A DNA stretch of 64,000 bases from Terriglobus sp. TAA 43 (GTDB taxonomy: Bacteria > Acidobacteriota > Terriglobia > Terriglobales > Acidobacteriaceae): positions 186,001 to 250,000 of the forward strand of contig NZ_JUGR01000002.1 in the NCBI RefSeq assembly GCF_000800015.1, read 5' to 3'. The notes under the pieces were generated by a model. The model was not told the DNA's origin and made no database searches. It saw only the letters and a program-made list of their open reading frames with translations. Position numbers and translations under genes: made by a program. Below are positions 1 through 64,000 of the stretch, in pieces (position 1 is the stretch's first letter; every line of letters begins with the position of its first letter).

Positions 1-419
1 AAACGGGCCTGGCCTGCGGTCATTCCGGTCACCTGCTGCGCTCCTCGAACAGAATCGGGGATGTCCTTGTCATACTGCGCAGCAAGATTCGGCTTGTAAT
101 CCCACATATCGAGCTGTGGCGGGCCGCCGGACATGAACAGATAGATGGCGCGCTTGGCCTTGGGTGCAAAATGCGGCAGTTTCAGTTCATCGGGGCCGGG
201 TGCGCCTGCGGGTGTCTTTGGGCTGGACGCATGTGTTTGTAAGGCACGTTCGCCAACGAGGCTTGCCATGGCGGCCCATCCCATCACCTTGCCGGCACGG
301 CCCAGGAAGTGACGGCGTGTCTGTAGCGATGCCCACTCTCGCCGAACCTCTGCAGGAAGCGCAAGGCGCGAGACGTCCAGTTCGTGTTCGTTATCCGTGC
401 AGAGAGGATGCTGTTTCAT
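1..419 (-). CDS. DUF1501 family Tat-exported protein (partial, C-terminus outside window)
   Basis: About 139 N-terminal codons are in the window; the rest lies beyond the left edge. The protein starts MKQHPLCTDNEHE and carries a twin-arginine motif (TRRHFLGRAG) near residue 35, followed by a short hydrophobic stretch, so Tat export is expected. It continues with LFMSGGPPQLDMWDYKP, the typical opening of DUF1501 proteins, a sulfatase/alkaline-phosphatase-like fold of unknown activity. DUF1501 genes usually sit directly downstream of a PSD1 cytochrome gene, and here the gap is only 13 bp, so the two are surely co-transcribed. A ribosome site (AGGGACAGGAC) precedes the ATG. Family assignment is firm; biochemical role is unknown. 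Confidence 0.9.
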   Translation of the reverse strand, partial: MKQHPLCTDNEHELDVSRLALPAEVRREWASLQTRRHFLGRAGKVMGWAAMASLVGERALQTHASSPKTPAGAPGPDELKLPHFAPKAKRAIYLFMSGGPPQLDMWDYKPNLAAQYDKDIPDSVRGAQQVTGMTAGQAR

Positions 420-432
420 GTCCTGTCCCTCA

Positions 433-3400
433 TTACTTCGTCAACGTCTCGTCCAGGTTCAACATTTCGCTGGCAACCATAGTCCATGCCGCGAGCTCCG
501 ATGCGGAGATGGACGTATCACGCTTCATTTCGCCGACTGAGACAAGCTGGGTTGCAGCCTTCGCGTCGGTCGCATAATGCTTCTGCATCTTGTCGAGCGA
601 AGCCATTAATACTGCCGTTGTTTTTGGCGATGGATCACGGGCAAGGAGAATATTGCTCAAAAAGCGAATTCGCTGCTCTGGTTGCCGTCCCCCCTGTTTG
701 ATCACGCGCTGCGCAAGCGCTCGCGATGCCTCCACCCACTGCACATCGTCCATGGTGACCAGCGCCTGCAGAGGCGTGTCCGTGCGCTGTCTGCGTGTGC
801 ATGCCCCGTCACGCATCGGTGCATCGAACGCATCCATATCTGGCGCGACAGCCATGCGCTTCCAGTAGGTGTACATGCTGCGGCGATAGAGTGCGTCACC
901 ATGGTCCTGCTCATACTTTGCCGTATCGGCCCGGGGGTGGCTCACCTGCTCCCAAACGTTCGCAGGTTGATACGGCTTCACACTCGGGCCACCGATCTTG
1001 TTCACAAGCAAGCCGCTGCTCTGAAGCGCGACATCACGCAGCATCTCTGCATCCATGCGGAATCGCGGACCATGCGCCAGCAGTAGATTTCGAGGATCTC
1101 TCTTTAGTTGATCGGGCCGAGTCACCGCGCTTTGGCGATACGCCTCCGACATCACCATCAACTTGTACATGTGTTTCATGTCCCATCCGCTCTCACGAAA
1201 CTCGACGGCAAGCCAGTCAAGCAATTCGGGATGCGAAGGACGACCGCCCATGATGCCGAAGTCTTCTGTGGTCTCCACAAGACCCGTGCCGAAGACTTCG
1301 TACCACATGCGATTGACAGTAACTCGAGCGGTCAGCGGATTCTGAGGACTGACTGTCCACTTCGCCAGTGCGAGGCGATTATGCAGCATGTTCGCAGGCA
1401 ATGCCGGGAGGTAGTGCGGCGTGTTGGCAGCGACACGCTCAGCACGTGCGGTGTAGACACCTCGTGTCAGAACATCGGCATATGGGATCGAAGGCTTTTC
1501 AGAGGAGACCATGGAGAGTTCTCCGCCCTCCGATAGCTTGGCAAGTTCGCCGTCGAGCTTTGCGATCTCAGCCTGCTTTGCCATCGTATCCGCGTTGACG
1601 TGGTTCAGATAGAACTCGCCCATTGCGTGCCATTGGTCTGCGTTCCAGTGCGTGGTCTGCTTGGCCACCAGCTCTGCGGCATAGTCTTCATAAGGCAGCA
1701 GAGCCATCTCGTCCGGCGTCAGAGCGCGCTTGTACAGTCGAAGATCCTGATATCGCGTGTCATGCGCGGGGTTGCCCTCGGGATAACGCCAGCCAATCAT
1801 CATCGGCGCTTGCGTCCGAATAGTAGGTGGCTGCGCCTTGTCGTTCGGGCGAAGATTGTCCACGACGACTGTTGTCGCTATCGACTTGCCATCGACGTAA
1901 AGTTTGATGCCCGCAGCCTTACCCGAACCATCGTAGGTAAAGAGGATGTGTTTCCAGGAACCATCAGAAGGAATGGGTACTACTGCGGCGACACGAATCG
2001 CACGCCCCGGTTTCTTCTCCTCAGGAGGTGGCGCCGCTGCCATCTTTTTGGGATCAGCCTTCTTTGGATCAGGCTTCTTGGGAGCTGGCTTGGGACGAGG
2101 ATGAGGGTCGTCATAGTGAAAGGCCTGCTGTGCTGCCTTCACCGGCGCGGGATCCTTCACCACAAGGCCAGTCGGCCCTTCGTCTGCCAGTTGCAGGTTG
2201 AGCACGCCGCGATTCACGAAGAGATCCCATCCGCGCATATGGTTATTGCTATCCACCTTGGAAATCAACGTCCCGCCTGCGTTCCTGAAACTGGGTGCGG
2301 CGCGAAGCATGATCCAACCGCCTGCGGAGAGCGGCTGGTTCCACTCGATGTCACCGGTCTGACCGAGGCCTATGCGAGTGGTCGTGTCCAGGCGGAAGTC
2401 AGGCCATAGGAATGTGTTCTCTCTCCACTGCGGCTTGTTTTTACCAATGGAAAATTCTGCGGGGCTCGCATGAGGCGCCGAGTTCTTAAGCACCTTGCCA
2501 CCTCCCTCATCCAAGCGCAGGCGAAGTTGCATGTCATCCGTCGACACAGGAGTCGGCAGATCCTTCTGCGATGCAAGCCACGCGGTGACCATGCTGCGTT
2601 CATCTGCGCGAGCTTGATTCATGCTGCTCTGCAGCTCCGTTCGCCGAGCCCACACGCGGTCATATGCTGCTTCATTCTGCGGCTTCGGCATCCGTACCAC
2701 AGGAGCCCAATTCGGAGCGTCGCCGTTGAAAGGCAGCTCTTCCATATTGTTGAAGAAAGCGCTCAACGCATAGAAGTCTTTCTGCGTGGTGGGGTCGTAC
2801 TTATGGTCGTGACATACGGCGCAGCCAACGGTGAGCCCAAGGAACGCGGCACCATAAGCTTCTGTCCGTTCGCGGGCAATGTTCACGCGCAACTCTTCAG
2901 GAATCGCGCCCCCCTCATTACTGCTGATACCCGAGCGCACATAGGCGCTGGCGATGACCGCGTCCAGCGTCTTTGCCGACATCATGTCCCCGGCAATCTG
3001 CTCCATCGCAAACTGGTCATAGGGCTTGTTCAAGTTAAAGGAACGGATCAGGTAATCACGATACGGCGAGATATAGCGATTGTTATCGAAGTGAATCCCG
3101 TAGGTGTCCGCATAGCGCGTGTAGTCCAGCCAGTACCGCGTGCGCGCCTCGCCGTAGGCCGGTCGCGCCAGTAGGCTGTCCACCAAATGCTCATACGCGT
3201 CAGGCGACGTATCCTTCACAAACGCCTCGACCTCTTTCGGGTCGGGCAGCAGGCCGGTCAGGTCGAGCGTGACACGACGGATGAGAGAGCGTTTGTCCGC
3301 CTCGGGAGATGGTGTCAGCCCCTGCTTCTGGAGACTCGCAAGGACGAAGTGGTCGATGGGATTCTTGGCCCATGCCGCATTGTTTACTTGCGGCAGTTGC

Positions 3401-3849
3401 GCTTTGACTGGAGCCTCAAAAGCCCAATGCGGACGGTAGATCGCCCCTTCTTTCACCCACTCCTTCAGCACAGCAATCTCTTCCGGCTTCATGGGCTTGG
3501 CGTCGCCTTGCGCGGACTGAGGCATCAGGTAGTGCGGATTCTTGGATTCGATCCGCTTGACGAGTTCACTCAGTTCCGGATGATGGGGGACGATCGCATC
3601 CGGATGTCCCGGCCGCTTCCGAAACGCCGATTCCTCAAGATCAAGTCGGAGTCCAGCCTTGCGATTCCCAGGGTCGGGCCCGTGGCAGCTGAAACAATTG
3701 CTGGCAAGGATGGGTTGCACATCCCGGTTGAAATCGAGGTGTCCCCCGCCATCGACAGCCGCATGTTCAGATTTGCTCTTACAGCCGGACAGCCCGGCGA
3801 CCAGAAGGCATACCACTAGCCATCGCCCACAGACGGAGGATTTCGTCAT
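433..3849 (-). CDS. PSD1 / DUF1549-DUF1553 cytochrome c lipoprotein
   Basis: Large exported protein of about 1138 residues. I start at the ATG at 3849, not at an upstream in-frame GTG (3918), because this gives a clean lipoprotein signal with lipobox LSGC at residues 20-23. A heme-binding C-type site, NCFSCH, sits at about 51-56 (PSCyt1). It is followed by a DUF1549 (PSCyt2) region with a second [11 protein letters not shown] motif, a central LamG/concanavalin-like insert preceded by a Pro/Lys-rich linker, and a C-terminal DUF1553 (PSD1) region. This order matches the family described from Planctomycetes and also found in Acidobacteria. The catalytic role is unknown; a heme protein paired with DUF1501 suggests extracellular oxidation or hydrolysis of polymers. 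It lies downstream of secreted thiol-redox genes that could serve its cysteines. Confidence 0.92.
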
Positions 3850-3955
3850 CAAAAATCTGAGCAGCCGTTCCACGGAGGGTAATCTTAAACCCTTGGAACG
3901 AAGACATGCACTGACCACTTAAGGGATCAGCCGATCCCACGGTGGCAATAGCCCT

Positions 3956-4429
3956 TCACTTGCTCTCCAGAGGAGCCAAAAGATGGGCTGTGTAGGGTGG
4001 CAGGCAAAGCCTGTCATTACATGCCTGGAAACGGACATCGAGAGGTATCGAAGCAGTTCCGGCCTTCGCCTCCTTCTTCACATCGAAGGCCAGCTTCACA
4101 GCGGTGAGATAGTAGGCGGTCTCCATTTTAAAAGTGGGATCTTCGTGACGGATCACGCTCGTTTCGGGTACGGGAGCTTGCAAGGCAAACGGCGCCCCCG
4201 TAGGAATGGTGATCTTCAGCGCCATGGGACCACCCGCTGGCTGCGAGAGGGCATACACATGCCAGCCATCCTGAATCGTTGCCGAGAGCGCTACCGTTAC
4301 AGAAGTGGTGGTGGACTTTGTTACCGCCGCATTCCACTTCACGATTTCGTAAGGCTTCTGACCATTAAGAAGCGTCGTGAGAGCAAGCAGTAGAAAGAGG
4401 CATCCGAGAAGGCTTTGTCGCTTCTTCAT
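3956..4429 (-). CDS. Secreted DsbD-alpha-like thiol-disulfide protein
   Basis: A 157-residue protein with an N-terminal signal peptide (hydrophobic residues 8-22). The rest resembles the N-terminal periplasmic alpha domain of DsbD (DsbC/DsbD_N family): an immunoglobulin-like fold carrying a Cys pair, here C137 and C142 in ACNDRLCLPP. In DsbD this pair passes electrons from the membrane domain to periplasmic thioredoxins. No membrane DsbD/CcdA partner gene is visible nearby, so its electron donor must be encoded elsewhere. It lies 39 bp downstream of a redoxin-thioredoxin fusion gene and upstream of the PSD1 cytochrome gene, which suggests reduction of cysteines in that exported cytochrome. 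The fold assignment is good; the partners are inferred. Confidence 0.8.
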   Translation of the reverse strand: MKKRQSLLGCLFLLLALTTLLNGQKPYEIVKWNAAVTKSTTTSVTVALSATIQDGWHVYALSQPAGGPMALKITIPTGAPFALQAPVPETSVIRHEDPTFKMETAYYLTAVKLAFDVKKEAKAGTASIPLDVRFQACNDRLCLPPYTAHLLAPLESK

Positions 4430-4468
4430 GAGGTGAGTCCTTATGGAAGATGATGTTGCGCTGCCCCT

Positions 4469-5683
4469 CTACTTTGTGCGCGACGCCCAGTACTCCGCCT
4501 GGCCGGGATAGTGAGGGTTGTCTGTAAAGTTCGCCAAAACTGCATGACGCAGCTCAAGAACATCCAAGGGGCCTTTATGTGTGTAAACGACCTTGCCACC
4601 CGGCGCGATTACCGCGGTGAACTCTTCGTTAGCACTCAACGTCGTGCCGAAAGCATCGCTCACCGCCTTCATGTCTGTGGCAGCTAACTGCAAGTTGCGG
4701 CTGGAGGCATATTGCGCATGCAGGAAGTCGGTTGCTTGAGTCGTCTTTGCCGACCCATCGGTATTCACAGTCACGAAGTCGTAGGCTCGTCCTCGGTACA
4801 TGCGATAGGTGGTTTGCAGAGCTGCAAAATCCTTCTCGCCGTTTGGAACCGTTGTGCTCCAGAAGTGCACCACGGTGACCTTATCGGTATTGTTTGCGCG
4901 AAGCGCCGTCATCTCGGCGGCAGAAGTCGGCGTCAACGCAACCGGCTCCGCGTGAATCTTCGCCATCTCACGGTCGACGTCGCCTGTTTTTGACAACCAC
5001 TTGGTCGAACATCCGAAGGCAGGTCTATGCGGAACCGCGACGGTGCCCCCTGAGAGCAAGGCTTCGATAGCATCGTTTGCATCGTGCACCTTCACCAGGC
5101 TTTGGTTCTGGTTGTCATCGATTCGGCCTTCATAGCGAAGCTTACGATCCTGATCAAAGATGAAGACATGAGGTGTCGCCACAGCTCCGAACTTTTGCGC
5201 TGTGGTTTGTGTTTGTCCGTCTGAGACATATGGCCAGGGAATCTGGCGATCTCGCACCCGAATCTTCATATCGTCCGGTGCGTCCGTCAGATCCGTATAG
5301 CCAAGCTCATCCAAACGCACCGCCTTTGGATTGTTCGGATTGATGGCAATAAACTCCACGCCTTTGCCGTGATACGTGTCGTACAAGGCGCGCATACGTC
5401 CTTCGTAGTTCTCAGAGACTGGACAATGAACCGACTCGAACATCACCACGAGCACTTTGCCTTTGCTGAACTCCGATAGTGTGTGAATCTTGTCGTCCGT
5501 TCCCGTCAATGCAAAATCCGGCGCGTCAGTCCCAATGGGCATCAGCGGATGCTCGAGGTTAGCGCTCATCGGAACGGTCTTGGTGGCACCAGGTGCCGCT
5601 GGAGGGGCAGGCGCAGTTTGAGCAAAGGCCAGGGACGAGGCGGTGGCGAGCGCTGCCTGTATAAGAATTAGATTGCGACGCAT
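4469..5683 (-). CDS. Secreted redoxin-thioredoxin fusion with inactive second domain
   Basis: 404 residues with a Sec signal (cleavage near AFAQ, residues 19-22) and a Pro/Ala-rich linker. Domain 1 (about 45-215) is AhpC/TSA-like with a single active-site Cys, C87 in VHCPVS. Domain 2 (about 250-395) has a thioredoxin fold, but the CXXC site is lost: where the paralogue next door reads ATWCGPC, this protein reads STTVPNG (V279 and G282 replace both cysteines). A linker Cys in AFGCSTKW (C225) is conserved in the paralogue. The C-terminus YPGQAEYWASRTK also matches the paralogue. The gene is 54 bp from that upstream paralogue and in the same operon. It probably has a peroxiredoxin-like or structural role in the periplasm. 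Confidence 0.85.
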   Translation of the reverse strand: MRRNLILIQAALATASSLAFAQTAPAPPAAPGATKTVPMSANLEHPLMPIGTDAPDFALTGTDDKIHTLSEFSKGKVLVVMFESVHCPVSENYEGRMRALYDTYHGKGVEFIAINPNNPKAVRLDELGYTDLTDAPDDMKIRVRDRQIPWPYVSDGQTQTTAQKFGAVATPHVFIFDQDRKLRYEGRIDDNQNQSLVKVHDANDAIEALLSGGTVAVPHRPAFGCSTKWLSKTGDVDREMAKIHAEPVALTPTSAAEMTALRANNTDKVTVVHFWSTTVPNGEKDFAALQTTYRMYRGRAYDFVTVNTDGSAKTTQATDFLHAQYASSRNLQLAATDMKAVSDAFGTTLSANEEFTAVIAPGGKVVYTHKGPLDVLELRHAVLANFTDNPHYPGQAEYWASRTK

Positions 5684-5737
5684 AAATCTGCTCCCCTTGT
5701 TAGCTCGAAAGCAATAAGTTCGTTGACGTGGAGGGGG

Positions 5738-6874
5738 CTATTTCGCCGCCCAGTAGGCTTGCGCCCCCACGTGATCCGGATCGTCAGGAAGGTTAGCGAG
5801 TATCGCACGACGAATTTCCATCAAGTCAATTTCGCCTTGTTCATGAAAGAGAACATCCCCGCGCGGGGACAGGAGCACGGTCACGGGTACTGCGGAACCA
5901 GCGTTAGGATCAAACGCGTCCTGCATGGCATAGGTATCATCGGAACCGTAGAGCAGGTTCGTCGTCGTGGCATTCATCTTACGCAGGAAGGCAAGAACCT
6001 CAGGCTTCTCCGCAGGGACATTGGAAGATACCGTGGTGAACGCGAGTCCCCGGTCGCGATACATCCGGTTGGTCGCCATAAGGTCCGGAAACTCTGTGAC
6101 ACACGGGCCACACCAGGTGGCATAGAAGTTGATCAACAGTAACTTCCCGGTGGGATTCCGGCGAAGCGCCGTCAGCATCTCCGCGCTGGCAAGGGTCACG
6201 TCGATTGGCCTCGACTCCGGCATCGACTTTGCGTTCGTCGTCGCTCCCAGATGTAACTTGCATCCAACCGCTGTCGTCGTCGACAACTTGACCGGTTTGT
6301 CCGCAAGCAATGCTTCAATCGCATCGGATGCGTTGTGCACTGTGCTTTGCCCATCGGACGGATCGCTATCGATCCTACCCTCATATCGCAGTTTGCGAGC
6401 TGCGTCGAAGATGAAGATGTATGGAGCCACGGTCGCACCAAAAGCCTGCGCAGTGCTACCTGTATCGCCATCATAGAGATAAGGAAAGCGGAACTTACGA
6501 AACTCCGCACGCTCCTTCATATCCTCAAGACTGTCGCCCACGTCAGACCAGGCAAGATCCCTCTCCGTAACCGCCGCTGGATTGCTGGATTGAATCGCGA
6601 TGACCGCAACTCCCGCAGAGTTAAATCGCTGCGCCATCCCATTCAGCCGCGCTTCGTACACCTGTGAAGCCGTGCAGTGGTTGCATAGGAAGGCGACGAC
6701 GAGTACTTTGCTCTGTTTCCAATCTTCAGGTGTGTAGACGACACCGTCTGTCCCGGTCAGCTTGAATGACGGCAGTGGCTGACCGGGCGTCAATAGCCTT
6801 GCCGCTGCAGACAGCCACGAAACCGCCAGGGAACCGAACAGAATAAAAAGGAAAACGTAGAATTTTGTGCGCAC
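5738..6874 (-). CDS. Secreted redoxin-thioredoxin fusion protein (both sites intact)
   Basis: 378 residues, N-terminal signal or anchor (about 5-25). Domain 1 (30-195) is a peroxiredoxin/redoxin-like fold with CNHC at 64-67. Domain 2 (225-365) is a thioredoxin with the classical WCGPC site (C255, C258). A lone Cys at 205 lies in the linker. It is the first gene of the minus-strand redox operon (then 4469-5683, 3956-4429, 433-3849, 1-419), and the 200 bp upstream is shared with the divergent marC gene. It is likely a periplasmic thiol-disulfide oxidoreductase that receives electrons through the DsbD-alpha-like protein. It is clearly a duplication of its downstream neighbour, and the better preserved copy. 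Confidence 0.87.
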   Translation of the reverse strand: MRTKFYVFLFILFGSLAVSWLSAAARLLTPGQPLPSFKLTGTDGVVYTPEDWKQSKVLVVAFLCNHCTASQVYEARLNGMAQRFNSAGVAVIAIQSSNPAAVTERDLAWSDVGDSLEDMKERAEFRKFRFPYLYDGDTGSTAQAFGATVAPYIFIFDAARKLRYEGRIDSDPSDGQSTVHNASDAIEALLADKPVKLSTTTAVGCKLHLGATTNAKSMPESRPIDVTLASAEMLTALRRNPTGKLLLINFYATWCGPCVTEFPDLMATNRMYRDRGLAFTTVSSNVPAEKPEVLAFLRKMNATTTNLLYGSDDTYAMQDAFDPNAGSAVPVTVLLSPRGDVLFHEQGEIDLMEIRRAILANLPDDPDHVGAQAYWAAK

Positions 6875-7076
6875 GAGCGTCGCCCCAAAAACCGACTGGC
6901 CATTATCTATAAGCCGTCAGTGCTTCAGAATGCAAGCATCGCCGGTTTGATCCACCCAGGTTCACCGATTTTTGTTCAATACGAAGTGACCGAGGGTTGT
7001 GCAGTGCTCCGCAATCGAACGGAAACCCGAAGCGCTTCTGTACTATTCGAAGACGGAACATTTCTAAGGGGGCTTC

Positions 7077-7757
7077 TTGATCGTTTGGAGTTCGTTTCTG
7101 ATCGCGTTCAGCGCGTTGTTGCCGCTCGTCAATCCGCTCAGCTCAGCCCTTGTGTTCCTCGGACTCGTCGGAGAGGCACCGCCGTCTGTCTATCGCGCGC
7201 TTGCCCGGAAGATCGCGATCAATACAGTCTGTTTCCTCGCAGTCTTTGAGCTGCTTGGTTCAGCCATTCTCAACTTTTTCGGGATATCTCTTCCGATTGT
7301 CCAGGTAGCGGGCGGCATCGTCATTGCTGCCATCGGCTGGTCGGTTCTGAATGCTAAGGATTCCGAAGCATCCGCTAATGACAAGCGGGAAGAGGCGCAG
7401 CTCAGTTCTCTTCGAAGATTCGATAGCCTTCAAGACAAAGCCTTTTATCCCTTCACGTTTCCTGTCACAGCGGGGCCAGGAACACTTGTCGTGTTGCTGA
7501 CCTTGAGCGCACGTTTCTCCGATGGAACCCGTAGTTCCGTGGTGTTCGGACATTTAGGGCTTTTCATTGCAATCTTTGTGCTGAGCGTGGCTGTCTATTA
7601 TTGCTATGCGAATGCGCCCATCATCACCAAGGCGATTGCGCCGTCGACCGCGCATGGCATCTTGCGAGTGGTCGCTTTCATACTGCTTTGCATCGGCGTC
7701 CAGATTCTTTGGAATGGTCTATCCTCGCTTCTACTCACTGTGATCCATCACCGATGA
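7077..7757 (+). CDS. MarC-family integral membrane protein
   Basis: 226 residues with six predicted hydrophobic segments. The family signature region is clear: an N-terminal FSALLPLVNPLSSALVF segment and GGIVIAAIGWSVL in helix 3. The MarC/UPF0056 family is widespread; transport activity is suspected, and a multiple-antibiotic-resistance role has been withdrawn for the E. coli member. The start is a TTG at 7077, chosen because a strong Shine-Dalgarno sequence (AAGGGGG, 7067-7072) lies 4-5 bases upstream and the first helix begins immediately. Divergent from the redox operon. It stands alone, with 200 bp separating it from the ECF sigma gene downstream. Confidence 0.88.
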   Translation: MIVWSSFLIAFSALLPLVNPLSSALVFLGLVGEAPPSVYRALARKIAINTVCFLAVFELLGSAILNFFGISLPIVQVAGGIVIAAIGWSVLNAKDSEASANDKREEAQLSSLRRFDSLQDKAFYPFTFPVTAGPGTLVVLLTLSARFSDGTRSSVVFGHLGLFIAIFVLSVAVYYCYANAPIITKAIAPSTAHGILRVVAFILLCIGVQILWNGLSSLLLTVIHHR

Positions 7758-7963
7758 TGATGACGCATTCTTGGGGATGCGTAGCCGTTCAAAAACGGTC
7801 GCGTGTGATCTATCGATTTCACCCAGCGGCAGGACGTTCCCTTCAGCTTCGGAACCGTCTCTGAGCGATTGACGTGCCTACTCTAAACGGCGCTGTGATT
7901 TAACCGCTTTCCGCCAGAAAATTCTTCCTAACCATTGCCAAAACTCATTGTCTAATCGAGCGA

Positions 7964-8548
7964 ATGGAACGGGACGAGTCAGCAGCCATCCAGCGTGTGC
8001 TTCGCGGTGATCGCGACAGCTATCGCCTGCTCATGGAGCGGCACTATCCCGTCGCGTATCGCATGGCTTTTCGTATCACCGGCAACGCCGAGGATGCGGA
8101 AGAGGCCACGCAGGACGCATTCCTTCGCGCCTACCGCAAGCTGGAAAGCTTTCGGCAAGACAGCAACTTCTCAACCTGGGTGAACCGCATCGCGATGAAT
8201 TCTGCACTCAATCTCGTGGAACGCCGAATGCGAGACATCAGTCATGGAGCGCAGCAACTGGATGAACCGGCTGCACCCGGAACACTTCCATTACAGGTTG
8301 CCGATAGTCACGCAGGACCGGAGAGACAACTTCTGGATGCCGAGTCGGCGCGGTTGCGGCAGAAAGCGATGGAAGCGCTCACACCGATGGAGCGCACCGC
8401 ATTCACCATGCGACACATGGAAGACCTTCCCATTGCCGAGATTGCAGAAGCTTTGCGGGTACCCCCGAACTCCGCAAAGCAGGCGGTGTTTCGCGCCGTC
8501 AGTAAATTACGCGGATCGTTAGCTTCGCTTGCAGGAGGGACGCGATGA
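7964..8548 (+). CDS. ECF-type RNA polymerase sigma factor
   Basis: 194 residues. Region 2 (about 15-90) includes the ECF core-binding pattern NAEDAEEATQDAFLRAYRKL followed by FSTWVNRIAMN. Region 4 (about 135-190) ends in a helix-turn-helix (IAEIAEALRVPPNSAKQAVFRA). There is no sigma 1.1 or region 3, as expected for ECF factors. It is translationally coupled (ATGA overlap at 8545-8548) to a membrane protein that should be its anti-sigma factor, which in turn overlaps the first HEAT-repeat gene. The factor probably responds to an envelope signal and controls its own operon, but no promoter motif repeated upstream could be identified by eye. Confidence 0.93.
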   Translation: MERDESAAIQRVLRGDRDSYRLLMERHYPVAYRMAFRITGNAEDAEEATQDAFLRAYRKLESFRQDSNFSTWVNRIAMNSALNLVERRMRDISHGAQQLDEPAAPGTLPLQVADSHAGPERQLLDAESARLRQKAMEALTPMERTAFTMRHMEDLPIAEIAEALRVPPNSAKQAVFRAVSKLRGSLASLAGGTR

Positions 8549-9276
8549 GCAATCAGCATTGGCAAGACAACCTGCAAAATGATGAGCAGGAACTGATCGC
8601 CTACCACTTGGGTGAGCCGTGCGACGAGAAGGCTATACGCGCTCGCCTGCAAACGGATGATGCCTATGCTGCGCTTTCTGAATCAATCCAGCGCACGCTT
8701 CGCGTCTTTTCCGCGGAACCTGTACCGGCGCCCGATACGCAGGCTGCATGGCAACATCTGCGCAATAGTCTTCCCGTCCTTGAGCGCCCCCAAAAGACGC
8801 GCTTCTGGCAACAATTCGTACTTGTTCCCGCAGGCATCATCGCTGCTCTGTTGGTGATCGCAGCCTTCTTTGTGCCGCGCCTTCTACGCAAACATGCAGA
8901 ACCAAGTGAAGCAGGAGTAATCCAGCTTCGACAACCTGCGGAGAATGTTGGAACACAAAGTGTCTCGGAGCATCTGGACCGCGCCGAGCGCTGGCTCACC
9001 GTTGTAAACCACGCAACCGCTCCCTTGGATGAACAAACGCAGGCGGAAGGTGAGCGATTGCTCACCAGCAATGCGGTCTATCTGCGTGAGGCGCGGAGAG
9101 ATGGCGATCTGCCCGACGCATTTGCGCTGGAACGCCTGGGTCGCGTGCTCACCTCAGCCCACAATCCGGCTGAAGGCGGAATGCAACTGCGGGTGGAGAT
9201 GAATACCGACGGCCTTTTGTTTGACCTGCGCATACTGCGCCAGAACCACAGCCATCTGACTGGAGAACCCCAATGA
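8545..9276 (+). CDS. Putative membrane-bound anti-sigma factor
   Basis: 243 residues with one central membrane span (about 90-112, VPAGIIAALLVIAAFFVP). The cytoplasmic N-terminal part (about 15-75) starts with a helical ELIAYHLGEPCDEKAIRARL region resembling anti-sigma N-domains. It lacks the HXXXCXXC zinc motif seen in many of them. The extracytoplasmic C-terminal part (115-243) is unrecognised. The gene starts within the stop of the ECF sigma gene with its own GGAGGG ribosome site and overlaps the next gene by four bases. Position is the main evidence for the anti-sigma role. The periplasmic half could sense the HEAT-repeat proteins encoded downstream. Confidence 0.72.
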   Translation: MSNQHWQDNLQNDEQELIAYHLGEPCDEKAIRARLQTDDAYAALSESIQRTLRVFSAEPVPAPDTQAAWQHLRNSLPVLERPQKTRFWQQFVLVPAGIIAALLVIAAFFVPRLLRKHAEPSEAGVIQLRQPAENVGTQSVSEHLDRAERWLTVVNHATAPLDEQTQAEGERLLTSNAVYLREARRDGDLPDAFALERLGRVLTSAHNPAEGGMQLRVEMNTDGLLFDLRILRQNHSHLTGEPQ

Positions 9277-10139
9277 AACTAAGCCTTCGCACTGCATGTC
9301 TTTTGATTGCGTGCTGCACGACACCACTTATGCATGCAGCCGCTGTTGAAGTCTCTCTCGCGGTACCTGCGGAAGACGACTACACACGCGGTACACAAGC
9401 GCTAGATCAGCAACGGTGGCAGGACGCCATTACTAGTTTTGATCGTGTGGTGGAAGCCAAGGGCAAGAAGGCAGATGCCGCGCTGTATTGGAAGGCATAT
9501 GCATTAAACAAACTTGGTCGCGATGAGCTGGTAAGCAGCACATGCTCACAATTGCAAACGAGTTTTGCCAGCAGCAGCTGGAACAAGGACTGCGCTGCGC
9601 TTACTGTTGCACGCGGTGCTTCCACCGCAGAAGCAAGGGCTGACCGCGACTCACGGCGTAGCACCGTCGGGTCTGACGCAGATCTGAAAGCCCTTGCATT
9701 GAACTCCCTGCTGAACCGCGATCCCGCGCAGGCGCTCCCTCTCGTTCGCAATATCCTTACCGGCAATAACTCACCAGAGTTGAAACAAAGGGCCCTCACG
9801 ATGCTCGCGCAAAACTCTTCACCCGACGCACAGGCGCTGGTACGGGATGTAGCGACAGGCAAGGTCGCTCCGGAAGAACAGAAACAAGCCATCCGCATGA
9901 TGGGTGTTTTTCAAGGCAAGCGAGCCAATGACACTCTTGCAGAGATCTATCGCTCTTCGAATGACCGCTCCATCAAGCGGACAGTAATCTCCTCGCTGTT
10001 CATCTCCGGCGACGCGCCGCGGATGGTCGACCTTGCGCGCAACGAGAAAGATCTGAGTCTGAAACATGACATCGTTGCCCAGCTTGCCCTGATGAAGGAT
10101 AAGGCGGCAACCGATTACATGATGGAACTTCTGAAGTAA
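9273..10139 (+). CDS. Exported TPR/HEAT-repeat protein
   Basis: 288 residues with a Sec signal peptide (about 1-24, ending MHAAAVE). Residues 35-115 form a TPR-like unit (YTRGTQALDQQRWQDAITSF and following helices). From about 130 to the end are HEAT-like helical pairs of about 30 residues (LKALALNSLLNRDPAQALPL; QRALTMLAQNSSPDAQALV; LKHDIVAQLALMKDKAATDY). These are protein-protein interaction scaffolds without catalytic residues. It overlaps the anti-sigma gene by four bases, so it is a product of the same ECF operon. It may be a periplasmic scaffold or the signal sensed by the anti-sigma factor. The exact role is unknown. Confidence 0.78.
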   Translation: MKLSLRTACLLIACCTTPLMHAAAVEVSLAVPAEDDYTRGTQALDQQRWQDAITSFDRVVEAKGKKADAALYWKAYALNKLGRDELVSSTCSQLQTSFASSSWNKDCAALTVARGASTAEARADRDSRRSTVGSDADLKALALNSLLNRDPAQALPLVRNILTGNNSPELKQRALTMLAQNSSPDAQALVRDVATGKVAPEEQKQAIRMMGVFQGKRANDTLAEIYRSSNDRSIKRTVISSLFISGDAPRMVDLARNEKDLSLKHDIVAQLALMKDKAATDYMMELLK

Positions 10140-10213
10140 TTCACCCACAGCGAATAACACTCCAGACATGCCGCTCGCATGTCCTGGACCTTCTACGCCT
10201 TGAAGGAGGCACC

Positions 10214-11224
10214 ATGCGCAAGATGATCCTGATTTCCATGCTTGCTCTTCCGCTCGCAGCACAGCAGCCGAAGATTCAGAATGGGCAGTTCAGCGTCGCA
10301 TCCACGTCGAACCTGACGAATGAAATCAACACACTGAAAGCGGGCAGTTCAGTTTCGTGGCTGGCCTATACCATTCCAACTTCGCGCAAAATTCAGAACG
10401 GCTGGAACTCCGATAGCGTGGCCTATCTTGAAGGCGATCACGACCGCGATAGAAACGATCAAAGCGACAGCACTCACGAATCCTATCGCGCCTTGCTTCT
10501 GCTTCGTATCGCCAACCACGCCGTGCAAACCATTCGCGTGGAAGACCCGGAACGCCAATTGGACGCAGGCGGGACGAAGGTAGAGTTTTTGCCAACGGTT
10601 GATCCTGCTCAGAGCATCGCAACGCTTCAATCGCTGGCAGAGAGCGCTACATCGAACAAGCTGCGCGATAGCTCGATCTTCGCCATCAGCATTCACAGTT
10701 CGACAGCGACGGTACCTGTACTCATAGCCCTTGCCTCTGCGAACCATGATCTTGCAGTGCGCGAAAAAGCAGCTTTCTGGCTCAGCACACAGCACGGTAA
10801 AGAAGCCATGCCGACTCTCGATACTTGGCTACGCGACGATAAGGATGATCGTTTTCGCGAGAAACTGACCTTTGACCTTACGCTAACCCGAGAACCATCC
10901 GCCGCAGATATTCTGATCCGCACCGCGCATCAGGATGCATCGCCAAAAGTACGGAAACAAGCACAGTTCTGGATGGCAAACATTGTTGGCAAACGAGTGG
11001 CCGGCAGCCTGAGTGATGCAGCACAAAACGATCCCGACGAGGGGGTTCGCAAATCCGCAGTATTTGCACTGTCGAGATTGCCAAACGACGAAGGCACTCC
11101 GCGCCTTATTGAACTGGCACAGAACAATAAAGATGCTGCCGTCCGTAAACAGGCTGTCTTTTGGCTGGGCCAGTCTAATGATCCCCGCGCGCTGGAGTAT
11201 CTGACGCAACTCGTAAAGCGATAG
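10214..11224 (+). CDS. Exported HEAT-repeat protein
   Basis: 336 residues with a short signal peptide (MILISMLALPLAAQQ within the first 19). The first 130 residues are a beta-rich region of unknown fold. From about 145 to 336 there are at least six HEAT repeats of about 30 residues with the pattern LxxLAxxxxDxxVRxxAxFWLxQ (for example VREKAAFWLSTQHGKEAM, VRKQAQFWMANIVG, VRKSAVFALSRLP, VRKQAVFWLGQS). Such repeats bind partners. A strong GAAGGAGG site precedes the ATG. Last gene of the ECF operon, followed by a strong terminator hairpin. The repeated FWL core is unusually regular, suggesting recent internal amplification. Confidence 0.82.
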   Translation: MRKMILISMLALPLAAQQPKIQNGQFSVASTSNLTNEINTLKAGSSVSWLAYTIPTSRKIQNGWNSDSVAYLEGDHDRDRNDQSDSTHESYRALLLLRIANHAVQTIRVEDPERQLDAGGTKVEFLPTVDPAQSIATLQSLAESATSNKLRDSSIFAISIHSSTATVPVLIALASANHDLAVREKAAFWLSTQHGKEAMPTLDTWLRDDKDDRFREKLTFDLTLTREPSAADILIRTAHQDASPKVRKQAQFWMANIVGKRVAGSLSDAAQNDPDEGVRKSAVFALSRLPNDEGTPRLIELAQNNKDAAVRKQAVFWLGQSNDPRALEYLTQLVKR

Positions 11225-11265
11225 TGCATCAGTGAAACCGTAACAACGAAGGCAGTTTCCAGCAC

Positions 11266-11305
11266 AAAGCAAATGGGACAGACGATTGTCTGTCCCATTT
11301 GCTTT
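11266..11305. terminator. Bidirectional intrinsic terminator between convergent genes
   Basis: A perfect 18-bp inverted repeat: left arm 11266-11283 (aaagcaaatgggacagac), loop GATT (11284-11287), right arm 11288-11305 (gtctgtcccatttgcttt). The A/T ends of the arms supply a short U-run on either strand. It sits between the end of the plus-strand HEAT gene (11224) and the end of the minus-strand SurA-like gene (11315), so it can stop transcripts from both sides. Confidence 0.9.
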
Positions 11306-11314
11306 TCTGCGTAC

Positions 11315-13189
11315 CTACTGTTTGTCGGTAGGAGCCGGTTGTGTCGCGTCTCCGGTTGGCTTAGTGGAAGTGCCCGCCGCAGTGCTGCCGTCAGCCGCAG
11401 GCTTAGCCGGACCGTTGACCTGATGCAGACGATCAGGAAGGCCGTTGTCATCCAGCGGCGCCGGCTTCTCAACCGCCTTCTGCTGCATGCGTTCCTTCGC
11501 TTCACCCTTCTGACGTTTCGGCTTTTTCTTCTTGTCCGCTGTGCTGCCATTAAGACCGAGCGCACTGGACTGGGTAGTCTTGTCCTGCTTTTCTCCAGAC
11601 GTCGCAGCAATAGGTGTTGCCTTGACCTTTTCCATTACCTTCGCGTTCTGAGCGTTTTGCTTCTTCTGCTTCACTTCCACTTCGCGGCTACCGTAACGGG
11701 TCTTCTTCTGCTTTTCTGCCTTCGGAGCCGTCGGATCTGTCTCATCCGGTGCGTTCGCAGCAACGGTGTTCGAAGATTCCTGCAGCGGGCTAATGGCTTG
11801 CCCCGGCGCAGCAGCGCTGGTGGCTGTGTTTACTGCATCGCCATCTGCAGTACCTTCCGGCAATGCAGTACGTGGCGCCTGACCATAGCGAATCTTTTCG
11901 CGCTTAACTTTCTTCGGCTTGCCGTTCTTGCCCAGCTCCTGCGTGGCGGGCGTAGCAGCAGCAACTACCTGCGCACGCTTACGCTCATCCATACGCTGCT
12001 TTTCGACCTGCTTCTTCTTCGGTGCCGGCGGCACATACGCCGCGAACACAGGCTTCGTCTGCTTCGTGCTGGCGCCACTGTCCACAAATCCCTGGCGCAC
12101 GTCCAGGTAAGCATCTTCACGCAACTTCGTCAGGTACGCGCGCAGAGCAGGCTGAATCGCTTCCTGATACATCGCGTTCTGCACATCGCCTTCAACCTGT
12201 TCCAACGGCGGCGAGCCTGCCTGCTGATGCTCTGTCACCTTAAGAATGACGTAGCCCTGGCGGGTACGGATGGGCTCCGTAAAACCGCCGACAGGCAGCG
12301 GAAACGTCTTGTCTTCCAGCACCTGCGCGAGTGCGCCATGCTTGAACTGGCCAAGATCGCCACCCTGGGCAGCCGTCGGACCACCCGACGAAGACTTAGC
12401 GGTAGCCGCAAAATCCGCGCCGCCCTTCAGTTTGTCGTAAATGCCCTGCGCCGACTTCTGCGCTGCTTCAATCTGTGTATCGTCTGCGTTTGCCGCTGTG
12501 GGAACAAGAATTTCCGACAACCGCACCTGCTCCGGCTGGGCAAAGTCGGCTTTGTGCTGCTCGTAATATTCGCGAAGAGCCGGACCCGAGATCTTGCCAC
12601 TCAGGCTGCGACCCACTTCGTCGCGAATCACTTCGCTGGTGACGATGTTGTTGCGGATATTGGCTTTAAAGTCTTCCAGGGACAGACCCTGTTGGCGGAT
12701 GGCTGCTTCCAGCGCCTCCATGGACGGGAAGTTGTTCTGCTTACGGATTTCATCCATGCGACGGACAACTTCGGCATCCGGATTCAGGCCGAGCTCCTTG
12801 CCCTTCGACAGCAACAATTGCTGATCGATGAGGTCGCGAAGAAGGTTCTTCTGCCGTTCGACGGGATCGCCCCCGTTGCCGCGGCTGGATGCCAGCTCCT
12901 GCTGCAACTGCTCCTCAGCGCGCTGCACGTCGGAACGCGAAATGATCTGGTCATTTACGCGGACCACAATGTCTTCCACTACCGTCGCATTCGGCGTAAT
13001 GGAAGGCGTGACCGGCAGCGAGAACTGCGGCGTGGGTTCGGCAATTTGCTGCGCCTGCGGCACACCCGGCGACTGGTAACGCGGACGCGGCATGTTCTGC
13101 GGCGCGCTCTGGCCTACGGCCACGGCAGCGGTGGAGAGAAGAACTCCGGCAAAAATACCGGCGCGGAACAGCCTGTTCAATTCGGTCAT
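11315..13189 (-). CDS. SurA/PpiC-type periplasmic peptidyl-prolyl isomerase with long basic tail
   Basis: 624 residues. Signal peptide 1-26 (cleavage near AVGQ). A SurA N-terminal helical region (about 60-205) starts with VVRVNDQIISRSDVQRAEEQL. A parvulin rotamase domain (about 210-320, VRLSEILVPT through FTEPIRTRQGYVILKV) follows. The last 250 residues are low-complexity, rich in Lys, Pro, Ala and Gln, and have no counterpart in E. coli SurA (about 430 residues). The family helps fold outer-membrane proteins in the periplasm. It is divergent from the S41 protease gene, with about 270 bp between, and convergent with the HEAT operon. The tail may bind the cell wall or nucleic acid, but this is a guess. 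Confidence 0.88.
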   Translation of the reverse strand: MTELNRLFRAGIFAGVLLSTAAVAVGQSAPQNMPRPRYQSPGVPQAQQIAEPTPQFSLPVTPSITPNATVVEDIVVRVNDQIISRSDVQRAEEQLQQELASSRGNGGDPVERQKNLLRDLIDQQLLLSKGKELGLNPDAEVVRRMDEIRKQNNFPSMEALEAAIRQQGLSLEDFKANIRNNIVTSEVIRDEVGRSLSGKISGPALREYYEQHKADFAQPEQVRLSEILVPTAANADDTQIEAAQKSAQGIYDKLKGGADFAATAKSSSGGPTAAQGGDLGQFKHGALAQVLEDKTFPLPVGGFTEPIRTRQGYVILKVTEHQQAGSPPLEQVEGDVQNAMYQEAIQPALRAYLTKLREDAYLDVRQGFVDSGASTKQTKPVFAAYVPPAPKKKQVEKQRMDERKRAQVVAAATPATQELGKNGKPKKVKREKIRYGQAPRTALPEGTADGDAVNTATSAAAPGQAISPLQESSNTVAANAPDETDPTAPKAEKQKKTRYGSREVEVKQKKQNAQNAKVMEKVKATPIAATSGEKQDKTTQSSALGLNGSTADKKKKPKRQKGEAKERMQQKAVEKPAPLDDNGLPDRLHQVNGPAKPAADGSTAAGTSTKPTGDATQPAPTDKQ

Positions 13190-13460
13190 GCGTACCTGCG
13201 GAGAGACTTGAAAACGGGCACACTGACCCGCACGGTGTTAGACGAGCGAAGGTAAACCATCGTCATCGGCCAAACCATCTTCCCATTCTACAAGTCTCTG
13301 GGCAGATAAAGGGGAAGCCAGAGCGTTTCGCGGGATAGAAATCGCCGGAGGCTCTGGCCCGCGCCGGGTGACATACCGGTGCTATACTCCGTCATACTCT
13401 GGAGCGCTCTTTGCGGTCTGGAGGAGTGGTCGAAGCAGCAAGCTGAGGTACCGATACCGC

Positions 13461-15080
13461 ATGTCCACACGCACCCGCCGCGCCGTAGTTTCTCTCTCGC
13501 TGTTCTTCGCCACGTGCGCGGTCGGCGGCTCGCTGGTGAACAACAGCGTAAATGCCCAGTCCACCACGGACGAGAGTGCTGTTCGTGACAGCCTGCACCA
13601 GTTCACTGACGTGTATTCCCTGGTGGAGCAGAATTACGCGGACAAACTGGATCAGGACCACGTCGACAAGATCATCTACGACGGCGCGATTCCCAGCATG
13701 CTGCACGTGCTTGACCCGCACTCCAACTTCTACGATCCAAAGGCTTACGCGCAAATGCGCGAAGATCAGCATGGCCGCTACTATGGCGTGGGCATGCATA
13801 TCCAGCCGCAGCTTAATAAGGACGGCGTGCAGCGTGTGGTCGTAATTGATACTTTTGACGGATCGCCTGCTTTCAAATCCGGCATCCGCCCCGGCGACGC
13901 GATTCTGACCATCGACGGCAAAAATGCCGACGGCATGGATTCCCTCGCGGTCAGCAATCTGCTCAAGGGTGCCAAGGGCACGCACGTCACCGTCCAGATG
14001 CTGCGCGAAGGGCAGGACAAGCCTATCAGCTTTGATCTGGTGCGCGATGAAATTCCCCGCCCGTCAGTCGATCTCGCGGATTTCATCCGTCCAGGCATTG
14101 GCTATATTCATGTCACGCAATTCATGGAAACCACTTCGCATGAGGTTGGCGACGCTCTGGCCAAGTTCGGCCCCGATCTCCAGGGTCTGATCATCGACCT
14201 GCGCGGCAACCCCGGTGGCCTGCTGAATGAAGCCGTCGCCATGAGCGACAAGTTCCTGAATAAGGGTGATATCGTCGTCAGCCAGAAGGGACGCAGCTTC
14301 CAGGATGTCGTCTATCGCGCCAACCATGGCGAGCAGGGCAAGCGTTACCCCATCATCGTCCTGGTGAACCGCAACACGGCGTCCGCTGCTGAAATCGTAT
14401 CGGGAGCTCTGCAAGATCATGACCGCGCTCTGATCGTTGGCGAAACCACCTTCGGCAAGGGCCTGGTGCAAACCGTGTTCCAGATTGCAGAAAACACCGG
14501 GCTCGCACTGACGACCTATCACTACTACACGCCCAGCGGCCGCCTGATCCAGCGTGATTACAACGGTGTTTCGCTGTACGACTATTACTACGTTCGCAAC
14601 GACGCCAAGCCAGCCGACAAGTCGAATCTTGAAGTGAAGCAGACGGACAGCGGTCGTACGGTTTACGGCGGTGGCGGCATCACGCCCGACGAGAAGATTG
14701 AGTCGCCTCGTGCGAACTCCTTCCAGGGAACGATGCTGTCGCATGGCGTCTTCTTTGAATACATGAAGCGCTATCTGGGCCATCACACTGTATCGAAGGA
14801 CTTCGCCGTAGACGACGCGGTTCTGGCCGACTTCAAGACCTACCTGAAGTCAGAGAAGATCGACTATACCGACGCCGACTTCAACACGAATCAGACATGG
14901 CTGAAGACCAACATCCGCAGCCAGCTCTTCATCTCGCAGTTTGGCGCAAACGCTGGTTTCAAAGTCGCTCGCGATGAGGATCCAGCTCTCGCGAAGGCAC
15001 TTACTTTCATGCCGGAAGCATTGGCACTGGAAGAGCGCAGCGATAAGTCGCGCGAGACGAAGACGGCCAGCATCAAGTAA
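13461..15080 (+). CDS. S41 family C-terminal processing protease (CtpA-like)
   Basis: 540 residues from the ATG at 13461; this start gives a signal peptide (STRTRRAVVSLSLFFATCA, cleavage near VNAQ). A helical N-domain (about 40-95) is followed by a PDZ domain (about 110-195) with YYGVGMHIQP and SPAFKSGIRPGDAILTIDG. The tail-specific protease core holds the catalytic Ser in NTASAAEIVSGAL and the Lys in GETTFGKGLVQTVF. The protease cleaves exported proteins near their C-termini. A GAGG ribosome site lies 12 bases upstream. It is monocistronic, ended by the hairpin at 15102-15133. Facing the SurA-like gene, it fits an envelope protein quality-control neighbourhood. Confidence 0.93.
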   Translation: MSTRTRRAVVSLSLFFATCAVGGSLVNNSVNAQSTTDESAVRDSLHQFTDVYSLVEQNYADKLDQDHVDKIIYDGAIPSMLHVLDPHSNFYDPKAYAQMREDQHGRYYGVGMHIQPQLNKDGVQRVVVIDTFDGSPAFKSGIRPGDAILTIDGKNADGMDSLAVSNLLKGAKGTHVTVQMLREGQDKPISFDLVRDEIPRPSVDLADFIRPGIGYIHVTQFMETTSHEVGDALAKFGPDLQGLIIDLRGNPGGLLNEAVAMSDKFLNKGDIVVSQKGRSFQDVVYRANHGEQGKRYPIIVLVNRNTASAAEIVSGALQDHDRALIVGETTFGKGLVQTVFQIAENTGLALTTYHYYTPSGRLIQRDYNGVSLYDYYYVRNDAKPADKSNLEVKQTDSGRTVYGGGGITPDEKIESPRANSFQGTMLSHGVFFEYMKRYLGHHTVSKDFAVDDAVLADFKTYLKSEKIDYTDADFNTNQTWLKTNIRSQLFISQFGANAGFKVARDEDPALAKALTFMPEALALEERSDKSRETKTASIK

Positions 15081-15101
15081 TTCCTCATCAACATCATCAA
15101 T

Positions 15102-15133
15102 GAAAAAGGTCGCCAGCATTGGCGGCCTTTTTC
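15102..15133. terminator. Bidirectional intrinsic terminator
   Basis: A 14-bp stem with one G-U type pair: left arm gaaaaaggtcgcca (15102-15115), loop gcat, right arm tggcggcctttttc (15120-15133). The A-run and T-run at the stem ends make it usable in both directions. It lies between the S41 protease stop (15080) and the cyclophilin stop (15142), which converge. Confidence 0.9.
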
Positions 15134-15141
15134 ATTGCGTC

Positions 15142-16287
15142 TTACTTATGAATCGTCACGCTACGGATAATAACCGGCGTCAGAGGTCGGTTGTGTTCAT
15201 CACGCGGCACACGAGCGATTGCCTCAATGCGTTTCACCGAGGTATCGTCACACTGTCCAATGATGGTGAACCCACCATCCAGGCGATGCATGGGATGCTC
15301 TGAGAAAAACAGTTCACTGTTATTGGTGTCTTTGCCGTTGTTTCCAAAGGCGAGACGCCCTGGCCGATCGTACGTAAGCCCCGGCGTGTCTTCATTCTTA
15401 AAGCGAAAGCCGATGTCGGTCGCGCCGCTGGGATCGTTCGTGATGTCTCCGGTCTGAATAACGAAATCCGGTAGGACCCGATCGAAGATCATGCCGTCGT
15501 AAAAGCGCACACCATGCTCCAGGGAATGCGTTTTCGGATTCGTCCAATCCTTTGTTCCATCTGCCAAACTCACAAAGATCTGCGCAGCAATAGGCGATTC
15601 CTTTTCAAACAAACGACAGGTCAGATTTCCCATGGAAGTATGGAAGACCGCCACGCGCCCCGTGGGTTCTGGCCCCTGTAACTTTGCCTGCACAACAGGC
15701 GGCAGTGGAACTGGGGTCAACGGTGGCGGCGCAGAGGCGGCATCCTCCACAATCGACACCCGAAGCAGCTTCACCGCTGCGGAAGGATCGTTATCTGCCG
15801 ACGTAAGCAGGTGTGAAATCTCCTGAACCACCTTTACCGACGCCGCATCGCACAACCCGAAGATGGAACGATTTGGCGAATCCGATTCTGCATTCGCATG
15901 ATCCAGAATCGTGAAGCGGGGAGCCATCTTTCCCTTCTCTCCAATCATCGCCAGCAGCCCCGGTGCATCGAAGTTGCGATCTCCCGGCTCCTCCAAAGGC
16001 GTATCCGCAAGCGCCTTCACTACGACGCCGGAACGCAATCCTCCAGAGATGGCGCCGGAACTTCCACGAAACACCGTGCCGTCATAGAAGGGTTTAGCAG
16101 TGCCACCATCCCATGCGATAGTCCCATTCGCCAATCCAACAAACATCGCGGTGGTTGCGGGTTTTCGATCCGCGAACAGATGACAAGTCACGCGTCCCAT
16201 CGAGGTATCCATCACGGCCATCTGCGCTGAAATGCAGGGAGACACAGCTATTGACACGACAGCAATCAGAGAAAGCGGAATACGCAT
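15142..16287 (-). CDS. Exported two-domain cyclophilin-type peptidyl-prolyl isomerase
   Basis: 382 residues from the ATG at 16287; upstream in-frame codons exist, but this start gives the signal peptide MRIPLSLIAVVSIAVSPCISAQ. Two cyclophilin-like domains follow: domain 1 at about 24-190 and domain 2 at about 210-382, both opening with a [VF]xTSMGxxTCxLF pattern and a PFYDGxxF motif. Domain 2 keeps more of the core (FDRVLPDFVIQTGD, LAFGNNGKDTNNSELFF, HRLDGGFTIIGQC). Domain 1 lacks the central catalytic stretch and is probably structural. Proline isomerisation of periplasmic proteins is expected. It complements the SurA-like isomerase two genes away. Confidence 0.85.
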   Translation of the reverse strand: MRIPLSLIAVVSIAVSPCISAQMAVMDTSMGRVTCHLFADRKPATTAMFVGLANGTIAWDGGTAKPFYDGTVFRGSSGAISGGLRSGVVVKALADTPLEEPGDRNFDAPGLLAMIGEKGKMAPRFTILDHANAESDSPNRSIFGLCDAASVKVVQEISHLLTSADNDPSAAVKLLRVSIVEDAASAPPPLTPVPLPPVVQAKLQGPEPTGRVAVFHTSMGNLTCRLFEKESPIAAQIFVSLADGTKDWTNPKTHSLEHGVRFYDGMIFDRVLPDFVIQTGDITNDPSGATDIGFRFKNEDTPGLTYDRPGRLAFGNNGKDTNNSELFFSEHPMHRLDGGFTIIGQCDDTSVKRIEAIARVPRDEHNRPLTPVIIRSVTIHK

Positions 16288-16476
16288 GAAGAAGGTATAC
16301 CGCACCTCGTCCATCACCATGCCACGTCTTTTTCTTACACGTCTCAGACTTCCCTCAGTTGCGTGTAGTCCTACACGGTGTTCCCGTGTGGAGACCGCTA
16401 TCGCATCAACGGGCCAGCCGCCGTACTGTGAGATCAAGCCGGCCACTGCATCTCACCGCGGGCCACCAGACATCGG

Positions 16477-17613
16477 ATGAAGATTGCAGCGAGATTACCG
16501 CAACGAATTCGGAATGCTGCGACCCTTCATAGAGATGGCGTGCGGAAAGGCGCGCGACTTATCCTTGCCTACGCATTGGCAATAGGACTGTCTCTTCTCT
16601 CCGCGCACTATATCCATCGTTCTCTAGCCTCGCCTGCTGCGCTCAGCCTATGCAGCGGGTTGGCTTTGTGGGCCTGTGTAAGCGAAAGCGCCGCTTCCAG
16701 AAGAACATCTATCCGCCACGCGGCGCTGCTTGAAACCACCGGCACCGCTACAGCAACCTTGCTGTTTTCGACCGCCAGGTATCTCCAGTACGGCCGACAT
16801 TCCTTTACCGAAATATTGCTTGTATTCGGCGCATTCTTCGTTTCTGGACTTCGCGTGTATGGCGATCTCGCTACCGGCATCGGTTCGCAGATCTACATCG
16901 GTTTTCTGCTTGCACTAACAACTCATGCAAGTATTTCCTGGACAACCGACGGCCCACTGATTTTCTTAATCGCACTCACCGCCGCCACACTTCCGCAGCT
17001 ACTACTGCATGGAGAGATGGAGGCTACGCCACGACTTACGCCACAAGGGCCGGACAACGAGACGAAGCCGGCGTGGATAAGAGCGCTTCTCCTAGGGCTT
17101 CAGGCAGCCATTCCCGCAGTCCTAATACTTGTATTGACGCCGATCTTTCGATTGCACGAACCAGCATGGGCAATCACAGCCGCGGCCTATGTGGTTTCCA
17201 CCCAAACGCCCGGCACCACAGATCGGATTCGTCGTCGAATCATCGGTACTTCGATTGGCGTTCCCATCGGCTTGGCTTTCCTCGTCCTGGGGGCCGAGGA
17301 TCATCTTCTCCTTTGGGGCGCAACAGCGATGGGCATGATGTTGTACGCACTCAGCCTGCCCAAGCGTTATGACATTGCCTGTGGAGCGTATGCCTTTGTG
17401 CTGATGCTGACCATGATTGCCAGCGGCGAACGATCCGTCAGTTTGCTGGCCTCTCGTGTCTCAGAGACTCTACTAGGATGCATTCTTTCGTTTCTCACAA
17501 TGGCAACAATGTCATGGATGCAGCGCAAGGCGGAGCGGCTGCAAAAGGAGCGCTATCGAAGGCTGGAGCGGGAGACCGGGATCGAACCGGCGACATTCAG
17601 CTTGGGAAGCTGA
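16477..17613 (+). CDS. FUSC-family (fusaric acid resistance-like) membrane protein
   Basis: 378 residues with about ten hydrophobic segments arranged as two halves separated by a short cytoplasmic part (about 190-205), the layout of small FUSC/aromatic-acid-exporter-like proteins. Residues 210-345 (QAAIPAVLILVLTPIFRLHE, then RRRIIGTSIGVPIGLAF) match the FUSC second-half pattern with the conserved Arg-rich turn. An efflux function is only suspected. The last 15 codons (RLERETGIEPATFSLGS) are the antisense of a tRNA-Gly gene; this tail is commonly seen where a reading frame runs into a tRNA. The natural C-terminus may therefore have been replaced when the tRNA came to lie there. Divergent from the cyclophilin gene. 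Confidence 0.78.
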   Translation: MKIAARLPQRIRNAATLHRDGVRKGARLILAYALAIGLSLLSAHYIHRSLASPAALSLCSGLALWACVSESAASRRTSIRHAALLETTGTATATLLFSTARYLQYGRHSFTEILLVFGAFFVSGLRVYGDLATGIGSQIYIGFLLALTTHASISWTTDGPLIFLIALTAATLPQLLLHGEMEATPRLTPQGPDNETKPAWIRALLLGLQAAIPAVLILVLTPIFRLHEPAWAITAAAYVVSTQTPGTTDRIRRRIIGTSIGVPIGLAFLVLGAEDHLLLWGATAMGMMLYALSLPKRYDIACGAYAFVLMLTMIASGERSVSLLASRVSETLLGCILSFLTMATMSWMQRKAERLQKERYRRLERETGIEPATFSLGS

Positions 17614-17638
17614 CGTTCTGCCACTGAACTACTCCCGC
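17564..17638 (-). tRNA. tRNA-Gly (anticodon CCC)
   Basis: The minus-strand sequence folds as a full cloverleaf. The acceptor stem is GCGGGAG/CTCCCGC, the D-stem GTTC/GAAC and the anticodon stem TCAGC/GCTGA, with loop TTCCCAA giving anticodon CCC. The T-arm is GCCGG-TTCGATC-CCGGT. The 3' end reads T-CCA, so CCA is encoded. Its 3' two-thirds is antisense to the last codons of the FUSC gene. The 5' end is at 17638. Confidence 0.96.
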
Positions 17639-18129
17639 ACATTATTATCAGCACTTTGCAGCGAAAGCCCACCTTTACTATCCAAAATGCTAACGCAATC
17701 CACCGACACAGCTAGATGACAGTGTCGATTTATGCAGTGGATAAGAAGCATGGCTTCCGTCAATTTGAAAAAGTATATCAAGGTAGGCCTGGCGTGTCGT
17801 TTCGTCCCAGTACTCGAGATCAACGGTAAACCTCAGACTGGCACTATCCTCATCGACAGCCTAGCCAAGCAGGGTTTAGACAGAACGTTTTTCCCTCGGT
17901 TCCCCCTCCCCGCAGACGCCTTCTTCGCTTGACGTGAGTGATATCCCACCAATGGGCTTTTACTGCCCGTAACGAGACTCTAATTTGGAAAGCACTCATT
18001 CAACTCTCTAGGGCGTGGAGTTAACCAGGAATCGCGCCTTTGAGACTTATCCAGATGTGGCCGTCGTTAACCTCAATCGATCAGAAACGCCATCCCCATT
18101 CCTCAATGTTTCACTCTATTGGGAAACCG
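17639..18129. other. Intergenic region behind tRNA-Gly, possible island border
   Basis: This 490-bp stretch contains the likely tRNA promoter (GATAAT lies just upstream of the tRNA 5' end on the minus strand, without a clear -35), the integrase-like fragment at 17750-17932, and about 200 bp with no recognisable gene. Base composition drops compared with the genes to the left by eye. Confidence 0.5.
17750..17932 (+). pseudogene. N-terminal remnant of a tyrosine recombinase/integrase
   Basis: A 60-codon frame starting MASVNLKKYIKVG and continuing RFVPVLEINGKPQTGTILID. From memory this resembles the first 35-40 residues of phage-type integrases common in acidobacterial genomes, where the region precedes the SAM-like DNA-binding domain. 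The similarity fades after ILID, and there is no core-binding or catalytic domain (no R-H-R-Y) downstream, so the gene is truncated. Its position 110 bp from a tRNA gene, the usual integration target, supports the reading. The match rests on a short segment and needs a database search. Confidence 0.5.
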
Positions 18130-18945
18130 CTAGGGCTTCAGCGAAGTTGCAGCCGTTTCCACAACCTTCGTTACGTCTGCGGAATGGCTCAACATCGCGA
18201 GATGGCCGGATGTCAGCGTCGTTGTCGTCGCGTTCATTCGCTTTGCCATATTCATTTCGAGAGTCGGCGATATGACGTGGTCATTGCTAGACACCACATA
18301 CCAGGACGGAAGGCTCTTCCATGCCACCTGAGACACCTTTACGCCAAACGCATTCGGAGCGGAAACAGGTCCTTGCGTGACAGCAATGGTTGTCTGCTGT
18401 TCGGGCGAAAGGTCTGGCGCGAAGTCAGCCGCAATGCCAGAAACGGTGAGTGTAAGGTAGCCATTCGTATCGAGTATCAAATCATTCATGATCGGCGTCG
18501 CCGCCACCTGGCCGTTGAGGTCCATGACAGACTCTCCATTGTCAGGTGCGTACGCTGCCACATACACCAGACCGGCAACCTTCGGATCGTTGCCCACTTG
18601 AGTGATGACAACACCCGCATAGGAGTGTGCCACCAACAACGTCTTGCCGGTGACTCGTGCAAGAGCGCGCTGGACTGTCGCAACGTCGTCAGCAAGAGAC
18701 GTGAGCGGAAGCTGGACGGCCGTTACGCTATATCCATCGGCGTTGAGATTTGTAATGACAGGATTCCATGACGAGCCATCCGCCCAGGCTCCGTGCACCA
18801 ACAGGACGTTTTTAACACCTGTTGGACCGGCCGCCTGCACTGGTGGAAGCCCTCCGCCACTATTGGAAGAACATCCCGCTAGCGCCAGAGAGATTGTTGG
18901 AATCAGAAGGCGGATAGCGCCCTTCACGTAGAAGTTGTGGAGCAT
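18130..18945 (-). CDS. Alpha/beta-hydrolase lipoprotein
   Basis: 271 residues with a lipoprotein signal (SLALAGC, lipidated Cys near residue 25) and a Gly/Ser linker. The alpha/beta-hydrolase core opens with KNVLLVHGAWADGSSW (oxyanion HGAWADG). The nucleophile is Ser in VAHSYAGV, a probable acid Asp lies in SSNDHVISP, and the His is in SGHLAML. The pattern belongs to the plant-methylesterase/salicylate-esterase-like group, so an ester substrate is likely but not identifiable. It is a paralogue of the next gene (19105-19899), sharing the HGAWADGSSW opening and overall length. The 160 bp between them carries nothing obvious. Probably anchored facing the periplasm. Confidence 0.85.
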   Translation of the reverse strand: MLHNFYVKGAIRLLIPTISLALAGCSSNSGGGLPPVQAAGPTGVKNVLLVHGAWADGSSWNPVITNLNADGYSVTAVQLPLTSLADDVATVQRALARVTGKTLLVAHSYAGVVITQVGNDPKVAGLVYVAAYAPDNGESVMDLNGQVAATPIMNDLILDTNGYLTLTVSGIAADFAPDLSPEQQTTIAVTQGPVSAPNAFGVKVSQVAWKSLPSWYVVSSNDHVISPTLEMNMAKRMNATTTTLTSGHLAMLSHSADVTKVVETAATSLKP

Positions 18946-19104
18946 GAGTTCGTCCTTTGTCTTTGCGTTTTGTTGAGGCTATTGCTCGGCGCCATCGACC
19001 TCGGAAGGAGCGGGCTGGGCTGCGGCTGAAACCAAAGCTGCAGCTCAAGAGGCAAGCCTTTTCAGAAGGAGAACTTCCACCCGAAAGACTTGCCCCCGGA
19101 GGCG

Positions 19105-19899
19105 TTACTTCGAGGTGGCTTTCGAAGCCGCGTCCAAAATTACATTTGCGACCTGCGACGGTTGAGCCAGCATAACGACGTGGCTTGAGGCAACCGTAGT
19201 TGTTGCTGCACCGATCTTCTTTGCTTCGGCGGCTTCAAGTTGCGGAGAAATAGTGCGGTCGTTTGCGGCGATGATGTACCACGAGGCCTTCGACTTCCAC
19301 GCTGGGGTCGTGATCTCTCCCTTCATTGCACCGACACTTGTAGGCACTTGCGTTGCCGTTAGAACCGAGATCTCTTTCGCCGAGAGGTCCTGCGCCAAAT
19401 CTTCTGAAATTCCCTTAGGTGTCAACTTTATGAAGCCACTCTTATCCGGTCGCAGCTCAGTACCGACGGGAGTGGGAACGCTGGTAATCAATCCAAATGC
19501 GGATTCTCCTTTGTCCGGTGCTACCGCAGCTACGTAGACGATTCCGACGACCTTGGGATCATTTCCGGCTTCCGTAACAACCGCACCACCATACGAATGG
19601 CCGACTAACAAGACTGGACCATCTTCAAGCGCGATGGCACGCTGGGTCGCTGAAACGTCGTCCGCAAACGACGTAAGCGGGATCTGGACAGAGACAACAT
19701 GCAGTCCCTTGGCCTCTAACGAAGGAATGACTTTGGACCAGCTGGAACCGTCTGCCCACGCGCCATGGACGAGTAGTACGTTTTTCGCTCCCCCTGTTGG
19801 AGAAGTTTGCGCCGTCATGTTGGCAGTGGGAAGGATTGCGAGAAGAAAGGCGCATGGCGCCATCATGTTGCGAACAGACTTGGATATCTGCATTGTCAT
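19105..19899 (-). CDS. Secreted alpha/beta hydrolase
   Basis: 264 residues with a Sec signal peptide (cleavage near ANMTAQ, residue 30). Same fold and motifs as the lipoprotein gene downstream: KNVLLVHGAWADGSSW, nucleophile Ser in VGHSYGGAV, Asp in AANDRTISP and His in SSHVVML. A strong AAGGAG site lies just ahead of the ATG. The pair probably arose by tandem duplication, one copy gaining a lipobox and the other staying soluble. Both likely hydrolyse small esters in the periplasm. The upstream 450 bp holds no other gene. Confidence 0.86.
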   Translation of the reverse strand: MTMQISKSVRNMMAPCAFLLAILPTANMTAQTSPTGGAKNVLLVHGAWADGSSWSKVIPSLEAKGLHVVSVQIPLTSFADDVSATQRAIALEDGPVLLVGHSYGGAVVTEAGNDPKVVGIVYVAAVAPDKGESAFGLITSVPTPVGTELRPDKSGFIKLTPKGISEDLAQDLSAKEISVLTATQVPTSVGAMKGEITTPAWKSKASWYIIAANDRTISPQLEAAEAKKIGAATTTVASSHVVMLAQPSQVANVILDAASKATSK

Positions 19900-20353
19900 A
19901 CTCCTTGGACAGGGACCGGCTCACAGGCTCGACGGTCTTGGTCGTCTGCACGAATAACGCGTAGGCGACCACGACGTAGCTGTGTAGCGGTACCAAGATT
20001 TGCTGTCCTATTGGGGTGAGCTTAGCCATCATCACGCGGAGGGGTATAGGTAAAAAGCATCAAAAGCGGGCCAAGATCCTTATGAAAATTGACATCTCTC
20101 CGCGTCCTTAACAATCGATGGCACGGGAGCAAACTAACAATCTTTTCGGAGTTGAATTTTCCGGCTATTCGCCCTCCGCGAATCCGAGGTAAGCGTGCCT
20201 CTCATAGTCGTGCAAATCTCACCAGAGGGCTCAGGAGATCGGCATGAAAAGAGATAGCGCACCTTTCAAGTGAGCGGATTCCAACGCACTGAACTAGAGC
20301 ACAAGAGACCAACCAATACGTCGCGGTTCACGTGGTGGTAAGCATGATTGCAT
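19900..20353. other. Intergenic region, no gene recognised
   Basis: About 450 bp. It should contain the promoter of the secreted hydrolase at its left side. A TTGACA occurs at 20099-20104, but on the plus strand with no plausible -10 and no gene downstream. A nine-codon frame with an AGGAG site at about 20231 is too short to support. No repeat, hairpin or RNA gene was recognised. Confidence 0.5.
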
Positions 20354-20905
20354 CTATGCGTGCGGGAAGTCTTCCCTCTGCTCAAGCCGCGCTATCTGCT
20401 TCACGTGGCGATCTAAGTGGAATGGAAGGAACTCAAGCCACTGCAAGGCATTGAGAGGCCCAAAAAGAAAATGTGGCGACACAATTCTTGACGCAAGCTC
20501 ATCGTCTAGAACCAGTGGAAGCTTTTCTATTAAGAGCTGATTGGATTTGAGCGCTTCAAGCCAAAACAAGCCGGACGATTTTCCCTGCGGCCACCACACG
20601 ACCGGTGCCTTAACTTTAAGAGCCTCATTCGGGTCGCGGACAAGTTCGGAGAAAGACCGAGGTTTATCGGTTTGCATCATAGGAATCGACCGATGCGTCT
20701 CGCGTTCCTCTGGCGATCCCCAAATCCGTTGTAACGTCATGAACTCTACGAGGTGTAGGTGCTCCAGAATCTCGCCTACCGTCCACCCACCATCGTCAGG
20801 CCTGAACGACAACTGGTCCTCAGTCCAGTTCGCTACAATCTCGAATACCCTTTCTCGAGCGGGCCATGTCAGGTGGATGACCTCCTCAAGGCGATGCTGC
20901 TTCAT
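20354..20905 (-). CDS. DinB-superfamily protein
   Basis: 183 residues from the ATG at 20905 (MKQHRLEEVIHLTWPARER), chosen because AGAGAGG lies eight bases upstream; two further upstream ATGs are less well placed. The four-helix DinB/YfiT pattern is visible: DGGWTVGEILEHLHLVE near residue 35-52 with the first metal-binding His, and FLPFHLDRHVKQI near 160-172 with the second and third. DinB-like proteins are divalent-metal, thiol-dependent transferases or hydrolases of mostly unknown substrate. It lies 150 bp downstream of the AraC-type regulator on the same strand, which may control it. Confidence 0.85.
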   Translation of the reverse strand: MKQHRLEEVIHLTWPARERVFEIVANWTEDQLSFRPDDGGWTVGEILEHLHLVEFMTLQRIWGSPEERETHRSIPMMQTDKPRSFSELVRDPNEALKVKAPVVWWPQGKSSGLFWLEALKSNQLLIEKLPLVLDDELASRIVSPHFLFGPLNALQWLEFLPFHLDRHVKQIARLEQREDFPHA

Positions 20906-21053
20906 GCGTCTAACCTCTCTTGTTGTGATGCCCATTGTTAAGGGCACATCCGCAGACTCGCCATCGCATCCTATGCCCAAAGGACGCGGCGCTGCCGCAA
21001 CAGCACGTCAGAGATAACAAGAATCTTTCAGCGCGAGATATCAACCCCGACCT

Positions 21054-21968
21054 TTAGTTAACGACCATTCGACGCCATATTCCCGGAGTAACTCCATGAA
21101 TGCGCTTGAAGGAACGATTGAACCCCGATTGATCTGCGAATCCGCATTGCATGGCGATATCCGCGATCGGGAGGCGAGAGTTTGCCATCAGAACTGTCGC
21201 CTTATCAATCCGACGTTCGATCAACCAGCGATAGGGTGGCTTCCCGAAGGTCTGTTTGAAGGCTCGCGTGAAATGGCTCACTGAAAGTGAGCATGTTTCC
21301 GCAACCTGTCGGAGGTCAATGTCTCCATCTAAATGAGCATCGAGGAACTCCGCTGCTCTCTTAACCTGTCGCGCAGTGAGCCCGCCTCGCACATGCGCTG
21401 CCAGTGGCGGAATGCCACCATAGGAGAAAGCGAGGTGGCAGTTCAGCGCGTGCAAAACGTGGTCGACAAAAAATTTAGATGCATGATTTGGCTGCTGTAA
21501 CGTTGAAGCGAGAACTTGACCCAGGTTGTATACGACGGAATCCATACGTCCGAACGTCTGGATTAATCGATCCACTCGAGGTATCCGGTGAGAGTAGGCT
21601 ATCTCATCAAGTGAGGCCTGCGTGATCCGCACTATCAAGGTATCGAATGAGCCAGGCAGGAAAATTCTAGGCCGCTCTTCAAATGGAATCACACTCACAC
21701 CGCCAGCTGGATAACATCCTTCCGATACTTTTTTGGCCGCCAGGAGCTGCTCGATAAAGGGTATTTCCGCCAGTTGAAGCGCGAGCAGATAGTCATGTGC
21801 GGCTCCGTGGCCCTCCGTGACCTCCGGTAAACCTTCCCTGCTCCGGACTCTCCCAAACGTAGAGGGGGCAAGTTGGGAAACGCAGAGTTCCGCTGTGGGC
21901 ATCTCCCGGATATATAAGTCTTCTGCAAATCGTTCCCAGAAGGCTTTATTTGGATTAGGCGCCTGCAT
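21054..21968 (-). CDS. AraC-family transcriptional regulator
   Basis: 304 residues. The C-terminal 100 residues hold two helix-turn-helix units (DIDLRQVAETCSLSVSHFTR and ADIAMQCGFADQSGFNRSFK) with the AraC signature ending in FKRIHGVTPGIWRR. The N-terminal 190 residues are a ligand or dimerisation domain with no clear cupin motif (FEERPRIFLPGSFDTLIVRI). This layout is common in soil bacteria near hydrolase or redox genes. Candidate targets are the DinB gene downstream and the DUF302/hydrolase pair upstream on the same strand; which one is not evident. Ligand unknown. Confidence 0.93.
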   Translation of the reverse strand: MQAPNPNKAFWERFAEDLYIREMPTAELCVSQLAPSTFGRVRSREGLPEVTEGHGAAHDYLLALQLAEIPFIEQLLAAKKVSEGCYPAGGVSVIPFEERPRIFLPGSFDTLIVRITQASLDEIAYSHRIPRVDRLIQTFGRMDSVVYNLGQVLASTLQQPNHASKFFVDHVLHALNCHLAFSYGGIPPLAAHVRGGLTARQVKRAAEFLDAHLDGDIDLRQVAETCSLSVSHFTRAFKQTFGKPPYRWLIERRIDKATVLMANSRLPIADIAMQCGFADQSGFNRSFKRIHGVTPGIWRRMVVN

Positions 21969-22176
21969 ATCCTTCGTATCTCTGCTCCGTTAACCGATAC
22001 TTACTAGGGATTATGGACTAGTTAGGCCGTTGCAGTAGTCTGTTGGCGAAGAACAGACTTTTGTTTTACAAGATGGAGACAATTCGAGGCATCTGTAAAA
22101 GCTAGAGCGTAATGTGGCCCTCGACTCTCCCAGAGAAGACGGGCCATGACTCTCTACCACTCGCTTGCGAGCGATA

Positions 22177-22668
22177 CTATTTCGCGGCATCCATGATTGT
22201 CTCGATTTTGATGTCAAGGTCTTTCGCTACTTGGAGAGCCTCGCTGTTACCGTACGGAGCAAGATGCGAAACCATCGTGTCGTACGAGATATGGATTCCA
22301 TCTGCACGTTCGTCAATCAGAATGGTCACAGGTGCGTAGGAGCCAGCGTCGGGTACATGTTTCACCATTTCCTTCATAATGAGCGGATTGCCCGCAACGA
22401 TACGAAGAACTCTTGGAGTATCCGTCCCATTCTCTTTTCGAATGATATCTCCAAGATCAAAACGCGCGAACTCCATGATGCCATTTGGTTGAGCCGCTGG
22501 ATCGACAATCGCTTTCATTTCGGATTCGTCATGTGCCTCCGAGAGCTTTTTGCGAAATGCCGCCATATCTGGATGACCGAGCTGCGCGTCAAGCCGAGCT
22601 ACGACGCTATCAAAGGTGTCGTGGGAAATGACAGTGATTCGTTGCACTTTAATTTTTCGAATGCTCAT
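22177..22668 (-). CDS. DUF302-domain protein
   Basis: 163 residues from the ATG at 22668 (MSIRKIKVQRITVISHD), preceded by AAGAGATAAG. The DUF302 pattern is clear: a start like FDSVVARLDAQLGHPDMAAF, then MEFARFDLGDII and the long LIVAGNPLIMKEM-type stretch. An alternative start at 22761 overlaps the stop of the upstream hydrolase (TGATG) and would add a weak signal-like segment (MPYMVLAMSVGML), so export cannot be excluded. DUF302 proteins are small alpha/beta domains of unknown function, often near redox or sulfur genes. It is coupled to the hydrolase gene at 22761-23681. Confidence 0.82.
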   Translation of the reverse strand: MSIRKIKVQRITVISHDTFDSVVARLDAQLGHPDMAAFRKKLSEAHDESEMKAIVDPAAQPNGIMEFARFDLGDIIRKENGTDTPRVLRIVAGNPLIMKEMVKHVPDAGSYAPVTILIDERADGIHISYDTMVSHLAPYGNSEALQVAKDLDIKIETIMDAAK

Positions 22669-22760
22669 GTGTCTTATCTCTTTTCTACTTGTTGTCTGGC
22701 CCAACATGCCAACGCTCATCGCAAGGACCATGTAAGGCATAACTCTCCATCTACGGGACA

Positions 22761-23681
22761 TCAACGCGTCACTTGTCCATCGTCTTGAGATACGCCCTCT
22801 TTGGCGAGAAAGGCGTTCGCCTGCGAGACGAAGAGTGTGGAGTATTGAAAGAATGAGCCGTGTCCGGAGTCGGGATAGAGGCTGAGGTACGCCTTGGGGA
22901 TGTGTTGATACAAGACATATGAGTTGATCGTGGGGGCGATGAGATCGTTATTCCCATTCACGATAAGAACGGGCTGCTTGATTGCCTCTAGGAGCCTGTA
23001 GTTTGCGGGTGTAAGCCCCCAAGTGACATAGGCCTTTGCCTGCGCTTGAACCGCCGCCGGTGTAGCAATCGGTTCTGGATCGATCGTGTGATTGTTAATG
23101 CGCTTCACAAAATCAAGACCTGCCTGACGCCCTTCGCGTGTATCTGTGAAGAACAGGAGCGCTTTCAACGGCACATTCTTCTCAGCGCTTTCCTTCGATT
23201 TATCTGCAATCACGCTGGGGAGTTTATCGAAGCCTTCCGCTCCCTGAGGGCCCGTTCCTACAAGAATCGCTTTTCGAACTAGTTCGGGACGATCGGCTAG
23301 AAGTTGTTGCACGACAGCACCCCCTAGTGAAAAACCGAGCGCATCAATCTTGCTCAACTGGAGTGCATCGAGAAATCCCTCCGCGTAGTGCGCCATAAGA
23401 GATACCGAGTCGGGCGGTTCACCTTGTGAGGCACCGATGCCAGCATTTTCAAAAATGAGAACGGGGCGTGTGGCGGCCAATTTTTCAACCAAGTCTTGAT
23501 CCCAATCATCCATAGTCCCAGTGAAGTGCTGAAAGAGAACGAGCGTCGGTGCATCGGAGCGGTTCCCGATCATTCGGTATGCCAGCTTTATTCCGTGAAC
23601 CGTGACGTACTGATTGGGTGTTGTGTTGTAGTTCAGCGCGTCGGAATCCGCGGGCTTGAGCACTTCGCTTTTTGTGTCCAT
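22761..23681 (-). CDS. Alpha/beta-fold hydrolase
   Basis: 306 residues, no signal peptide. Oxyanion region VLFQHFTGTMDDWD, nucleophile Ser in DALGFSLGGAVVQQL, Asp in NGNNDLIAP, His in PDSGHGSFFQY: a complete triad of the epoxide-hydrolase/haloperoxidase-like subgroup. An AGGAG site precedes the ATG. Its stop overlaps or abuts the DUF302 gene, so the two are co-transcribed. Substrate unknown. This is the third alpha/beta hydrolase within 6 kb, but it is cytoplasmic and not a close relative of the two exported ones. Confidence 0.88.
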   Translation of the reverse strand: MDTKSEVLKPADSDALNYNTTPNQYVTVHGIKLAYRMIGNRSDAPTLVLFQHFTGTMDDWDQDLVEKLAATRPVLIFENAGIGASQGEPPDSVSLMAHYAEGFLDALQLSKIDALGFSLGGAVVQQLLADRPELVRKAILVGTGPQGAEGFDKLPSVIADKSKESAEKNVPLKALLFFTDTREGRQAGLDFVKRINNHTIDPEPIATPAAVQAQAKAYVTWGLTPANYRLLEAIKQPVLIVNGNNDLIAPTINSYVLYQHIPKAYLSLYPDSGHGSFFQYSTLFVSQANAFLAKEGVSQDDGQVTR

Positions 23682-24176
23682 ATTGATCTCCTGAGCGCTT
23701 GTAGCGCGAATGCATACGTGACTCGGCTTGGGGCGGTCTCTTGCACGGAAGCCTCAGGCTTGGCTGCCGAAGGGACAGATCTCAAATAGAGCATGATGCT
23801 CGTGTCCGAATCAGATCGAGTCGAAGAGGATAAATTTGCACGCGGATCAAGAAGGACGAAAGGTGCATATCCTTTAACGGCGTTTCGATCATGGCCATCT
23901 GCCCGAGCGGTTGTTGACGGAAGACGTGCCTTTGAAGGAGTGCGCATGTTAACGACGATGCATCTTTACCGTCGTTCGAGAGAACCATCGTTTGTTGTAT
24001 GGATCGTAATTTTGACACCCGATAGCATCTAGGCGAAAACAACCAAGAACGGGACTTTTTCCGCACAAATAGGGCGGATCCTGGAACGCACGTCTATAGC
24101 GTTAACGAACCGCAGATAAATCTCCAAGACTGGGGCTGCGCACCACAGCCAACAAGTAGGCTTCTTTTCTCGGAAT
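23682..24176. other. Intergenic region, no gene recognised
   Basis: About 495 bp between the hydrolase start and the oxalate decarboxylase stop. Several short overlapping frames occur on both strands, but none has a ribosome site, plausible composition or a recognisable motif. It should include the promoter for the hydrolase/DUF302 pair. No strong hairpin was seen after the oxalate decarboxylase stop. Confidence 0.45.
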
Positions 24177-25337
24177 CTACAAAGGTAGTTTTGAGATCGT
24201 CGCTTGCCTCTCTTGCGGGGCTGATCGAATAGAAGCGACATCGAGCTTGAGGTGTGCCTGGGCCATCTCATCGGGCATGCGGGCAATCCACTGGTTCAGC
24301 GATACATCTGCGTAACGAGGACTCTTAAATGTCTCCAGGAAGATGAGGTCCTCTGTGCCGGTATTTTCGATGCAATGCCCAGCCATACTCGGTACAAATC
24401 CGACATCGTTCGCGTTGAAGTCCAGTGTGCGAGCAGTACCTCCGGTCGTCACTACGGTCATCCGGCCTTTGCCCTGAATCCAGTACTGCCACTCGCTTGT
24501 ATTCGGGTGCCAATGCATCTCTCGCATGGCGCCGGGCTTGATGGTGACGATAGCCGCCGAGATGCCAGTCGATACCGGGAAGTTCTTCGAATCGATGATG
24601 TACACACTACCCGTTGAGGTATTCTCGGCAGCCTCCATCTCCGATCGCTTGAATGTATAGCGGTTCACGGCTTCTAGATTTTTCCCAAGGAACTCTCGAT
24701 CAGATTCAAGTGGACCAGGCGCAGTGCCAGGAAATATATACAGTTCTTTCGTGGGCAACTGCTTTACCTGATCTGTACTCCATCCCGTGTTCTTCCTCAC
24801 AAGCTCCGGAGGTGTATGAGCCATAAACTCGGAGATTAAGAATGTGTCGTCTTCAGAGAAATCTCCCTGGTCAAAAACCAGCAGAAATTCGCAACCATCT
24901 CCTCCGATCCCCTGGATCGAGTGCGGCAGTCCCGCAGGAAAATACCAAAGATCGCCCTCTTCGAGATCGTCTATGAACATCTTCCCATCAGATTGGAAGA
25001 GACTCACTCGAGCTTTTCCTTTAAGCATGAGCGCCCACTCATTCGCGTGATGCCAATGCAATTCTCGGAACGAGCCTTCCGTAAGGCGCATGTTGACACC
25101 CGCGATTTCGGTCGACGATGGCAATTCTCTTTGTGTTACCTGGTGCGTCCATCCACCGGGCTGGACACGCTTTGGCGCCAGATCGAACGAGTACCAGAGA
25201 GGACCGGGGTTACCGTGATCGGTCGCGGGTGGCAGGTTGGAATCAGGGTTTTCGTTCAGAAGTACCGTGTTTTCCGGACCGGGATCACTCTCTCCTACTG
25301 CAGTTCTGACGTCATCGGGATTGGTATTGTCAGTCAT
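24177..25337 (-). CDS. Bicupin oxalate decarboxylase
   Basis: 386 residues with two cupin domains. Cupin 1 has the Mn ligands H94, H96, E100 (HWHHANEWA) and H139 (FPAGLPHS). Cupin 2 repeats them in MHWHPNTSEWQYW and VPSMAGHCIENTG. The active-site lid, SENST in the Bacillus enzyme, reads SEDDT at 161-165 and keeps the catalytic Glu (E162), which separates decarboxylases from oxalate oxidases. Reaction: oxalate to formate and CO2. No signal peptide, so cytoplasmic. A GGAGAAGAG ribosome site precedes the ATG. It lies 137 bp downstream of an ECF sigma/anti-sigma pair on the same strand, and a formate dehydrogenase gene about 8 kb away could consume the product. Confidence 0.9.
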   Translation of the reverse strand: MTDNTNPDDVRTAVGESDPGPENTVLLNENPDSNLPPATDHGNPGPLWYSFDLAPKRVQPGGWTHQVTQRELPSSTEIAGVNMRLTEGSFRELHWHHANEWALMLKGKARVSLFQSDGKMFIDDLEEGDLWYFPAGLPHSIQGIGGDGCEFLLVFDQGDFSEDDTFLISEFMAHTPPELVRKNTGWSTDQVKQLPTKELYIFPGTAPGPLESDREFLGKNLEAVNRYTFKRSEMEAAENTSTGSVYIIDSKNFPVSTGISAAIVTIKPGAMREMHWHPNTSEWQYWIQGKGRMTVVTTGGTARTLDFNANDVGFVPSMAGHCIENTGTEDLIFLETFKSPRYADVSLNQWIARMPDEMAQAHLKLDVASIRSAPQERQATISKLPL

Positions 25338-25474
25338 CTCTTCTCCGGTACGGTAATGGGCAATTTATCGATAAGGGAAGGATCTCCCAGGAACAAACTC
25401 TCAAGCTCTCTCTTGATGGACCTCTGCCAAAACAAGGGAACGTGTAGAAACAGTATCCCTACTCCGTCCGTCCG

Positions 25475-25708
25475 TCAGGAGATACCCTGAATCGCTTCGA
25501 GCAGGGCGCGGTACTCCTCGTTGCAATCCGCGCAAACTTTCAGATGCTGCTGCACCTGATGGAAAGCCTCGGTCGGGGTCTTTCCTGCAAGCTCACTTTC
25601 GGCATATGCGGCCACGGCCGCAAGACACTCTTCACAATTGAGCTCCGCGTTCTCGGTGAGCGTCAACGTGCGGAGTAGGTCACTCAGTTGGCGTTCATCA
25701 AGCTTCAT
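25475..25708 (-). CDS. Small zinc-finger anti-sigma factor
   Basis: 77 residues from the ATG at 25708, which has a strong AAGGAG site and overlaps the sigma-factor stop by 11 bases. The motif HLKVCADCNEEY (near 55-66) is the HXXXCXXC of zinc-binding anti-sigma (ZAS) proteins, and an additional Cys pair, NCEECL, lies near 24-29. No membrane segment is present, so this would be a soluble, cytoplasmic, redox-responsive regulator. Translational coupling to the ECF sigma factor strongly supports an anti-sigma role. The short length is normal for soluble ZAS proteins. Confidence 0.83.
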   Translation of the reverse strand: MKLDERQLSDLLRTLTLTENAELNCEECLAAVAAYAESELAGKTPTEAFHQVQQHLKVCADCNEEYRALLEAIQGIS

Positions 25709-26336
25709 CAAAGTCTCCTTGGTTTGAGAGCGCCCATCGCACAGTCTCCATTGTGATCCCCGATTCCGATAGGCAACGTTTTAGATTCTTACGCGCATCA
25801 TGGGTGAGCTTGTATAGCGCATTGCGGGTCACACCCAAATGACGGGCAATCTCCGTCTGAGGCATTTCTTTGAACTCTGCAATGAGTGCAGTGCGTTGCC
25901 TTACAGTCAATTGCGTCTCAATCGCATGGCGTAAAGCTTTGAAGATTCTTTGTTGATCGAAACTGGCGTCCTGGCGCTGCCACATGGACGGATGATGCGC
26001 GTCACCAGAATCAAGCAGAGCATCGAGAGACACATCTTTCCACCGCTTCCGTCGTAGCTCGTCGAACGCGACACGCATCGCAATCGCTAGTGCCCACGTC
26101 GCAAACTGACTTTCGCCCCGAAACTGATGGAGGTCTATCAGGATCCGCACTGCCGCGTCCTGAGCAAAATCCTCCACCCACGAAATCGCCTCCGGCCTGT
26201 CACGTAGGGCGCGACGTAGTCCCTGGCACAACAACCCGAGCAGAGCCTCATGAGCCTCGGCTCCATGAGACCCTGCGCTGCGAAGACCGCTGAGCCATTG
26301 TTCGTTGGACCATGACGAGCTGCTTCGGACAACCAT
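25698..26336 (-). CDS. ECF-type RNA polymerase sigma factor
   Basis: 212 residues. Region 2 (about 30-100) contains WVEDFAQDAAVRILIDLHQF and FATWALAIAMRVAFDELRR. Region 4 (about 135-195) has LTVRQRTALIAEFKEMPQTEIARHLGVTRNALYKL as the DNA-binding helix-turn-helix. Upstream, the DUF417 gene ends nine bases away; downstream, a small zinc anti-sigma gene overlaps. The pair probably reacts to oxidative or chlorine stress, judging from DUF417 (RclC-like) and the Cys-rich anti-sigma factor. This is inference from context. Confidence 0.92.
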   Translation of the reverse strand: MVVRSSSSWSNEQWLSGLRSAGSHGAEAHEALLGLLCQGLRRALRDRPEAISWVEDFAQDAAVRILIDLHQFRGESQFATWALAIAMRVAFDELRRKRWKDVSLDALLDSGDAHHPSMWQRQDASFDQQRIFKALRHAIETQLTVRQRTALIAEFKEMPQTEIARHLGVTRNALYKLTHDARKNLKRCLSESGITMETVRWALSNQGDFDEA

Positions 26337-26345
26337 CGTCCCACT

Positions 26346-26858
26346 CTACTTGTTGTCTTGCAAAAGCATAAGGCTCTCGCGTGCCGTGTACACGGCAGCT
26401 CCTAGCAGAACGAAGTCCTTGACCAGAAATTGGCCAACTGCACTCGACAATGCAGGAAAGCCACCCAAGCTCGGCTCCCATCCGGGCGTGGTTACAAGAA
26501 AGGTCAGCGTGGTGAGGAACATCACGGTGGCAATAGAACTGCCGATGAGCCCGATCCGTGGGAAAAAGCGCCCGACAATGAGAAGAAGCGCTGTCGCAAT
26601 CTCTGTAACTCCGAGAAGATTCGCGATTCCCTGCACACCGAGCGCCGCAAGCAACGGCCGCAGGAACGGGCTGTTCGCCTCCAGGCCCATGATGCCGTGC
26701 GCTTCATACGAAGTAAATTTCATGCAGCCAAGCCATAGAAGAATCAGCGCGAGTCCGTAGCGAAGCAGAATGTGCTCTGCCAACTCCGCAGCGCGAAGAA
26801 GGGTCGTGTTCGTGGTAAGCGCGTGATTGCGATCCGCTGTTATTGCCGATTGAGTCAT
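26346..26858 (-). CDS. DUF417 (RclC/YkgB-like) inner membrane protein
   Basis: 170 residues with four membrane spans. The DUF417 features are visible: LLRYGLALILLWLGCMKFTSYEAHGI in the first span, followed by SPFLRPL and the GVTEIATALLLIVG and FLVTTPGWEP segments. The E. coli relative RclC belongs to a reactive-chlorine-resistance operon; its function is not established. First gene of the cluster DUF417, ECF sigma, anti-sigma, with oxalate decarboxylase further downstream. This suggests the sigma factor governs a stress response in which the membrane protein takes part. Confidence 0.88.
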   Translation of the reverse strand: MTQSAITADRNHALTTNTTLLRAAELAEHILLRYGLALILLWLGCMKFTSYEAHGIMGLEANSPFLRPLLAALGVQGIANLLGVTEIATALLLIVGRFFPRIGLIGSSIATVMFLTTLTFLVTTPGWEPSLGGFPALSSAVGQFLVKDFVLLGAAVYTARESLMLLQDNK

Positions 26859-27322
26859 AGCCTATGACCTCCGCTTTATTAGGCCCGGCGAAGGTGAGGA
26901 TTCTTACGCCCCACAGTGAAATTTATTTCAGTACCCCAGATTCCTCGAATGAGAACGGCCTCCTCAAAAAACCACCTCTGCGTGCTCAGCCAATACAAAC
27001 GGAACGTTCTGATGTTTCGCCACAAAACTCTTCGCATAGATTTCTCGCCTCATTCTTTCCTTCACAAACTAAACACATACGCTATCGATTGGCGTCGGCT
27101 AGATTCACCGTGACCGGCGGCCGAGATGGCATTATTTCTAGAAATTTGATGGGTAAACATGACATGGCGGTCGAAACGCTTCGATCTCGCTGCCCGATGA
27201 TTATTTACTTCGTGTCGAGAAATTATCTTGACACCATACCTCTCTCATCCCTACTTTTGTTGCGCGTCCAAGCCTCATAAAGCTTGGTCGATTCTTGCGA
27301 CATCGACGATTGGGAGAGAAAT
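26859..27322. other. Divergent promoter region between DUF417 and carboxylesterase
   Basis: About 460 bp, noticeably A/T-rich by eye. No gene with a ribosome site or recognisable motif was found, although a 138-codon plus-strand frame is open. It must carry promoters in both directions. Confidence 0.5.
27228..27257 (+). promoter_or_regulatory. Possible sigma-70-like promoter for the carboxylesterase operon
   Basis: A consensus -35 box TTGACA at 27228-27233 is followed after 18 bp by TACTTT (27252-27257), a poor -10 box with three of six matches. It lies about 65 bp upstream of the carboxylesterase start. Suggestive only. Confidence 0.3.
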
Positions 27323-29017
27323 ATGAGCAGGCTTGGTCAGAACGGATTTTTGAGCCGCAGAGAAGCGATTCTACTTTCGGCTTCCGCTGGCTTAGGCCTG
27401 TCAGTATCGAGTGCAGACGCAGCAGAAGCCACCAAACCGAGTTCGCATCCGCAATCCGGAACCTGCTCTACTCCTCGAAGTGCTGTGGCCAAGACGACAT
27501 ACGGCAAGGTACGGGGTTATCTCAGCGACGGCGTATACACCTTCAAAGGCGTTCCATACGGCGAGCATACCGGTGGAGATAATCGTTGGTTGCCAGCGAA
27601 GGCTCCCAAACCTTGGAGTGACGAATTGCCGTGCCTGGTCTACGGAGCGAACTGCCCTCAGACCCTTCATGCATGGACCGCGATCGAGCAATCCTTCTTG
27701 TTGGATTGGAATGATGGCTGGTTGAGCGAAGACATGCTCAAGCTCAACATCTGGACTCCCGATCTGAATGCGCGATTGCCCGTTATGTTCTATATCCACG
27801 GCGGAGGCTACAGCTTCGGATCATCGTATGAGCTTTCGGCGCATGACGGAGCGCAGATGGCTCGCAATCACGAAGTCGTCCAGGTATCCGTGAACCACCG
27901 TCTCAATATGCTCGGCTTCTTTGATGTCTCTGAGGTGGGCGGGGCGGCGTATGAAGACTCCGTCAATGTTGGCATGACCGATCTCGTGGCCGCACTCAAG
28001 TGGGTTCACGAGAATATCGAACACTTCGGTGGCGATCCCGACCGCGTCATGATCTACGGACAGTCCGGTGGCGGCTCAAAAGTCACAACGCTGATGGGAA
28101 TGCCTTCTGCATCCGGTCTATTTCATAGGGCTTCTGTTCAATCTGGAGGCGGTGGGAACATTCCCACGCGAGAGCAGCAGAAGGAAGTCACTCAACTGGT
28201 CATGAAAGACCTCGGCTTAGCCGCCAATGATATTCAATCGCTGCAAAAGATGGAGTGGAGCAAGCTGATTGCAGCAGGCAACGCTGCTGTGGCAAAGATC
28301 AATCCATCGGGACCTCCTACAGGCGGTCCTGGTGCGACTGGCAAGCCACGTGTGGGCTGGTCTCCGTGTGTGGACGGAAAGAACATCACCATGCGTTCGT
28401 TCTTCGACGCGGCTCCGGAAATCTCGAAGATGATACCCATGCTCATTGGCTCAGTCAGTGAGGAGGGAAATCGTATGAGCTATCGGCCCAGCGAAGACGA
28501 ATGGCGTGCGGGCTTGGCCAAGACCTACGGCGATACGAAGGCCGATACGATCATCGCGGGTCTTAAAAAGAACTACCCGCAAAAGAAAATTCAGACACTG
28601 GCATATATGTGCAGCGGGAATCCCGGTCTGAATGGACTCGCCGTCCGCAACAACGTTGCGAAGATGGCTGGGTTAAAACATGACCTCCATGCTGCCCCCG
28701 CATACGCTTATTACTTCACTTGGCAAACGCCTATCCTCGACGGCGTACCGGGTGCCTGGCATACCTCCGAACTTCAATTCTGTTTCGATAACGCAAAGCA
28801 TTGTGAACAAGGCACAGGCAATACCCCACAGGCTCAGGCTTTGGCGAAAAAGATGAGTACGGCGTGGGCGAATTTTGCACGCACAGGAAATCCCAGTCAG
28901 CCGGGCCTGGTGTGGGCACCAAGTGATCCTAAGCACTGCCAGACAATGGTGTTCGACAATGCCTGCCGTATGGAAAACGATCCGGATGGAGAAGTGCGAC
29001 GCGCCCTTCTGAGCTAA
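27323..29017 (+). CDS. Tat-exported type-B carboxylesterase
   Basis: 564 residues from the ATG at 27323, which follows GGGAGAGAA and gives a twin-arginine signal (SRREAILLSASAGLGLS). Type-B carboxylesterase/lipase features: oxyanion hole YIHGGGYSFGSS, nucleophile S248 in YGQSGGGSKV, an acidic residue in the SVSEEGNRM region, and the His near GAWHTSELQFCF. It hydrolyses carboxylic esters outside the cytoplasm. It lies 80 bp upstream of a Tat-exported arabinofuranosidase on the same strand, a pairing that suggests joint action on esterified plant hemicellulose (for example feruloyl- or acetyl-arabinoxylan). Substrate is inferred from context only. Confidence 0.9.
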   Translation: MSRLGQNGFLSRREAILLSASAGLGLSVSSADAAEATKPSSHPQSGTCSTPRSAVAKTTYGKVRGYLSDGVYTFKGVPYGEHTGGDNRWLPAKAPKPWSDELPCLVYGANCPQTLHAWTAIEQSFLLDWNDGWLSEDMLKLNIWTPDLNARLPVMFYIHGGGYSFGSSYELSAHDGAQMARNHEVVQVSVNHRLNMLGFFDVSEVGGAAYEDSVNVGMTDLVAALKWVHENIEHFGGDPDRVMIYGQSGGGSKVTTLMGMPSASGLFHRASVQSGGGGNIPTREQQKEVTQLVMKDLGLAANDIQSLQKMEWSKLIAAGNAAVAKINPSGPPTGGPGATGKPRVGWSPCVDGKNITMRSFFDAAPEISKMIPMLIGSVSEEGNRMSYRPSEDEWRAGLAKTYGDTKADTIIAGLKKNYPQKKIQTLAYMCSGNPGLNGLAVRNNVAKMAGLKHDLHAAPAYAYYFTWQTPILDGVPGAWHTSELQFCFDNAKHCEQGTGNTPQAQALAKKMSTAWANFARTGNPSQPGLVWAPSDPKHCQTMVFDNACRMENDPDGEVRRALLS

Positions 29018-29097
29018 TACCTAATAAGCCGATGACCCGAGAGCGATGCAGCCGCTCCTTAGACCACAATCTCTTCTCTAGATCTGGAACTCATTCA

Positions 29098-31077
29098 ATG
29101 GACAGAAGACACTTCCTCCGTGGCACGGTCGCATTCACAACGACCATGCCCTTCTCCTCTATAGGTATGCCGTTCCTACAAGCGAACGAAGGATCCACCG
29201 ATCCCATTACCGTTCTGTTGGTTGATACCGACAGAACCACCAGAACGATCGATCGTGGCATCTATGGGCAATTTCTCGAACACATCAACCACTCCGTGGA
29301 AGATGGTTTGTTTGCAGAACAGATCCGTGGCGCCGGTTTCGAAGGCAAAGATTTTGAGGTGTTCTGGACGACTTTGATCTCCAACAACGGCCATGTCGAG
29401 CTCGTAGACTCGCGCTTTCAGAACAGTACGAAAGCGGTCCGCATGAACGTTCAGAATGGACGCGTTTCGATTTCTCAGAAGCGCATCTTCGTGGAGCAAG
29501 GCATAGACTACGACGGATTCCTTTGGGTGAAACAGGAAGAAGGCAATCCGCGTCTGTCTTTGCACGTCCTTAGCTCAGAGAACAAACCAATCGCGACCGT
29601 ACCGCTGAACTTGAAGCAAGGGGAATGGCATCGCGTGTCGTTTCACTTCACGAGCACGGTTCGCGACCCACAAGCCTCGATTGAACTTACCGCGACGGAC
29701 CGCGGTTCCCTTTTACTTGACTTTGTCTCTCTTGCGCGTGCAGACGTAAGAGAAAGCGGAATGTTTCGGCCTGATCTGCTGAAAGCTTTGCAAGATTTGA
29801 AGCCTGCTTTCATCCGCTGGCCTGGTGGATCCTTCGCATCTACTTATCGGTGGAAAGAAGGCATCGGCCCATACGAAACGAGGGGATATCACCCTAATGT
29901 CTTTTGGGGCGGGTATTCCGATTATTACGGTTTCGGCACGGATGAATTTCTAAACCTATGCAAGACAGTAGGAGCAGAACCACTCATCACATTGAAAGCA
30001 CAGAACACCTCGGAAGAAGAAGTTCAGTACGCGCTGGAGTGGGTGCACTATCTGAATGATCCACCGACAACGAAGTGGGGGAACCTCCGTGCAGCAAACG
30101 GGCATGTTGAACCTTACAACGTTCGACTCTTACAGATTGACAACGAGCCGATGAACAACGGCTTTACCGCAGAGGCCTATGCCGGGATCGTCAATGTATT
30201 TGGCCCGCGATTACGGGAGGTCGCGCCAAACGCGAAGATTATCGCCTGCGGCCAAAAACGTTCCAACGATATGGACTGGAGTGAAACGGTCATCGATCTG
30301 GCAGGTGCCAACTTTGACCTGTTGGGTTGTCACAACTACGAATACGAGCCGGCCAACTTTGAGACTGGTATCGGTCGCATCCGCAACTATCTCGAAAAAC
30401 TACGCGATTACATTCGCAATTCAAGACACTCACACCTTGAAATAGGCGTGCTGGAGTGGAGCCTGCAACACACGTATGACTGGCGTGCCGGCCTCCATGC
30501 TGCGGGTAGCCTCATGATGTATGAGGAACTTGGCCCGGGACTCACGATGACGTGCCCTGCCCTTCTCATGCGCAATACTACTGACGATCCAACCTGGACA
30601 GCCGCGATTTACCACGATCATGTCACCTGGTTTCCCGGCGGCAGCTACCCGGTCTCGCAATTGTTTCGGGAGCACTATGCGGAACGTCTCGTTGCTTCCG
30701 CGAAAGGAAGCTTCCAACCCGTCGACGATCCTGCGTTATTGATCGACAAAGTCTCTACAGCGATTCCAAAAGGCTGGAATCCTGACTCCATCGATACGGT
30801 AGTGACTGCAAGCACAGACTGGAAACGAATCGTTGTGAAGGCTGTTAACTACGAAGGACGCGAGAATACAGTCCTTGTGCGATTGAAAGGCAAGAATATC
30901 CCCACATCTGCAACGGCCACACTTCATCGCATCAGTAGGGGAATAACAACAACAGCATCAATCGACCATCCTGATGCGTTCAATGCGATGACTACCAGAC
31001 TGGAATATACGAAAAATCTTTCCCTTCCACTGCCTCCCTACACTGTGGCGGTACTCGAGATCCGTTCTCTCAGCTAA
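29098..31077 (+). CDS. Tat-exported alpha-L-arabinofuranosidase (GH51)
   Basis: 659 residues from the ATG at 29098, giving a twin-arginine signal (MDRRHFLRGTVAFTTTM). An N-terminal GH51-type segment with IYGQFLEHINHSVEDGLFAEQI and a carbohydrate-binding-like beta domain precede the TIM barrel (FIRWPGGSFASTYRWKEGIGP). The acid/base is E350 in QIDNEPMNNG; the nucleophile is E453 in IGVLEWSLQH. A C-terminal beta-sandwich closes the protein (about 560-659). Releases arabinose from arabinan or arabinoxylan. Follows the carboxylesterase gene and probably shares its transcript. Most GH51 enzymes are not Tat-exported, so this signal is worth noting. Confidence 0.92.
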   Translation: MDRRHFLRGTVAFTTTMPFSSIGMPFLQANEGSTDPITVLLVDTDRTTRTIDRGIYGQFLEHINHSVEDGLFAEQIRGAGFEGKDFEVFWTTLISNNGHVELVDSRFQNSTKAVRMNVQNGRVSISQKRIFVEQGIDYDGFLWVKQEEGNPRLSLHVLSSENKPIATVPLNLKQGEWHRVSFHFTSTVRDPQASIELTATDRGSLLLDFVSLARADVRESGMFRPDLLKALQDLKPAFIRWPGGSFASTYRWKEGIGPYETRGYHPNVFWGGYSDYYGFGTDEFLNLCKTVGAEPLITLKAQNTSEEEVQYALEWVHYLNDPPTTKWGNLRAANGHVEPYNVRLLQIDNEPMNNGFTAEAYAGIVNVFGPRLREVAPNAKIIACGQKRSNDMDWSETVIDLAGANFDLLGCHNYEYEPANFETGIGRIRNYLEKLRDYIRNSRHSHLEIGVLEWSLQHTYDWRAGLHAAGSLMMYEELGPGLTMTCPALLMRNTTDDPTWTAAIYHDHVTWFPGGSYPVSQLFREHYAERLVASAKGSFQPVDDPALLIDKVSTAIPKGWNPDSIDTVVTASTDWKRIVVKAVNYEGRENTVLVRLKGKNIPTSATATLHRISRGITTTASIDHPDAFNAMTTRLEYTKNLSLPLPPYTVAVLEIRSLS

Positions 31078-31406
31078 TTCTCCATTCAATATGTCGAACG
31101 ACGGTCTTCTTGGTCGTTCTCTCACATGCGATACGAATAGTATCTTCGCAATCTCGCGCGCCGATTTTCAGCAACACAAGCTTATATCGAAACGACGGCT
31201 GAGATTGATGTCGGCAACCCCCTTTCGAGTGAAAGAACGATGCATGATTGATGGCGGTCACTTTCACTAATCATGGAATTGTTCCGCGGGACGAACCGGC
31301 GAAGACTACTCACAAGGATTCACTGGATCGACAACTCTATCAAGAGTCTCGATCGATAACAGTGAAACTCAATTCATTTCGCAATCTGTGAGAGGTAGGA
31401 AACATC
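31078..31406. other. Intergenic region, no gene recognised
   Basis: About 330 bp, low GC (one 60-base line in it is 40 per cent). A 7-bp stem (gaacgac, 31096-31102; gtcgttc, 31113-31119) with a 10-base loop follows the GH51 stop but lacks a T-run, so it is a weak terminator candidate at best. The promoter for the aldo-keto reductase cluster should be in the second half. Confidence 0.45.
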
Positions 31407-32423
31407 ATGGGCATCAGAAATTACTTGCTGAACGGGCCGCTAGGATTCGGAGGGGCACCCTTAGGAAACATGTATCGAAACATCAGTGACTCCGAAGCTG
31501 AAGCAACTGTCGATGCGGCATGGAATGCGGGGACGCGTTATTTCGATACCGCCCCCTTTTACGGGGCTGGTTTATCTGAGATTCGCTTAGGGAAAGCACT
31601 CTCGAAATATAAGCGGTCCGAATACATTCTTAGCTCGAAGGTTGGCCGCATTATTTCCAACGAACTCGAAGAGGGAGTCCAAACCTTTGGCGAGAAGGGC
31701 GATCTCTTCAAATATGGACGAAAGAACAAGATCTCCTACGACTACACCGAAAAAGGCGCAATGAAGTCGATCGAAGACAGCCTCAAACGTATGGGCGTGG
31801 ATCATCTTGACTTCGTATGGATTCACGATATCGCTCGAGATTTTCACGGGGACAATTGGATCGCGCAGTTTGAGACGGCCCATCGCGGTGCCATGGTTGC
31901 GTTGAGCAAGTTACGCGATCAAAAAGTCATCAAAGCTTGGGGTCTTGGAGTGAACAACGTCGAACCCTGTGAGTTGACGATCGAAATGGAGCAAATCCAT
32001 CCTGATGCATTTCTCTTGGCGGGTCGATATTCCATCCTCGATCATAAGCAGGCTCTTCAGCGCTTGATGCCCGCTTGCGCAGCAAAGAAAGTAGACATCG
32101 TTGTCGGTGGACCTTATTCGTCCGGTGTCCTTGCTGGTGGAACACACTTCGAATATCTTCCGGCATCTCCAGAGATCTTGGCCAAAGTCCAAAAGATCAA
32201 ACAACTTTGCGACACATTCAATATCCCCATCAAGGCTGCGGCGTTGCACTTCTCTCTGAGTCATCCGGCATCCGCCGCAGTGATTCCAGGCGCAAGTAAA
32301 CCGGAGCGAATTGCAGAAGATCACGCGGCCCTAAACACAGTGGTACCGGATGATTTCTGGCACAACCTTCGCAAAGAGGAACTGGTATCGCCAGACGCTC
32401 CCCTCCCCATCGACGGCAAATAA
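31407..32423 (+). CDS. Aldo/keto reductase (sugar or aldose dehydrogenase type)
   Basis: 338 residues forming an NADP-type aldo-keto reductase barrel. FGGAPLGNMY opens strand 1; the catalytic tetrad Asp and Tyr are in YFDTAPFYGAGLSE, the Lys in YILSSKVGR, and the His in VWIHDI. The SIEDSLKRMGVDHLDFVWIHD segment and AAVIPGASKPERIAE near the C-terminus match the D-threo-aldose/L-fucose dehydrogenase and pyridoxal dehydrogenase subgroup. Likely oxidises an aldose or reduces an aldehyde. A GGTAGGA site precedes the ATG. First gene of a cluster with SRPBCC and formate dehydrogenase genes, so aldehyde or sugar metabolism linked to NADP(H) is plausible. Confidence 0.88.
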   Translation: MGIRNYLLNGPLGFGGAPLGNMYRNISDSEAEATVDAAWNAGTRYFDTAPFYGAGLSEIRLGKALSKYKRSEYILSSKVGRIISNELEEGVQTFGEKGDLFKYGRKNKISYDYTEKGAMKSIEDSLKRMGVDHLDFVWIHDIARDFHGDNWIAQFETAHRGAMVALSKLRDQKVIKAWGLGVNNVEPCELTIEMEQIHPDAFLLAGRYSILDHKQALQRLMPACAAKKVDIVVGGPYSSGVLAGGTHFEYLPASPEILAKVQKIKQLCDTFNIPIKAAALHFSLSHPASAAVIPGASKPERIAEDHAALNTVVPDDFWHNLRKEELVSPDAPLPIDGK

Positions 32424-32433
32424 GGAGTTCTCC

Positions 32434-32856
32434 ATGGCTACAGCAAAAGCAACGATTGACCTCAAGGTACCGGCAGACGAAGTGTGGGCGCTGATAGGCG
32501 GCTTCGATTCGTTGCCGGATTGGCTTCCCTATATCCCCAACAGCAAAGTCACGGATGGAGGACGCGTCCGTCACCTAAACAATCCGAATGGCCAAACGAT
32601 TGTAGAGCGGTTAGAGAACTACGACCTTCATGCAAGAACTTACAGCTATTCGATTGTGCAGGCGCCCTTCCCTGTTACGGGATATCTCGCGACCATCACA
32701 GTTACACCGAACGACGGCGACAAAGGATCGCGTGTGGAGTGGTCGGGACATTTCACGCCGAAGGGCGTTACCGATGAAGAGGCACACAAGCTCTTCCAAG
32801 GAATCTTTTCGGATGGCTTGAAAGCCTTGGCCTCTCACTATTCCGCCAAGCAATAG
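32434..32856 (+). CDS. SRPBCC-family (polyketide cyclase/START-like) protein
   Basis: 140 residues from the ATG at 32434, ten bases after the preceding stop and directly behind AAGGAG. The helix-grip SRPBCC pattern is clear: IDLKVPADEVWALIGGFDSLPDWLPYI at the N-terminus, the central beta strands YSYSIVQAPFPVTGYLATITV, and a long C-terminal helix FQGIFSDGLKALASHY. Such proteins bind small hydrophobic ligands, and some catalyse cyclisation or hydration. No catalytic residue can be assigned. Co-transcribed with the aldo-keto reductase; a hairpin separates it from formate dehydrogenase. Confidence 0.87.
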   Translation: MATAKATIDLKVPADEVWALIGGFDSLPDWLPYIPNSKVTDGGRVRHLNNPNGQTIVERLENYDLHARTYSYSIVQAPFPVTGYLATITVTPNDGDKGSRVEWSGHFTPKGVTDEEAHKLFQGIFSDGLKALASHYSAKQ

Positions 32857-32865
32857 CGATTGTTT

Positions 32866-32892
32866 CAGGCGGGCTCATCAGGAGCCCGCCTG
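32866..32892. terminator. Hairpin between SRPBCC and formate dehydrogenase genes
   Basis: A perfect 11-bp GC-rich stem: caggcgggctc (32866-32876), loop atcag, gagcccgcctg (32882-32892). No T-run follows, so it is a partial terminator, an mRNA-stabilising structure or a processing site rather than a strong intrinsic terminator. Confidence 0.6.
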
Positions 32893-32971
32893 GATAAACA
32901 AGAGGCAGCGTAGCTGCCGTCACGAGACCATTTTGTCTCACAATCACGAATTCCTTTTGGAGATTAAAGAC

Positions 32972-34126
32972 ATGGCTAAGATACTGTGCGTTCTATACGA
33001 CGATCCGGTTAACGGTTATCCGACCTCATATGCCCGGGATGCAGTTCCGGAGATCAAGGTTTACGAAGATGGCCAAAGAGCCCCTACTCCCAAAGCTATC
33101 GATTTCGTTCCCGGACATCTTTTGGGAAGCGTAACCGGAGGGTTGGGGCTAAGGAAATTCCTTGAGGATCAAGGTCACACGTTTGTCGTGACTTCAGATA
33201 AAGACGGCCCGGATTCCGTTTTTGAGCAGGAACTGCCAGATGCAGACATCGTTATCTCTCAGCCTTTCTGGCCCGCGTACCTGACTCCAGCACGCTTCGA
33301 AAAGGCGAAGAAGCTGAAGCTCGCACTTACTGCTGGTATCGGATCAGATCATGTCGATCTAGAATCCGCAATCAAGCATGGCGTGACTGTGGCCGAGGTC
33401 ACAGGATCGAACAGCATCAGCGTAGCCGAACATGCGGTGATGATGATTCTTGCACTCGTTCGTAACTACCTTCCCGCCCATGAGTGGGTAGAGAAAGGCG
33501 GATGGAACATCGCCGACTGTGTCGAACGTTCCTATGATCTCGAGGGCATGCATGTGGGTACAGTTGCAGCCGGGAGGATTGGTCTTGCAGTTCTTCGTCG
33601 GCTCAAACCTTTTCAGACTCATCTGCATTACTACCAGCGTCATCGTCTTCCCGAAGCTGTGGAGAAGGAACTTGGTCTTACATTTCATCCTACGGTGGAA
33701 GACATGGCCGAGGTTTGCGACATCATCACCATCAACGCGCCGCTTCATCCCGGAACGCTCAATATGTTCAACGATGCGATGCTCGCGAAGATGAAACGGG
33801 GCGCATACATCGTGAACACTGCACGAGCAGAGATCTGCAGCCGCGATGGCATTGTGCGGAATCTTCAAAATGGTCATCTTGCGGGATATGCCGGAGATGT
33901 ATGGTTCCCACAACCCGCCCCGAAAGATCATCCTTGGCGAACCATGCCTTATCAGGGCATGACACCGCATATGTCGGGAACGTCGTTGTCGGCTCAGGTA
34001 CGATACGCCGCAGGCACAAGAGAAATTCTTGAATCCTGGTTCGAAAAGCGGCCTCTTCGAGAAGAGTATGTGATTGTTGATGGCGGCAAACTCGCAGGAA
34101 CTGGAGCCAAGGCCTATACCGTCTAA
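32972..34126 (+). CDS. Formate dehydrogenase, D-2-hydroxyacid dehydrogenase type, predicted NADP+-preferring
   Basis: 384 residues from the ATG at 32972 with a TTGGAGA site. It is a metal-free FDH colinear with the Pseudomonas enzyme. Catalytic residues (one higher than Pseudomonas numbering) are N147 in GSNSIS, R285 in NTARAE, D309 in GYAGDVW, Q314 in FPQPAP and H333 in TPHMSGT; the Rossmann glycines are in VAAGRIG. At the cofactor-selecting site, Pseudomonas D221, this protein has Q222 (HYYQRHRLP), as in NADP+-dependent FDHs recalled from Burkholderia stabilis and the acidobacterium Granulicella. Oxidises formate to CO2. Cytoplasmic. It can use formate from the oxalate decarboxylase at 24177-25337. 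Confidence 0.95.
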   Translation: MAKILCVLYDDPVNGYPTSYARDAVPEIKVYEDGQRAPTPKAIDFVPGHLLGSVTGGLGLRKFLEDQGHTFVVTSDKDGPDSVFEQELPDADIVISQPFWPAYLTPARFEKAKKLKLALTAGIGSDHVDLESAIKHGVTVAEVTGSNSISVAEHAVMMILALVRNYLPAHEWVEKGGWNIADCVERSYDLEGMHVGTVAAGRIGLAVLRRLKPFQTHLHYYQRHRLPEAVEKELGLTFHPTVEDMAEVCDIITINAPLHPGTLNMFNDAMLAKMKRGAYIVNTARAEICSRDGIVRNLQNGHLAGYAGDVWFPQPAPKDHPWRTMPYQGMTPHMSGTSLSAQVRYAAGTREILESWFEKRPLREEYVIVDGGKLAGTGAKAYTV

Positions 34127-34346
34127 TCCATCGCTTCCTAATGGATTATGGGCAGGTATATGTCACTGCACGTAGAGATGTTGAACGGATGGTGCGCCGA
34201 GTACATACGTAGTGTGATTCGGTGCACCTACACCACGACCAGTTTCGCATAGTCGCCATGGAAGCAAGCGACGTTCTTCCTAGAATCATCCGGCAGACAC
34301 TGAAATACAGCGAATCGCCGAACCCGCAAGCCTCGATGCCTACGCA

Positions 34347-37300
34347 TCAAACTGCATGGAGAGGATCAGGTGGAATCTCCGAGGCATACGCGATTCCAGA
34401 TTTCAATCTCAGCTCAACTTGAGTGCCTCCAGTTTCGACTGGCGTGACTCGAAGAGAACCTCCGATGTTCGCCGCGCGCTCTTGCATTCCGATCAAACCC
34501 CAGTGCCCGCGCCGCCCCTTGCCTTCGAGCATATCTTTGGAAATGCCGCAGCCATTATCTCGGCACACGAACAAGAAGTGCCGTGGAGCGAACTGGATGA
34601 CACATTCAATGATTGTCGCTCCTGCATGCCGGGATGCGTTCGTGATTGCCTCACGAGCAATCATCTGAATGTCCTCATACACAACAGAGTGAATCGGCCT
34701 TGCCCCTCCCTCAATGGTCAAGCGAAACTTTGACTCACTTTCCGCGGTCGCTTCGTGGCCGAAACGAGCAAGGTCCGCTGCCAGGTCATCTCCCGGCTCG
34801 CTTTCCGATCTGAGAGCACCTACCTTATCGCGTCCTTCCTGCAATGAGTGTTCCGCACGAGACAGGCTATCCTCCATCATGCTTCTGAGATGATTTTCTG
34901 GCGCGATTGTGTCTGCGATTACTTGAAACCTGAGAACGAGCATCTGGAAGCCTTGAAGGAGCGTGTCGTGAAGTTCGCGCGCGATGCGATCGCGTTCCAT
35001 CATGCGCTCGCTAAGTTTCGCTTCGATCCGCTCGTTTGATTGATGAAGACGTACCAGGAAAAGTATCCACAGCAACATGACAGAGACAACCAGCACAAGC
35101 AACCGAAACCATAAGGTTTGATAGAACAGCGGCAGGATCGAAAAATCGATAGAGGCGCTCGTTGGGCTCCAGATTCCGTCACTATTGCTAGCGATAACTA
35201 CAAACTGATACTGACCAGGAGACAGGTTGTTGTAAGTCGCATCGCGAGAAGATACCGCATCATGCCAATAATCGTTCACGCCGTGGAGGATGTATCTGAA
35301 TCGCACTCGCTCCGGCATAGAAAGGCTCATCGCTTCGTACGTAAAGCGCACAGTCGTGGTACCGGCGGCGAGCTTCACATTCCTGTCGTACGAGTAATTT
35401 TCAGTATTTGTGTGGACTCCCGTGACAAACACAGGAGGCTTAAATGTATTCACGTGCGGGCGATTGAAATCGGCCCATGCAATGCCACCGTCTGTTGCGA
35501 TCCAGATTCTACCGTCGTTTGCCTCCAGAATCGTAGAGCTTCCCGAGGATTGGCCAGCACCAGGCAACCCATCCAAGGAATCAAACTTACGCGGTGCGAC
35601 CACATGACCGGGATTGTTTAAGACTGCCTTGATGTCAGCCGAGGAAATTCTCAATAGGCCGTGTATCTCGTTGAGCCATAGCGATCCATCCGATGCTTCA
35701 ACGATTCCATTGACTTGTCCAATCGGTGTCGCATCGGTTGCACGAATGTGGATAAACCGATCTCTCAACAGCAGTTCTAGTCCCACATCCCCACCGATCC
35801 AGACCAGACCTTTGTTCCCTTGAATGGTTCGAACGCGTCCCACATCGACGCCGTCCTCCGCGGTATAGACCTTAACTTTTCCTCGATCCAACGAGAGAAC
35901 CCGGTTATCCCGATAGCCGAACCAGGAACGCAACTCGTTCTCATGAAAAGCCGCGCTTGGCGAAGTGCTGGGTAAGCCTGGAAATCCTTCCGTACCCGAC
36001 CAAATGCCATTCTTGAAATGCATCAAGCCGACGTCTCCCATGCGTACCCACAATCCGCCGGTCTCATTCGCTGGGATCACTTGCCAGACAAAATCAATAG
36101 GCAACTGTTTCGGTTGCGGATAGAACGAAAAACGATCTCCCTCCTGTCTCCAGATACCTCCTTGCGCGCCCCACCAAACAATACCTTTTGAATCACGGCA
36201 AACGCTGGCAACTCGTGTCCTCGGCCCCTTAGCTTCAGCAGTCTCTATATGAAGTAGAGAGATCGCAGCCGATGCACTACTCCCTGCCCATATGCCGCCT
36301 TGCTGTGATGCCAGCAAAGTAAAGTCTTTCGCCGGAAAATTCATTTCCATCGGAGCAAAGGCGCTATATCGGAACCTATCCAAACCACGGAGTGTAGCGA
36401 TCCAAATGCTGCCTTCCGGATCTTCAATTGCATTGGCGATAAAGTTGTCGCTCAAGCCGTCTTTCGAAGCGAACCATTCCACACCGGGAGCAGCTCCGTC
36501 ACCGATGTCATGGCTACCGTCGTTGTGGAGTCGCTGCCTCACGACGCCTTTGCCTCCGGTTAAGCCCCAGATGCTTCCATCACGATCGAACAGAAAACTC
36601 GCGCTCACTCCGAGGTCGAGGGGTTGAAGACGACCCGAGCCGGTAGTGCCGAAAACAGTGCGAATGTGGCCGGACCAATCGGCCATCCACAGCTCTCCAT
36701 CCGGCGATTGTCCAACCTGCGTCACTGTTCTGGATGGACCGACTTGATGGAACGACTGCTTCCCGCGAGGAAGAAAAATGAGGCCCTTATCGGTGGCACC
36801 CCATAAACCTCCGGATCGGTCGCAGAAGAGGCTCCAGATCCGTCGCCCAGACAGTACAGGATCGACATATTCCCTCCATGCGATCCCGTCAAAATAACGG
36901 ACGTGGTCCAGGCTGGTGGCCCAGACTCGACCGTTAAGGTCCTCGGTAAAAGAGTGCAATTTGAGATCGGGAGCCTCGAAGAGTTGAACCTTACTCTCCT
37001 TTATGTACGCCGCACCGAAAGAAGAAAAGGATACCCACAGACCACCATCCCGAGTACCGAGCACGTTCAGGATGCTGGAGGAAGGAAAGGTCACGCCAGG
37101 AGGTGGTTTATAGGCCTCAAAGCGCAGACCGTTGAAACGAAAAAGACCCAGCTGACTTCCGAGCCACAGATAGCCATCGGTCGTTCTTGTGATGCCGGAC
37201 ATCTGTGAAGGAGCGCCATCTTTTGCGGTCCACGCGGTGTGGTAAAGCTGCTTTACGTTGCGATCGGACTCGAGAGAAAACGAGGGCCTACACGACATCA

Positions 37301-37367
37301 TCAAAGCCCAAATAACTGCGACGAAGAGCGTTGCTCTTAGACAGTTCGGACTGAGTGACCTAGCCAT
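34347..37367 (-). CDS. Propeller-sensor hybrid histidine kinase (Reg_prop/Y_Y_Y/HisKA_3)
   Basis: 1006 residues. An N-terminal signal or anchor (about 8-28) is followed by two beta-propellers built from Reg_prop blades (GITRTTDGYLWLGSQLGLFRF and similar, about 40-660). Next come a Y_Y_Y domain (about 670-740) and one membrane span (about 745-765). The HisKA_3 dimerisation helix has the phosphorylated His near 800 (IARELHDTLLQGF). A HATPase domain follows, with N near 910 and DNGCGIS near 937. This layout is known from Bacteroidetes and acidobacterial polysaccharide-use regulators. Its partner is most likely the divergent NarL-type regulator at 37961-38593, as no receiver is fused here. Confidence 0.92.
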   Translation of the reverse strand: MARSLSPNCLRATLFVAVIWALMMSCRPSFSLESDRNVKQLYHTAWTAKDGAPSQMSGITRTTDGYLWLGSQLGLFRFNGLRFEAYKPPPGVTFPSSSILNVLGTRDGGLWVSFSSFGAAYIKESKVQLFEAPDLKLHSFTEDLNGRVWATSLDHVRYFDGIAWREYVDPVLSGRRIWSLFCDRSGGLWGATDKGLIFLPRGKQSFHQVGPSRTVTQVGQSPDGELWMADWSGHIRTVFGTTGSGRLQPLDLGVSASFLFDRDGSIWGLTGGKGVVRQRLHNDGSHDIGDGAAPGVEWFASKDGLSDNFIANAIEDPEGSIWIATLRGLDRFRYSAFAPMEMNFPAKDFTLLASQQGGIWAGSSASAAISLLHIETAEAKGPRTRVASVCRDSKGIVWWGAQGGIWRQEGDRFSFYPQPKQLPIDFVWQVIPANETGGLWVRMGDVGLMHFKNGIWSGTEGFPGLPSTSPSAAFHENELRSWFGYRDNRVLSLDRGKVKVYTAEDGVDVGRVRTIQGNKGLVWIGGDVGLELLLRDRFIHIRATDATPIGQVNGIVEASDGSLWLNEIHGLLRISSADIKAVLNNPGHVVAPRKFDSLDGLPGAGQSSGSSTILEANDGRIWIATDGGIAWADFNRPHVNTFKPPVFVTGVHTNTENYSYDRNVKLAAGTTTVRFTYEAMSLSMPERVRFRYILHGVNDYWHDAVSSRDATYNNLSPGQYQFVVIASNSDGIWSPTSASIDFSILPLFYQTLWFRLLVLVVSVMLLWILFLVRLHQSNERIEAKLSERMMERDRIARELHDTLLQGFQMLVLRFQVIADTIAPENHLRSMMEDSLSRAEHSLQEGRDKVGALRSESEPGDDLAADLARFGHEATAESESKFRLTIEGGARPIHSVVYEDIQMIAREAITNASRHAGATIIECVIQFAPRHFLFVCRDNGCGISKDMLEGKGRRGHWGLIGMQERAANIGGSLRVTPVETGGTQVELRLKSGIAYASEIPPDPLHAV

Positions 37368-37495
37368 TGCCTTTAATGATCACCGCATCGGTGAAGCATG
37401 TTAACACTCCCCCTAACAGTTCTCAACGGACGAATAGGAGGATGATTTTCTGTCCAACATCACATGAGAATTAACGGCGATCAGATTGTGAAAGG

Positions 37496-37852
37496 TCAAC
37501 GAATCACACGTCGCCGACCGAAAAGGAGAGCGTCAATGGAGAACGCCCCAGGGCCCAAAATAGCGATAGCGATGTTCAGGATCAAGGTCGCCAGATGAAC
37601 GAGCAGGTAGCTTGAATGCTCGGTTACGAAGGACCAAAGTGTGAGGCTCGCAGCGACGATTCCGATCACCGAGGTGAAGGTCCCAAGGCATATACCGACT
37701 CCAGCCACGATGGAAACCCCAAAGTCGGTAAATGAGTTTCCCGTGAGAGCAAAAGGAACTCCGTTTGAAAACAAGAGGATACAACTGGAAATTCTGACGA
37801 GCAGGCGCCCTACTGCTCCAGCGCCTCGGGGATAACGGTATAAAGTCTCCAC
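37496..37852 (-). CDS. DoxX-like small membrane protein
   Basis: About 118 residues from a GTG at 37852; an ATG at 37948 would extend it but would leave only 12 bp to the divergent regulator start. Four hydrophobic segments are visible. The end reads ILGPGAFSIDALLFGRRRV, a pattern I associate with DoxX-family proteins (GPGAYSLDAxLFGRR). The family includes subunits that pass electrons to terminal oxidases and proteins of unknown role. It sits between the kinase and the regulator, divergent to the latter. Start choice is uncertain. Confidence 0.7.
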   Translation of the reverse strand: METLYRYPRGAGAVGRLLVRISSCILLFSNGVPFALTGNSFTDFGVSIVAGVGICLGTFTSVIGIVAASLTLWSFVTEHSSYLLVHLATLILNIAIAILGPGAFSIDALLFGRRRVIR

Positions 37853-37960
37853 GCTTGAATTATGGACACGAGAATTCGAGAGTGACACACTCTTTTGGGT
37901 GATGCCTTTCGGTTCTTGTTGTTCTACGTTTGGCCTGCCCGTTTCCATTCCGGCGTCAGT

Positions 37961-38593
37961 ATGTCGAGCGAAGCAAAAATTCGCGTTCTATGCGTTGACG
38001 ATCATCCACTCGTTCATGATGGGATCTCTTTTGCGCTCCAGCTTCGTGATGACATGGAGCTTGTAGGGTGTGCCTCCAGTGGAAAAGAAGCAATTGAGGC
38101 GTTTAGAAGACTTCGACCCGATGTAACTCTCATGGACTTGCAGATGAAGGGGATGAGTGGGCTCGATGCTCTAGAAGTTATTCGGAACGAATTTCCCAAC
38201 GCCAGGATCGTGATATTGACCACTTATCGCGGAGACGTGCATGCCGCGCGCGCCATCTCCGGGGGCGCAGTTGGATACCTTCTTAAAAGCTCACTTCGCA
38301 CCGAACTCGTGCGGACGATTAAAGAAGTGCATAAAGGTCTACGCCGAATCATTCCAGAAGTCTCCGAAATTCTAACGGAGCGATTTCAAGCTGATGATCT
38401 CACCCCGCGCGAAATCGAAATACTACGACTGGTTGCCAGCGGCAATTCCAACAGAGATGCCGGGCGACTGCTTTCAATATCCGAAGAGACTGTCAAAAGC
38501 CATATGAAAAACGTGATGGCGAAGCTATCCGCGAATGATCGCACTCACGCAGTTTTGATTGCTCTAAGCCGGGGCTTCCTCGAAATACCCTGA
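37961..38593 (+). CDS. NarL/LuxR-family response regulator
   Basis: 210 residues from the ATG at 37961 (MSSEAKIRVLCVDDHP). The receiver domain (1-125) is intact: acidic pair in VDDH, phosphorylated Asp in TLMDLQMKGMSG, Lys in GYLLKSS. The LuxR helix-turn-helix occupies about 145-205 (LTPREIEILRLVASGNSN, then SEETVKSHMKNVMAKL). It is likely the output partner of the HisKA_3 propeller kinase 600 bp away on the opposite strand. The target genes are unknown; the GH51/esterase genes upstream are candidates. Confidence 0.93.
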   Translation: MSSEAKIRVLCVDDHPLVHDGISFALQLRDDMELVGCASSGKEAIEAFRRLRPDVTLMDLQMKGMSGLDALEVIRNEFPNARIVILTTYRGDVHAARAISGGAVGYLLKSSLRTELVRTIKEVHKGLRRIIPEVSEILTERFQADDLTPREIEILRLVASGNSNRDAGRLLSISEETVKSHMKNVMAKLSANDRTHAVLIALSRGFLEIP

Positions 38594-38863
38594 GCGCGGC
38601 GGCTTACGGCAGCCAATTCTGTTCTAAGTACGTCGTCCTGATCGAGCATCGCAACCTTCAAAGCAGTGAGTGCCAACGCTGGCGAATCCGCCGCCCGTTT
38701 CTCTCATCGCCGCTCAATGGTTATCTCACCCTTTAGGGTGTTGCGAATCCCCAAGAGTGAAACATACTGAACAACAACGATGCCATTTCGTTGAAGATGA
38801 TCTCCCGATCCGATCAGCGAAATCGATTGGCCGCAAAGCAAATTGAGTTGCAGTGAGGGAACA

Positions 38864-39634
38864 ATGACGACCTCCATTCCATACCAGACAAGAACCGTTC
38901 CGGAAACAGATCAAGATGGATGGGCACGCGGACGACTTAAAGATACGCACTTGGGAATCGGAATCAATTCAGCAATGCATCGCACGAGCATGCTTCGTGA
39001 CACTGCGAAGGTTGCATATGTCATCACAGACAATGACGACCTTGTCGACCACATTTCAGAATTATTAGATCAACACCGGATATTGACGAAATTTTTCCGA
39101 TCCGCGAGCAATTATCTCGCTTATCAACGGCCACCGGTCACAAGTTGCGTGCTCATCAATCGGAGTTTGTCGGACCTGTCTGGAATGGATCTTGAATCCA
39201 TGCTTAAAACTACGTCACCACCTATCGTCTTCCTTTCTAACAGTCGAGAGATTCCTGATTGTGTGCAGGCTATCAAGAAAGGCGCACAGGATTTTCTGAC
39301 GATGCCGCTCGATTCATTGAGATTGCTAGACGCGCTGGAGGGTGCATTTCAAAAAGACAAATTCAGCCGAATCGTCCGCCTGGAACAGGAAGCCCTTCTC
39401 AATCGCTGGCGATCCCTAAGCCGTCGTGAAGCCGAAGTAGTGCGTTATGCGGTCCGTGGCTTCTTGAACAAACAGACGGCCGCTGAAATGAATATTGCTG
39501 AAAACACTGTTCAAGTGCACCGTGGGCGAGCAATGCAAAAAATGAGCGCCGCCTCCTTTGCTGATCTTGTTCGCATGACACTCAAGCTCGATGCCTACGG
39601 AGAAACCTCCTTTGTGTACAGCGATACAGGGTAA
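38864..39634 (+). CDS. FixJ-like regulator with degenerate receiver domain
   Basis: 256 residues from the ATG at 38864 with a GAGGGAAC site. A receiver-like domain (about 48-170) is followed by a LuxR helix-turn-helix (about 185-245, LSRREAEVVRYAVRGF then ENTVQVHRGRAMQKM). The phosphoacceptor position of FixJ is Asn here (N99 in CVLINRSLSDLSGMDL), and the conserved Lys in FLTKPF is Met (M147 in FLTMPLD). Both changes together mean phosphorylation-dependent activation is unlikely. The protein also has a 47-residue N-terminal extension. It may act constitutively, by partner binding, or on a different signal. No kinase gene adjoins it. Confidence 0.85.
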   Translation: MTTSIPYQTRTVPETDQDGWARGRLKDTHLGIGINSAMHRTSMLRDTAKVAYVITDNDDLVDHISELLDQHRILTKFFRSASNYLAYQRPPVTSCVLINRSLSDLSGMDLESMLKTTSPPIVFLSNSREIPDCVQAIKKGAQDFLTMPLDSLRLLDALEGAFQKDKFSRIVRLEQEALLNRWRSLSRREAEVVRYAVRGFLNKQTAAEMNIAENTVQVHRGRAMQKMSAASFADLVRMTLKLDAYGETSFVYSDTG

Positions 39635-39664
39635 AGATGACTCGATTCGTTTCCAGCTCCCGTC

Positions 39665-40222
39665 TCATTTCTGTGGTCCAGGCTCCCCGGAGTACCCCTG
39701 TTCGGCCATGCGTTTTCCCATCGCTACATAAGCCATAGTGTCACGCGGCTGCCAGGTATCCAAGCCGTCAACGTAGCGGTTGTACATGCAGAAGGCAGCG
39801 GCGATCAGAACCGTGTCGTGAATATCGGTGTCAGTCGCGCCTGCCTCTTTCGCTTTTTCGACCAGTTCCTTCGTGACGCGTTTTCCGTCGATTTGAACTG
39901 CTTCAGCGATTGCAAGGAGAGCCTTGAGCTTATTTGGAATGGGCGCTGAAAGGTAGTCTCTGCACACGGCGTCGATGGCATCGATCCCTTCCGGGTGGAG
40001 GTGGGCCGCCGCGAAACTGTGACTCGTCTGGCAAAAGAAACAGTCGTTACGTGACGAGACGAACGATGCGATGAGTTCGCGGTCGGCAGAACTTAAGCCT
40101 TCATTGCCCGATGTGTGCAGAAGTACATGAGCGAGTTCGCGCATAGGTTTGGCAGTCTCGGGGCGGAAGCTGAAGCCGGCAGTAATTCCGGGCATACCTT
40201 CGGGCAGATCGATGTGCGGCAT
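39665..40222 (-). CDS. AhpD-like peroxidase-related protein (carboxymuconolactone decarboxylase family)
   Basis: 185 residues, cytoplasmic. The all-helical CMD/AhpD fold is shown by SSADRELIASFVSSRNDCFFCQTSHSFAA, which carries the CXXCXXXH redox motif (Cys near 60 and 63), and by AFCMYNRYVDGLDTW near the C-terminus. Such peroxidase-related proteins reduce peroxides or detoxify small electrophiles, using lipoyl or thiol reductants. It begins two bases after the stop of the MFS transporter gene, so both share a transcript. A close paralogue lies on the other side of the transporter (41678-42250). Confidence 0.88.
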   Translation of the reverse strand: MPHIDLPEGMPGITAGFSFRPETAKPMRELAHVLLHTSGNEGLSSADRELIASFVSSRNDCFFCQTSHSFAAAHLHPEGIDAIDAVCRDYLSAPIPNKLKALLAIAEAVQIDGKRVTKELVEKAKEAGATDTDIHDTVLIAAAFCMYNRYVDGLDTWQPRDTMAYVAMGKRMAEQGYSGEPGPQK

Positions 40223-40224
40223 AG

Positions 40225-41502
40225 CTACTCCTCCGATAAATCAGGGTTTGCAAAATTCAGGTTGGAAGCGTGCAACGCTCCGTTGCGTTCGCTTCGAAGT
40301 GCCAGGCTCACTGCTGCAGCGGCGACAGCAACTCCTGCCAGGTAGACGATAAAGCGCGAATGGTAGAAGCCAGCGGTGTCATACAGATGGCCAATAAATA
40401 CGGGCCCTGTGCCGCCTCCCACTGCATAGGCCGTCCAGGTGAGACCGTACAGCACTGAGAAATGCTTGCGGCCGAAGTAGTGCGCAAGGAGATACGGAAG
40501 AACATCTGCTTCGCTTCCCAGGCCCACTCCGAGTAGTGCAGCTCCGAGCAATGCCATGAGGGAGGAACCGGCAAAGGCGAGTACAAGCGTGCCCAGCGCA
40601 GAGAGCAACAGGATGATCGTCTGGATGCGCTGTGGCGAATAGCGGTCGATCAGAAGACCGACACATAGCCTGCCTAAGATCCCCGCTCCGCCCCGCACAG
40701 ACAGAGCGAGTGCCGCGCTTTCTGCGCTAAGGCCATGGCCCGTGAGGATGGCGGCAAGATTGGTGACAAGGCCGTTCTCGCTGAATGCAGACAATATTGT
40801 GATCGCACAAAGAACCCAGAACGCAGTACTTGCCAGAGATGCTTTGACGGACATGCCAGCGGGCATTGCGCTGCTTAGATCGAGATTGGGGATGGGACGG
40901 TTTCGAACCAGCAAGGCAGTGAGCGGCAGACCAATCAGGGCGATGCCACCCAGAAGGGTGTAAGCGCTTCGCCATCCTTGATGTGTAATTGTCCACTGAG
41001 TCAAAGGCGGTATAAGAATTGACCCAACGCCGCTGCCGGTCAGAATCAAAGCGAGTGCCAGGCCGCGTCGTTTCTGAAACCAAGTAAGCGCCGTTCGCGC
41101 ATAAGCAAACTGCGCGGTGCCGTTTGCGACTAACCCTAGGACGAAAAACGTCAGGTAGAAGCGGTGGATGTCACCATTCAAGCGGCTGAGCGATGCCAGT
41201 GCCAATGCGAAGACAACGATCGAAGGAAGAATGACGCGGCGTGGCGGGAAACGGTCCAGCAGCATTCCAAGGAAGGGAGAAACCACGGCTACCGTGATGG
41301 CGGCTATTGCAAACGAGCCATCCAACGCTTCGCGCTTCCAGCCAAAGGCAGTATGAAGAGGATTTAGGAAAAGGCTAAAGGTGTAAGGGACGATAGGCGA
41401 GAAACTCGTCATCACACCCACGAACGCCGCTGCCGTTATGCCCCAGCCCGGATACCGAATCGAGCGTTCGTCGTTTATTTCAGAGGTGCTTGGATCAGGC
41501 AT
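40225..41502 (-). CDS. MFS transporter (OFA/monocarboxylate-like)
   Basis: 425 residues from the ATG at 41502, preferred over 41553 because an AAGGAC site lies just upstream. Twelve membrane spans are visible, with LLDRFPPRRVILP after span 2 and RRGLALALILTGSGVGSILIPPL in span 5, a pattern of the oxalate:formate antiporter/monocarboxylate porter group. That name reflects the family; the actual substrate here is unknown. An anion such as oxalate is conceivable given the oxalate decarboxylase in the same region. Co-transcribed with the downstream AhpD-like gene, and divergent from the second AhpD-like copy. Confidence 0.87.
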   Translation of the reverse strand: MPDPSTSEINDERSIRYPGWGITAAAFVGVMTSFSPIVPYTFSLFLNPLHTAFGWKREALDGSFAIAAITVAVVSPFLGMLLDRFPPRRVILPSIVVFALALASLSRLNGDIHRFYLTFFVLGLVANGTAQFAYARTALTWFQKRRGLALALILTGSGVGSILIPPLTQWTITHQGWRSAYTLLGGIALIGLPLTALLVRNRPIPNLDLSSAMPAGMSVKASLASTAFWVLCAITILSAFSENGLVTNLAAILTGHGLSAESAALALSVRGGAGILGRLCVGLLIDRYSPQRIQTIILLLSALGTLVLAFAGSSLMALLGAALLGVGLGSEADVLPYLLAHYFGRKHFSVLYGLTWTAYAVGGGTGPVFIGHLYDTAGFYHSRFIVYLAGVAVAAAAVSLALRSERNGALHASNLNFANPDLSEE

Positions 41503-41677
41503 TCGTTCCGATGTCCTTCTATGGGCACAATCCAAAGTTGTTTGCTGATCCATGCGAATAGTAGGCAGCGGAACGCGATCTTGTCTTCAATCTAAAGTTG
41601 GATATGCGGTTTAGATCTATCCTCTTCGTGCGATACCGGTTTATGCTTTCTCGCAATCACGTAACCAGGAGAGATCG

Positions 41678-42250
41678 GTGCCACACATTCAACTCCCTGA
41701 AGGTCTACAAGGCATCCGAAGCGCCATGGCGTTTCGGCCTGAAACAGCAAAGCCTCTGAATGAACTGGTGGAGGTTTTGCTGCACGCGCCAAACTCCCTG
41801 CCACAGGCGGATCGCGAGTTGATTGCCACTTATGTCTCCTATCTGAATGACTGCTACTTCTGCCAGACGGTGCACGGGTCCATCGCGGCAGCGTGCCTGG
41901 ACGACGACTACGATCTGGTAAAGCGCGTGAAGGCAGATTTTATGTCTGCAGAGATTTCAGAAAAGCTCAAGACACTCCTTGTCATCGCAGCCAGGGTGCA
42001 GACCGGCGGCAAAAACGTTACCTCCACCAACATTGCTGCCGCCCGTGCGCAAGGCGCTACCGACGTGGAGATCCACGACACAATACTTATCGCTGCGGCC
42101 TTTTGCATGTACAACCGATACGTCGACGGGCTGGACACGTGGCAACCTCGTGATGAGGCTCTTTACCTCGAACGCGGTAAGAAGACTGCACGTGAGGGAT
42201 ATGTGGAGATGAGCAAGGAGTATCTTCCTTCGGTGGCCAGTTCATCCTGA
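41678..42250 (+). CDS. AhpD-like peroxidase-related protein, second copy
   Basis: 190 residues starting at a GTG (41678) behind AGGAGAGATC. It shares the opening (MPHIQLPEGLQGIRSAMAF versus MPHIDLPEGMPGITAGFSF) and the closing AFCMYNRYVDGLDTWQPRD with the copy at 39665-40222. The CXXCXXXH motif (NDCYFCQTVHGS) is present. The two flank the MFS transporter, one on each strand. Probably a thiol peroxidase or electrophile-detoxifying protein, with the same unknown substrate as its paralogue. Confidence 0.88.
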   Translation: MPHIQLPEGLQGIRSAMAFRPETAKPLNELVEVLLHAPNSLPQADRELIATYVSYLNDCYFCQTVHGSIAAACLDDDYDLVKRVKADFMSAEISEKLKTLLVIAARVQTGGKNVTSTNIAAARAQGATDVEIHDTILIAAAFCMYNRYVDGLDTWQPRDEALYLERGKKTAREGYVEMSKEYLPSVASSS

Positions 42251-42423
42251 ACTAACCGCTCCGACCAGATGTCTGTGGGATAACACGCCATCTCTCGCCC
42301 GGTTCGCATTCATGCAATTGATTCCTTGCGTTTTGTCACATTCCTTCAGTTACATTAGTGGGCCAGTGCAGCCGTCGTGAGACAGTACGGCTGCCACTGA
42401 TCACGCTGTTTCGAGGAATGTTC

Positions 42424-43980
42424 ATGAGCATTCGCGTCCGCATGGATCGTAAGTTTGTGTGTTTTGCCGCTGGAGTGCTGCTTACGGCTGCGGCTGCCCA
42501 TGCACAGGGAAATCTGACCGGGTATTGGGATCTCCGCGTACCGAACGGGGATGGTACCTTTCGCGAAACCTTCTTCGAACTTACTCAGAACGGCAATACC
42601 CTGACGGGCAAGTGGTACGGCCGCGACCCAAATGGAATTCCCATGCAAGGCAGCATCGAGGCCGGCAAGGTTCACCTCGCTACCGTTCCCCCTCCTCCAC
42701 CGCCCAATGCAGCTCCCGGCGGTTTTGGAGGGCGGCCCACGGTATACGACGGCACCCTGAATGGCGAAACCATCACGCTTACCTCCACCGGCTTTCGCGG
42801 CCAAACCATGACGGGCGATGCAGTGCGCAGCACGCGTGAGGCAGCCATGCCACCCGCGCCACTTCCGCTTCCCGCACTACGCGACCTGCCAGACAACGGC
42901 CTGGTGCGTACGCCGCCAATGGGATGGAACTCCTGGAACAAGTTCGCAGGTCGCGTTACAGAAGCAGATGTGCGTGCCGCTGCGGACGCACTTGTATCCA
43001 CCGGTATGAGCAAGATGGGCTACATCTACGTGAACATTGATGACACGTGGGAGGGTGGCCGCGACGCCAACGGCAACATCCAGTTGAACCAGAAGTTTCA
43101 CGACATGAAGGCGCTGGCTGACTATGTCCATTCCAAAGGTTTGAAGCTTGGAATCTACTCTTCGCCAGGACCCAAGAACTGTGCCGGATACACAGGCAGT
43201 TTTGGCCATGAAGCGCAGGACGCGAAGACATACGCGTCCTGGGGTATCGATTACCTAAAGTACGACCTTTGCAGCGCGCGCAATATCTACAAATCCACGC
43301 CCGAGATCCATCAGGCCCTCTATCAGAAAATGGGAGAGGCCCTTCAGAGTACTGGCCGTCCAATCGTCTTCAGCCTTTGCCAGTACGGCGAGAACGATCC
43401 GTGGAAGTGGGGTTATAAGGCCGGTGGAAACCTGTGGCGAACCACGGGGGACATTCGCGATCAGTGGGAATCCATGGACAGGATCGGCTTCTCGCAGATT
43501 GACATCGCAACCTACAACCGCCCGGGCCGCTGGAACGACCCTGACATGCTCGAAGTGGGTAATGGCGGCATGAGCGCTGACGAGTACCGCACGCACATGA
43601 GTCTGTGGTCACTGCTGTCCGCGCCGCTTATCGCAGGCAATGATCTGAGCAACATGACTGAAGAAACGAAATCGATTCTTATGAACGGAGATGTCATCGC
43701 CATCGATCAGGACCCCGCTGTCCATCCCGTACAACGACAGGCGAAGCAAGGAAGCGTAGAAGTACTCACCCGCTTGATGTCAGATGGATCGACCATCGTC
43801 GGCCTCTTCAACCGTGGCAACGCACCCGCACCCGCCAGCCTGGATTGGACTGCCCTCTCCACTCGCCCCGGATTCAAAGTGCGTGATCTCTGGAAACACG
43901 AACCAGTCAACGTAAGCGGCGCCACGTATCAGGCAAACGTGCCGGTCCACGGCGTGGTTCTCCTGCGGGTCACGCCATAA
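42424..43980 (+). CDS. Secreted alpha-galactosidase (GH27)
   Basis: 518 residues from the ATG at 42424 with a GAGGAA site. The signal peptide cleaves near AAAHAQ. Residues 28-130 form a small beta domain with the pattern LTGYWDLR...LTGKWYGRDPNG...GFRGQTMTGDA, seen in other acidobacterial exported proteins and placed before the catalytic part. The GH27 barrel starts at PPMGWNSWNKF. The nucleophile is D281 in YLKYDLCS and the acid/base is D374 in WNDPDMLEVGN. A C-terminal beta-sandwich ends the chain. Releases alpha-linked galactose from galactomannan or raffinose-type sugars. Convergent with the quinoprotein gene, 15 bp away. Confidence 0.94.
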   Translation: MSIRVRMDRKFVCFAAGVLLTAAAAHAQGNLTGYWDLRVPNGDGTFRETFFELTQNGNTLTGKWYGRDPNGIPMQGSIEAGKVHLATVPPPPPPNAAPGGFGGRPTVYDGTLNGETITLTSTGFRGQTMTGDAVRSTREAAMPPAPLPLPALRDLPDNGLVRTPPMGWNSWNKFAGRVTEADVRAAADALVSTGMSKMGYIYVNIDDTWEGGRDANGNIQLNQKFHDMKALADYVHSKGLKLGIYSSPGPKNCAGYTGSFGHEAQDAKTYASWGIDYLKYDLCSARNIYKSTPEIHQALYQKMGEALQSTGRPIVFSLCQYGENDPWKWGYKAGGNLWRTTGDIRDQWESMDRIGFSQIDIATYNRPGRWNDPDMLEVGNGGMSADEYRTHMSLWSLLSAPLIAGNDLSNMTEETKSILMNGDVIAIDQDPAVHPVQRQAKQGSVEVLTRLMSDGSTIVGLFNRGNAPAPASLDWTALSTRPGFKVRDLWKHEPVNVSGATYQANVPVHGVVLLRVTP

Positions 43981-43995
43981 GGGCACCGCCCGTCG

Positions 43996-45672
43996 CTATC
44001 GCAACACGAAGGCATACAAGGTGTCACCGGCTGCAGCCGTAACGTACTGCTGCCCATCAAGCACGAACGTCGTTGGGCCGTTGGTGACCGGGTTGCCCAG
44101 CCCCGCGTGCCACAGGATTGCACCTGTCGCGGCATTGAACGCAACGAAGCTTGAGACGGTGTCGCCCGTGAACAGCAGGCCGCCCGCCGTGGTCAGCATG
44201 CCGGAACGTGCGCTACCGGCAATCCACGGGTGTTCCCATTTCAGCTTGCCCGTCTTGTAGTCCAGCGCGCGCAACGCAAATCTCGAGTAGCCGCCTCGAT
44301 CATTGCCCGCCCATCCTTCAGGCTTCTTGTTGTTGTCGAAGACGTAGTACACGCTATAGGCGTCGGATGCGGCGACGTAGAACAGTCCGGTCTGCGGATC
44401 GTAAGAAGGCGGATGCCAGTTCGCCGCGCCTGACTGGTTGGGCGACACCAACGAGCCATTTGGCTTAGGCATCTTCTCTAGGTTTGGGATGGGCTGGCCC
44501 TTGCTGTTGAGACCGAGCGTCCAGCTCTGGTGAGCGAACGGTGTGCTGACCAACGCCTTGCCATTCGTGCGATCCAGTACGAAGAACCAACCGTTACGGC
44601 TCGCCTGCGCCAACAGCTTGCGCTTCTGGCCATTAATCACGCCATCGATGAGCACCGGCGTCTGCACGGCATCCCAGTCATGCGTGTCGTGAGGATTGGG
44701 TTGGAAGTACCACACCAGCTTGCCTGTATCCGGGTTCAGTGCACATATGGTGCCGGTGTAGAGGTTGTCCCCCGGCCGTGCTTCACCGTTAATGACGGGC
44801 TGCGCATTGCCTGTTCCAAAGTAGTAGAGGTTCAACTCCGGATCGTATGTTCCGGGCACCCACGTCATGCCACCGCCGTGCAACATGGCTTCGTCGTTGG
44901 GCCAGCTTTTCGCCTCCGGCTCCCCAGGGTTGGGATGCGTATACCAACGCCACTGCAGTGCCCCCGTCTCTGGATCGTGTGCTTCGACAAAGCCGGGCAC
45001 ATCAAAGTCATCCCCGGAGACACCTACCATCACATGGTTCTTAACGATGGTGGGCGGAACACTGCCGAAATTGAACTTCGCGCGATTCGCTTCAGCCTCG
45101 CCGATCTCCGCATGCCACTTCTCCTGGCCGGTGGATCGGTCAATCGCGACGAGGTAATCGTCTTCCGTCTCAAAGTAGACCGTATTGCCACGAACGGCCA
45201 CACCGCGGTTGCCGATAGCCTCTCCGCCCTTGCTCTTCCAATCGAACTGCCAGAGCTTGACGCCGGTGCGAGCATCCACCGCCCACACATGGCTGGGAAC
45301 AGTGAAGTACAACACGCCGTCAACCTCAAGCGGAGTGGATGAAATGCGACGGCCACCGCCCGACGTCTCGTTGACGCGGAAGGTCCATGCCAGCTCCAGT
45401 TGCCTGACGTTGGTCGTGTTGATCTTCGTCAGAGGGCTGTAACGACGGCCGGACAGGTCTCCGTTATAGGTTGGCCAATCTCCGTCGGCAAGGCTGGGCG
45501 CGCCTGCATCCGAGGGTGCCTTCTGCGTTGCCGCGGTGCGAACTTCTCTAGGATCGCGCTTAGTGGTGTCGTGCGGATTGTTCTGATTTACGGGCGTCTG
45601 CGCCAGAAGCGGCATGCAGACGGCAAGCAGGAACAGTGGCAGGTTACGAAACTTCATCGCGAGGCCGGTCAT
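43996..45672 (-). CDS. Secreted quinoprotein (PQQ-dependent dehydrogenase fold)
   Basis: 558 residues with a signal peptide (MKFRNLPLFLLAVCMPLLAQ). Eight-bladed propeller W-motifs recur (DARTGVKLWQFDW, DRSTGQEKWHAEI, DPETGALQWRWY, NPDTGKLVWYF). The active-site region HDTHDWDAVQTPVL and NLYYFGTGNAQP are present. The vicinal Cys-Cys ring of methanol/ethanol dehydrogenases is absent (IGNRGVAV instead). I recall an acidobacterial group whose PQQ binding is uncertain, called acido-empty-quinoproteins; membership is not verified. The start overlaps the stop of the diheme cytochrome c gene by four bases, so the cytochrome is the likely electron acceptor. Confidence 0.88.
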   Translation of the reverse strand: MTGLAMKFRNLPLFLLAVCMPLLAQTPVNQNNPHDTTKRDPREVRTAATQKAPSDAGAPSLADGDWPTYNGDLSGRRYSPLTKINTTNVRQLELAWTFRVNETSGGGRRISSTPLEVDGVLYFTVPSHVWAVDARTGVKLWQFDWKSKGGEAIGNRGVAVRGNTVYFETEDDYLVAIDRSTGQEKWHAEIGEAEANRAKFNFGSVPPTIVKNHVMVGVSGDDFDVPGFVEAHDPETGALQWRWYTHPNPGEPEAKSWPNDEAMLHGGGMTWVPGTYDPELNLYYFGTGNAQPVINGEARPGDNLYTGTICALNPDTGKLVWYFQPNPHDTHDWDAVQTPVLIDGVINGQKRKLLAQASRNGWFFVLDRTNGKALVSTPFAHQSWTLGLNSKGQPIPNLEKMPKPNGSLVSPNQSGAANWHPPSYDPQTGLFYVAASDAYSVYYVFDNNKKPEGWAGNDRGGYSRFALRALDYKTGKLKWEHPWIAGSARSGMLTTAGGLLFTGDTVSSFVAFNAATGAILWHAGLGNPVTNGPTTFVLDGQQYVTAAAGDTLYAFVLR

Positions 45673-46445
45673 TTTAGCGTGTCCAGATAAGCAGTCAGGT
45701 TGTGGATGTCGGCATCGGTGTATTGATCGAGCAGGGCCTCGTGCGCCGCAAACGGATGAACCACGGTAACGACTGTTCCGGGCGTGCGGCTGAAGGTATG
45801 CGAAACCCCGTCGGCGCTTCGCAGCGTCACGTTGAAGTCGTCAATACGAACCACATCTCCGCTATACGTTTTGCCATTGTGCAACTTCACGGTGACCAGC
45901 AACTTGGTAGCGCCGCGAATGCCGCTACCGGGAAACAGGAACTTCTGCTGTAACGCCGCAGTGGTGTACTTCTTACCCACTCCCGCCAGATTTCCCGTGG
46001 GCGAGTGACACTTGCTGCATCCGCCTGCGCCGTTGAAGTATGCTTCGCCGGCTTTCGCGTCGCCGCTCAACAGATTCGTGGGCTGGTCGTTGTAGCCGCT
46101 GCGCAGAATCTTGTTGATGGAAAGAGTCAAAAACTGCGACAGGTCCGCATTCTCCTTGTCGCTGAACTTGAAATTGTGCTGCGGAATCGTTCGGAGCAAA
46201 GGCCCAAGGTCGCGACCGTGCAGTGCCTCACGGCGATCGCGCAGGACGGCTTCAGAACGGATCATGTCCGGACCTGCTGGCGTACCGCGGGCATCGTCAC
46301 CGTGGCACCGCGCACAGTTGCTGCTGAACAGTTTTGCACCGCGCTCCGCCGATACAGGATCGACCACCGCCTTGGGAAACTGCGCCGACGCAGCAGCGCA
46401 TATCGACAGGGCGAAACCTAAAATGAACCGCAAATGCTTGCTCAA
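45669..46445 (-). CDS. Secreted diheme cytochrome c
   Basis: 258 residues with a signal peptide (cleavage near AAASAQ). Two heme-binding CXXCH sites are visible: NCARCHGDD (about 43-51) and GCSKCHSPTG (about 141-150). A beta-rich region between about 180 and 230 follows the second heme, then a helix typical of c-type ends. It overlaps the quinoprotein gene by four bases, so the two should be produced together and pass electrons from substrate to the respiratory chain. It also follows, 100 bp away, the unknown gene at 46546-47748. Confidence 0.9.
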   Translation of the reverse strand: MSKHLRFILGFALSICAAASAQFPKAVVDPVSAERGAKLFSSNCARCHGDDARGTPAGPDMIRSEAVLRDRREALHGRDLGPLLRTIPQHNFKFSDKENADLSQFLTLSINKILRSGYNDQPTNLLSGDAKAGEAYFNGAGGCSKCHSPTGNLAGVGKKYTTAALQQKFLFPGSGIRGATKLLVTVKLHNGKTYSGDVVRIDDFNVTLRSADGVSHTFSRTPGTVVTVVHPFAAHEALLDQYTDADIHNLTAYLDTLK

Positions 46446-46545
46446 AATTCACTCACTTCCCGAAAACATTGCTCTCACATCAGTACAGCGGTCCCGGCGG
46501 AACTCTTGATATCTTTCGTCTGCATAGCCCTGCTCCCGACAAGCC

Positions 46546-47748
46546 TCAGGTTCCCATCGCAACAGCAAGCAATGCCCCCAGGTCCAGCGCAGACTTGGAC
46601 TCAACTCCGCGCGGAAGTGTAGGACCAATTGCAAGCGCCTGGCGGTGGCCTTCGAACCAGACGAGGAACACTGACCGATCGTGTCCCGGCAACCGTTGCT
46701 GATTGATCCACTGGTAGTACGCAGCCATGTCCGCATCGATCAGCGAGCCAACCGGATCAAGCTCAACCTCTCGCTGGACATTTGAAAGCAACTCGTTCAT
46801 GGGTCTTTGCCGTTGTCTAGGCGCAAACCGTACGAGCAGGGTCGTCGCTGAGGCCCGTCGCAGCACCTCGCGCGCTGTCCATTGAGCAAAGGTGGTGCTG
46901 AATATCTGCGTGCCGGAACCGTCAGTCAGCAGCTTCATCTGGAATCGATCCAGTGTTCCTCCGCCAAGTCCCAACTGTTCTGGCTGCAGGTGCGCAATGT
47001 AGTTCCGCAGGCTTTCCGGCCCAGTACCGGGCTTGCCTACCTCGTTTTGAATTTTGTCCAGAAGAGCTCTGCGCGCCGGCAAGAGAGCATCGTAAGACAC
47101 ACAGGCGAGACTTGGATTGGCGCCCGCTGATTTGCCGCCATCGACGTACCAATGCCCAAAAGGAATGGGGTGGCTTTTGGCGCGGGACACAGTTGCCGCC
47201 AACAGCTTTTCCATACCACCTTCGGGCTGAATATTGCTGAAATAAGTACCGTGCGGCCGCAGCTGCGCAAAGAGAATGTTGGAGTAAGAATCTACCCCTG
47301 CACCGATAACCGCGATGCCCAACCTGGGCACGACCGGCAATCGAGCCGGGATGGCCGCGTGCAATCCCTCGCTATACGTGGCGGCCGCTTTCTGAAAAGC
47401 GATCATCTGATGCGTACTCCATAAGTTAGCGGAGAAAGCCTCAGTGAACGTTAGGGGCTGATTGACCCAATCAAGCTTGCTTTGTTCCCCGGATACCTGG
47501 ATCTGTGCAAACTCTTTGAACACGCGTTCCAGCTGCGTCTGCGAAAGATTGCTCAGGTAGTTCAATTCGCTGCCCAAAGCATCGCGCTCTGCCGGAAAAT
47601 TGTGGTCGTACTCAATTAGTTCCTGGAGCAAGCTGGGAAGAAAGCTCAGCGGCATACGCCGGAAGAGCTCTAGGTGTGACACAGCGATGCCGCGTGCTTC
47701 GGGCTGATACTGCAGAAAGTTACCGGCAACCAGTGATGTGGGGAGCAT
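46546..47748 (-). CDS. Uncharacterised protein in quinoprotein operon
   Basis: 400 residues, no family recognised. No signal peptide or membrane span is visible, and it contains a GVDSYSNILFAQLRPHGTYFSNIQPEG segment and a GLGGGTLDRFQMKLL segment. It starts two bases after the stop of the Tat-exported sulfatase-like gene (TAG-ga-CATG on the complement) and ends 100 bp before the diheme cytochrome gene, so it belongs to that operon. It could be a cytoplasmic or Tat-co-transported partner. The tight spacing to the upstream gene argues for a functional link. Function cannot be named. Confidence 0.75.
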   Translation of the reverse strand: MLPTSLVAGNFLQYQPEARGIAVSHLELFRRMPLSFLPSLLQELIEYDHNFPAERDALGSELNYLSNLSQTQLERVFKEFAQIQVSGEQSKLDWVNQPLTFTEAFSANLWSTHQMIAFQKAAATYSEGLHAAIPARLPVVPRLGIAVIGAGVDSYSNILFAQLRPHGTYFSNIQPEGGMEKLLAATVSRAKSHPIPFGHWYVDGGKSAGANPSLACVSYDALLPARRALLDKIQNEVGKPGTGPESLRNYIAHLQPEQLGLGGGTLDRFQMKLLTDGSGTQIFSTTFAQWTAREVLRRASATTLLVRFAPRQRQRPMNELLSNVQREVELDPVGSLIDADMAAYYQWINQQRLPGHDRSVFLVWFEGHRQALAIGPTLPRGVESKSALDLGALLAVAMGT

Positions 47749-47750
47749 GA

Positions 47751-48917
47751 CTATAGCAACTCTCGAATAGGCGACCCTTGCGCGCGGCCTGCGGTAAAAC
47801 CCATCAGAGAACCCAGTGTGGGAACCAGATCAATGGGTTGCACGACGCGATCGTAGACCACGCCCTGGCGAACACCAGCACCCAGGGCCATCATCCAGGT
47901 GGTACGAGAGGCCGCATCGCCCGTTCTGTGATGCTGAAATCCATTGCCGCCTGCCACAAAGTCGGCGTCCCGCCCAAAATCCGGAAGGATGAACATCGTG
48001 GTGTTTCCTGCATACTCCGGGTCGCTTTGAACAGCCTTCCAGAGATCGGCGCACAGTCGGTCGGTGCGCTGGATCGCCTCAACATACAGTGAGTACGCGC
48101 CGGTATGCGCAACATCAATGTCATGCATTGTGAGCCACAGAAAGCTAGGAGATTGCTGACGCATCAACTGCTTGACGACGTAGAGCGATAGCTCGTCTGG
48201 ACTCGATAACGTCCGCGCATGCGACATGAAGTCTTCCACGGACAGCTTCAGGACATTCTCAAGCTGCTGTAGTTCGACCTCGCCGCCTCCTAGTACCGGA
48301 GTAAAGAGTGGAGTCTCATAGTTATCGCGCAGAATATGGTCCAGGTTGCCAGCTTTTCCGCGAGTGGCTGCACTCAACAAGTGCTTGGGAAGAATGACAC
48401 CTGCTCCGAAACCTGGGCCGTAGGAGCGATAGTCGCTTTCGCCAATGCGATTGAACCCATTGCTGGGCGCCACGACCCATGTGTTCGATGCTGGCCGACG
48501 TAGGTCTTTGCGGAAATATTCAAACGCGGTGGGGTTTGCCGGTGGAACGGCAGAAAAGTTATTAAACGTTTCATAGACGCCCGTGATCAGGCTAGCCGTC
48601 GCGACGTAATGACCCAGGATGCCCTGGTTCGTCATGTGCGTAAAGAAGCTGGACTGAGGAGCCAATTCCTGCAGCAGGTGAGGAATGTTCGCCTGGCCCT
48701 GAGGCGCAAACGTTTCCTGATCCCGCGCTCCTCCTCCAAAGGTCACTACGATCACCTTGCGCTTCTGGCGAATCGTCTGACCGTGCAGGAAAGGACTGCC
48801 ACCAACCAAAGCCGAACCGAGCGCCATGCCGGCAACATCGCGAAGAAAATCACGCCTGTTGAGGCTCAAGAGGCGTGGATCGAAGAGGTCAAAAGATGAA
48901 CGACCGTGAATAGCCAT
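47751..48917 (-). CDS. Tat-exported sulfatase/alkaline-phosphatase-superfamily protein
   Basis: 388 residues with a twin-arginine signal (LNRRDFLRDVAGMALGSALVG). The core opens KVIVVTFGGGARDQETFA, a variant of the metal-binding start of the alkaline phosphatase superfamily. Further metal-site elements may be WLTMHDIDVAHTG and FILPDFGRDA, then GFQHHRTGD near the C-terminus. A nucleophile Cys/Ser or Thr typical of sulfatases is not evident in the CXPXR form, so activity is uncertain. First gene of the operon with the unknown protein, diheme cytochrome and quinoprotein. The Oar-type receptor lies directly upstream on the same strand. Confidence 0.8.
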   Translation of the reverse strand: MAIHGRSSFDLFDPRLLSLNRRDFLRDVAGMALGSALVGGSPFLHGQTIRQKRKVIVVTFGGGARDQETFAPQGQANIPHLLQELAPQSSFFTHMTNQGILGHYVATASLITGVYETFNNFSAVPPANPTAFEYFRKDLRRPASNTWVVAPSNGFNRIGESDYRSYGPGFGAGVILPKHLLSAATRGKAGNLDHILRDNYETPLFTPVLGGGEVELQQLENVLKLSVEDFMSHARTLSSPDELSLYVVKQLMRQQSPSFLWLTMHDIDVAHTGAYSLYVEAIQRTDRLCADLWKAVQSDPEYAGNTTMFILPDFGRDADFVAGGNGFQHHRTGDAASRTTWMMALGAGVRQGVVYDRVVQPIDLVPTLGSLMGFTAGRAQGSPIRELL

Positions 48918-49008
48918 TTCCTTCGCGAAGTAAGCAAGCCGGGTGAAACAGTCAGGCCCGGTGCTTCGGAATTGACCCTTCGGTCAACCCAAAAGCCCGG
49001 GCCGCTTA

Positions 49009-52000
49009 CTAGTAATACAGCTTGAGGGCGAACTGGATCTGACGCGGATCGTTCGGAGCGTCGCGTGTTGAACCGATTCGTCCAAAGTTCGTTGTGTCGT
49101 TGAAGTTAAGTGAGTTGCCGATGGCCACTACACCATTTCCGCCGAAGCCCGGTGCGTTGAAGTTCGGATGGTTCAGGATGTTGAAGAACTCAGAGCGGAA
49201 CTGCATCGACACCCGCTCATTGAATTTGAAGTTCTTGAACACAGAGAAATCAAAACGCTTGAACGGTGGTCCGTAGGTAGTGGCAGAGGTTGCGCCAAGT
49301 GCCTGCTGTCCCGTAAGCATCTGGCAATTCGCAATGGTCGGCGTAGGCCCGTTGAAGGTGTAAGGGCAGGGCTGCTGGAAGGCCGCCGGGTTGTTAAACC
49401 AGTACAGGTTGGAGGTGTTCCCCACAACCGCACGGCGAATACCCCGCTTCTGATCTTGTCCCGGGGCATGCACCGAGTAGCAGCTAGAACCGGCTGTGAC
49501 TGCGGTCGGGCAGCCGATGGTGATTGGCTGGCCATTTTGAAGCGTAACGATGTACTGCAGGCTCCAGTCGCCGACAAGCATATTGGTCACCTTGCCGGAA
49601 TTGGCAAGGAACTTCTTGTTTGTGCCGAAGGGCAGTTCGTATCCGCCACTGCCGTGGAACACATTGCGGATATCGAATGCCGCCAGGCTCCAGTCTGCAC
49701 CCGTACCGAATGCCGGAATGTAAGGCGCCCGGAATCCGCTCACGCTGCCACCGTTCAGAAGGTCTCCGGAGTTAGTCATGGTCTTGGAATAGGTGTACGT
49801 CAACAGATAGGTGAAACCGTGCGAGAGCCTCTGCTCAAGCTTGGTTTGCAATCCGTTGTACACACTTGCACCCAGTGTCCGTTGATAACTGCCATTAGTC
49901 GCGAAGTCGGGGAACGGGATGTAGTTATGGTTGGTCGGAGTATCAGGATTATTGACGTTACGCACCAACGGCGTGCCATTGGGAATCAGTTGCGACACGC
50001 GATTGTTTCCGATGCTCGCCTGTAGATGGCTGGCATGCGTGTACACATAGGCCGCGGTGAACGACATGTTATTGGTGAGCGCGTACTGGATGCTGAGGTT
50101 GCTGCTGACCGTATTCGGCGTCTTGAAATCAAACTGCAATCCCGAGAGTCCGATGCCAGACGCACGCACTGCCAGAGGCGTGAACGCCGCGCATGTAAGG
50201 CCAGATTCCATGGTTGCGCTGCCGCCCGGTCCGGCTGTCGAACATGTTCCGTACGGGTTTGCCCCCGTGCCGAACGATGCCGAGTCCGATCCGTTGTTCT
50301 GGAAGTTATATGAGTATGAGAACGGGTAGTTACGTCCGATGTTCGGTCCATACCCCGCATTCTCAAATGCGTTGAAGAACAGTCCAATGCCCGAGCGGAT
50401 CACAAGCTTGGGAGTTGCAGTCCAAGCGAATCCGAAGCGCGGCGCAAAGTTATTCTTCTGCGTTTGAAGGACTCCCTTGCCGTACTGGTCCGTCACCAGA
50501 AGGTTGATGCCATCTTTCGCCAACAGATCAAGGAATCCCGCACCGTTCAGAGATGGATTATTGGCCGTGGATGAGAACTGCCGAGGCGCCTTGCCACTGG
50601 CGGGCACGATGAACGTAGGCGCGCCATTCGGCGGACCGCCCTGCACAAAGTTCGCCTGAGCGCCATTTGTTTCCGCGATAGGGGTGAAGTAGTCCCAACG
50701 CAGACCGACATTCAAGGTAAACGAGGGGGTTAGCTTGATGTCATCCTGGAAGTAAGCGGCATAGTAACCGCGTGCGTCATAGGTCTTGCTGATGGCGGAA
50801 GCCTGTACCTGGTTGGAGCCACCGACGTAGCCGACCCCATTGGGAACCGTGGCCGCCGTGGGTGTCAGCAGGAATGCAGCGCGACCGGTCAAATCACCCG
50901 CCTGGTTAGGCACGCCGGTAAAGTTGCCGGTGAAGCTGAACTCACCCTTGCCGAACGGTGGTTGCAGAGTGTTGAAGTGCACATCCTGGTATTCGAAACC
51001 TGCCTTGAAGCTGTTCTTGCCATACACCTTGGTGAAATCGTCGACGAATTGCAGTGTCTGGCTGACTTCATCGGAGGGCAGGTAATCGCTGGTGCCAAGG
51101 TTGCTGAGACCAGATATTAAGATTGCCGGCAGGCCGCCGTTAAGGCCACCCTGCGGGATTCCCTGGATACCGTACTGCGCGGGGATGCCACTCACACTGC
51201 TGTTCGGACCCGCGCGCGTGGTGTGCAGGTGGTTGAAGCCGACGCGAGCCACGTTGATGGTGCTTGGTGTGAATACGTGCGTGTAGGCCAACACAGCCTG
51301 ATTTGATTTCGCTGTCTGAATACCCTGCTGGAAGGCTCCGCCGTCCGCGACTCCGCCGAAGATGCTGGGAACGAATTGCGGATCGTCCACATAGCTGAAC
51401 CGGCCGAAGATCTGATCCTTGTCGCTGGGGTTGAAATCCAGACGCACGTCGAACGCATTGCGGTGCTCAAATAGCCGAGGGCTGTTGGCAAAATTGTTCG
51501 AATATCCCGACGAGGTCGGTGCGGGATAGAGATTCAACAACTTGACGGAGTTTTGGTCAATACGGCCCGCCGGAATCTGGTTCAGATTACAAGCGGCCAA
51601 CGTGAACGCCGGCGTGCTTGGGGAGCAGGTGCCGAACGGGTCGCGCGCGAAACCGGTAGTTGTCGCCGCTCTGCCAGAGACAGGATCCACGACACCCGCA
51701 GTCACTGCCCTGGTGGTTGCCGGATCCATAACGGTTCCAAAAGGGATGCTGCGTCCCAGGTAATCCGTGCGATTTCCGCCTGTCTGCAGCGTGATCATGT
51801 CGGTAAGGTTCGTGTAGCCACTGTTGCGTTCCAGCGCGGTGGGAACCGAGCCGGGCAGCACCGTGCCCTGCACGCGCCGAAGCCCCTCGTAATCCCCAAA
51901 GAAGAAGGCCTTGTTCTTAAAGATCGGCCCGCCTATTGAGGCGCCAAACTGGTTCTGCCGAAGCCTTCCCTTTGGACGACCATTGTTGTTCTCAAACCAG

Positions 52001-52842
52001 TCCGCCGCGTCCAGCTTATCGTTGCGGAAGAATTCCCAGACTGCGCCGTGGAAAGCATTTGTACCTGACTTGATGGTTGCATTCAGTACGGCACCAGCAG
52101 AGCGACCAAGCTCTGCACTGAAATCTGCCGTTTGCACCTTGAATTCCTGGATAGCGTCCACTGGCGGCAGGATGACGAAATTCGTACCGTTCAGAAAGTC
52201 GGCGGCGTTGGAATTGTTATCGATTCCATCGAGCAGGTAGTTGTTCTGGGCTGGTTGCAGTCCGTTTGCAGTAAACGCACCGGAAGCGGCATTACCGCGC
52301 GTGTCTGCCTGAGAACTATTAACGCCCGCGCTTAGCTGCGCCAGAAACGTGAAGTTACGACCGTTCAGTGGAAGAGAATTAATGGTGTGCTGATCCACAA
52401 TCTGGCCGACGGAAGCTTCGTCCGCCTGCAATTGCGGAGGAGCCGTAGAAACAGTCACGGTATCGGACGTGGAACCAGTTTTGAGAGCAATGTTTACTTT
52501 GAGATTCTGACCGACCGTCACAGTCAGATTCTGCTGTGTTGTCGCAGAAAAACCCGGCGCTGAAACAGTGATGGTGTAATGCCCAATACGGACCGGTGAG
52601 AAAGTGTAAATGCCGCCATCGCCGGTCTTGGATTCAAGGCTGATTCCCTGATCCGTGTTCAGCAATTTCACGTCGGCGTTCGGGACCACCGCGCCGGTTG
52701 AATCCTGTACCACGCCCGTGATGGCACCCTGGTCGACCTGCGCATGGGCTGCCCCCATCACAAGCATCAGAACCAAGCCGACGACAGGAGCGGTTAGATG
52801 AAGATGCTGAATTCCACCGAGTATTCTGCGCGCAAAAGCCAT
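49009..52842 (-). CDS. Oar-like TonB-dependent receptor with carboxypeptidase-regulatory domain
   Basis: 1277 residues. A signal peptide ends near AHAQ (about 35). A CarboxypepD_reg domain (about 40-115, ITGVVQDSTGAVVPNADV) precedes the plug (about 120-245, PLNGRNFTFLAQLSAGV and NNYLLDGIDNNSNAADF). A long 22-strand barrel follows, ending RQIQFALKLYY with the terminal aromatic residue expected for outer-membrane insertion. Oar-like receptors are abundant in Acidobacteria and are thought to import large ligands or secrete signals. AAGGGGG lies eight bases before the ATG, and a good promoter is at 52920-52949. Divergent from the ASPIC-TPR fusion gene. Confidence 0.94.
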   Translation of the reverse strand: MAFARRILGGIQHLHLTAPVVGLVLMLVMGAAHAQVDQGAITGVVQDSTGAVVPNADVKLLNTDQGISLESKTGDGGIYTFSPVRIGHYTITVSAPGFSATTQQNLTVTVGQNLKVNIALKTGSTSDTVTVSTAPPQLQADEASVGQIVDQHTINSLPLNGRNFTFLAQLSAGVNSSQADTRGNAASGAFTANGLQPAQNNYLLDGIDNNSNAADFLNGTNFVILPPVDAIQEFKVQTADFSAELGRSAGAVLNATIKSGTNAFHGAVWEFFRNDKLDAADWFENNNGRPKGRLRQNQFGASIGGPIFKNKAFFFGDYEGLRRVQGTVLPGSVPTALERNSGYTNLTDMITLQTGGNRTDYLGRSIPFGTVMDPATTRAVTAGVVDPVSGRAATTTGFARDPFGTCSPSTPAFTLAACNLNQIPAGRIDQNSVKLLNLYPAPTSSGYSNNFANSPRLFEHRNAFDVRLDFNPSDKDQIFGRFSYVDDPQFVPSIFGGVADGGAFQQGIQTAKSNQAVLAYTHVFTPSTINVARVGFNHLHTTRAGPNSSVSGIPAQYGIQGIPQGGLNGGLPAILISGLSNLGTSDYLPSDEVSQTLQFVDDFTKVYGKNSFKAGFEYQDVHFNTLQPPFGKGEFSFTGNFTGVPNQAGDLTGRAAFLLTPTAATVPNGVGYVGGSNQVQASAISKTYDARGYYAAYFQDDIKLTPSFTLNVGLRWDYFTPIAETNGAQANFVQGGPPNGAPTFIVPASGKAPRQFSSTANNPSLNGAGFLDLLAKDGINLLVTDQYGKGVLQTQKNNFAPRFGFAWTATPKLVIRSGIGLFFNAFENAGYGPNIGRNYPFSYSYNFQNNGSDSASFGTGANPYGTCSTAGPGGSATMESGLTCAAFTPLAVRASGIGLSGLQFDFKTPNTVSSNLSIQYALTNNMSFTAAYVYTHASHLQASIGNNRVSQLIPNGTPLVRNVNNPDTPTNHNYIPFPDFATNGSYQRTLGASVYNGLQTKLEQRLSHGFTYLLTYTYSKTMTNSGDLLNGGSVSGFRAPYIPAFGTGADWSLAAFDIRNVFHGSGGYELPFGTNKKFLANSGKVTNMLVGDWSLQYIVTLQNGQPITIGCPTAVTAGSSCYSVHAPGQDQKRGIRRAVVGNTSNLYWFNNPAAFQQPCPYTFNGPTPTIANCQMLTGQQALGATSATTYGPPFKRFDFSVFKNFKFNERVSMQFRSEFFNILNHPNFNAPGFGGNGVVAIGNSLNFNDTTNFGRIGSTRDAPNDPRQIQFALKLYY

Positions 52843-52919
52843 CCGAAACCCCCTTTAAGGGCAAATCAAAAGTCTTGCAGAGAGAGAACCGACGGTGGGT
52901 CCGCTCGTGTGAGGTGCCC

Positions 52920-52949
52920 ATACTAAGTTCCCTTTTCTGAACGTGTCAA
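52920..52949 (-). promoter_or_regulatory. Sigma-70-like promoter of the TonB-dependent receptor
   Basis: Read on the minus strand: -35 TTGACA (52944-52949, six of six), 18-bp spacer, -10 TAGTAT (52920-52925, four of six). It would give a 5' leader of roughly 70 bases before the receptor ATG at 52842. A small CAACC/GGTTG palindrome overlaps the upstream side (52948-52961) and could be an operator. Confidence 0.55.
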
Positions 52950-53094
52950 CCTTTTGGTTGAGATAATTTTTAGGCTGGAAACTCGGCTCGAGATACCTCA
53001 CCAACGGCTTCCGGTCCCCTGACGTCGGGCTGCGCGTATGCTACGTTTGCTGGAAGGCAGCAGGCGCACAGGCGCAAGCTGATGCACACGGATC

Positions 53095-56000
53095 ATGGCG
53101 CTTCCACCTACCGGTTTCCAGCAGTTGAGCCGACGCAGTCTCCTGAAGGGATTGGGTCTGACGCCGCTCCTTCTTCGTGCATCGCCCCTCATTGGTGAGT
53201 GGAAGTCCACCCTGAGCCAGGCGTCTTCCCCGCCCCCGTTGTCACTCGTCGACCTGCGCTATGATCCAAGTTATCCGGCTAGGTCACCGCTTGAGGACGT
53301 ACTGCGCAGACTGCGCCCGGGTTCAGATGAATTTGTCACTGAGGGCTACGCTCACGAGATCGGGCTGATTCTCGACAGCTGGACCGTTTGCCTGAAAGAA
53401 CGAGACTTCGCCAGGCTCCGAACTTCTTTCCATGACTCGCTTGAAGCGTCATCGTTTGTTCCGACGCGCGAGGTGGCACTACGCCAGGAAGGCGGCATTC
53501 ACAGTTTCACGCGCGAATTCAACCCTGCGCTTACGCAACCGGGTGAACGACTCGTGCGGGAGTTGGAACGTTGGCTGCCGTCAGATCTGCACATTCGAGT
53601 TGCTGAGTTAGAGATAACAGCAATTGATGTATTACCCGGCGAACCGCTTAGTGTGAGAACGAACGTTCGATACAGCATCGTCGCAACGTCGCCGAAAGAC
53701 GAAAGAGAACAGCGGATTGGATTGTGGCAGATGGATTGGAGCCGCTCCTCTTCCGGAACCGATGCCGAGTCTTGGAACCTGCGCCGCTGGCAACCAACAT
53801 TGGAGAAGCGGACCGTACTGCAGGGCCCCGCGTTTGTGGACATCACCCCGCGGTCGCTCGGAAATGTTCCATCGTACAGAGAACAGTTGCTTCGAGGTGC
53901 AGATGAGTGGCGCACGCAGTTGGACGGAGCGAGCGGCATTGATGTCTACGGCAACAATGGCGTAGCCGCCGGTGATTATGACGGGGATGGCTTCGATGAC
54001 CTCTACATCTGTCAGCCCGCTGGGCTGCCGAACCGGTTGTACCGCAACCGTGGCGATGGCACATTCGAAGATGTGACCGAGAAGGCTGGCGTTGCCGTGC
54101 TGGACAACACTGCATGCGCCATCTTTGCTGACTTTCGCAACATCGGCCGGCAGGATCTCCTGGTGGTCTGTGGCACCGGGCCATTGCTCTTTCTCAATCG
54201 CGGCGACGGTACGTTCGAACGCAAGCATGACGCCTTCCGGTTTTCCCGTCCACCGGAGGGCACCTTCACCCATGCCGCTGTCGCCGACTACGATGGCGAT
54301 GGACGGCTCGACATCTACTTCTGCGTCTATAGCTATTACTTGGGATTGGATCAATACCACTATCCAATGCCCTACTTCGATGCGCGGAACGGACCACCGA
54401 ACTTCCTATTTCACAATGAAGGCGATGCCGCCTTTGTGGATCGAACGGAAGCATCTGGACTCACTGCAGAGAATGACCGCTACAGCTTTGCATGCGCATG
54501 GGGAGAATCTGTAAAGAGCGGATCTCCGGACCTATATGTGGTCAACGATTTCGGCCGGAACAATCTTTATCGCAATCAGGGAAACGGAACGTTCAAGGCA
54601 GTTTCGACCCAGGCCCACGTTCAAGACGTAGGAGCCGGGATGAGCGCGGCTTGGGCAGACATCAACAACGATGGAAATGCTGACTTGTATGCCGCCAACA
54701 TGTGGTCTGCGGCTGGACAGCGCGTCTCGCAGCAGAAGCTATTTCACGAGAAGAGCCCAGAGGCGATCCGCGCACTGTACCGCACGCATGCCCGTGGCAA
54801 CGCGCTCTACCGCAATCAGGGTGACGGTACTTTTCAAAACGTCAGCGCATCAGCAGACGTTGAGGTTGGCCGCTGGGCATGGTGCTCCGACTTCCTTGAT
54901 TTTGACCATGATGGTTTCCAAGACATCTATGTGACAAACGGCTACATCACCTCTCCAGTGCAAGACGGGACGGCAGCCACTGAAGGAAAGCGGAACGTCA
55001 GAAACCAAGTCGTCAAGGATATCGACCTCGGCAGCTTCTTCTGGCGTCAGGTGGTGGGAAAATCATCCGACGCAGCAACACCCTCGCTGGCGTACGAGCA
55101 CGGTTGGAACGCACTCAACGAATTGATCCGTACCGATAACTCATGGAGCGGCAACGAACGTAACGTCTTACTTGCGAATAACCGTGATGGCACTTTCTCC
55201 GAAGTTTCCGGACCAGCGGGATTGGACTTTCTGGAGGATGGCCGCTCCTTTGCTCTAGCGGACCTTGACCATGACGGCCGTCTCGAAATCATTCTGAAGA
55301 ATCGCAATGCTCCGCAAATCCGCATCCTTCGCAACACGCTGAAAGACATCGGCGGTTCCATCCCATTTCGCCTGCGGGGAACCACCAGCAATCGTGATGC
55401 GATCGGCACTGCGATCACACTTACGGTGGGGGATCTAAAGCAGACGCGTTATGTGCAGGCTGGTTCGGGCTTTCTCGCACAACATTCCAAAAACCTGTTC
55501 TTTGGGATTGGCCATGCGCAAACGTCGATCGATGCGACAGTACATTGGCCCAGCGGTCTGGTGCAGCAGTTCAAGGAACTGCCAGCAAATCACCAGATCG
55601 AACTGACCGAGGGAAAAGCTACCTTCACGGCAAAGCCGTTCAGCAGCAGTCCAGCTATACACGAGTCAGCGGAATCCGCACACGACTCACATACTTCTCC
55701 GGCGGAGCCTGTGCACACGTGGTTGTTGGATCCCTTGAAAGCGCCTGGGTTCAGCCTGCCCGATCTTGCCGGGTCGATGCGAACGTTGTCCTCCACGGAG
55801 GGGAAAGTGACACTTCTCCACTTCTGGTCGATCGACTCACCCGCTTGCAGCGATCAACTAGTGCGATTGCAAAGGGACCAGCGAGCCATGCAAGCGGCTG
55901 GAGTGGAACTCCTGACAGTCAACGTCGACCGAGCGGAAAGCCTACAAAAAGCGCGCGAGTATGCCGCAAGGCAGAAATTCAACTTCCCCGTACTCTTCGC

Positions 56001-56997
56001 AACCCAAGATATTGCGGGGATCTACAACATCATCTTTCGGTACCTGTACGATCGTCGCCGTAACCTGCCTTTGCCTGGATGGTTCCTGCTTGATAGCCAG
56101 GGAATGATCGTGAAGGTGTACCAGGGCACAGTAAGCGTGCAACAAGTGGTTGCCGACGCACGATCCATTCCGGCAACGCAGCAGCAGCGATTCGCGAAAG
56201 CACTTCCCTTCCCCGGCACACTGCACGAGGCTCAGTTTGTTCGCAATGACTTTACCTATGGCGTAGCCATGTTCCAGCATGGGTACCTGGAACAGGCTGC
56301 CGCATCCTTCCAGCAGGTAGTTGCCGCGCGGCCGAATGACGCGGAAGGTTACTACAATCTCGGCACGCTCAGTCTGCGCCGGAACCGCTTTGAAGAGGCA
56401 AAGCAATATCTACAAAAAACACTAAGTTTGAAGCCGGACTATCCGGAAGCATGGAACAACCTGGGTATGCTTGCCGGACAGCTGGGACAGATGGAAGAAG
56501 CGATACAGAACTTCCGCCAATCCCTCGTGCTGCGACCGGGTTACGCAACCGCACTGGTGAATCTGGGGAACGTATATCGTCGAAATCGGTCCTTCCACGA
56601 AGCGGAAGACTACCTGACACAGGCACTTGCGCTTCAGCCTGATGATCCGGAAATTAACTACAGTGTGGGCATGCTGTACGCACAACAGAATCAATCGAAG
56701 ATTGCCACGGACTATCTACGTAAGGCGCTCGTCCTGCGACCCGACTATCCTGAGGCCCTGAATAATCTTGGAGTGCTCGCCGTTCACGACAAGGATTATG
56801 CCGAGGCGGAACGGCAGTTCCAGACCTGCGTCCGCCTTGTTCCCACCTTTGATGAGTCGTATTTGAACCTGGCCCGGCTCTACGTATTGGAAGGGCAAAG
56901 GGCAAAGGCGCGAGAGGCGTTGCAAGGGTTACTAACGCTCAAACCTGATAACACTGCAGCCAAGCAAGGCATCGCAGTACTCGACGCACAACCGTAG
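53095..56997 (+). CDS. Tat-exported FG-GAP/ASPIC-UnbV protein fused to redoxin and TPR domains
   Basis: 1300 residues. A twin-arginine signal (SRRSLLKGLGLTPLLL) is followed by an unrecognised 240-residue domain. FG-GAP/VCBS repeats with Ca-binding DxDxDG loops (DYDGDGFDD, DYDGDGRLD, DINNDGNAD, DFDHDGFQD) occupy about 270-745. An ASPIC/UnbV region (DAIGTAITLTVGD, about 760-845) and an AhpC/redoxin domain (about 875-1010) with a single Cys (SPACSDQ) follow. The last 230 residues are TPR units (AEGYYNLGTLSLRRNRFEEA and repeats). Such fusions are rare; the parts suggest an extracellular Ca-binding scaffold with thiol chemistry. Divergent from the Oar receptor. Confidence 0.9.
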   Translation: MALPPTGFQQLSRRSLLKGLGLTPLLLRASPLIGEWKSTLSQASSPPPLSLVDLRYDPSYPARSPLEDVLRRLRPGSDEFVTEGYAHEIGLILDSWTVCLKERDFARLRTSFHDSLEASSFVPTREVALRQEGGIHSFTREFNPALTQPGERLVRELERWLPSDLHIRVAELEITAIDVLPGEPLSVRTNVRYSIVATSPKDEREQRIGLWQMDWSRSSSGTDAESWNLRRWQPTLEKRTVLQGPAFVDITPRSLGNVPSYREQLLRGADEWRTQLDGASGIDVYGNNGVAAGDYDGDGFDDLYICQPAGLPNRLYRNRGDGTFEDVTEKAGVAVLDNTACAIFADFRNIGRQDLLVVCGTGPLLFLNRGDGTFERKHDAFRFSRPPEGTFTHAAVADYDGDGRLDIYFCVYSYYLGLDQYHYPMPYFDARNGPPNFLFHNEGDAAFVDRTEASGLTAENDRYSFACAWGESVKSGSPDLYVVNDFGRNNLYRNQGNGTFKAVSTQAHVQDVGAGMSAAWADINNDGNADLYAANMWSAAGQRVSQQKLFHEKSPEAIRALYRTHARGNALYRNQGDGTFQNVSASADVEVGRWAWCSDFLDFDHDGFQDIYVTNGYITSPVQDGTAATEGKRNVRNQVVKDIDLGSFFWRQVVGKSSDAATPSLAYEHGWNALNELIRTDNSWSGNERNVLLANNRDGTFSEVSGPAGLDFLEDGRSFALADLDHDGRLEIILKNRNAPQIRILRNTLKDIGGSIPFRLRGTTSNRDAIGTAITLTVGDLKQTRYVQAGSGFLAQHSKNLFFGIGHAQTSIDATVHWPSGLVQQFKELPANHQIELTEGKATFTAKPFSSSPAIHESAESAHDSHTSPAEPVHTWLLDPLKAPGFSLPDLAGSMRTLSSTEGKVTLLHFWSIDSPACSDQLVRLQRDQRAMQAAGVELLTVNVDRAESLQKAREYAARQKFNFPVLFATQDIAGIYNIIFRYLYDRRRNLPLPGWFLLDSQGMIVKVYQGTVSVQQVVADARSIPATQQQRFAKALPFPGTLHEAQFVRNDFTYGVAMFQHGYLEQAAASFQQVVAARPNDAEGYYNLGTLSLRRNRFEEAKQYLQKTLSLKPDYPEAWNNLGMLAGQLGQMEEAIQNFRQSLVLRPGYATALVNLGNVYRRNRSFHEAEDYLTQALALQPDDPEINYSVGMLYAQQNQSKIATDYLRKALVLRPDYPEALNNLGVLAVHDKDYAEAERQFQTCVRLVPTFDESYLNLARLYVLEGQRAKAREALQGLLTLKPDNTAAKQGIAVLDAQP

Positions 56998-57031
56998 TGA
57001 AGCCTCGCCACTCGCACCTATAATTGCCGTC

Positions 57032-58849
57032 ATGCTTTTACCCAGGCGGAGATTCCTTGGCACATCCGCGTTCATGCTCAGCGGCGCATTAACGGAAGCA
57101 CTTGCAACGCCCCTGTGGAAGTGGACCGACCCGTCGCTTTTGCAAATGGCCAAGTCGAGCACAACGACTACGACGCCGTCGTCAGCCACAGGTATATCTC
57201 CAGTGCAGTTCGTGGACGTCGCGGCGAAAGCTGGCCTCACATCGCCTGGAGTCTGGGGCGGAGTTGATCACAAACGATCGATCATTGAGGCGAAAGGCAG
57301 CGGACTGGCCTTTTTTGATTACGATCACGATGGCTGGCTCGACATTTATCTCACGAACGGTGACCGTCTCGATACGCAGTGGCCGAAGGGTAAGGCGCCC
57401 ACATCGCACTTATATAAAAACAACCGCGACGGCACCTTTACCGATGTAACGGAGGGTTCCGGGCTGGGTATCACAGGATGGCAGACGGGTGTCTGTGTCG
57501 GCGATTACAACAACGACGGCTGGGACGATCTGTTCTGCTGCTTCTGGGGCCACAACATCCTCTTCCACAACAATGGAAATGGCACCTTCACCGATGTGAC
57601 GCGAAAGGCGGGGCTGTATCGGGAGGAGGTGCGTTGGGGAGCTGGCTGCACCTTCCTGGATTACGATCGGGACGGGTTCCTTGACTTATTCGTCTGTAAC
57701 TATCTGAAGCTTGATCCGCAGCACATGAACACGTCCGACGATAGTCACTTCTGCCAGTGGAAGGGAGTACCGGTCATGTGCGGACCACGTGGTCTGCCGC
57801 CCGATACAAATCTCCTGTTCCATAACAACGGCGACGGGACTTTCACCGATGTCTCCGATCAGTCAGGCATCTTGAAGCCGGGGCCACGTTATTCCATCAC
57901 CGCTGTCTCCTACGATTTCGACAATGACGGCTGGCCCGATATCTATGTGGCTGTTGATTCACAGCCCAGCATCCTGTTTAAGAACAATCATGACGGCACA
58001 TTCACCGATGTGGCCGTGGGTGCGGGCTGCGCTTACAGTGACGGCGGTCACGAGCAGGCAGGCATGGGCGTTGCCGTCGGGGACTACGACTGCGATGGAT
58101 GGTTCGATATCTTTAAAACGAACTTCGCGGATGATAGCTCAAACCTGTATCACTGCAACGGCGATGGAACTTACACAGATGTAAGCTTCACCGCTGGCGT
58201 AGGCGGCAACAACCAGTATGTCGCCTGGGGTTGCGGCTTCCTTGACTACGATAACAACGGCTGGCTTGATGTTATGCAGATCAACGGGCATGTCTATCCC
58301 GAAATCGATAACTACCATTTTTCGCAGAGTTACAAGAATCCTCGCACCGTGTACCGCAATCTCGGCAATGGAAGCTTTCAGGATGTCTCATCCCGCATGG
58401 GACCAGGGATCGCGGAGAAGTTTTCAAGCCGCGGCGCGGCCTTCGGAGATTACGACAATGATGGAGGCATAGACGCGCTCATACTCAACATGAACGACCC
58501 TCCATCCCTTCTACAGAATGTCAGCCATCATCGTGGAAACTGGATCAAGATCAAGCTGGTTGGCACAAAGTGCAACCGCACGGCGATTGGCGCGCGGGTG
58601 AGAGTAACGACGGGAAAACATACCCAGATGGACGAAGTACACAGTGGCACCAGTGTTATGTCACAAAGCGACCTGCGCCTCCACTTTGGTCTGGGCACGG
58701 CCACCGTTGCAGACGTGGTGGAGGTAAAGTGGCCCACGACGCAACGGGTAGAGCGCTTTACCCGGGTAGGTGCGAATCGAATTCTCACCATTCGGGAAGG
58801 ACATGGAATTGTGCAACGAGCGATGCCGGGAAATACATTTGGCTACTGA
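57032..58849 (+). CDS. Tat-exported CRTAC1-like FG-GAP/ASPIC-UnbV protein
   Basis: 605 residues. A twin-arginine signal (LPRRRFLGTSAFMLSGAL) is followed by a seven-bladed propeller of FG-GAP repeats, each with a Ca-type loop (DYDHDGWLDIYL, DYNNDGWDDLF, DYDRDGFLDLF, DFDNDGWPDIY, DYDCDGWFDIF, DYDNNGWLDVM, DYDNDGGIDAL). An ASPIC/UnbV domain ends the chain (NRTAIGARVRVTTGKHTQMDEVHSG). The family is homologous to animal cartilage acidic protein; bacterial function is unknown. It follows the 1300-residue fusion by 34 bp and should share its transcript. It overlaps the convergent TPR gene by seven bases. Confidence 0.93.
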   Translation: MLLPRRRFLGTSAFMLSGALTEALATPLWKWTDPSLLQMAKSSTTTTTPSSATGISPVQFVDVAAKAGLTSPGVWGGVDHKRSIIEAKGSGLAFFDYDHDGWLDIYLTNGDRLDTQWPKGKAPTSHLYKNNRDGTFTDVTEGSGLGITGWQTGVCVGDYNNDGWDDLFCCFWGHNILFHNNGNGTFTDVTRKAGLYREEVRWGAGCTFLDYDRDGFLDLFVCNYLKLDPQHMNTSDDSHFCQWKGVPVMCGPRGLPPDTNLLFHNNGDGTFTDVSDQSGILKPGPRYSITAVSYDFDNDGWPDIYVAVDSQPSILFKNNHDGTFTDVAVGAGCAYSDGGHEQAGMGVAVGDYDCDGWFDIFKTNFADDSSNLYHCNGDGTYTDVSFTAGVGGNNQYVAWGCGFLDYDNNGWLDVMQINGHVYPEIDNYHFSQSYKNPRTVYRNLGNGSFQDVSSRMGPGIAEKFSSRGAAFGDYDNDGGIDALILNMNDPPSLLQNVSHHRGNWIKIKLVGTKCNRTAIGARVRVTTGKHTQMDEVHSGTSVMSQSDLRLHFGLGTATVADVVEVKWPTTQRVERFTRVGANRILTIREGHGIVQRAMPGNTFGY

Positions 58850-60507
58850 TGCGTGGCAGGCGCTGACGAGGCATTTGGAACGATCGAGAATTGCTTCACC
58901 GCGCGTCGCTCTGTTTCCATTCGCGCCGCATTTGCTGCGTCGATCTGCTCATGCTGCTGATACTCCGCTTTTGCCTGGGCGGGTTCGCCTGTGCGGTCAT
59001 ACGCAACGCCAAGACGATAGTGCGCTTCGCTGTTCTGCGGATCTGCTTCCAGCGCTTTCCGGTAATAAGCGATCGCTCCGCCGTAGTCCTTCTGTCCGGC
59101 CAGCATGATGCCGAGTTGCAGATAGCCATCGCTGAATTTTGGATCCACTGCAACCGTTCGCAGCAGCAATTGACGAACCCGGTCCACTGCGCCTGTTCCG
59201 CTCGGTTTCAGAAGAAACATGGCGTAGAAGTAGTTCGCCTTCGCGTCATCTGGATGCTGGTGAACAAACCGTTCAAGCAGTGGTCCCACACATTTGTTGA
59301 CGGACGATGACGTCAACACGATCTGTCCAGCGAACAGGTAAGGCTCGCGAGCGGCCGCTTCCATGTCGGAGGCTTCGCAGATCTTCTCTGCTGCCTCGTC
59401 ATACAGAGCACCAGCAAAAAGTGCCGCGCCCCAGGCAGTCTTCATTCGCACAGAAGTGGGATACTTTTTTGAGCCGCTCGCAAAGACATCTGCCGCCTGC
59501 CAGATGGCGCGATGAAGCAAAAGTTCGGTCCCCCATGCGAAGTAATTCGCCTCATTGGAATCGAGTTGCGTGGCACGTTGATACTGTTGGACCGCAGCCA
59601 GTGGGTTCCCGAGTTTCTCCTCGATCTCTCCCGATAGCCGGTGAAAATCTGCCGCATCGCTTTGCGCCAGGGCCCGTTGGATGTGAAGTTGCGCTGCGGC
59701 AAAATCACCGACACCATTGCACGCCAGGGCGAGGTTGTATTCGTCCACAGGCTGGTCACCGTTTAGGCGCGCAGCTTTTTCAAGGATTGGAACTGCCTTC
59801 TGGAACTGCGCTTGCTTCACATAAAACGAACCGAGATCACGGTTTGCTTCGTAACTTGAAGGGGACGCAGAAACCGTGGCACGCAGCTTATTTTCCTCTT
59901 CCGCTTTGGCCGCGCCCACACCAGCCGAAAGCGTTTGGGTTCGCAGCGCCAGCGCTTCCCGATTCAGTTCTTCACTTGTGCGCAGAGTGGCGTCAGAACC
60001 ATGGCCGCCGACCGCAGTCCAATCGGTCACACCCGCCACGGCGAAGCTTGGCTTATCCAGGAGACTGATGCTGTCGCTGGGCTCGGCCGAACCGGCGACG
60101 CTTGTATCTGGCGCAACTGTAGAGTTCAGCACAATCGTGATGTTCTGCCGAGAGTCCTTCGCTACAGCAAGCGTTGACCGGTTGCTCTCAAAACCGTGGC
60201 TGGACGCGTGAATTGTGTAGCTGCCGGACTTCAAGGAGCGGATCAGAAACTCTCCGGAAGTGTCTGCCTCTGTCTGCACGACTTTCATGCCATCGCGTGG
60301 TTCTGCATATACCCGTGCGCCGGGTTGCGGTTTTCCCGTCGCATCAACAACGCGTCCGGAAAGCACGGCGTTGTCCTGCGATTGTTGAATCTGCGCCCAG
60401 GCGCTCGCCGGCGGCAGACTTACGCAGAGTCCAAGGGACAGAAAACCCAGCAACGCGCCGGCATACGACAGAACGGAGATGCTTCGAGCTATCGGCTTTG
60501 ACCGCAT
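58843..60507 (-). CDS. Secreted carboxypeptidase-regulatory/TPR protein
   Basis: 554 residues with a signal peptide (cleavage near ASAWAQ, residue 38). A CarboxypepD_reg-like beta domain (about 48-130, LSGRVVDATGKPQPGARVYAEP) is followed by a linker and at least eight TPR units (about 200-540). The pattern is clear near the end: FSDGYLQLGIMLAGQKDYGGAIAYYRKALEADPQNSEAHYRLG. TPRs bind proteins; the regulatory domain is shared with the Oar receptor. It converges on the CRTAC1-like gene, overlapping seven bases. It probably belongs functionally to the same extracellular cluster; partner proteins unknown. Confidence 0.9.
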   Translation of the reverse strand: MRSKPIARSISVLSYAGALLGFLSLGLCVSLPPASAWAQIQQSQDNAVLSGRVVDATGKPQPGARVYAEPRDGMKVVQTEADTSGEFLIRSLKSGSYTIHASSHGFESNRSTLAVAKDSRQNITIVLNSTVAPDTSVAGSAEPSDSISLLDKPSFAVAGVTDWTAVGGHGSDATLRTSEELNREALALRTQTLSAGVGAAKAEEENKLRATVSASPSSYEANRDLGSFYVKQAQFQKAVPILEKAARLNGDQPVDEYNLALACNGVGDFAAAQLHIQRALAQSDAADFHRLSGEIEEKLGNPLAAVQQYQRATQLDSNEANYFAWGTELLLHRAIWQAADVFASGSKKYPTSVRMKTAWGAALFAGALYDEAAEKICEASDMEAAAREPYLFAGQIVLTSSSVNKCVGPLLERFVHQHPDDAKANYFYAMFLLKPSGTGAVDRVRQLLLRTVAVDPKFSDGYLQLGIMLAGQKDYGGAIAYYRKALEADPQNSEAHYRLGVAYDRTGEPAQAKAEYQQHEQIDAANAARMETERRAVKQFSIVPNASSAPATHQ

Positions 60508-60600
60508 GACGTGGATGACAAGAAACCTTACTCGCAGATGTTACGCATGTTGCAGAAGAGTGTCGAAGCAGAACTTACCATCCGGTTGGGCCGTCAACGT

Positions 60601-61116
60601 TCAAAGATGGTAAGTCAGAAAGTAGCGGCCAATCTGGATGACGCTGTTCTCGGTAGGCGGCCAGATATGAATCGGTTCAACGCGAACCCTGGTTTTATAT
60701 GGGTGAGCTATTACGGCTCCCAACTCCGCTCCGGTTCGTGCGTCGTACACGCGCACATTTAATCCCTCCGCCACCCGCGTCCAGCCCAGCACATAGGCTC
60801 CTGGCTTCAATACGAGCGTGTCTCCCACACGCAGTGTGGTCTGGGTGAGCAGGTAATGCGAATAGCGTCCTTCTGCGGCATAACCGGCGGTGATCAAGAC
60901 GACAGCGGCCACGGTACGGCCTTGGTCGTCCCTTATACCGGTTGCGGTTCGCAGTTCCGTCTCAATGTGCTCCTTGTCCACAGGAGCGCGTGCGGGCAGA
61001 AATGCCTCGAGTTCGGACGGACTTGCAGCGCGCCAGACAGGCTTGGGTTCAGCACGATTGAACGGCATCACAAGCACAAGTATCAGAGAACAGATCCAGG
61101 CACGGCATGCGAACAT
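60601..61116 (-). CDS. Uncharacterised exported protein
   Basis: 171 residues, no family recognised. An N-terminal signal (CRAWICSLILVLVMPFN, cleavage near NRAEP) suggests export. The mature part is predicted as mostly beta strands (TVAAVVLITAGYAAEGRYSHYLLT, then TLVLKPGAYVLGWTRVAEGLNVRVYD), compatible with a small beta-sandwich. It lies four bases downstream of the NarL-type regulator stop and has its own AAGGT site, so it is part of the kinase-regulator operon. It may be the target or an accessory sensor of that system; this is inference. Confidence 0.7.
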   Translation of the reverse strand: MFACRAWICSLILVLVMPFNRAEPKPVWRAASPSELEAFLPARAPVDKEHIETELRTATGIRDDQGRTVAAVVLITAGYAAEGRYSHYLLTQTTLRVGDTLVLKPGAYVLGWTRVAEGLNVRVYDARTGAELGAVIAHPYKTRVRVEPIHIWPPTENSVIQIGRYFLTYHL

Positions 61117-61120
61117 CGTT

Positions 61121-61747
61121 TTACCTTAAACGGGCGAAACCGCGTTGTAATGCAGCCGTTGCCGCTTGCGTTCTATCGACTACGCCGAGCTTGGCAAGCA
61201 GGTTGTTCACGTGGGTCTTCACGGTTGCCTCCGAAATGGACAAGTCGGATGCGATGTCTTTGTTCGCCCTGCCAGCGACAATACGCTCCAGAACATGAAT
61301 CTCGCGCGGCGTGAGTTGTTCGCTCTTGCTGCGTTCAGCCAGTTTGTCGGCGATCTGAGAAGGGATGCGCGACTCGCCACGATGTACGGCATAAATGGCT
61401 TGCACCAACTCATCAAACGGCATGCCTTTCAGAAGATAGCCGCACGCGCCAGCCTGCAGCGCCCGGAAGATATCTTCATCGCCATCGTAAGTGGTCAGCA
61501 CGATGACACGCGCGTCAGGTGCTTGTTCACGAATCTTCCGCGTCGCCTCTGCACCACCCATACCCGGCAGTTGCAGATCCATCAGGGTTACGTCCGGATG
61601 CAGCGAGGAGAAGCTTGTTACGGCCTTATCACCGTCGCTGACGGAAGCAACCACTTCGATCTCTTTGACGGAAGACAAAAGTGCGACGAGACCTTCGCGT
61701 ACGACATGATGATCCTCGACAACCATGAGCCTAATCTTTGTGTTCAT
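61121..61747 (-). CDS. NarL/LuxR-family response regulator
   Basis: 208 residues. Receiver (1-125): acidic pair in VVEDHHVV, phosphorylated Asp in TLMDLQLPGMGG, Lys in GYLLKGM. LuxR helix-turn-helix about 145-205 (LTPREIHVLERIVAGRANKDIA, SEATVKTHVNNLLAKLG). The start overlaps the stop of the sensor kinase by four bases (61744-61747), so it is the cognate partner. The downstream 171-residue exported protein is in the same operon. Target genes may be the ASPIC/TPR cluster next door. Confidence 0.94.
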   Translation of the reverse strand: MNTKIRLMVVEDHHVVREGLVALLSSVKEIEVVASVSDGDKAVTSFSSLHPDVTLMDLQLPGMGGAEATRKIREQAPDARVIVLTTYDGDEDIFRALQAGACGYLLKGMPFDELVQAIYAVHRGESRIPSQIADKLAERSKSEQLTPREIHVLERIVAGRANKDIASDLSISEATVKTHVNNLLAKLGVVDRTQAATAALQRGFARLR

Positions 61748-64000
61748 GACTGTCTCCCCTCTTCCCCAGCAATGTTCGCGCGTAGCGTTACGGTTGTCCC
61801 TTGGCCAACTTCGCTTTCGATAAGGAGTTTCGCTCCTATAGCCGCTGCTCGTTCGCGCATGCCGCTTACACCAAAATGCCCTTGCAGGAATGCCTGTTGC
61901 TCATCGACGCTGAAACCACAGCCCTGATCTCTGACAGTCATCATCAGGATATTCGTCCCGAAATGCAATTGAACGTGTGCGGTTTCGACACCAGAATGCC
62001 GTTGGATGTTCGACAGCGCCTCCTGCGCGATGCGTAAGACTTCCTCTTCAACACGAGCAGGAAGTTGGCGATAGGCACCACCCACCTGAAGCTTGATAGC
62101 GAGGGACGGCCCCGAATATCGATCGACCAGCGCAGCCAGACGTGTCGGCAAACTATCCTTGCTGCTGATTGCGCGTAAATCCCAGATGCTTCGCCGTGCT
62201 TCTGCAAGCCCCTCCATCACGAGTTTCCGGGTTGACTGTACCTGCCGCTGAGCAGACTCAGCTTCTCCGCCTGCAAGGAACTGCGAAGCGAGGTCAAGCT
62301 GCAGTGCGATACCGACAAAATCCTGCGCCAGGGTGTCGTGTATTTCACGGGCGATCCGGTTGCGTTCACCCAGCACAACCTCGAACTCCCGCCGTAGTCT
62401 TCGAAGCCTTAGCCGGTACAGTGCAACGGCGGCGGCCGTGGCGAGCAGAAAGGCCGAAAGTATGAACCACCATCGCCTGTACGCAGGTGGCGTGACACGG
62501 AACGCTAGTGCCGCTGGCGGCTGGAGCCATGTGCCATCACTGGCCCTGGCTTCCACGTAAAACGTATACATCCGTGGTGGCAGATTGGTGTAGGTTGCTG
62601 TTCGTCGCGTGCCAGCGACCGTCCAGTCCCGATCAAATCCGTCGAGCCGATAGCGATACTCGACACGGAGCGCGGAAGCAAGACTTAGTCCCGCATATTC
62701 AATGTCGACACGCGAATCGCCAGGGCCGAGGGTTAACGGACCGCGTTGCAGACTCTGCTCGGTGCCGTCCACCAACATCCGGTCGATGACGACAGGGAAC
62801 GATTGAGTGACTGGAATGGGTTGGCCTGAGGCGATTGCCGCGCCTTTCTGCGTTGCCGACCAGACCTCCCCATCCTGCATCTGCCAAAGTAACGGTGATC
62901 CGCCTGCGACAATTTCCGAGTCTGGGAGACCGTCCGCCTTGGTGTACCGCTGCAGCGGCAGAACACAGCGCTCCCCTTTGTCAATGCAGCTGTTCAGGTC
63001 TGCAACGGCAACACGCAATAGAGAGTGTTCGCCACGTATCCACATAAACCCTGCCCGATCGGCAAGCAAAGCTGAGATCTTGCCCACGAGCAACGATGAG
63101 CTTCGGACGGTTGAGATGTGGTTGTCCTTCACGCGGCTTATGGTTCCATCAGTGGTACCTGCCCACACGGTTCCAGCGGGCGACTCTGCAAGCGCTGACA
63201 CAAGCGGAGATCGTAAGCCGTCTTTGGTCGTGTAGGTGACCAATCGACCATCTGAAGTCAGCTTTGAAAGACCGCCGGAGGTGCCTACCCATAAGTCACC
63301 ACTGCTTGCAGAGAGCAATGATCCAATCAGGTCTGCCCCTAATCCGTCAGCACTCGTAAAGACCTTTGCGTTGGTTCCCTTCAGGCGGATGAGGCCTTTG
63401 CGCGTGCCAACCCAGATGGCTCCATCCGATCCCGCTGTTAAGGCGCGGATGTAGTCATCCGGTAGCATGTCCGCCGATGTGAAACGCTGTACCTTGCCGG
63501 TGGAATCAATGTGATTCAACCCATCCGGAGTTCCCGCCCAGACATCACCGTAGCGCCCCGGCGCCAGCGCAAGAATGAAGCGGCTGGTGAGAGCGTCCGC
63601 GCGAACCGGATTTTCAACCCGTCCATCACGGATACGCCGAAGACCATCGTTCCGGGTCCCTACCCATATATCTCCATCGCTTCCCTGAACAATGGATGTC
63701 AGCGTCTGGTCGGCAAGTCCCGCGGCCTCACGAAAAACTTCGGCGTGCAGCAGATGCAGGCCTGTGGACTCTGTCCCAGTCCAGTAGTTCCCTTCGCGAT
63801 CCTGGTAGGTTTGCAGAACCGAGTTTCCACGTAGTGCCGCAATACTTTCCGTGTGATCTCCTCCATGCCTGATGACGGCGAGACCATCGTTGGTGCCTAC
63901 CCATGCATTGCCCTGACGATCCACAAAGAGGGACACAACGCGTGTACCCGGTAGGCCCGTTGATATGGTCCATTCGCGAGTCGCCGTAGGCTTCGTCACC
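61744..64000 (-). CDS. Propeller-sensor histidine kinase (partial, N-terminus outside window)
   Basis: The frame runs to the right edge with no start visible; about 751 residues are in the window. Reg_prop blades fill the first part (SLFVDRQGNAWVGTNDGL, then GSDGDIWVGTRNDGL and others). Then come a Y_Y_Y domain (RVEYRYRLDGFDRDWTVAG), a membrane span (WFILSAFLLATAAAVALY), HisKA_3 (RIAREIHDTLAQDFVGI, phosphorylated His) and HATPase (NIQRHSGVETAHV, RDQGCGFSV). Same type as the kinase at 34347-37367. Its 3' end overlaps the regulator gene, so both are made together. A ligand outside the cell is expected. Confidence 0.93.
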   Translation of the reverse strand, partial: VTKPTATREWTISTGLPGTRVVSLFVDRQGNAWVGTNDGLAVIRHGGDHTESIAALRGNSVLQTYQDREGNYWTGTESTGLHLLHAEVFREAAGLADQTLTSIVQGSDGDIWVGTRNDGLRRIRDGRVENPVRADALTSRFILALAPGRYGDVWAGTPDGLNHIDSTGKVQRFTSADMLPDDYIRALTAGSDGAIWVGTRKGLIRLKGTNAKVFTSADGLGADLIGSLLSASSGDLWVGTSGGLSKLTSDGRLVTYTTKDGLRSPLVSALAESPAGTVWAGTTDGTISRVKDNHISTVRSSSLLVGKISALLADRAGFMWIRGEHSLLRVAVADLNSCIDKGERCVLPLQRYTKADGLPDSEIVAGGSPLLWQMQDGEVWSATQKGAAIASGQPIPVTQSFPVVIDRMLVDGTEQSLQRGPLTLGPGDSRVDIEYAGLSLASALRVEYRYRLDGFDRDWTVAGTRRTATYTNLPPRMYTFYVEARASDGTWLQPPAALAFRVTPPAYRRWWFILSAFLLATAAAVALYRLRLRRLRREFEVVLGERNRIAREIHDTLAQDFVGIALQLDLASQFLAGGEAESAQRQVQSTRKLVMEGLAEARRSIWDLRAISSKDSLPTRLAALVDRYSGPSLAIKLQVGGAYRQLPARVEEEVLRIAQEALSNIQRHSGVETAHVQLHFGTNILMMTVRDQGCGFSVDEQQAFLQGHFGVSGMRERAAAIGAKLLIESEVGQGTTVTLRANIAGEEGRQS

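Follow-up and report, generated by a model that had tools for sequence, protein, structure and literature searches.

One oxidation system or two adjacent cassettes? A sulfatase-like gene pair and a quinoprotein gene pair in Terriglobus sp. TAA 43

Do four co-oriented genes of Terriglobus sp. TAA 43, encoding a sulfatase-like protein, a 400-residue protein, a diheme cytochrome c and a quinoprotein, make up a single system, or do two separate units adjoin at this locus? The genes lie in a 64,000-nucleotide stretch of contig NZ_JUGR01000002.1 (the window). A preliminary description of positions 43,996 to 48,917 took them for one operon, co-expressed with near certainty and perhaps serving as an extracellular oxidation system, with an Oar-type receptor upstream. 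All four open reading frames were confirmed on the minus strand at the coordinates given there, and the spacings of 2, 100 and -4 bases are correct. The lead of a single four-gene oxidation operon is nevertheless corrected here, and two sharper questions remain. What is the role of a conserved Tat-linked pair beside an Oar receptor in the Acidobacteriaceae and their relatives, soil bacteria about whose uptake systems little is known? Why have multi-copy 'empty' quinoproteins, each usually next to a multiheme cytochrome, retained the catalytic and lanthanide-type Asp and further residues of the site after loss of the disulfide, in genomes in which no PQQ synthesis gene was found?

A sulfatase-like gene and its partner downstream of an Oar receptor

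The first two genes encode a Tat-type sulfatase-like protein of the alkaline-phosphatase superfamily (47,751 to 48,917, minus strand; assigned by profile matches and profile comparison) and the 400-residue protein, hereafter the unnamed partner (46,546 to 47,748, minus strand; defined from the open reading frame list and the gene order of homologues). Most likely, this pair moves as one unit in the Acidobacteriota. The partner is present in 31 of 101 genomes and the sulfatase-like gene in 32, the extra one being a fragment in G007. Among the named loci (the best 80 of 203 named relatives, several of them on short contigs), the sulfatase-like gene is directly upstream of the partner gene in 79 of 80, and in the 80th, L082, it lies 212 bp downstream. 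A search of the phylum found the two genes side by side in 30 of 30 fetched loci, some of which repeat earlier ones. Of 120 pairs, 109 have a spacing of -1 to 13 bp; some loci appear twice in this count, and start codons were chosen by script. Second copies of the pair, tandem or convergent, number seven by a strict count and eight by a looser one, and L066 carries a decayed copy of both genes. Excluded from these second copies is a neighbour in L145, which was considered as another sulfatase-like gene and rejected, as it has an ordinary site (Asp, Ser, Asp-His) and no second partner.

The Oar-type receptor reported upstream is indeed there, on the same strand (49,009 to 52,842, minus) and 91 bp from the sulfatase-like gene. 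Assigned by profile matches (CarboxypepD_reg and OMP_b-brl_4), it scores 652 bits (651.8) with PF25183 and 73.6 bits with CarboxypepD_reg, both over cut-off, while its Plug domain falls narrowly below (22.9 versus 23.9). Among the 61 named loci with more than 6 kb of upstream sequence, 59 have an Oar match of more than 300 bits in that sequence (60 of 61 if a short, weak match in L144 is included), so the receptor goes with the sulfatase-like and partner genes. A TPR gene stands between the Oar and sulfatase-like genes in 60 of 65 loci, the usual order being Oar receptor, TPR protein, sulfatase-like protein, partner. Divergent from the Oar gene in the window is a gene for an FG-GAP/ASPIC-UnbV-type protein with a TPR part (53,095 to 56,997, plus strand), assigned through Pfam matches of the homologues in L070, L072 and L031 and bearing a twin-arginine leader by eye. 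Across 84 loci longer than 13 kb, an FG-GAP/ASPIC homologue is found in 53, a GH2 gene of the beta-galactosidase type in 22 and a LacI gene in 22.

As gene order shows, the sulfatase-like gene and its partner, which we will call cassette 1, make up the downstream half of a locus conserved among Acidobacteriota, with the order Oar, (TPR), sulfatase-like, partner. The region from 43,996 to 48,917 was described correctly as to its genes, although its limits bisect this larger locus. Oar receptors with TPR and FG-GAP/ASPIC genes are a known arrangement in the Acidobacteriota, and receptor, TPR and ASPIC stand together here too; relative to those systems, the sulfatase-like gene and its partner are an added steady element. 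No paper found in the literature on DUF1501 in Acidobacteria, Oar/TPR, ASPIC/UnbV/TonB or Terriglobus TonB and sulfatases describes the pair as such an element, and the available part of PMC3174227 contains nothing on an Oar/TPR/ASPIC/sulfatase-like gene group. Cassette 1 may handle a carbohydrate at the outer membrane, which Oar would import and which the sulfatase-like protein would then act on or bind in the periplasm. A galactoside is one possibility, suggested by the GH2 and LacI genes, which are present in a minority of loci, roughly one in four.

The sulfatase-like site and the nature of the partner

The sulfatase-like protein matches the Tat signal model TIGR01409 exactly at its cut-off (16.7), and a twin-arginine-type motif is found in all 151 complete sulfatase-like open reading frames, duplicates included (RR in 143, KR in 8). 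A Pfam scan at E 1 did not list the sulfatase family PF00884; profile comparison with that family extends over 329 columns (99.3%, E 2.5e-20). Despite this shared likeness, the site departs from that of PF00884 sulfatases at three points: the Cys nucleophile is replaced by His103, the DD of the metal site by GG (GG62-63) and the D(N/H)G motif by DFG; D266, H271, R316 and H330 are kept. His occupies the nucleophile position in 31 of 31 rows of one alignment (A2) and in 63 of 64 rows of another (A4), where the sole exception is the L145 neighbour with its ordinary site. The lack of a clear nucleophile, remarked on previously, is therefore borne out, and as read from these alignments the protein has a rebuilt alkaline-phosphatase-superfamily site with His at the nucleophile position. 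The usual sulfatase mechanism is ruled out, there being neither Cys/Ser nor the Asp pair. DUF1501 (PF07394) has the FGR motif and a similar C-terminal half in common with the sulfatase-like protein (96.6%, E 4.8e-10, 121 columns), but a score of 18.8 bits against a cut-off of 27 rules out that assignment as well. Two proper DUF1501 genes occur elsewhere in the Terriglobus genome.

The partner was previously said to have no family, and it has no Pfam or NCBIfam match over cut-off. A profile search of the PDB gave no convincing relative (a single match, E 0.81), and distant members likewise have no Pfam, NCBIfam or PDB assignment, those in L062 and L065 giving only sub-cut-off DUF matches. Conservation is concentrated in the C-terminal half. 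By eye, the partner shows no recognisable signal peptide; its leader and that of the sulfatase-like protein were not distinguished by a hydropathy measure. Comparison of the two profiles gives a score of 29.3 (P 0.0073) that none of 60 column shuffles reaches, as none of 24 did in an earlier comparison, but with an hhalign probability of 5%. Similarity to sulfatase, phosphodiesterase and DUF1501 sets is weak, the score being reached by 1, 0 and 4 of 24 shuffles, respectively; a deeper profile lowered the scores from 20.2 to 17.6 for the sulfatase set and from 20.2 to 18.8 for the phosphodiesterase set, which argues against a common fold.

The partner may be a degenerate relative within the alkaline-phosphatase superfamily that is exported with the sulfatase-like protein through Tat. 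The two proteins would fold together in the cytoplasm, and the partner would then either leave with the sulfatase-like protein as a Tat passenger or serve as its dedicated maturation partner. Tat passenger ('hitchhiker') complexes such as PaoABC likewise combine one partner with an RR signal and one without, and the window pair would be a candidate for such a complex. The partner could also remain inside the cell as a chaperone or maturation factor for the Tat substrate, which would fit its apparent want of a signal peptide, its steady Tat-type companion and the tight spacing. Signal-peptide-binding chaperones of redox-enzyme Tat substrates are small and all-helical. A protein of 400 residues, conserved in its C-terminal half and weakly similar to the substrate itself, would therefore be atypical among them, and we consider this role unlikely. 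A more specific form of the passenger reading holds that the pair is an obligate heterodimer derived from an ancient tandem duplication of the alkaline-phosphatase-superfamily fold. One copy would have the rebuilt site, with the invariant His and one of two metal sites remaining, and the other, inactive and having neither site nor signal peptide, would be exported only as a Tat passenger. We regard such a history as quite unlikely; if true, the heterodimer would represent a novel active/inactive pairing within the superfamily, tied to an Oar receptor.

The cytochrome and the quinoprotein

The remaining two genes, cassette 2, encode a diheme cytochrome c (45,669 to 46,445, minus strand; open reading frame list and profile matches), with a TTG start, two CxxCH motifs and by eye a Sec-type leader, and a quinoprotein (43,996 to 45,672, minus strand; profile match and residue alignment). 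The quinoprotein is a member of TIGR04528, 'acido-empty-quinoprotein group A' (777.4 bits versus a cut-off of 650), and has a PQQ propeller (PF01011, 280 bits). A cytochrome adjoins 19 of 21 quinoproteins in the fetched regions, as the upstream partner does in the window, and the Terriglobus genome contains at least nine cytochrome/quinoprotein pairs, eight besides that of the window.

Similarity to PQQ alcohol dehydrogenases (PDB 6zcv, the enzyme PedH; also XoxF and TIGR03075) is nearly full-length (E 3.6e-83). The R, W, N, Asp pair, R and N of their site recur in the window protein as R156, W271, N289, D332, D334, R359 and N418. Unlike these enzymes, however, the window protein has Asp in place of the Glu ligand, has lost the W476 equivalent (R489), and misses the cut-off of TIGR03075, the methanol/ethanol dehydrogenase model (412.3 versus 480.05 bits). 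Alignment also confirmed the reported absence of the vicinal Cys-Cys, which is missing in the window protein as in 23 other rows: both Cys positions are gapped in every one of the 24 rows aligned (23 over the TIGR04528 cut-off, and L145, unscored). The more distant L156 has Ala-Gly there. The catalytic Asp, the Asn metal ligand, the extra Asp, the Arg and the Asn are each conserved in 25 of 25 rows, and the label 'empty' is at odds with these kept catalytic and metal residues. No paper was found under the name 'empty quinoprotein'.

The NCBIfam name, together with the absent loop and the lost W476 equivalent, could mean that the protein binds nothing and is a structural propeller, in which case cassette 2 would not be a redox unit; a profile search of the Terriglobus genome, in which PqqC had no match and PqqE none above its cut-off, points the same way. 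Conservation at the cofactor site argues otherwise, with 7 of 14 aligned site positions both invariant and identical to PedH, compared with 48 among all 466 columns (P 1.6e-4), as do the multiheme cytochrome beside most of the quinoproteins and the occurrence of TIGR04528 over cut-off together with PqqE in six genomes (G002, G007, G009, G015, G017 and G031). A purely structural role thus seems improbable. Cassette 2 would instead be a periplasmic dehydrogenase unit that passes electrons to the cytochrome. Of the proposed extracellular oxidation system, this redox-type cassette is supported; a single system of all four genes is not.

Relation between the two proposed cassettes

In the window, the cassettes are arranged head to tail across a junction of 100 bp (46,446 to 46,545), in which a consensus scan found no promoter- or terminator-like site; over 45,600 to 49,100, such sites were no more numerous than in shuffles. 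The same gene order occurs in G011 (L032), but there about 373 bp separate the partner and cytochrome genes, a distance that shrinks to about 290 bp with the cytochrome start placed as early as its frame permits. Because of this wider gap, co-expression across the 100-bp junction cannot be called near-certain, as it had been. Both the cytochrome and the quinoprotein lie downstream of the partner gene in 3 of 39 loci, the window included, although a few contigs break off before this can be judged. Anywhere in the fetched DNA, the cytochrome/quinoprotein pair is found in 2 of the 80 named loci (best 80 of 203), one being the G011 contig and the other a convergent arrangement with a quinoprotein of a different group. 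On this gene order, the four genes are rejected as one system. In G002, G005, G008, G009 and G012, the closest quinoprotein relatives (71-76%) are at least 0.5 Mb or a contig away from the sulfatase-like pair, and G016 and G017 have a quinoprotein relative (80% and 73%, respectively) and no partner gene.

At the level of whole genomes, 20 of 101 have both the partner gene and TIGR04528 over cut-off, 11 the partner gene only, 16 the quinoprotein only and 54 neither, a positive association (Fisher P 1e-4, kinship uncorrected) that is also seen within the family (P 5e-5, kinship uncorrected) and vanishes within the genus (11/3/4/1, P 1.0). A loose threshold of E 0.001 divides the genomes 25/6/52/18 (P 0.62), but at that level 8 of 14 control genomes give matches as well, and independence of the two genes is not argued from it. 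Six of the 31 genomes with the partner gene have no match even at E 0.001. A wide occurrence of the partner gene apart from the cytochrome or quinoprotein, named beforehand as grounds for refuting the single system, is accordingly seen in gene order and in part among genomes, where 11 of 31 are without TIGR04528 over cut-off, yet the association is positive.

The four-gene order is kept in G000, G003 and G011, so the cassettes adjoin in three Terriglobus genomes. One of these is diverged (61-62% in the partner, 78-79% in the quinoprotein), and a single supported clade unites the quinoproteins of all three with the one from G004. A single extracellular system, with Oar as receptor, the sulfatase-like protein and its partner preparing a substrate and the quinoprotein oxidising it, could account for the common strand, the spacing, this clade and the genome-level association, but is very improbable given the rarity of the quinoprotein at named loci, the 11 genomes without TIGR04528, the missing within-genus association, the five genomes with distant relatives and the G011 gap. 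On balance, we lean towards two separate adjacent cassettes, the first a pair exported or matured together and the second a dehydrogenase unit of its own, cassette 2 having arrived next to the end of cassette 1 within one clade of Terriglobus. Since the order is kept there despite divergence and the quinoproteins fall in one clade, a useful link between the two cassettes is possible within that clade.

A steady gene pair downstream of an Oar-type receptor

The preliminary description read four genes as one operon, perhaps an extracellular oxidation system, with an Oar-type receptor upstream. Their layout, on the minus strand, is as it stated: a sulfatase-like gene (47751-48917), a gene for a 400-residue protein (46546-47748), a cytochrome c gene with two CxxCH motifs (45669-46445) and a quinoprotein gene (43996-45672), at spacings of 2, 100 and -4 bases. 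The Oar-type receptor gene (49009-52842) lies 91 bp upstream of the sulfatase-like gene. The quinoprotein matches TIGR04528, 'acido-empty-quinoprotein group A', with 777 bits (cut-off 650). The sulfatase-like protein matches a general Tat-signal model at its cut-off and DUF1501 weakly, at 18.8 bits against a cut-off of 27. A separate DUF1501 gene (493 bits) occupies window positions 1-158 and runs past the left edge (G000:C2:184881-186158, G000 being the Terriglobus sp. TAA 43 genome).

The 400-residue protein is present in 31 of 101 genomes, comprising G000 (4.95 Mb, 99.88% complete) and 100 relatives. Among 39 neighbourhoods compared (38 fetched plus the window's own, L001), BLAST places the sulfatase-like gene beside it in 38. 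For the 39th, L066 (G018:C2), a profile search finds short remains of both genes at 7530-8228, a pair decayed with both partners together. Among the best 80 of 203 relatives in named genomes, the sulfatase-like gene directly precedes the gene for the 400-residue protein in 79 and lies 212 bp downstream of it in the remaining one, L082; one of these records is a Rhodanobacteraceae-labelled MAG and one a 'bacterium', the others bearing Acidobacteriota names. In a phylum sample, 32 of 396 genomes carry the gene for the 400-residue protein, with the sulfatase-like gene adjacent in all 30 loci retrieved from it, some of which repeat loci of the 101-genome set. The sulfatase-like gene itself occurs in 32 of the 101 genomes (E 1e-30), the extra one (G007) being a fragment. 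The two proteins form a steady pair with short spacing. Several loci hold a second, distant copy beside the first (seven second copies of the 400-residue protein by a strict score, eight in a looser listing). G000 has another pair copy at L062 (G000:C5:19797-36963; 400-residue protein 36%), next to a two-component system and to a GH35/DUF5597 gene that has an Oar gene of its own.

The pair appears to be undescribed: the 400-residue protein, as first described, has no Pfam or NCBIfam family over cut-off, its partner has none beyond the Tat-signal model, and no literature on the pair was found in open-licence PMC. The quinoprotein and cytochrome are already known kinds.

The expected upstream receptor is a feature of the locus at large, with an Oar gene (>300 bits) in 59 of 61 named loci having more than 6 kb upstream, or 60 if a short weak match in L144 is included. 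A TPR gene sits between the Oar and sulfatase-like genes in 60/65 loci; the window has no room for one. Counting duplicates, 151 sulfatase-like ORFs have an intact N-terminus, and their Tat-type motif reads RR in 143 and KR in 8. Loci of more than 13 kb number 84, named ones pooled with the others and several contigs being counted in both. Of these, 53 contain a homologue of the FG-GAP/ASPIC protein encoded in the window at 53095-56997 (plus strand, twin-arginine leader by eye), and GH2 and LacI genes occur in 22 each. The comparisons show a steady pair, with a Tat-type motif on one partner and Oar, TPR and ASPIC neighbours. A second FG-GAP/ASPIC-type gene follows (57032-58849, plus strand), its leader likewise twin-arginine by eye. 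In L070 and L072 the homologues of the first gene have an AhpC/TSA part, and that in L070 also TPR, fused to the propeller.

Linkage of the cytochrome and quinoprotein genes

Gene order argues against the four genes as one system: cytochrome and quinoprotein genes occur in only 4 of the 84 loci, two of which (L032 and L075) are the same contig of G011. Elsewhere these two genes stand alone as a pair. A diheme or triheme cytochrome adjoins 19 of 21 quinoproteins in 20 fetched regions, the exceptions being L165, whose own reading frame contains two heme motifs, and L156, whose frame contains one. TIGR04528 is matched in 77/101 genomes at E 0.001 and over cut-off in 36/101; G000 has 14 matches, at least nine over cut-off among the matches listed, and at least nine cytochrome/quinoprotein pairs (eight fetched and the window's). 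In the genus comparison (19 genomes, contigs of G004 and G013 ending before linkage could be judged), the closest counterparts of the window's quinoprotein (71-76%) in G002, G005, G008, G009 and G012 lie at least 0.5 Mb or a contig away from the gene for the 400-residue protein, and G016 and G017 have such a counterpart (80% and 73%) but lack that gene. We therefore consider it very probable that the pair locus (Oar, often TPR, and the two pair genes) and the cytochrome/quinoprotein genes are separate units.

The four-gene order was seen in G000, G003 (95-97% identical to G000) and G011 (400-residue protein 61-62%, quinoprotein 78-79%), with the two units 100 bp apart in the window and about 290-373 bp apart in G011. 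Quinoproteins of these three and G004 group in a single clade (100/98), to which those of G005, G009, G012, G016 and G017 do not belong, and an earlier tree with fewer relatives is in agreement; the juxtaposition thus looks inherited within this clade.

The 400-residue protein and the quinoprotein are positively associated across the 101 genomes but not within the genus. Counted as both, 400-residue protein only, quinoprotein only and neither, with TIGR04528 taken over its cut-off, the genomes fall 20/11/16/54 (Fisher P 1e-4); the association is seen within the family (18/9/5/29, P 5e-5) and in the family minus the genus (7/6/1/28, P 4e-4), and is absent within the genus (11/3/4/1, P 1.0) and outside the family (2/2/11/25, P 0.58). 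We prefer this table to that at E 0.001 (25/6/52/18, P 0.62), because the loose threshold matches 8 of 14 control genomes. Since these P values ignore kinship and genome size, the association may stem from a common lifestyle instead of joint work; nor does it track gene order, because no association is seen in the genus where the juxtaposition occurs.

An alpha-galactosidase (Melibiase_2) gene (42358-43980, plus strand) is convergent with the quinoprotein gene, and is in the same place in G003. Beyond it, two related carboxymuconolactone-decarboxylase-like genes (39665-40222, minus; 41678-42250, plus), 58% alike to each other in G003 and with only the second scanned for families, flank an MFS-type gene (40225-41553).

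The quinoprotein site and proposed roles

The best PDB relative of the quinoprotein is 6zcv (PedH); site positions are named after those of methanol dehydrogenase. Loss of the vicinal Cys-Cys is confirmed, these positions being a gap in 24 of 24 rows, with Ala-Gly in the more distant L156. Equivalents of Arg109, Trp243, Asn261, Asp303, Arg331 and Asn394, and the extra Asp, are the same in 25/25 rows; the window has Asp in place of the Glu ligand, a position that varies across the family, and the Trp476 equivalent is lost. At 7 of the 14 aligned site positions every row carries the residue of 6zcv; over the alignment as a whole this holds for 48 of 466 columns (P 1.6e-4). 'Empty' is a family name rather than an assayed property. 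Pairs on two other contigs (G000:C1 and C3; L149-L155) also keep the site residues despite that name, in a genome where neither PqqC nor PqqE was found: PqqE has no match over cut-off in G000 (best 69.6 of 381 bits; 17/101 genomes do have one), and PqqC no match (11/61 over cut-off). Within the Acidobacteria, one study reports PqqU, the receptor for PQQ uptake, from Vicinamibacteria alone, and suggests that others may make PQQ themselves or depend on diffusion (PMC12124388). Hence either PQQ or another quinone is supplied from outside, or the site has another role.

Electrons would pass from the quinoprotein to the cytochrome. The pair locus would handle a carbohydrate, perhaps a galactoside, with the 400-residue protein having a putative role in passenger export or maturation. 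This passenger-plus-carbohydrate mechanism is offered tentatively, the odds being somewhat against it; the whole explanation, two units plus mechanism, we favour slightly.

The sulfatase-like and 400-residue proteins

Compared by profile with 30 sulfatase genes of relatives, the sulfatase-like protein scores 99.3% (E 2.5e-20) over 329 columns. As anticipated, the nucleophile is absent: in this alignment the Cys position falls on His103, kept in 31/31 and 63/64 rows, while Gly-Gly stands in place of the Asp-Asp metal ligands and DFG in place of the D(N/H)G motif. The single exception to His103, the neighbour in L145, carries the ordinary set of Asp, Ser and Asp-His, and this backs the assignment of the columns. 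If an enzyme at all, the protein cannot follow the usual sulfatase mechanism. Both alignments show R65, H271, R316 and H330 in every row, and D266 in 31/31 and 63/64; D266, H271 and H330 resemble the one-metal half of the superfamily site, as in E. coli alkaline phosphatase.

The broadest alignment of the 400-residue protein has among its invariant residues R142, G167, W200, G279, W290, R298, R311, D331, D338 and Y345. Shared ancestry with its partner is possible, judging from profile alignment. In its deepest profile, model positions 303-423 align with 237-372 of the sulfatase-like profile (score 29.3, P 0.0073, the best of 60 column shuffles reaching 24.6), and a second, collinear stretch pairs 160-203 with 53-106 (P 0.17). 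Earlier, shallower profiles gave P 0.025 and 0.012. The hhalign probability is 5%, and with the deeper profile of the 400-residue protein, scores against sulfatase and phosphodiesterase sets fell.
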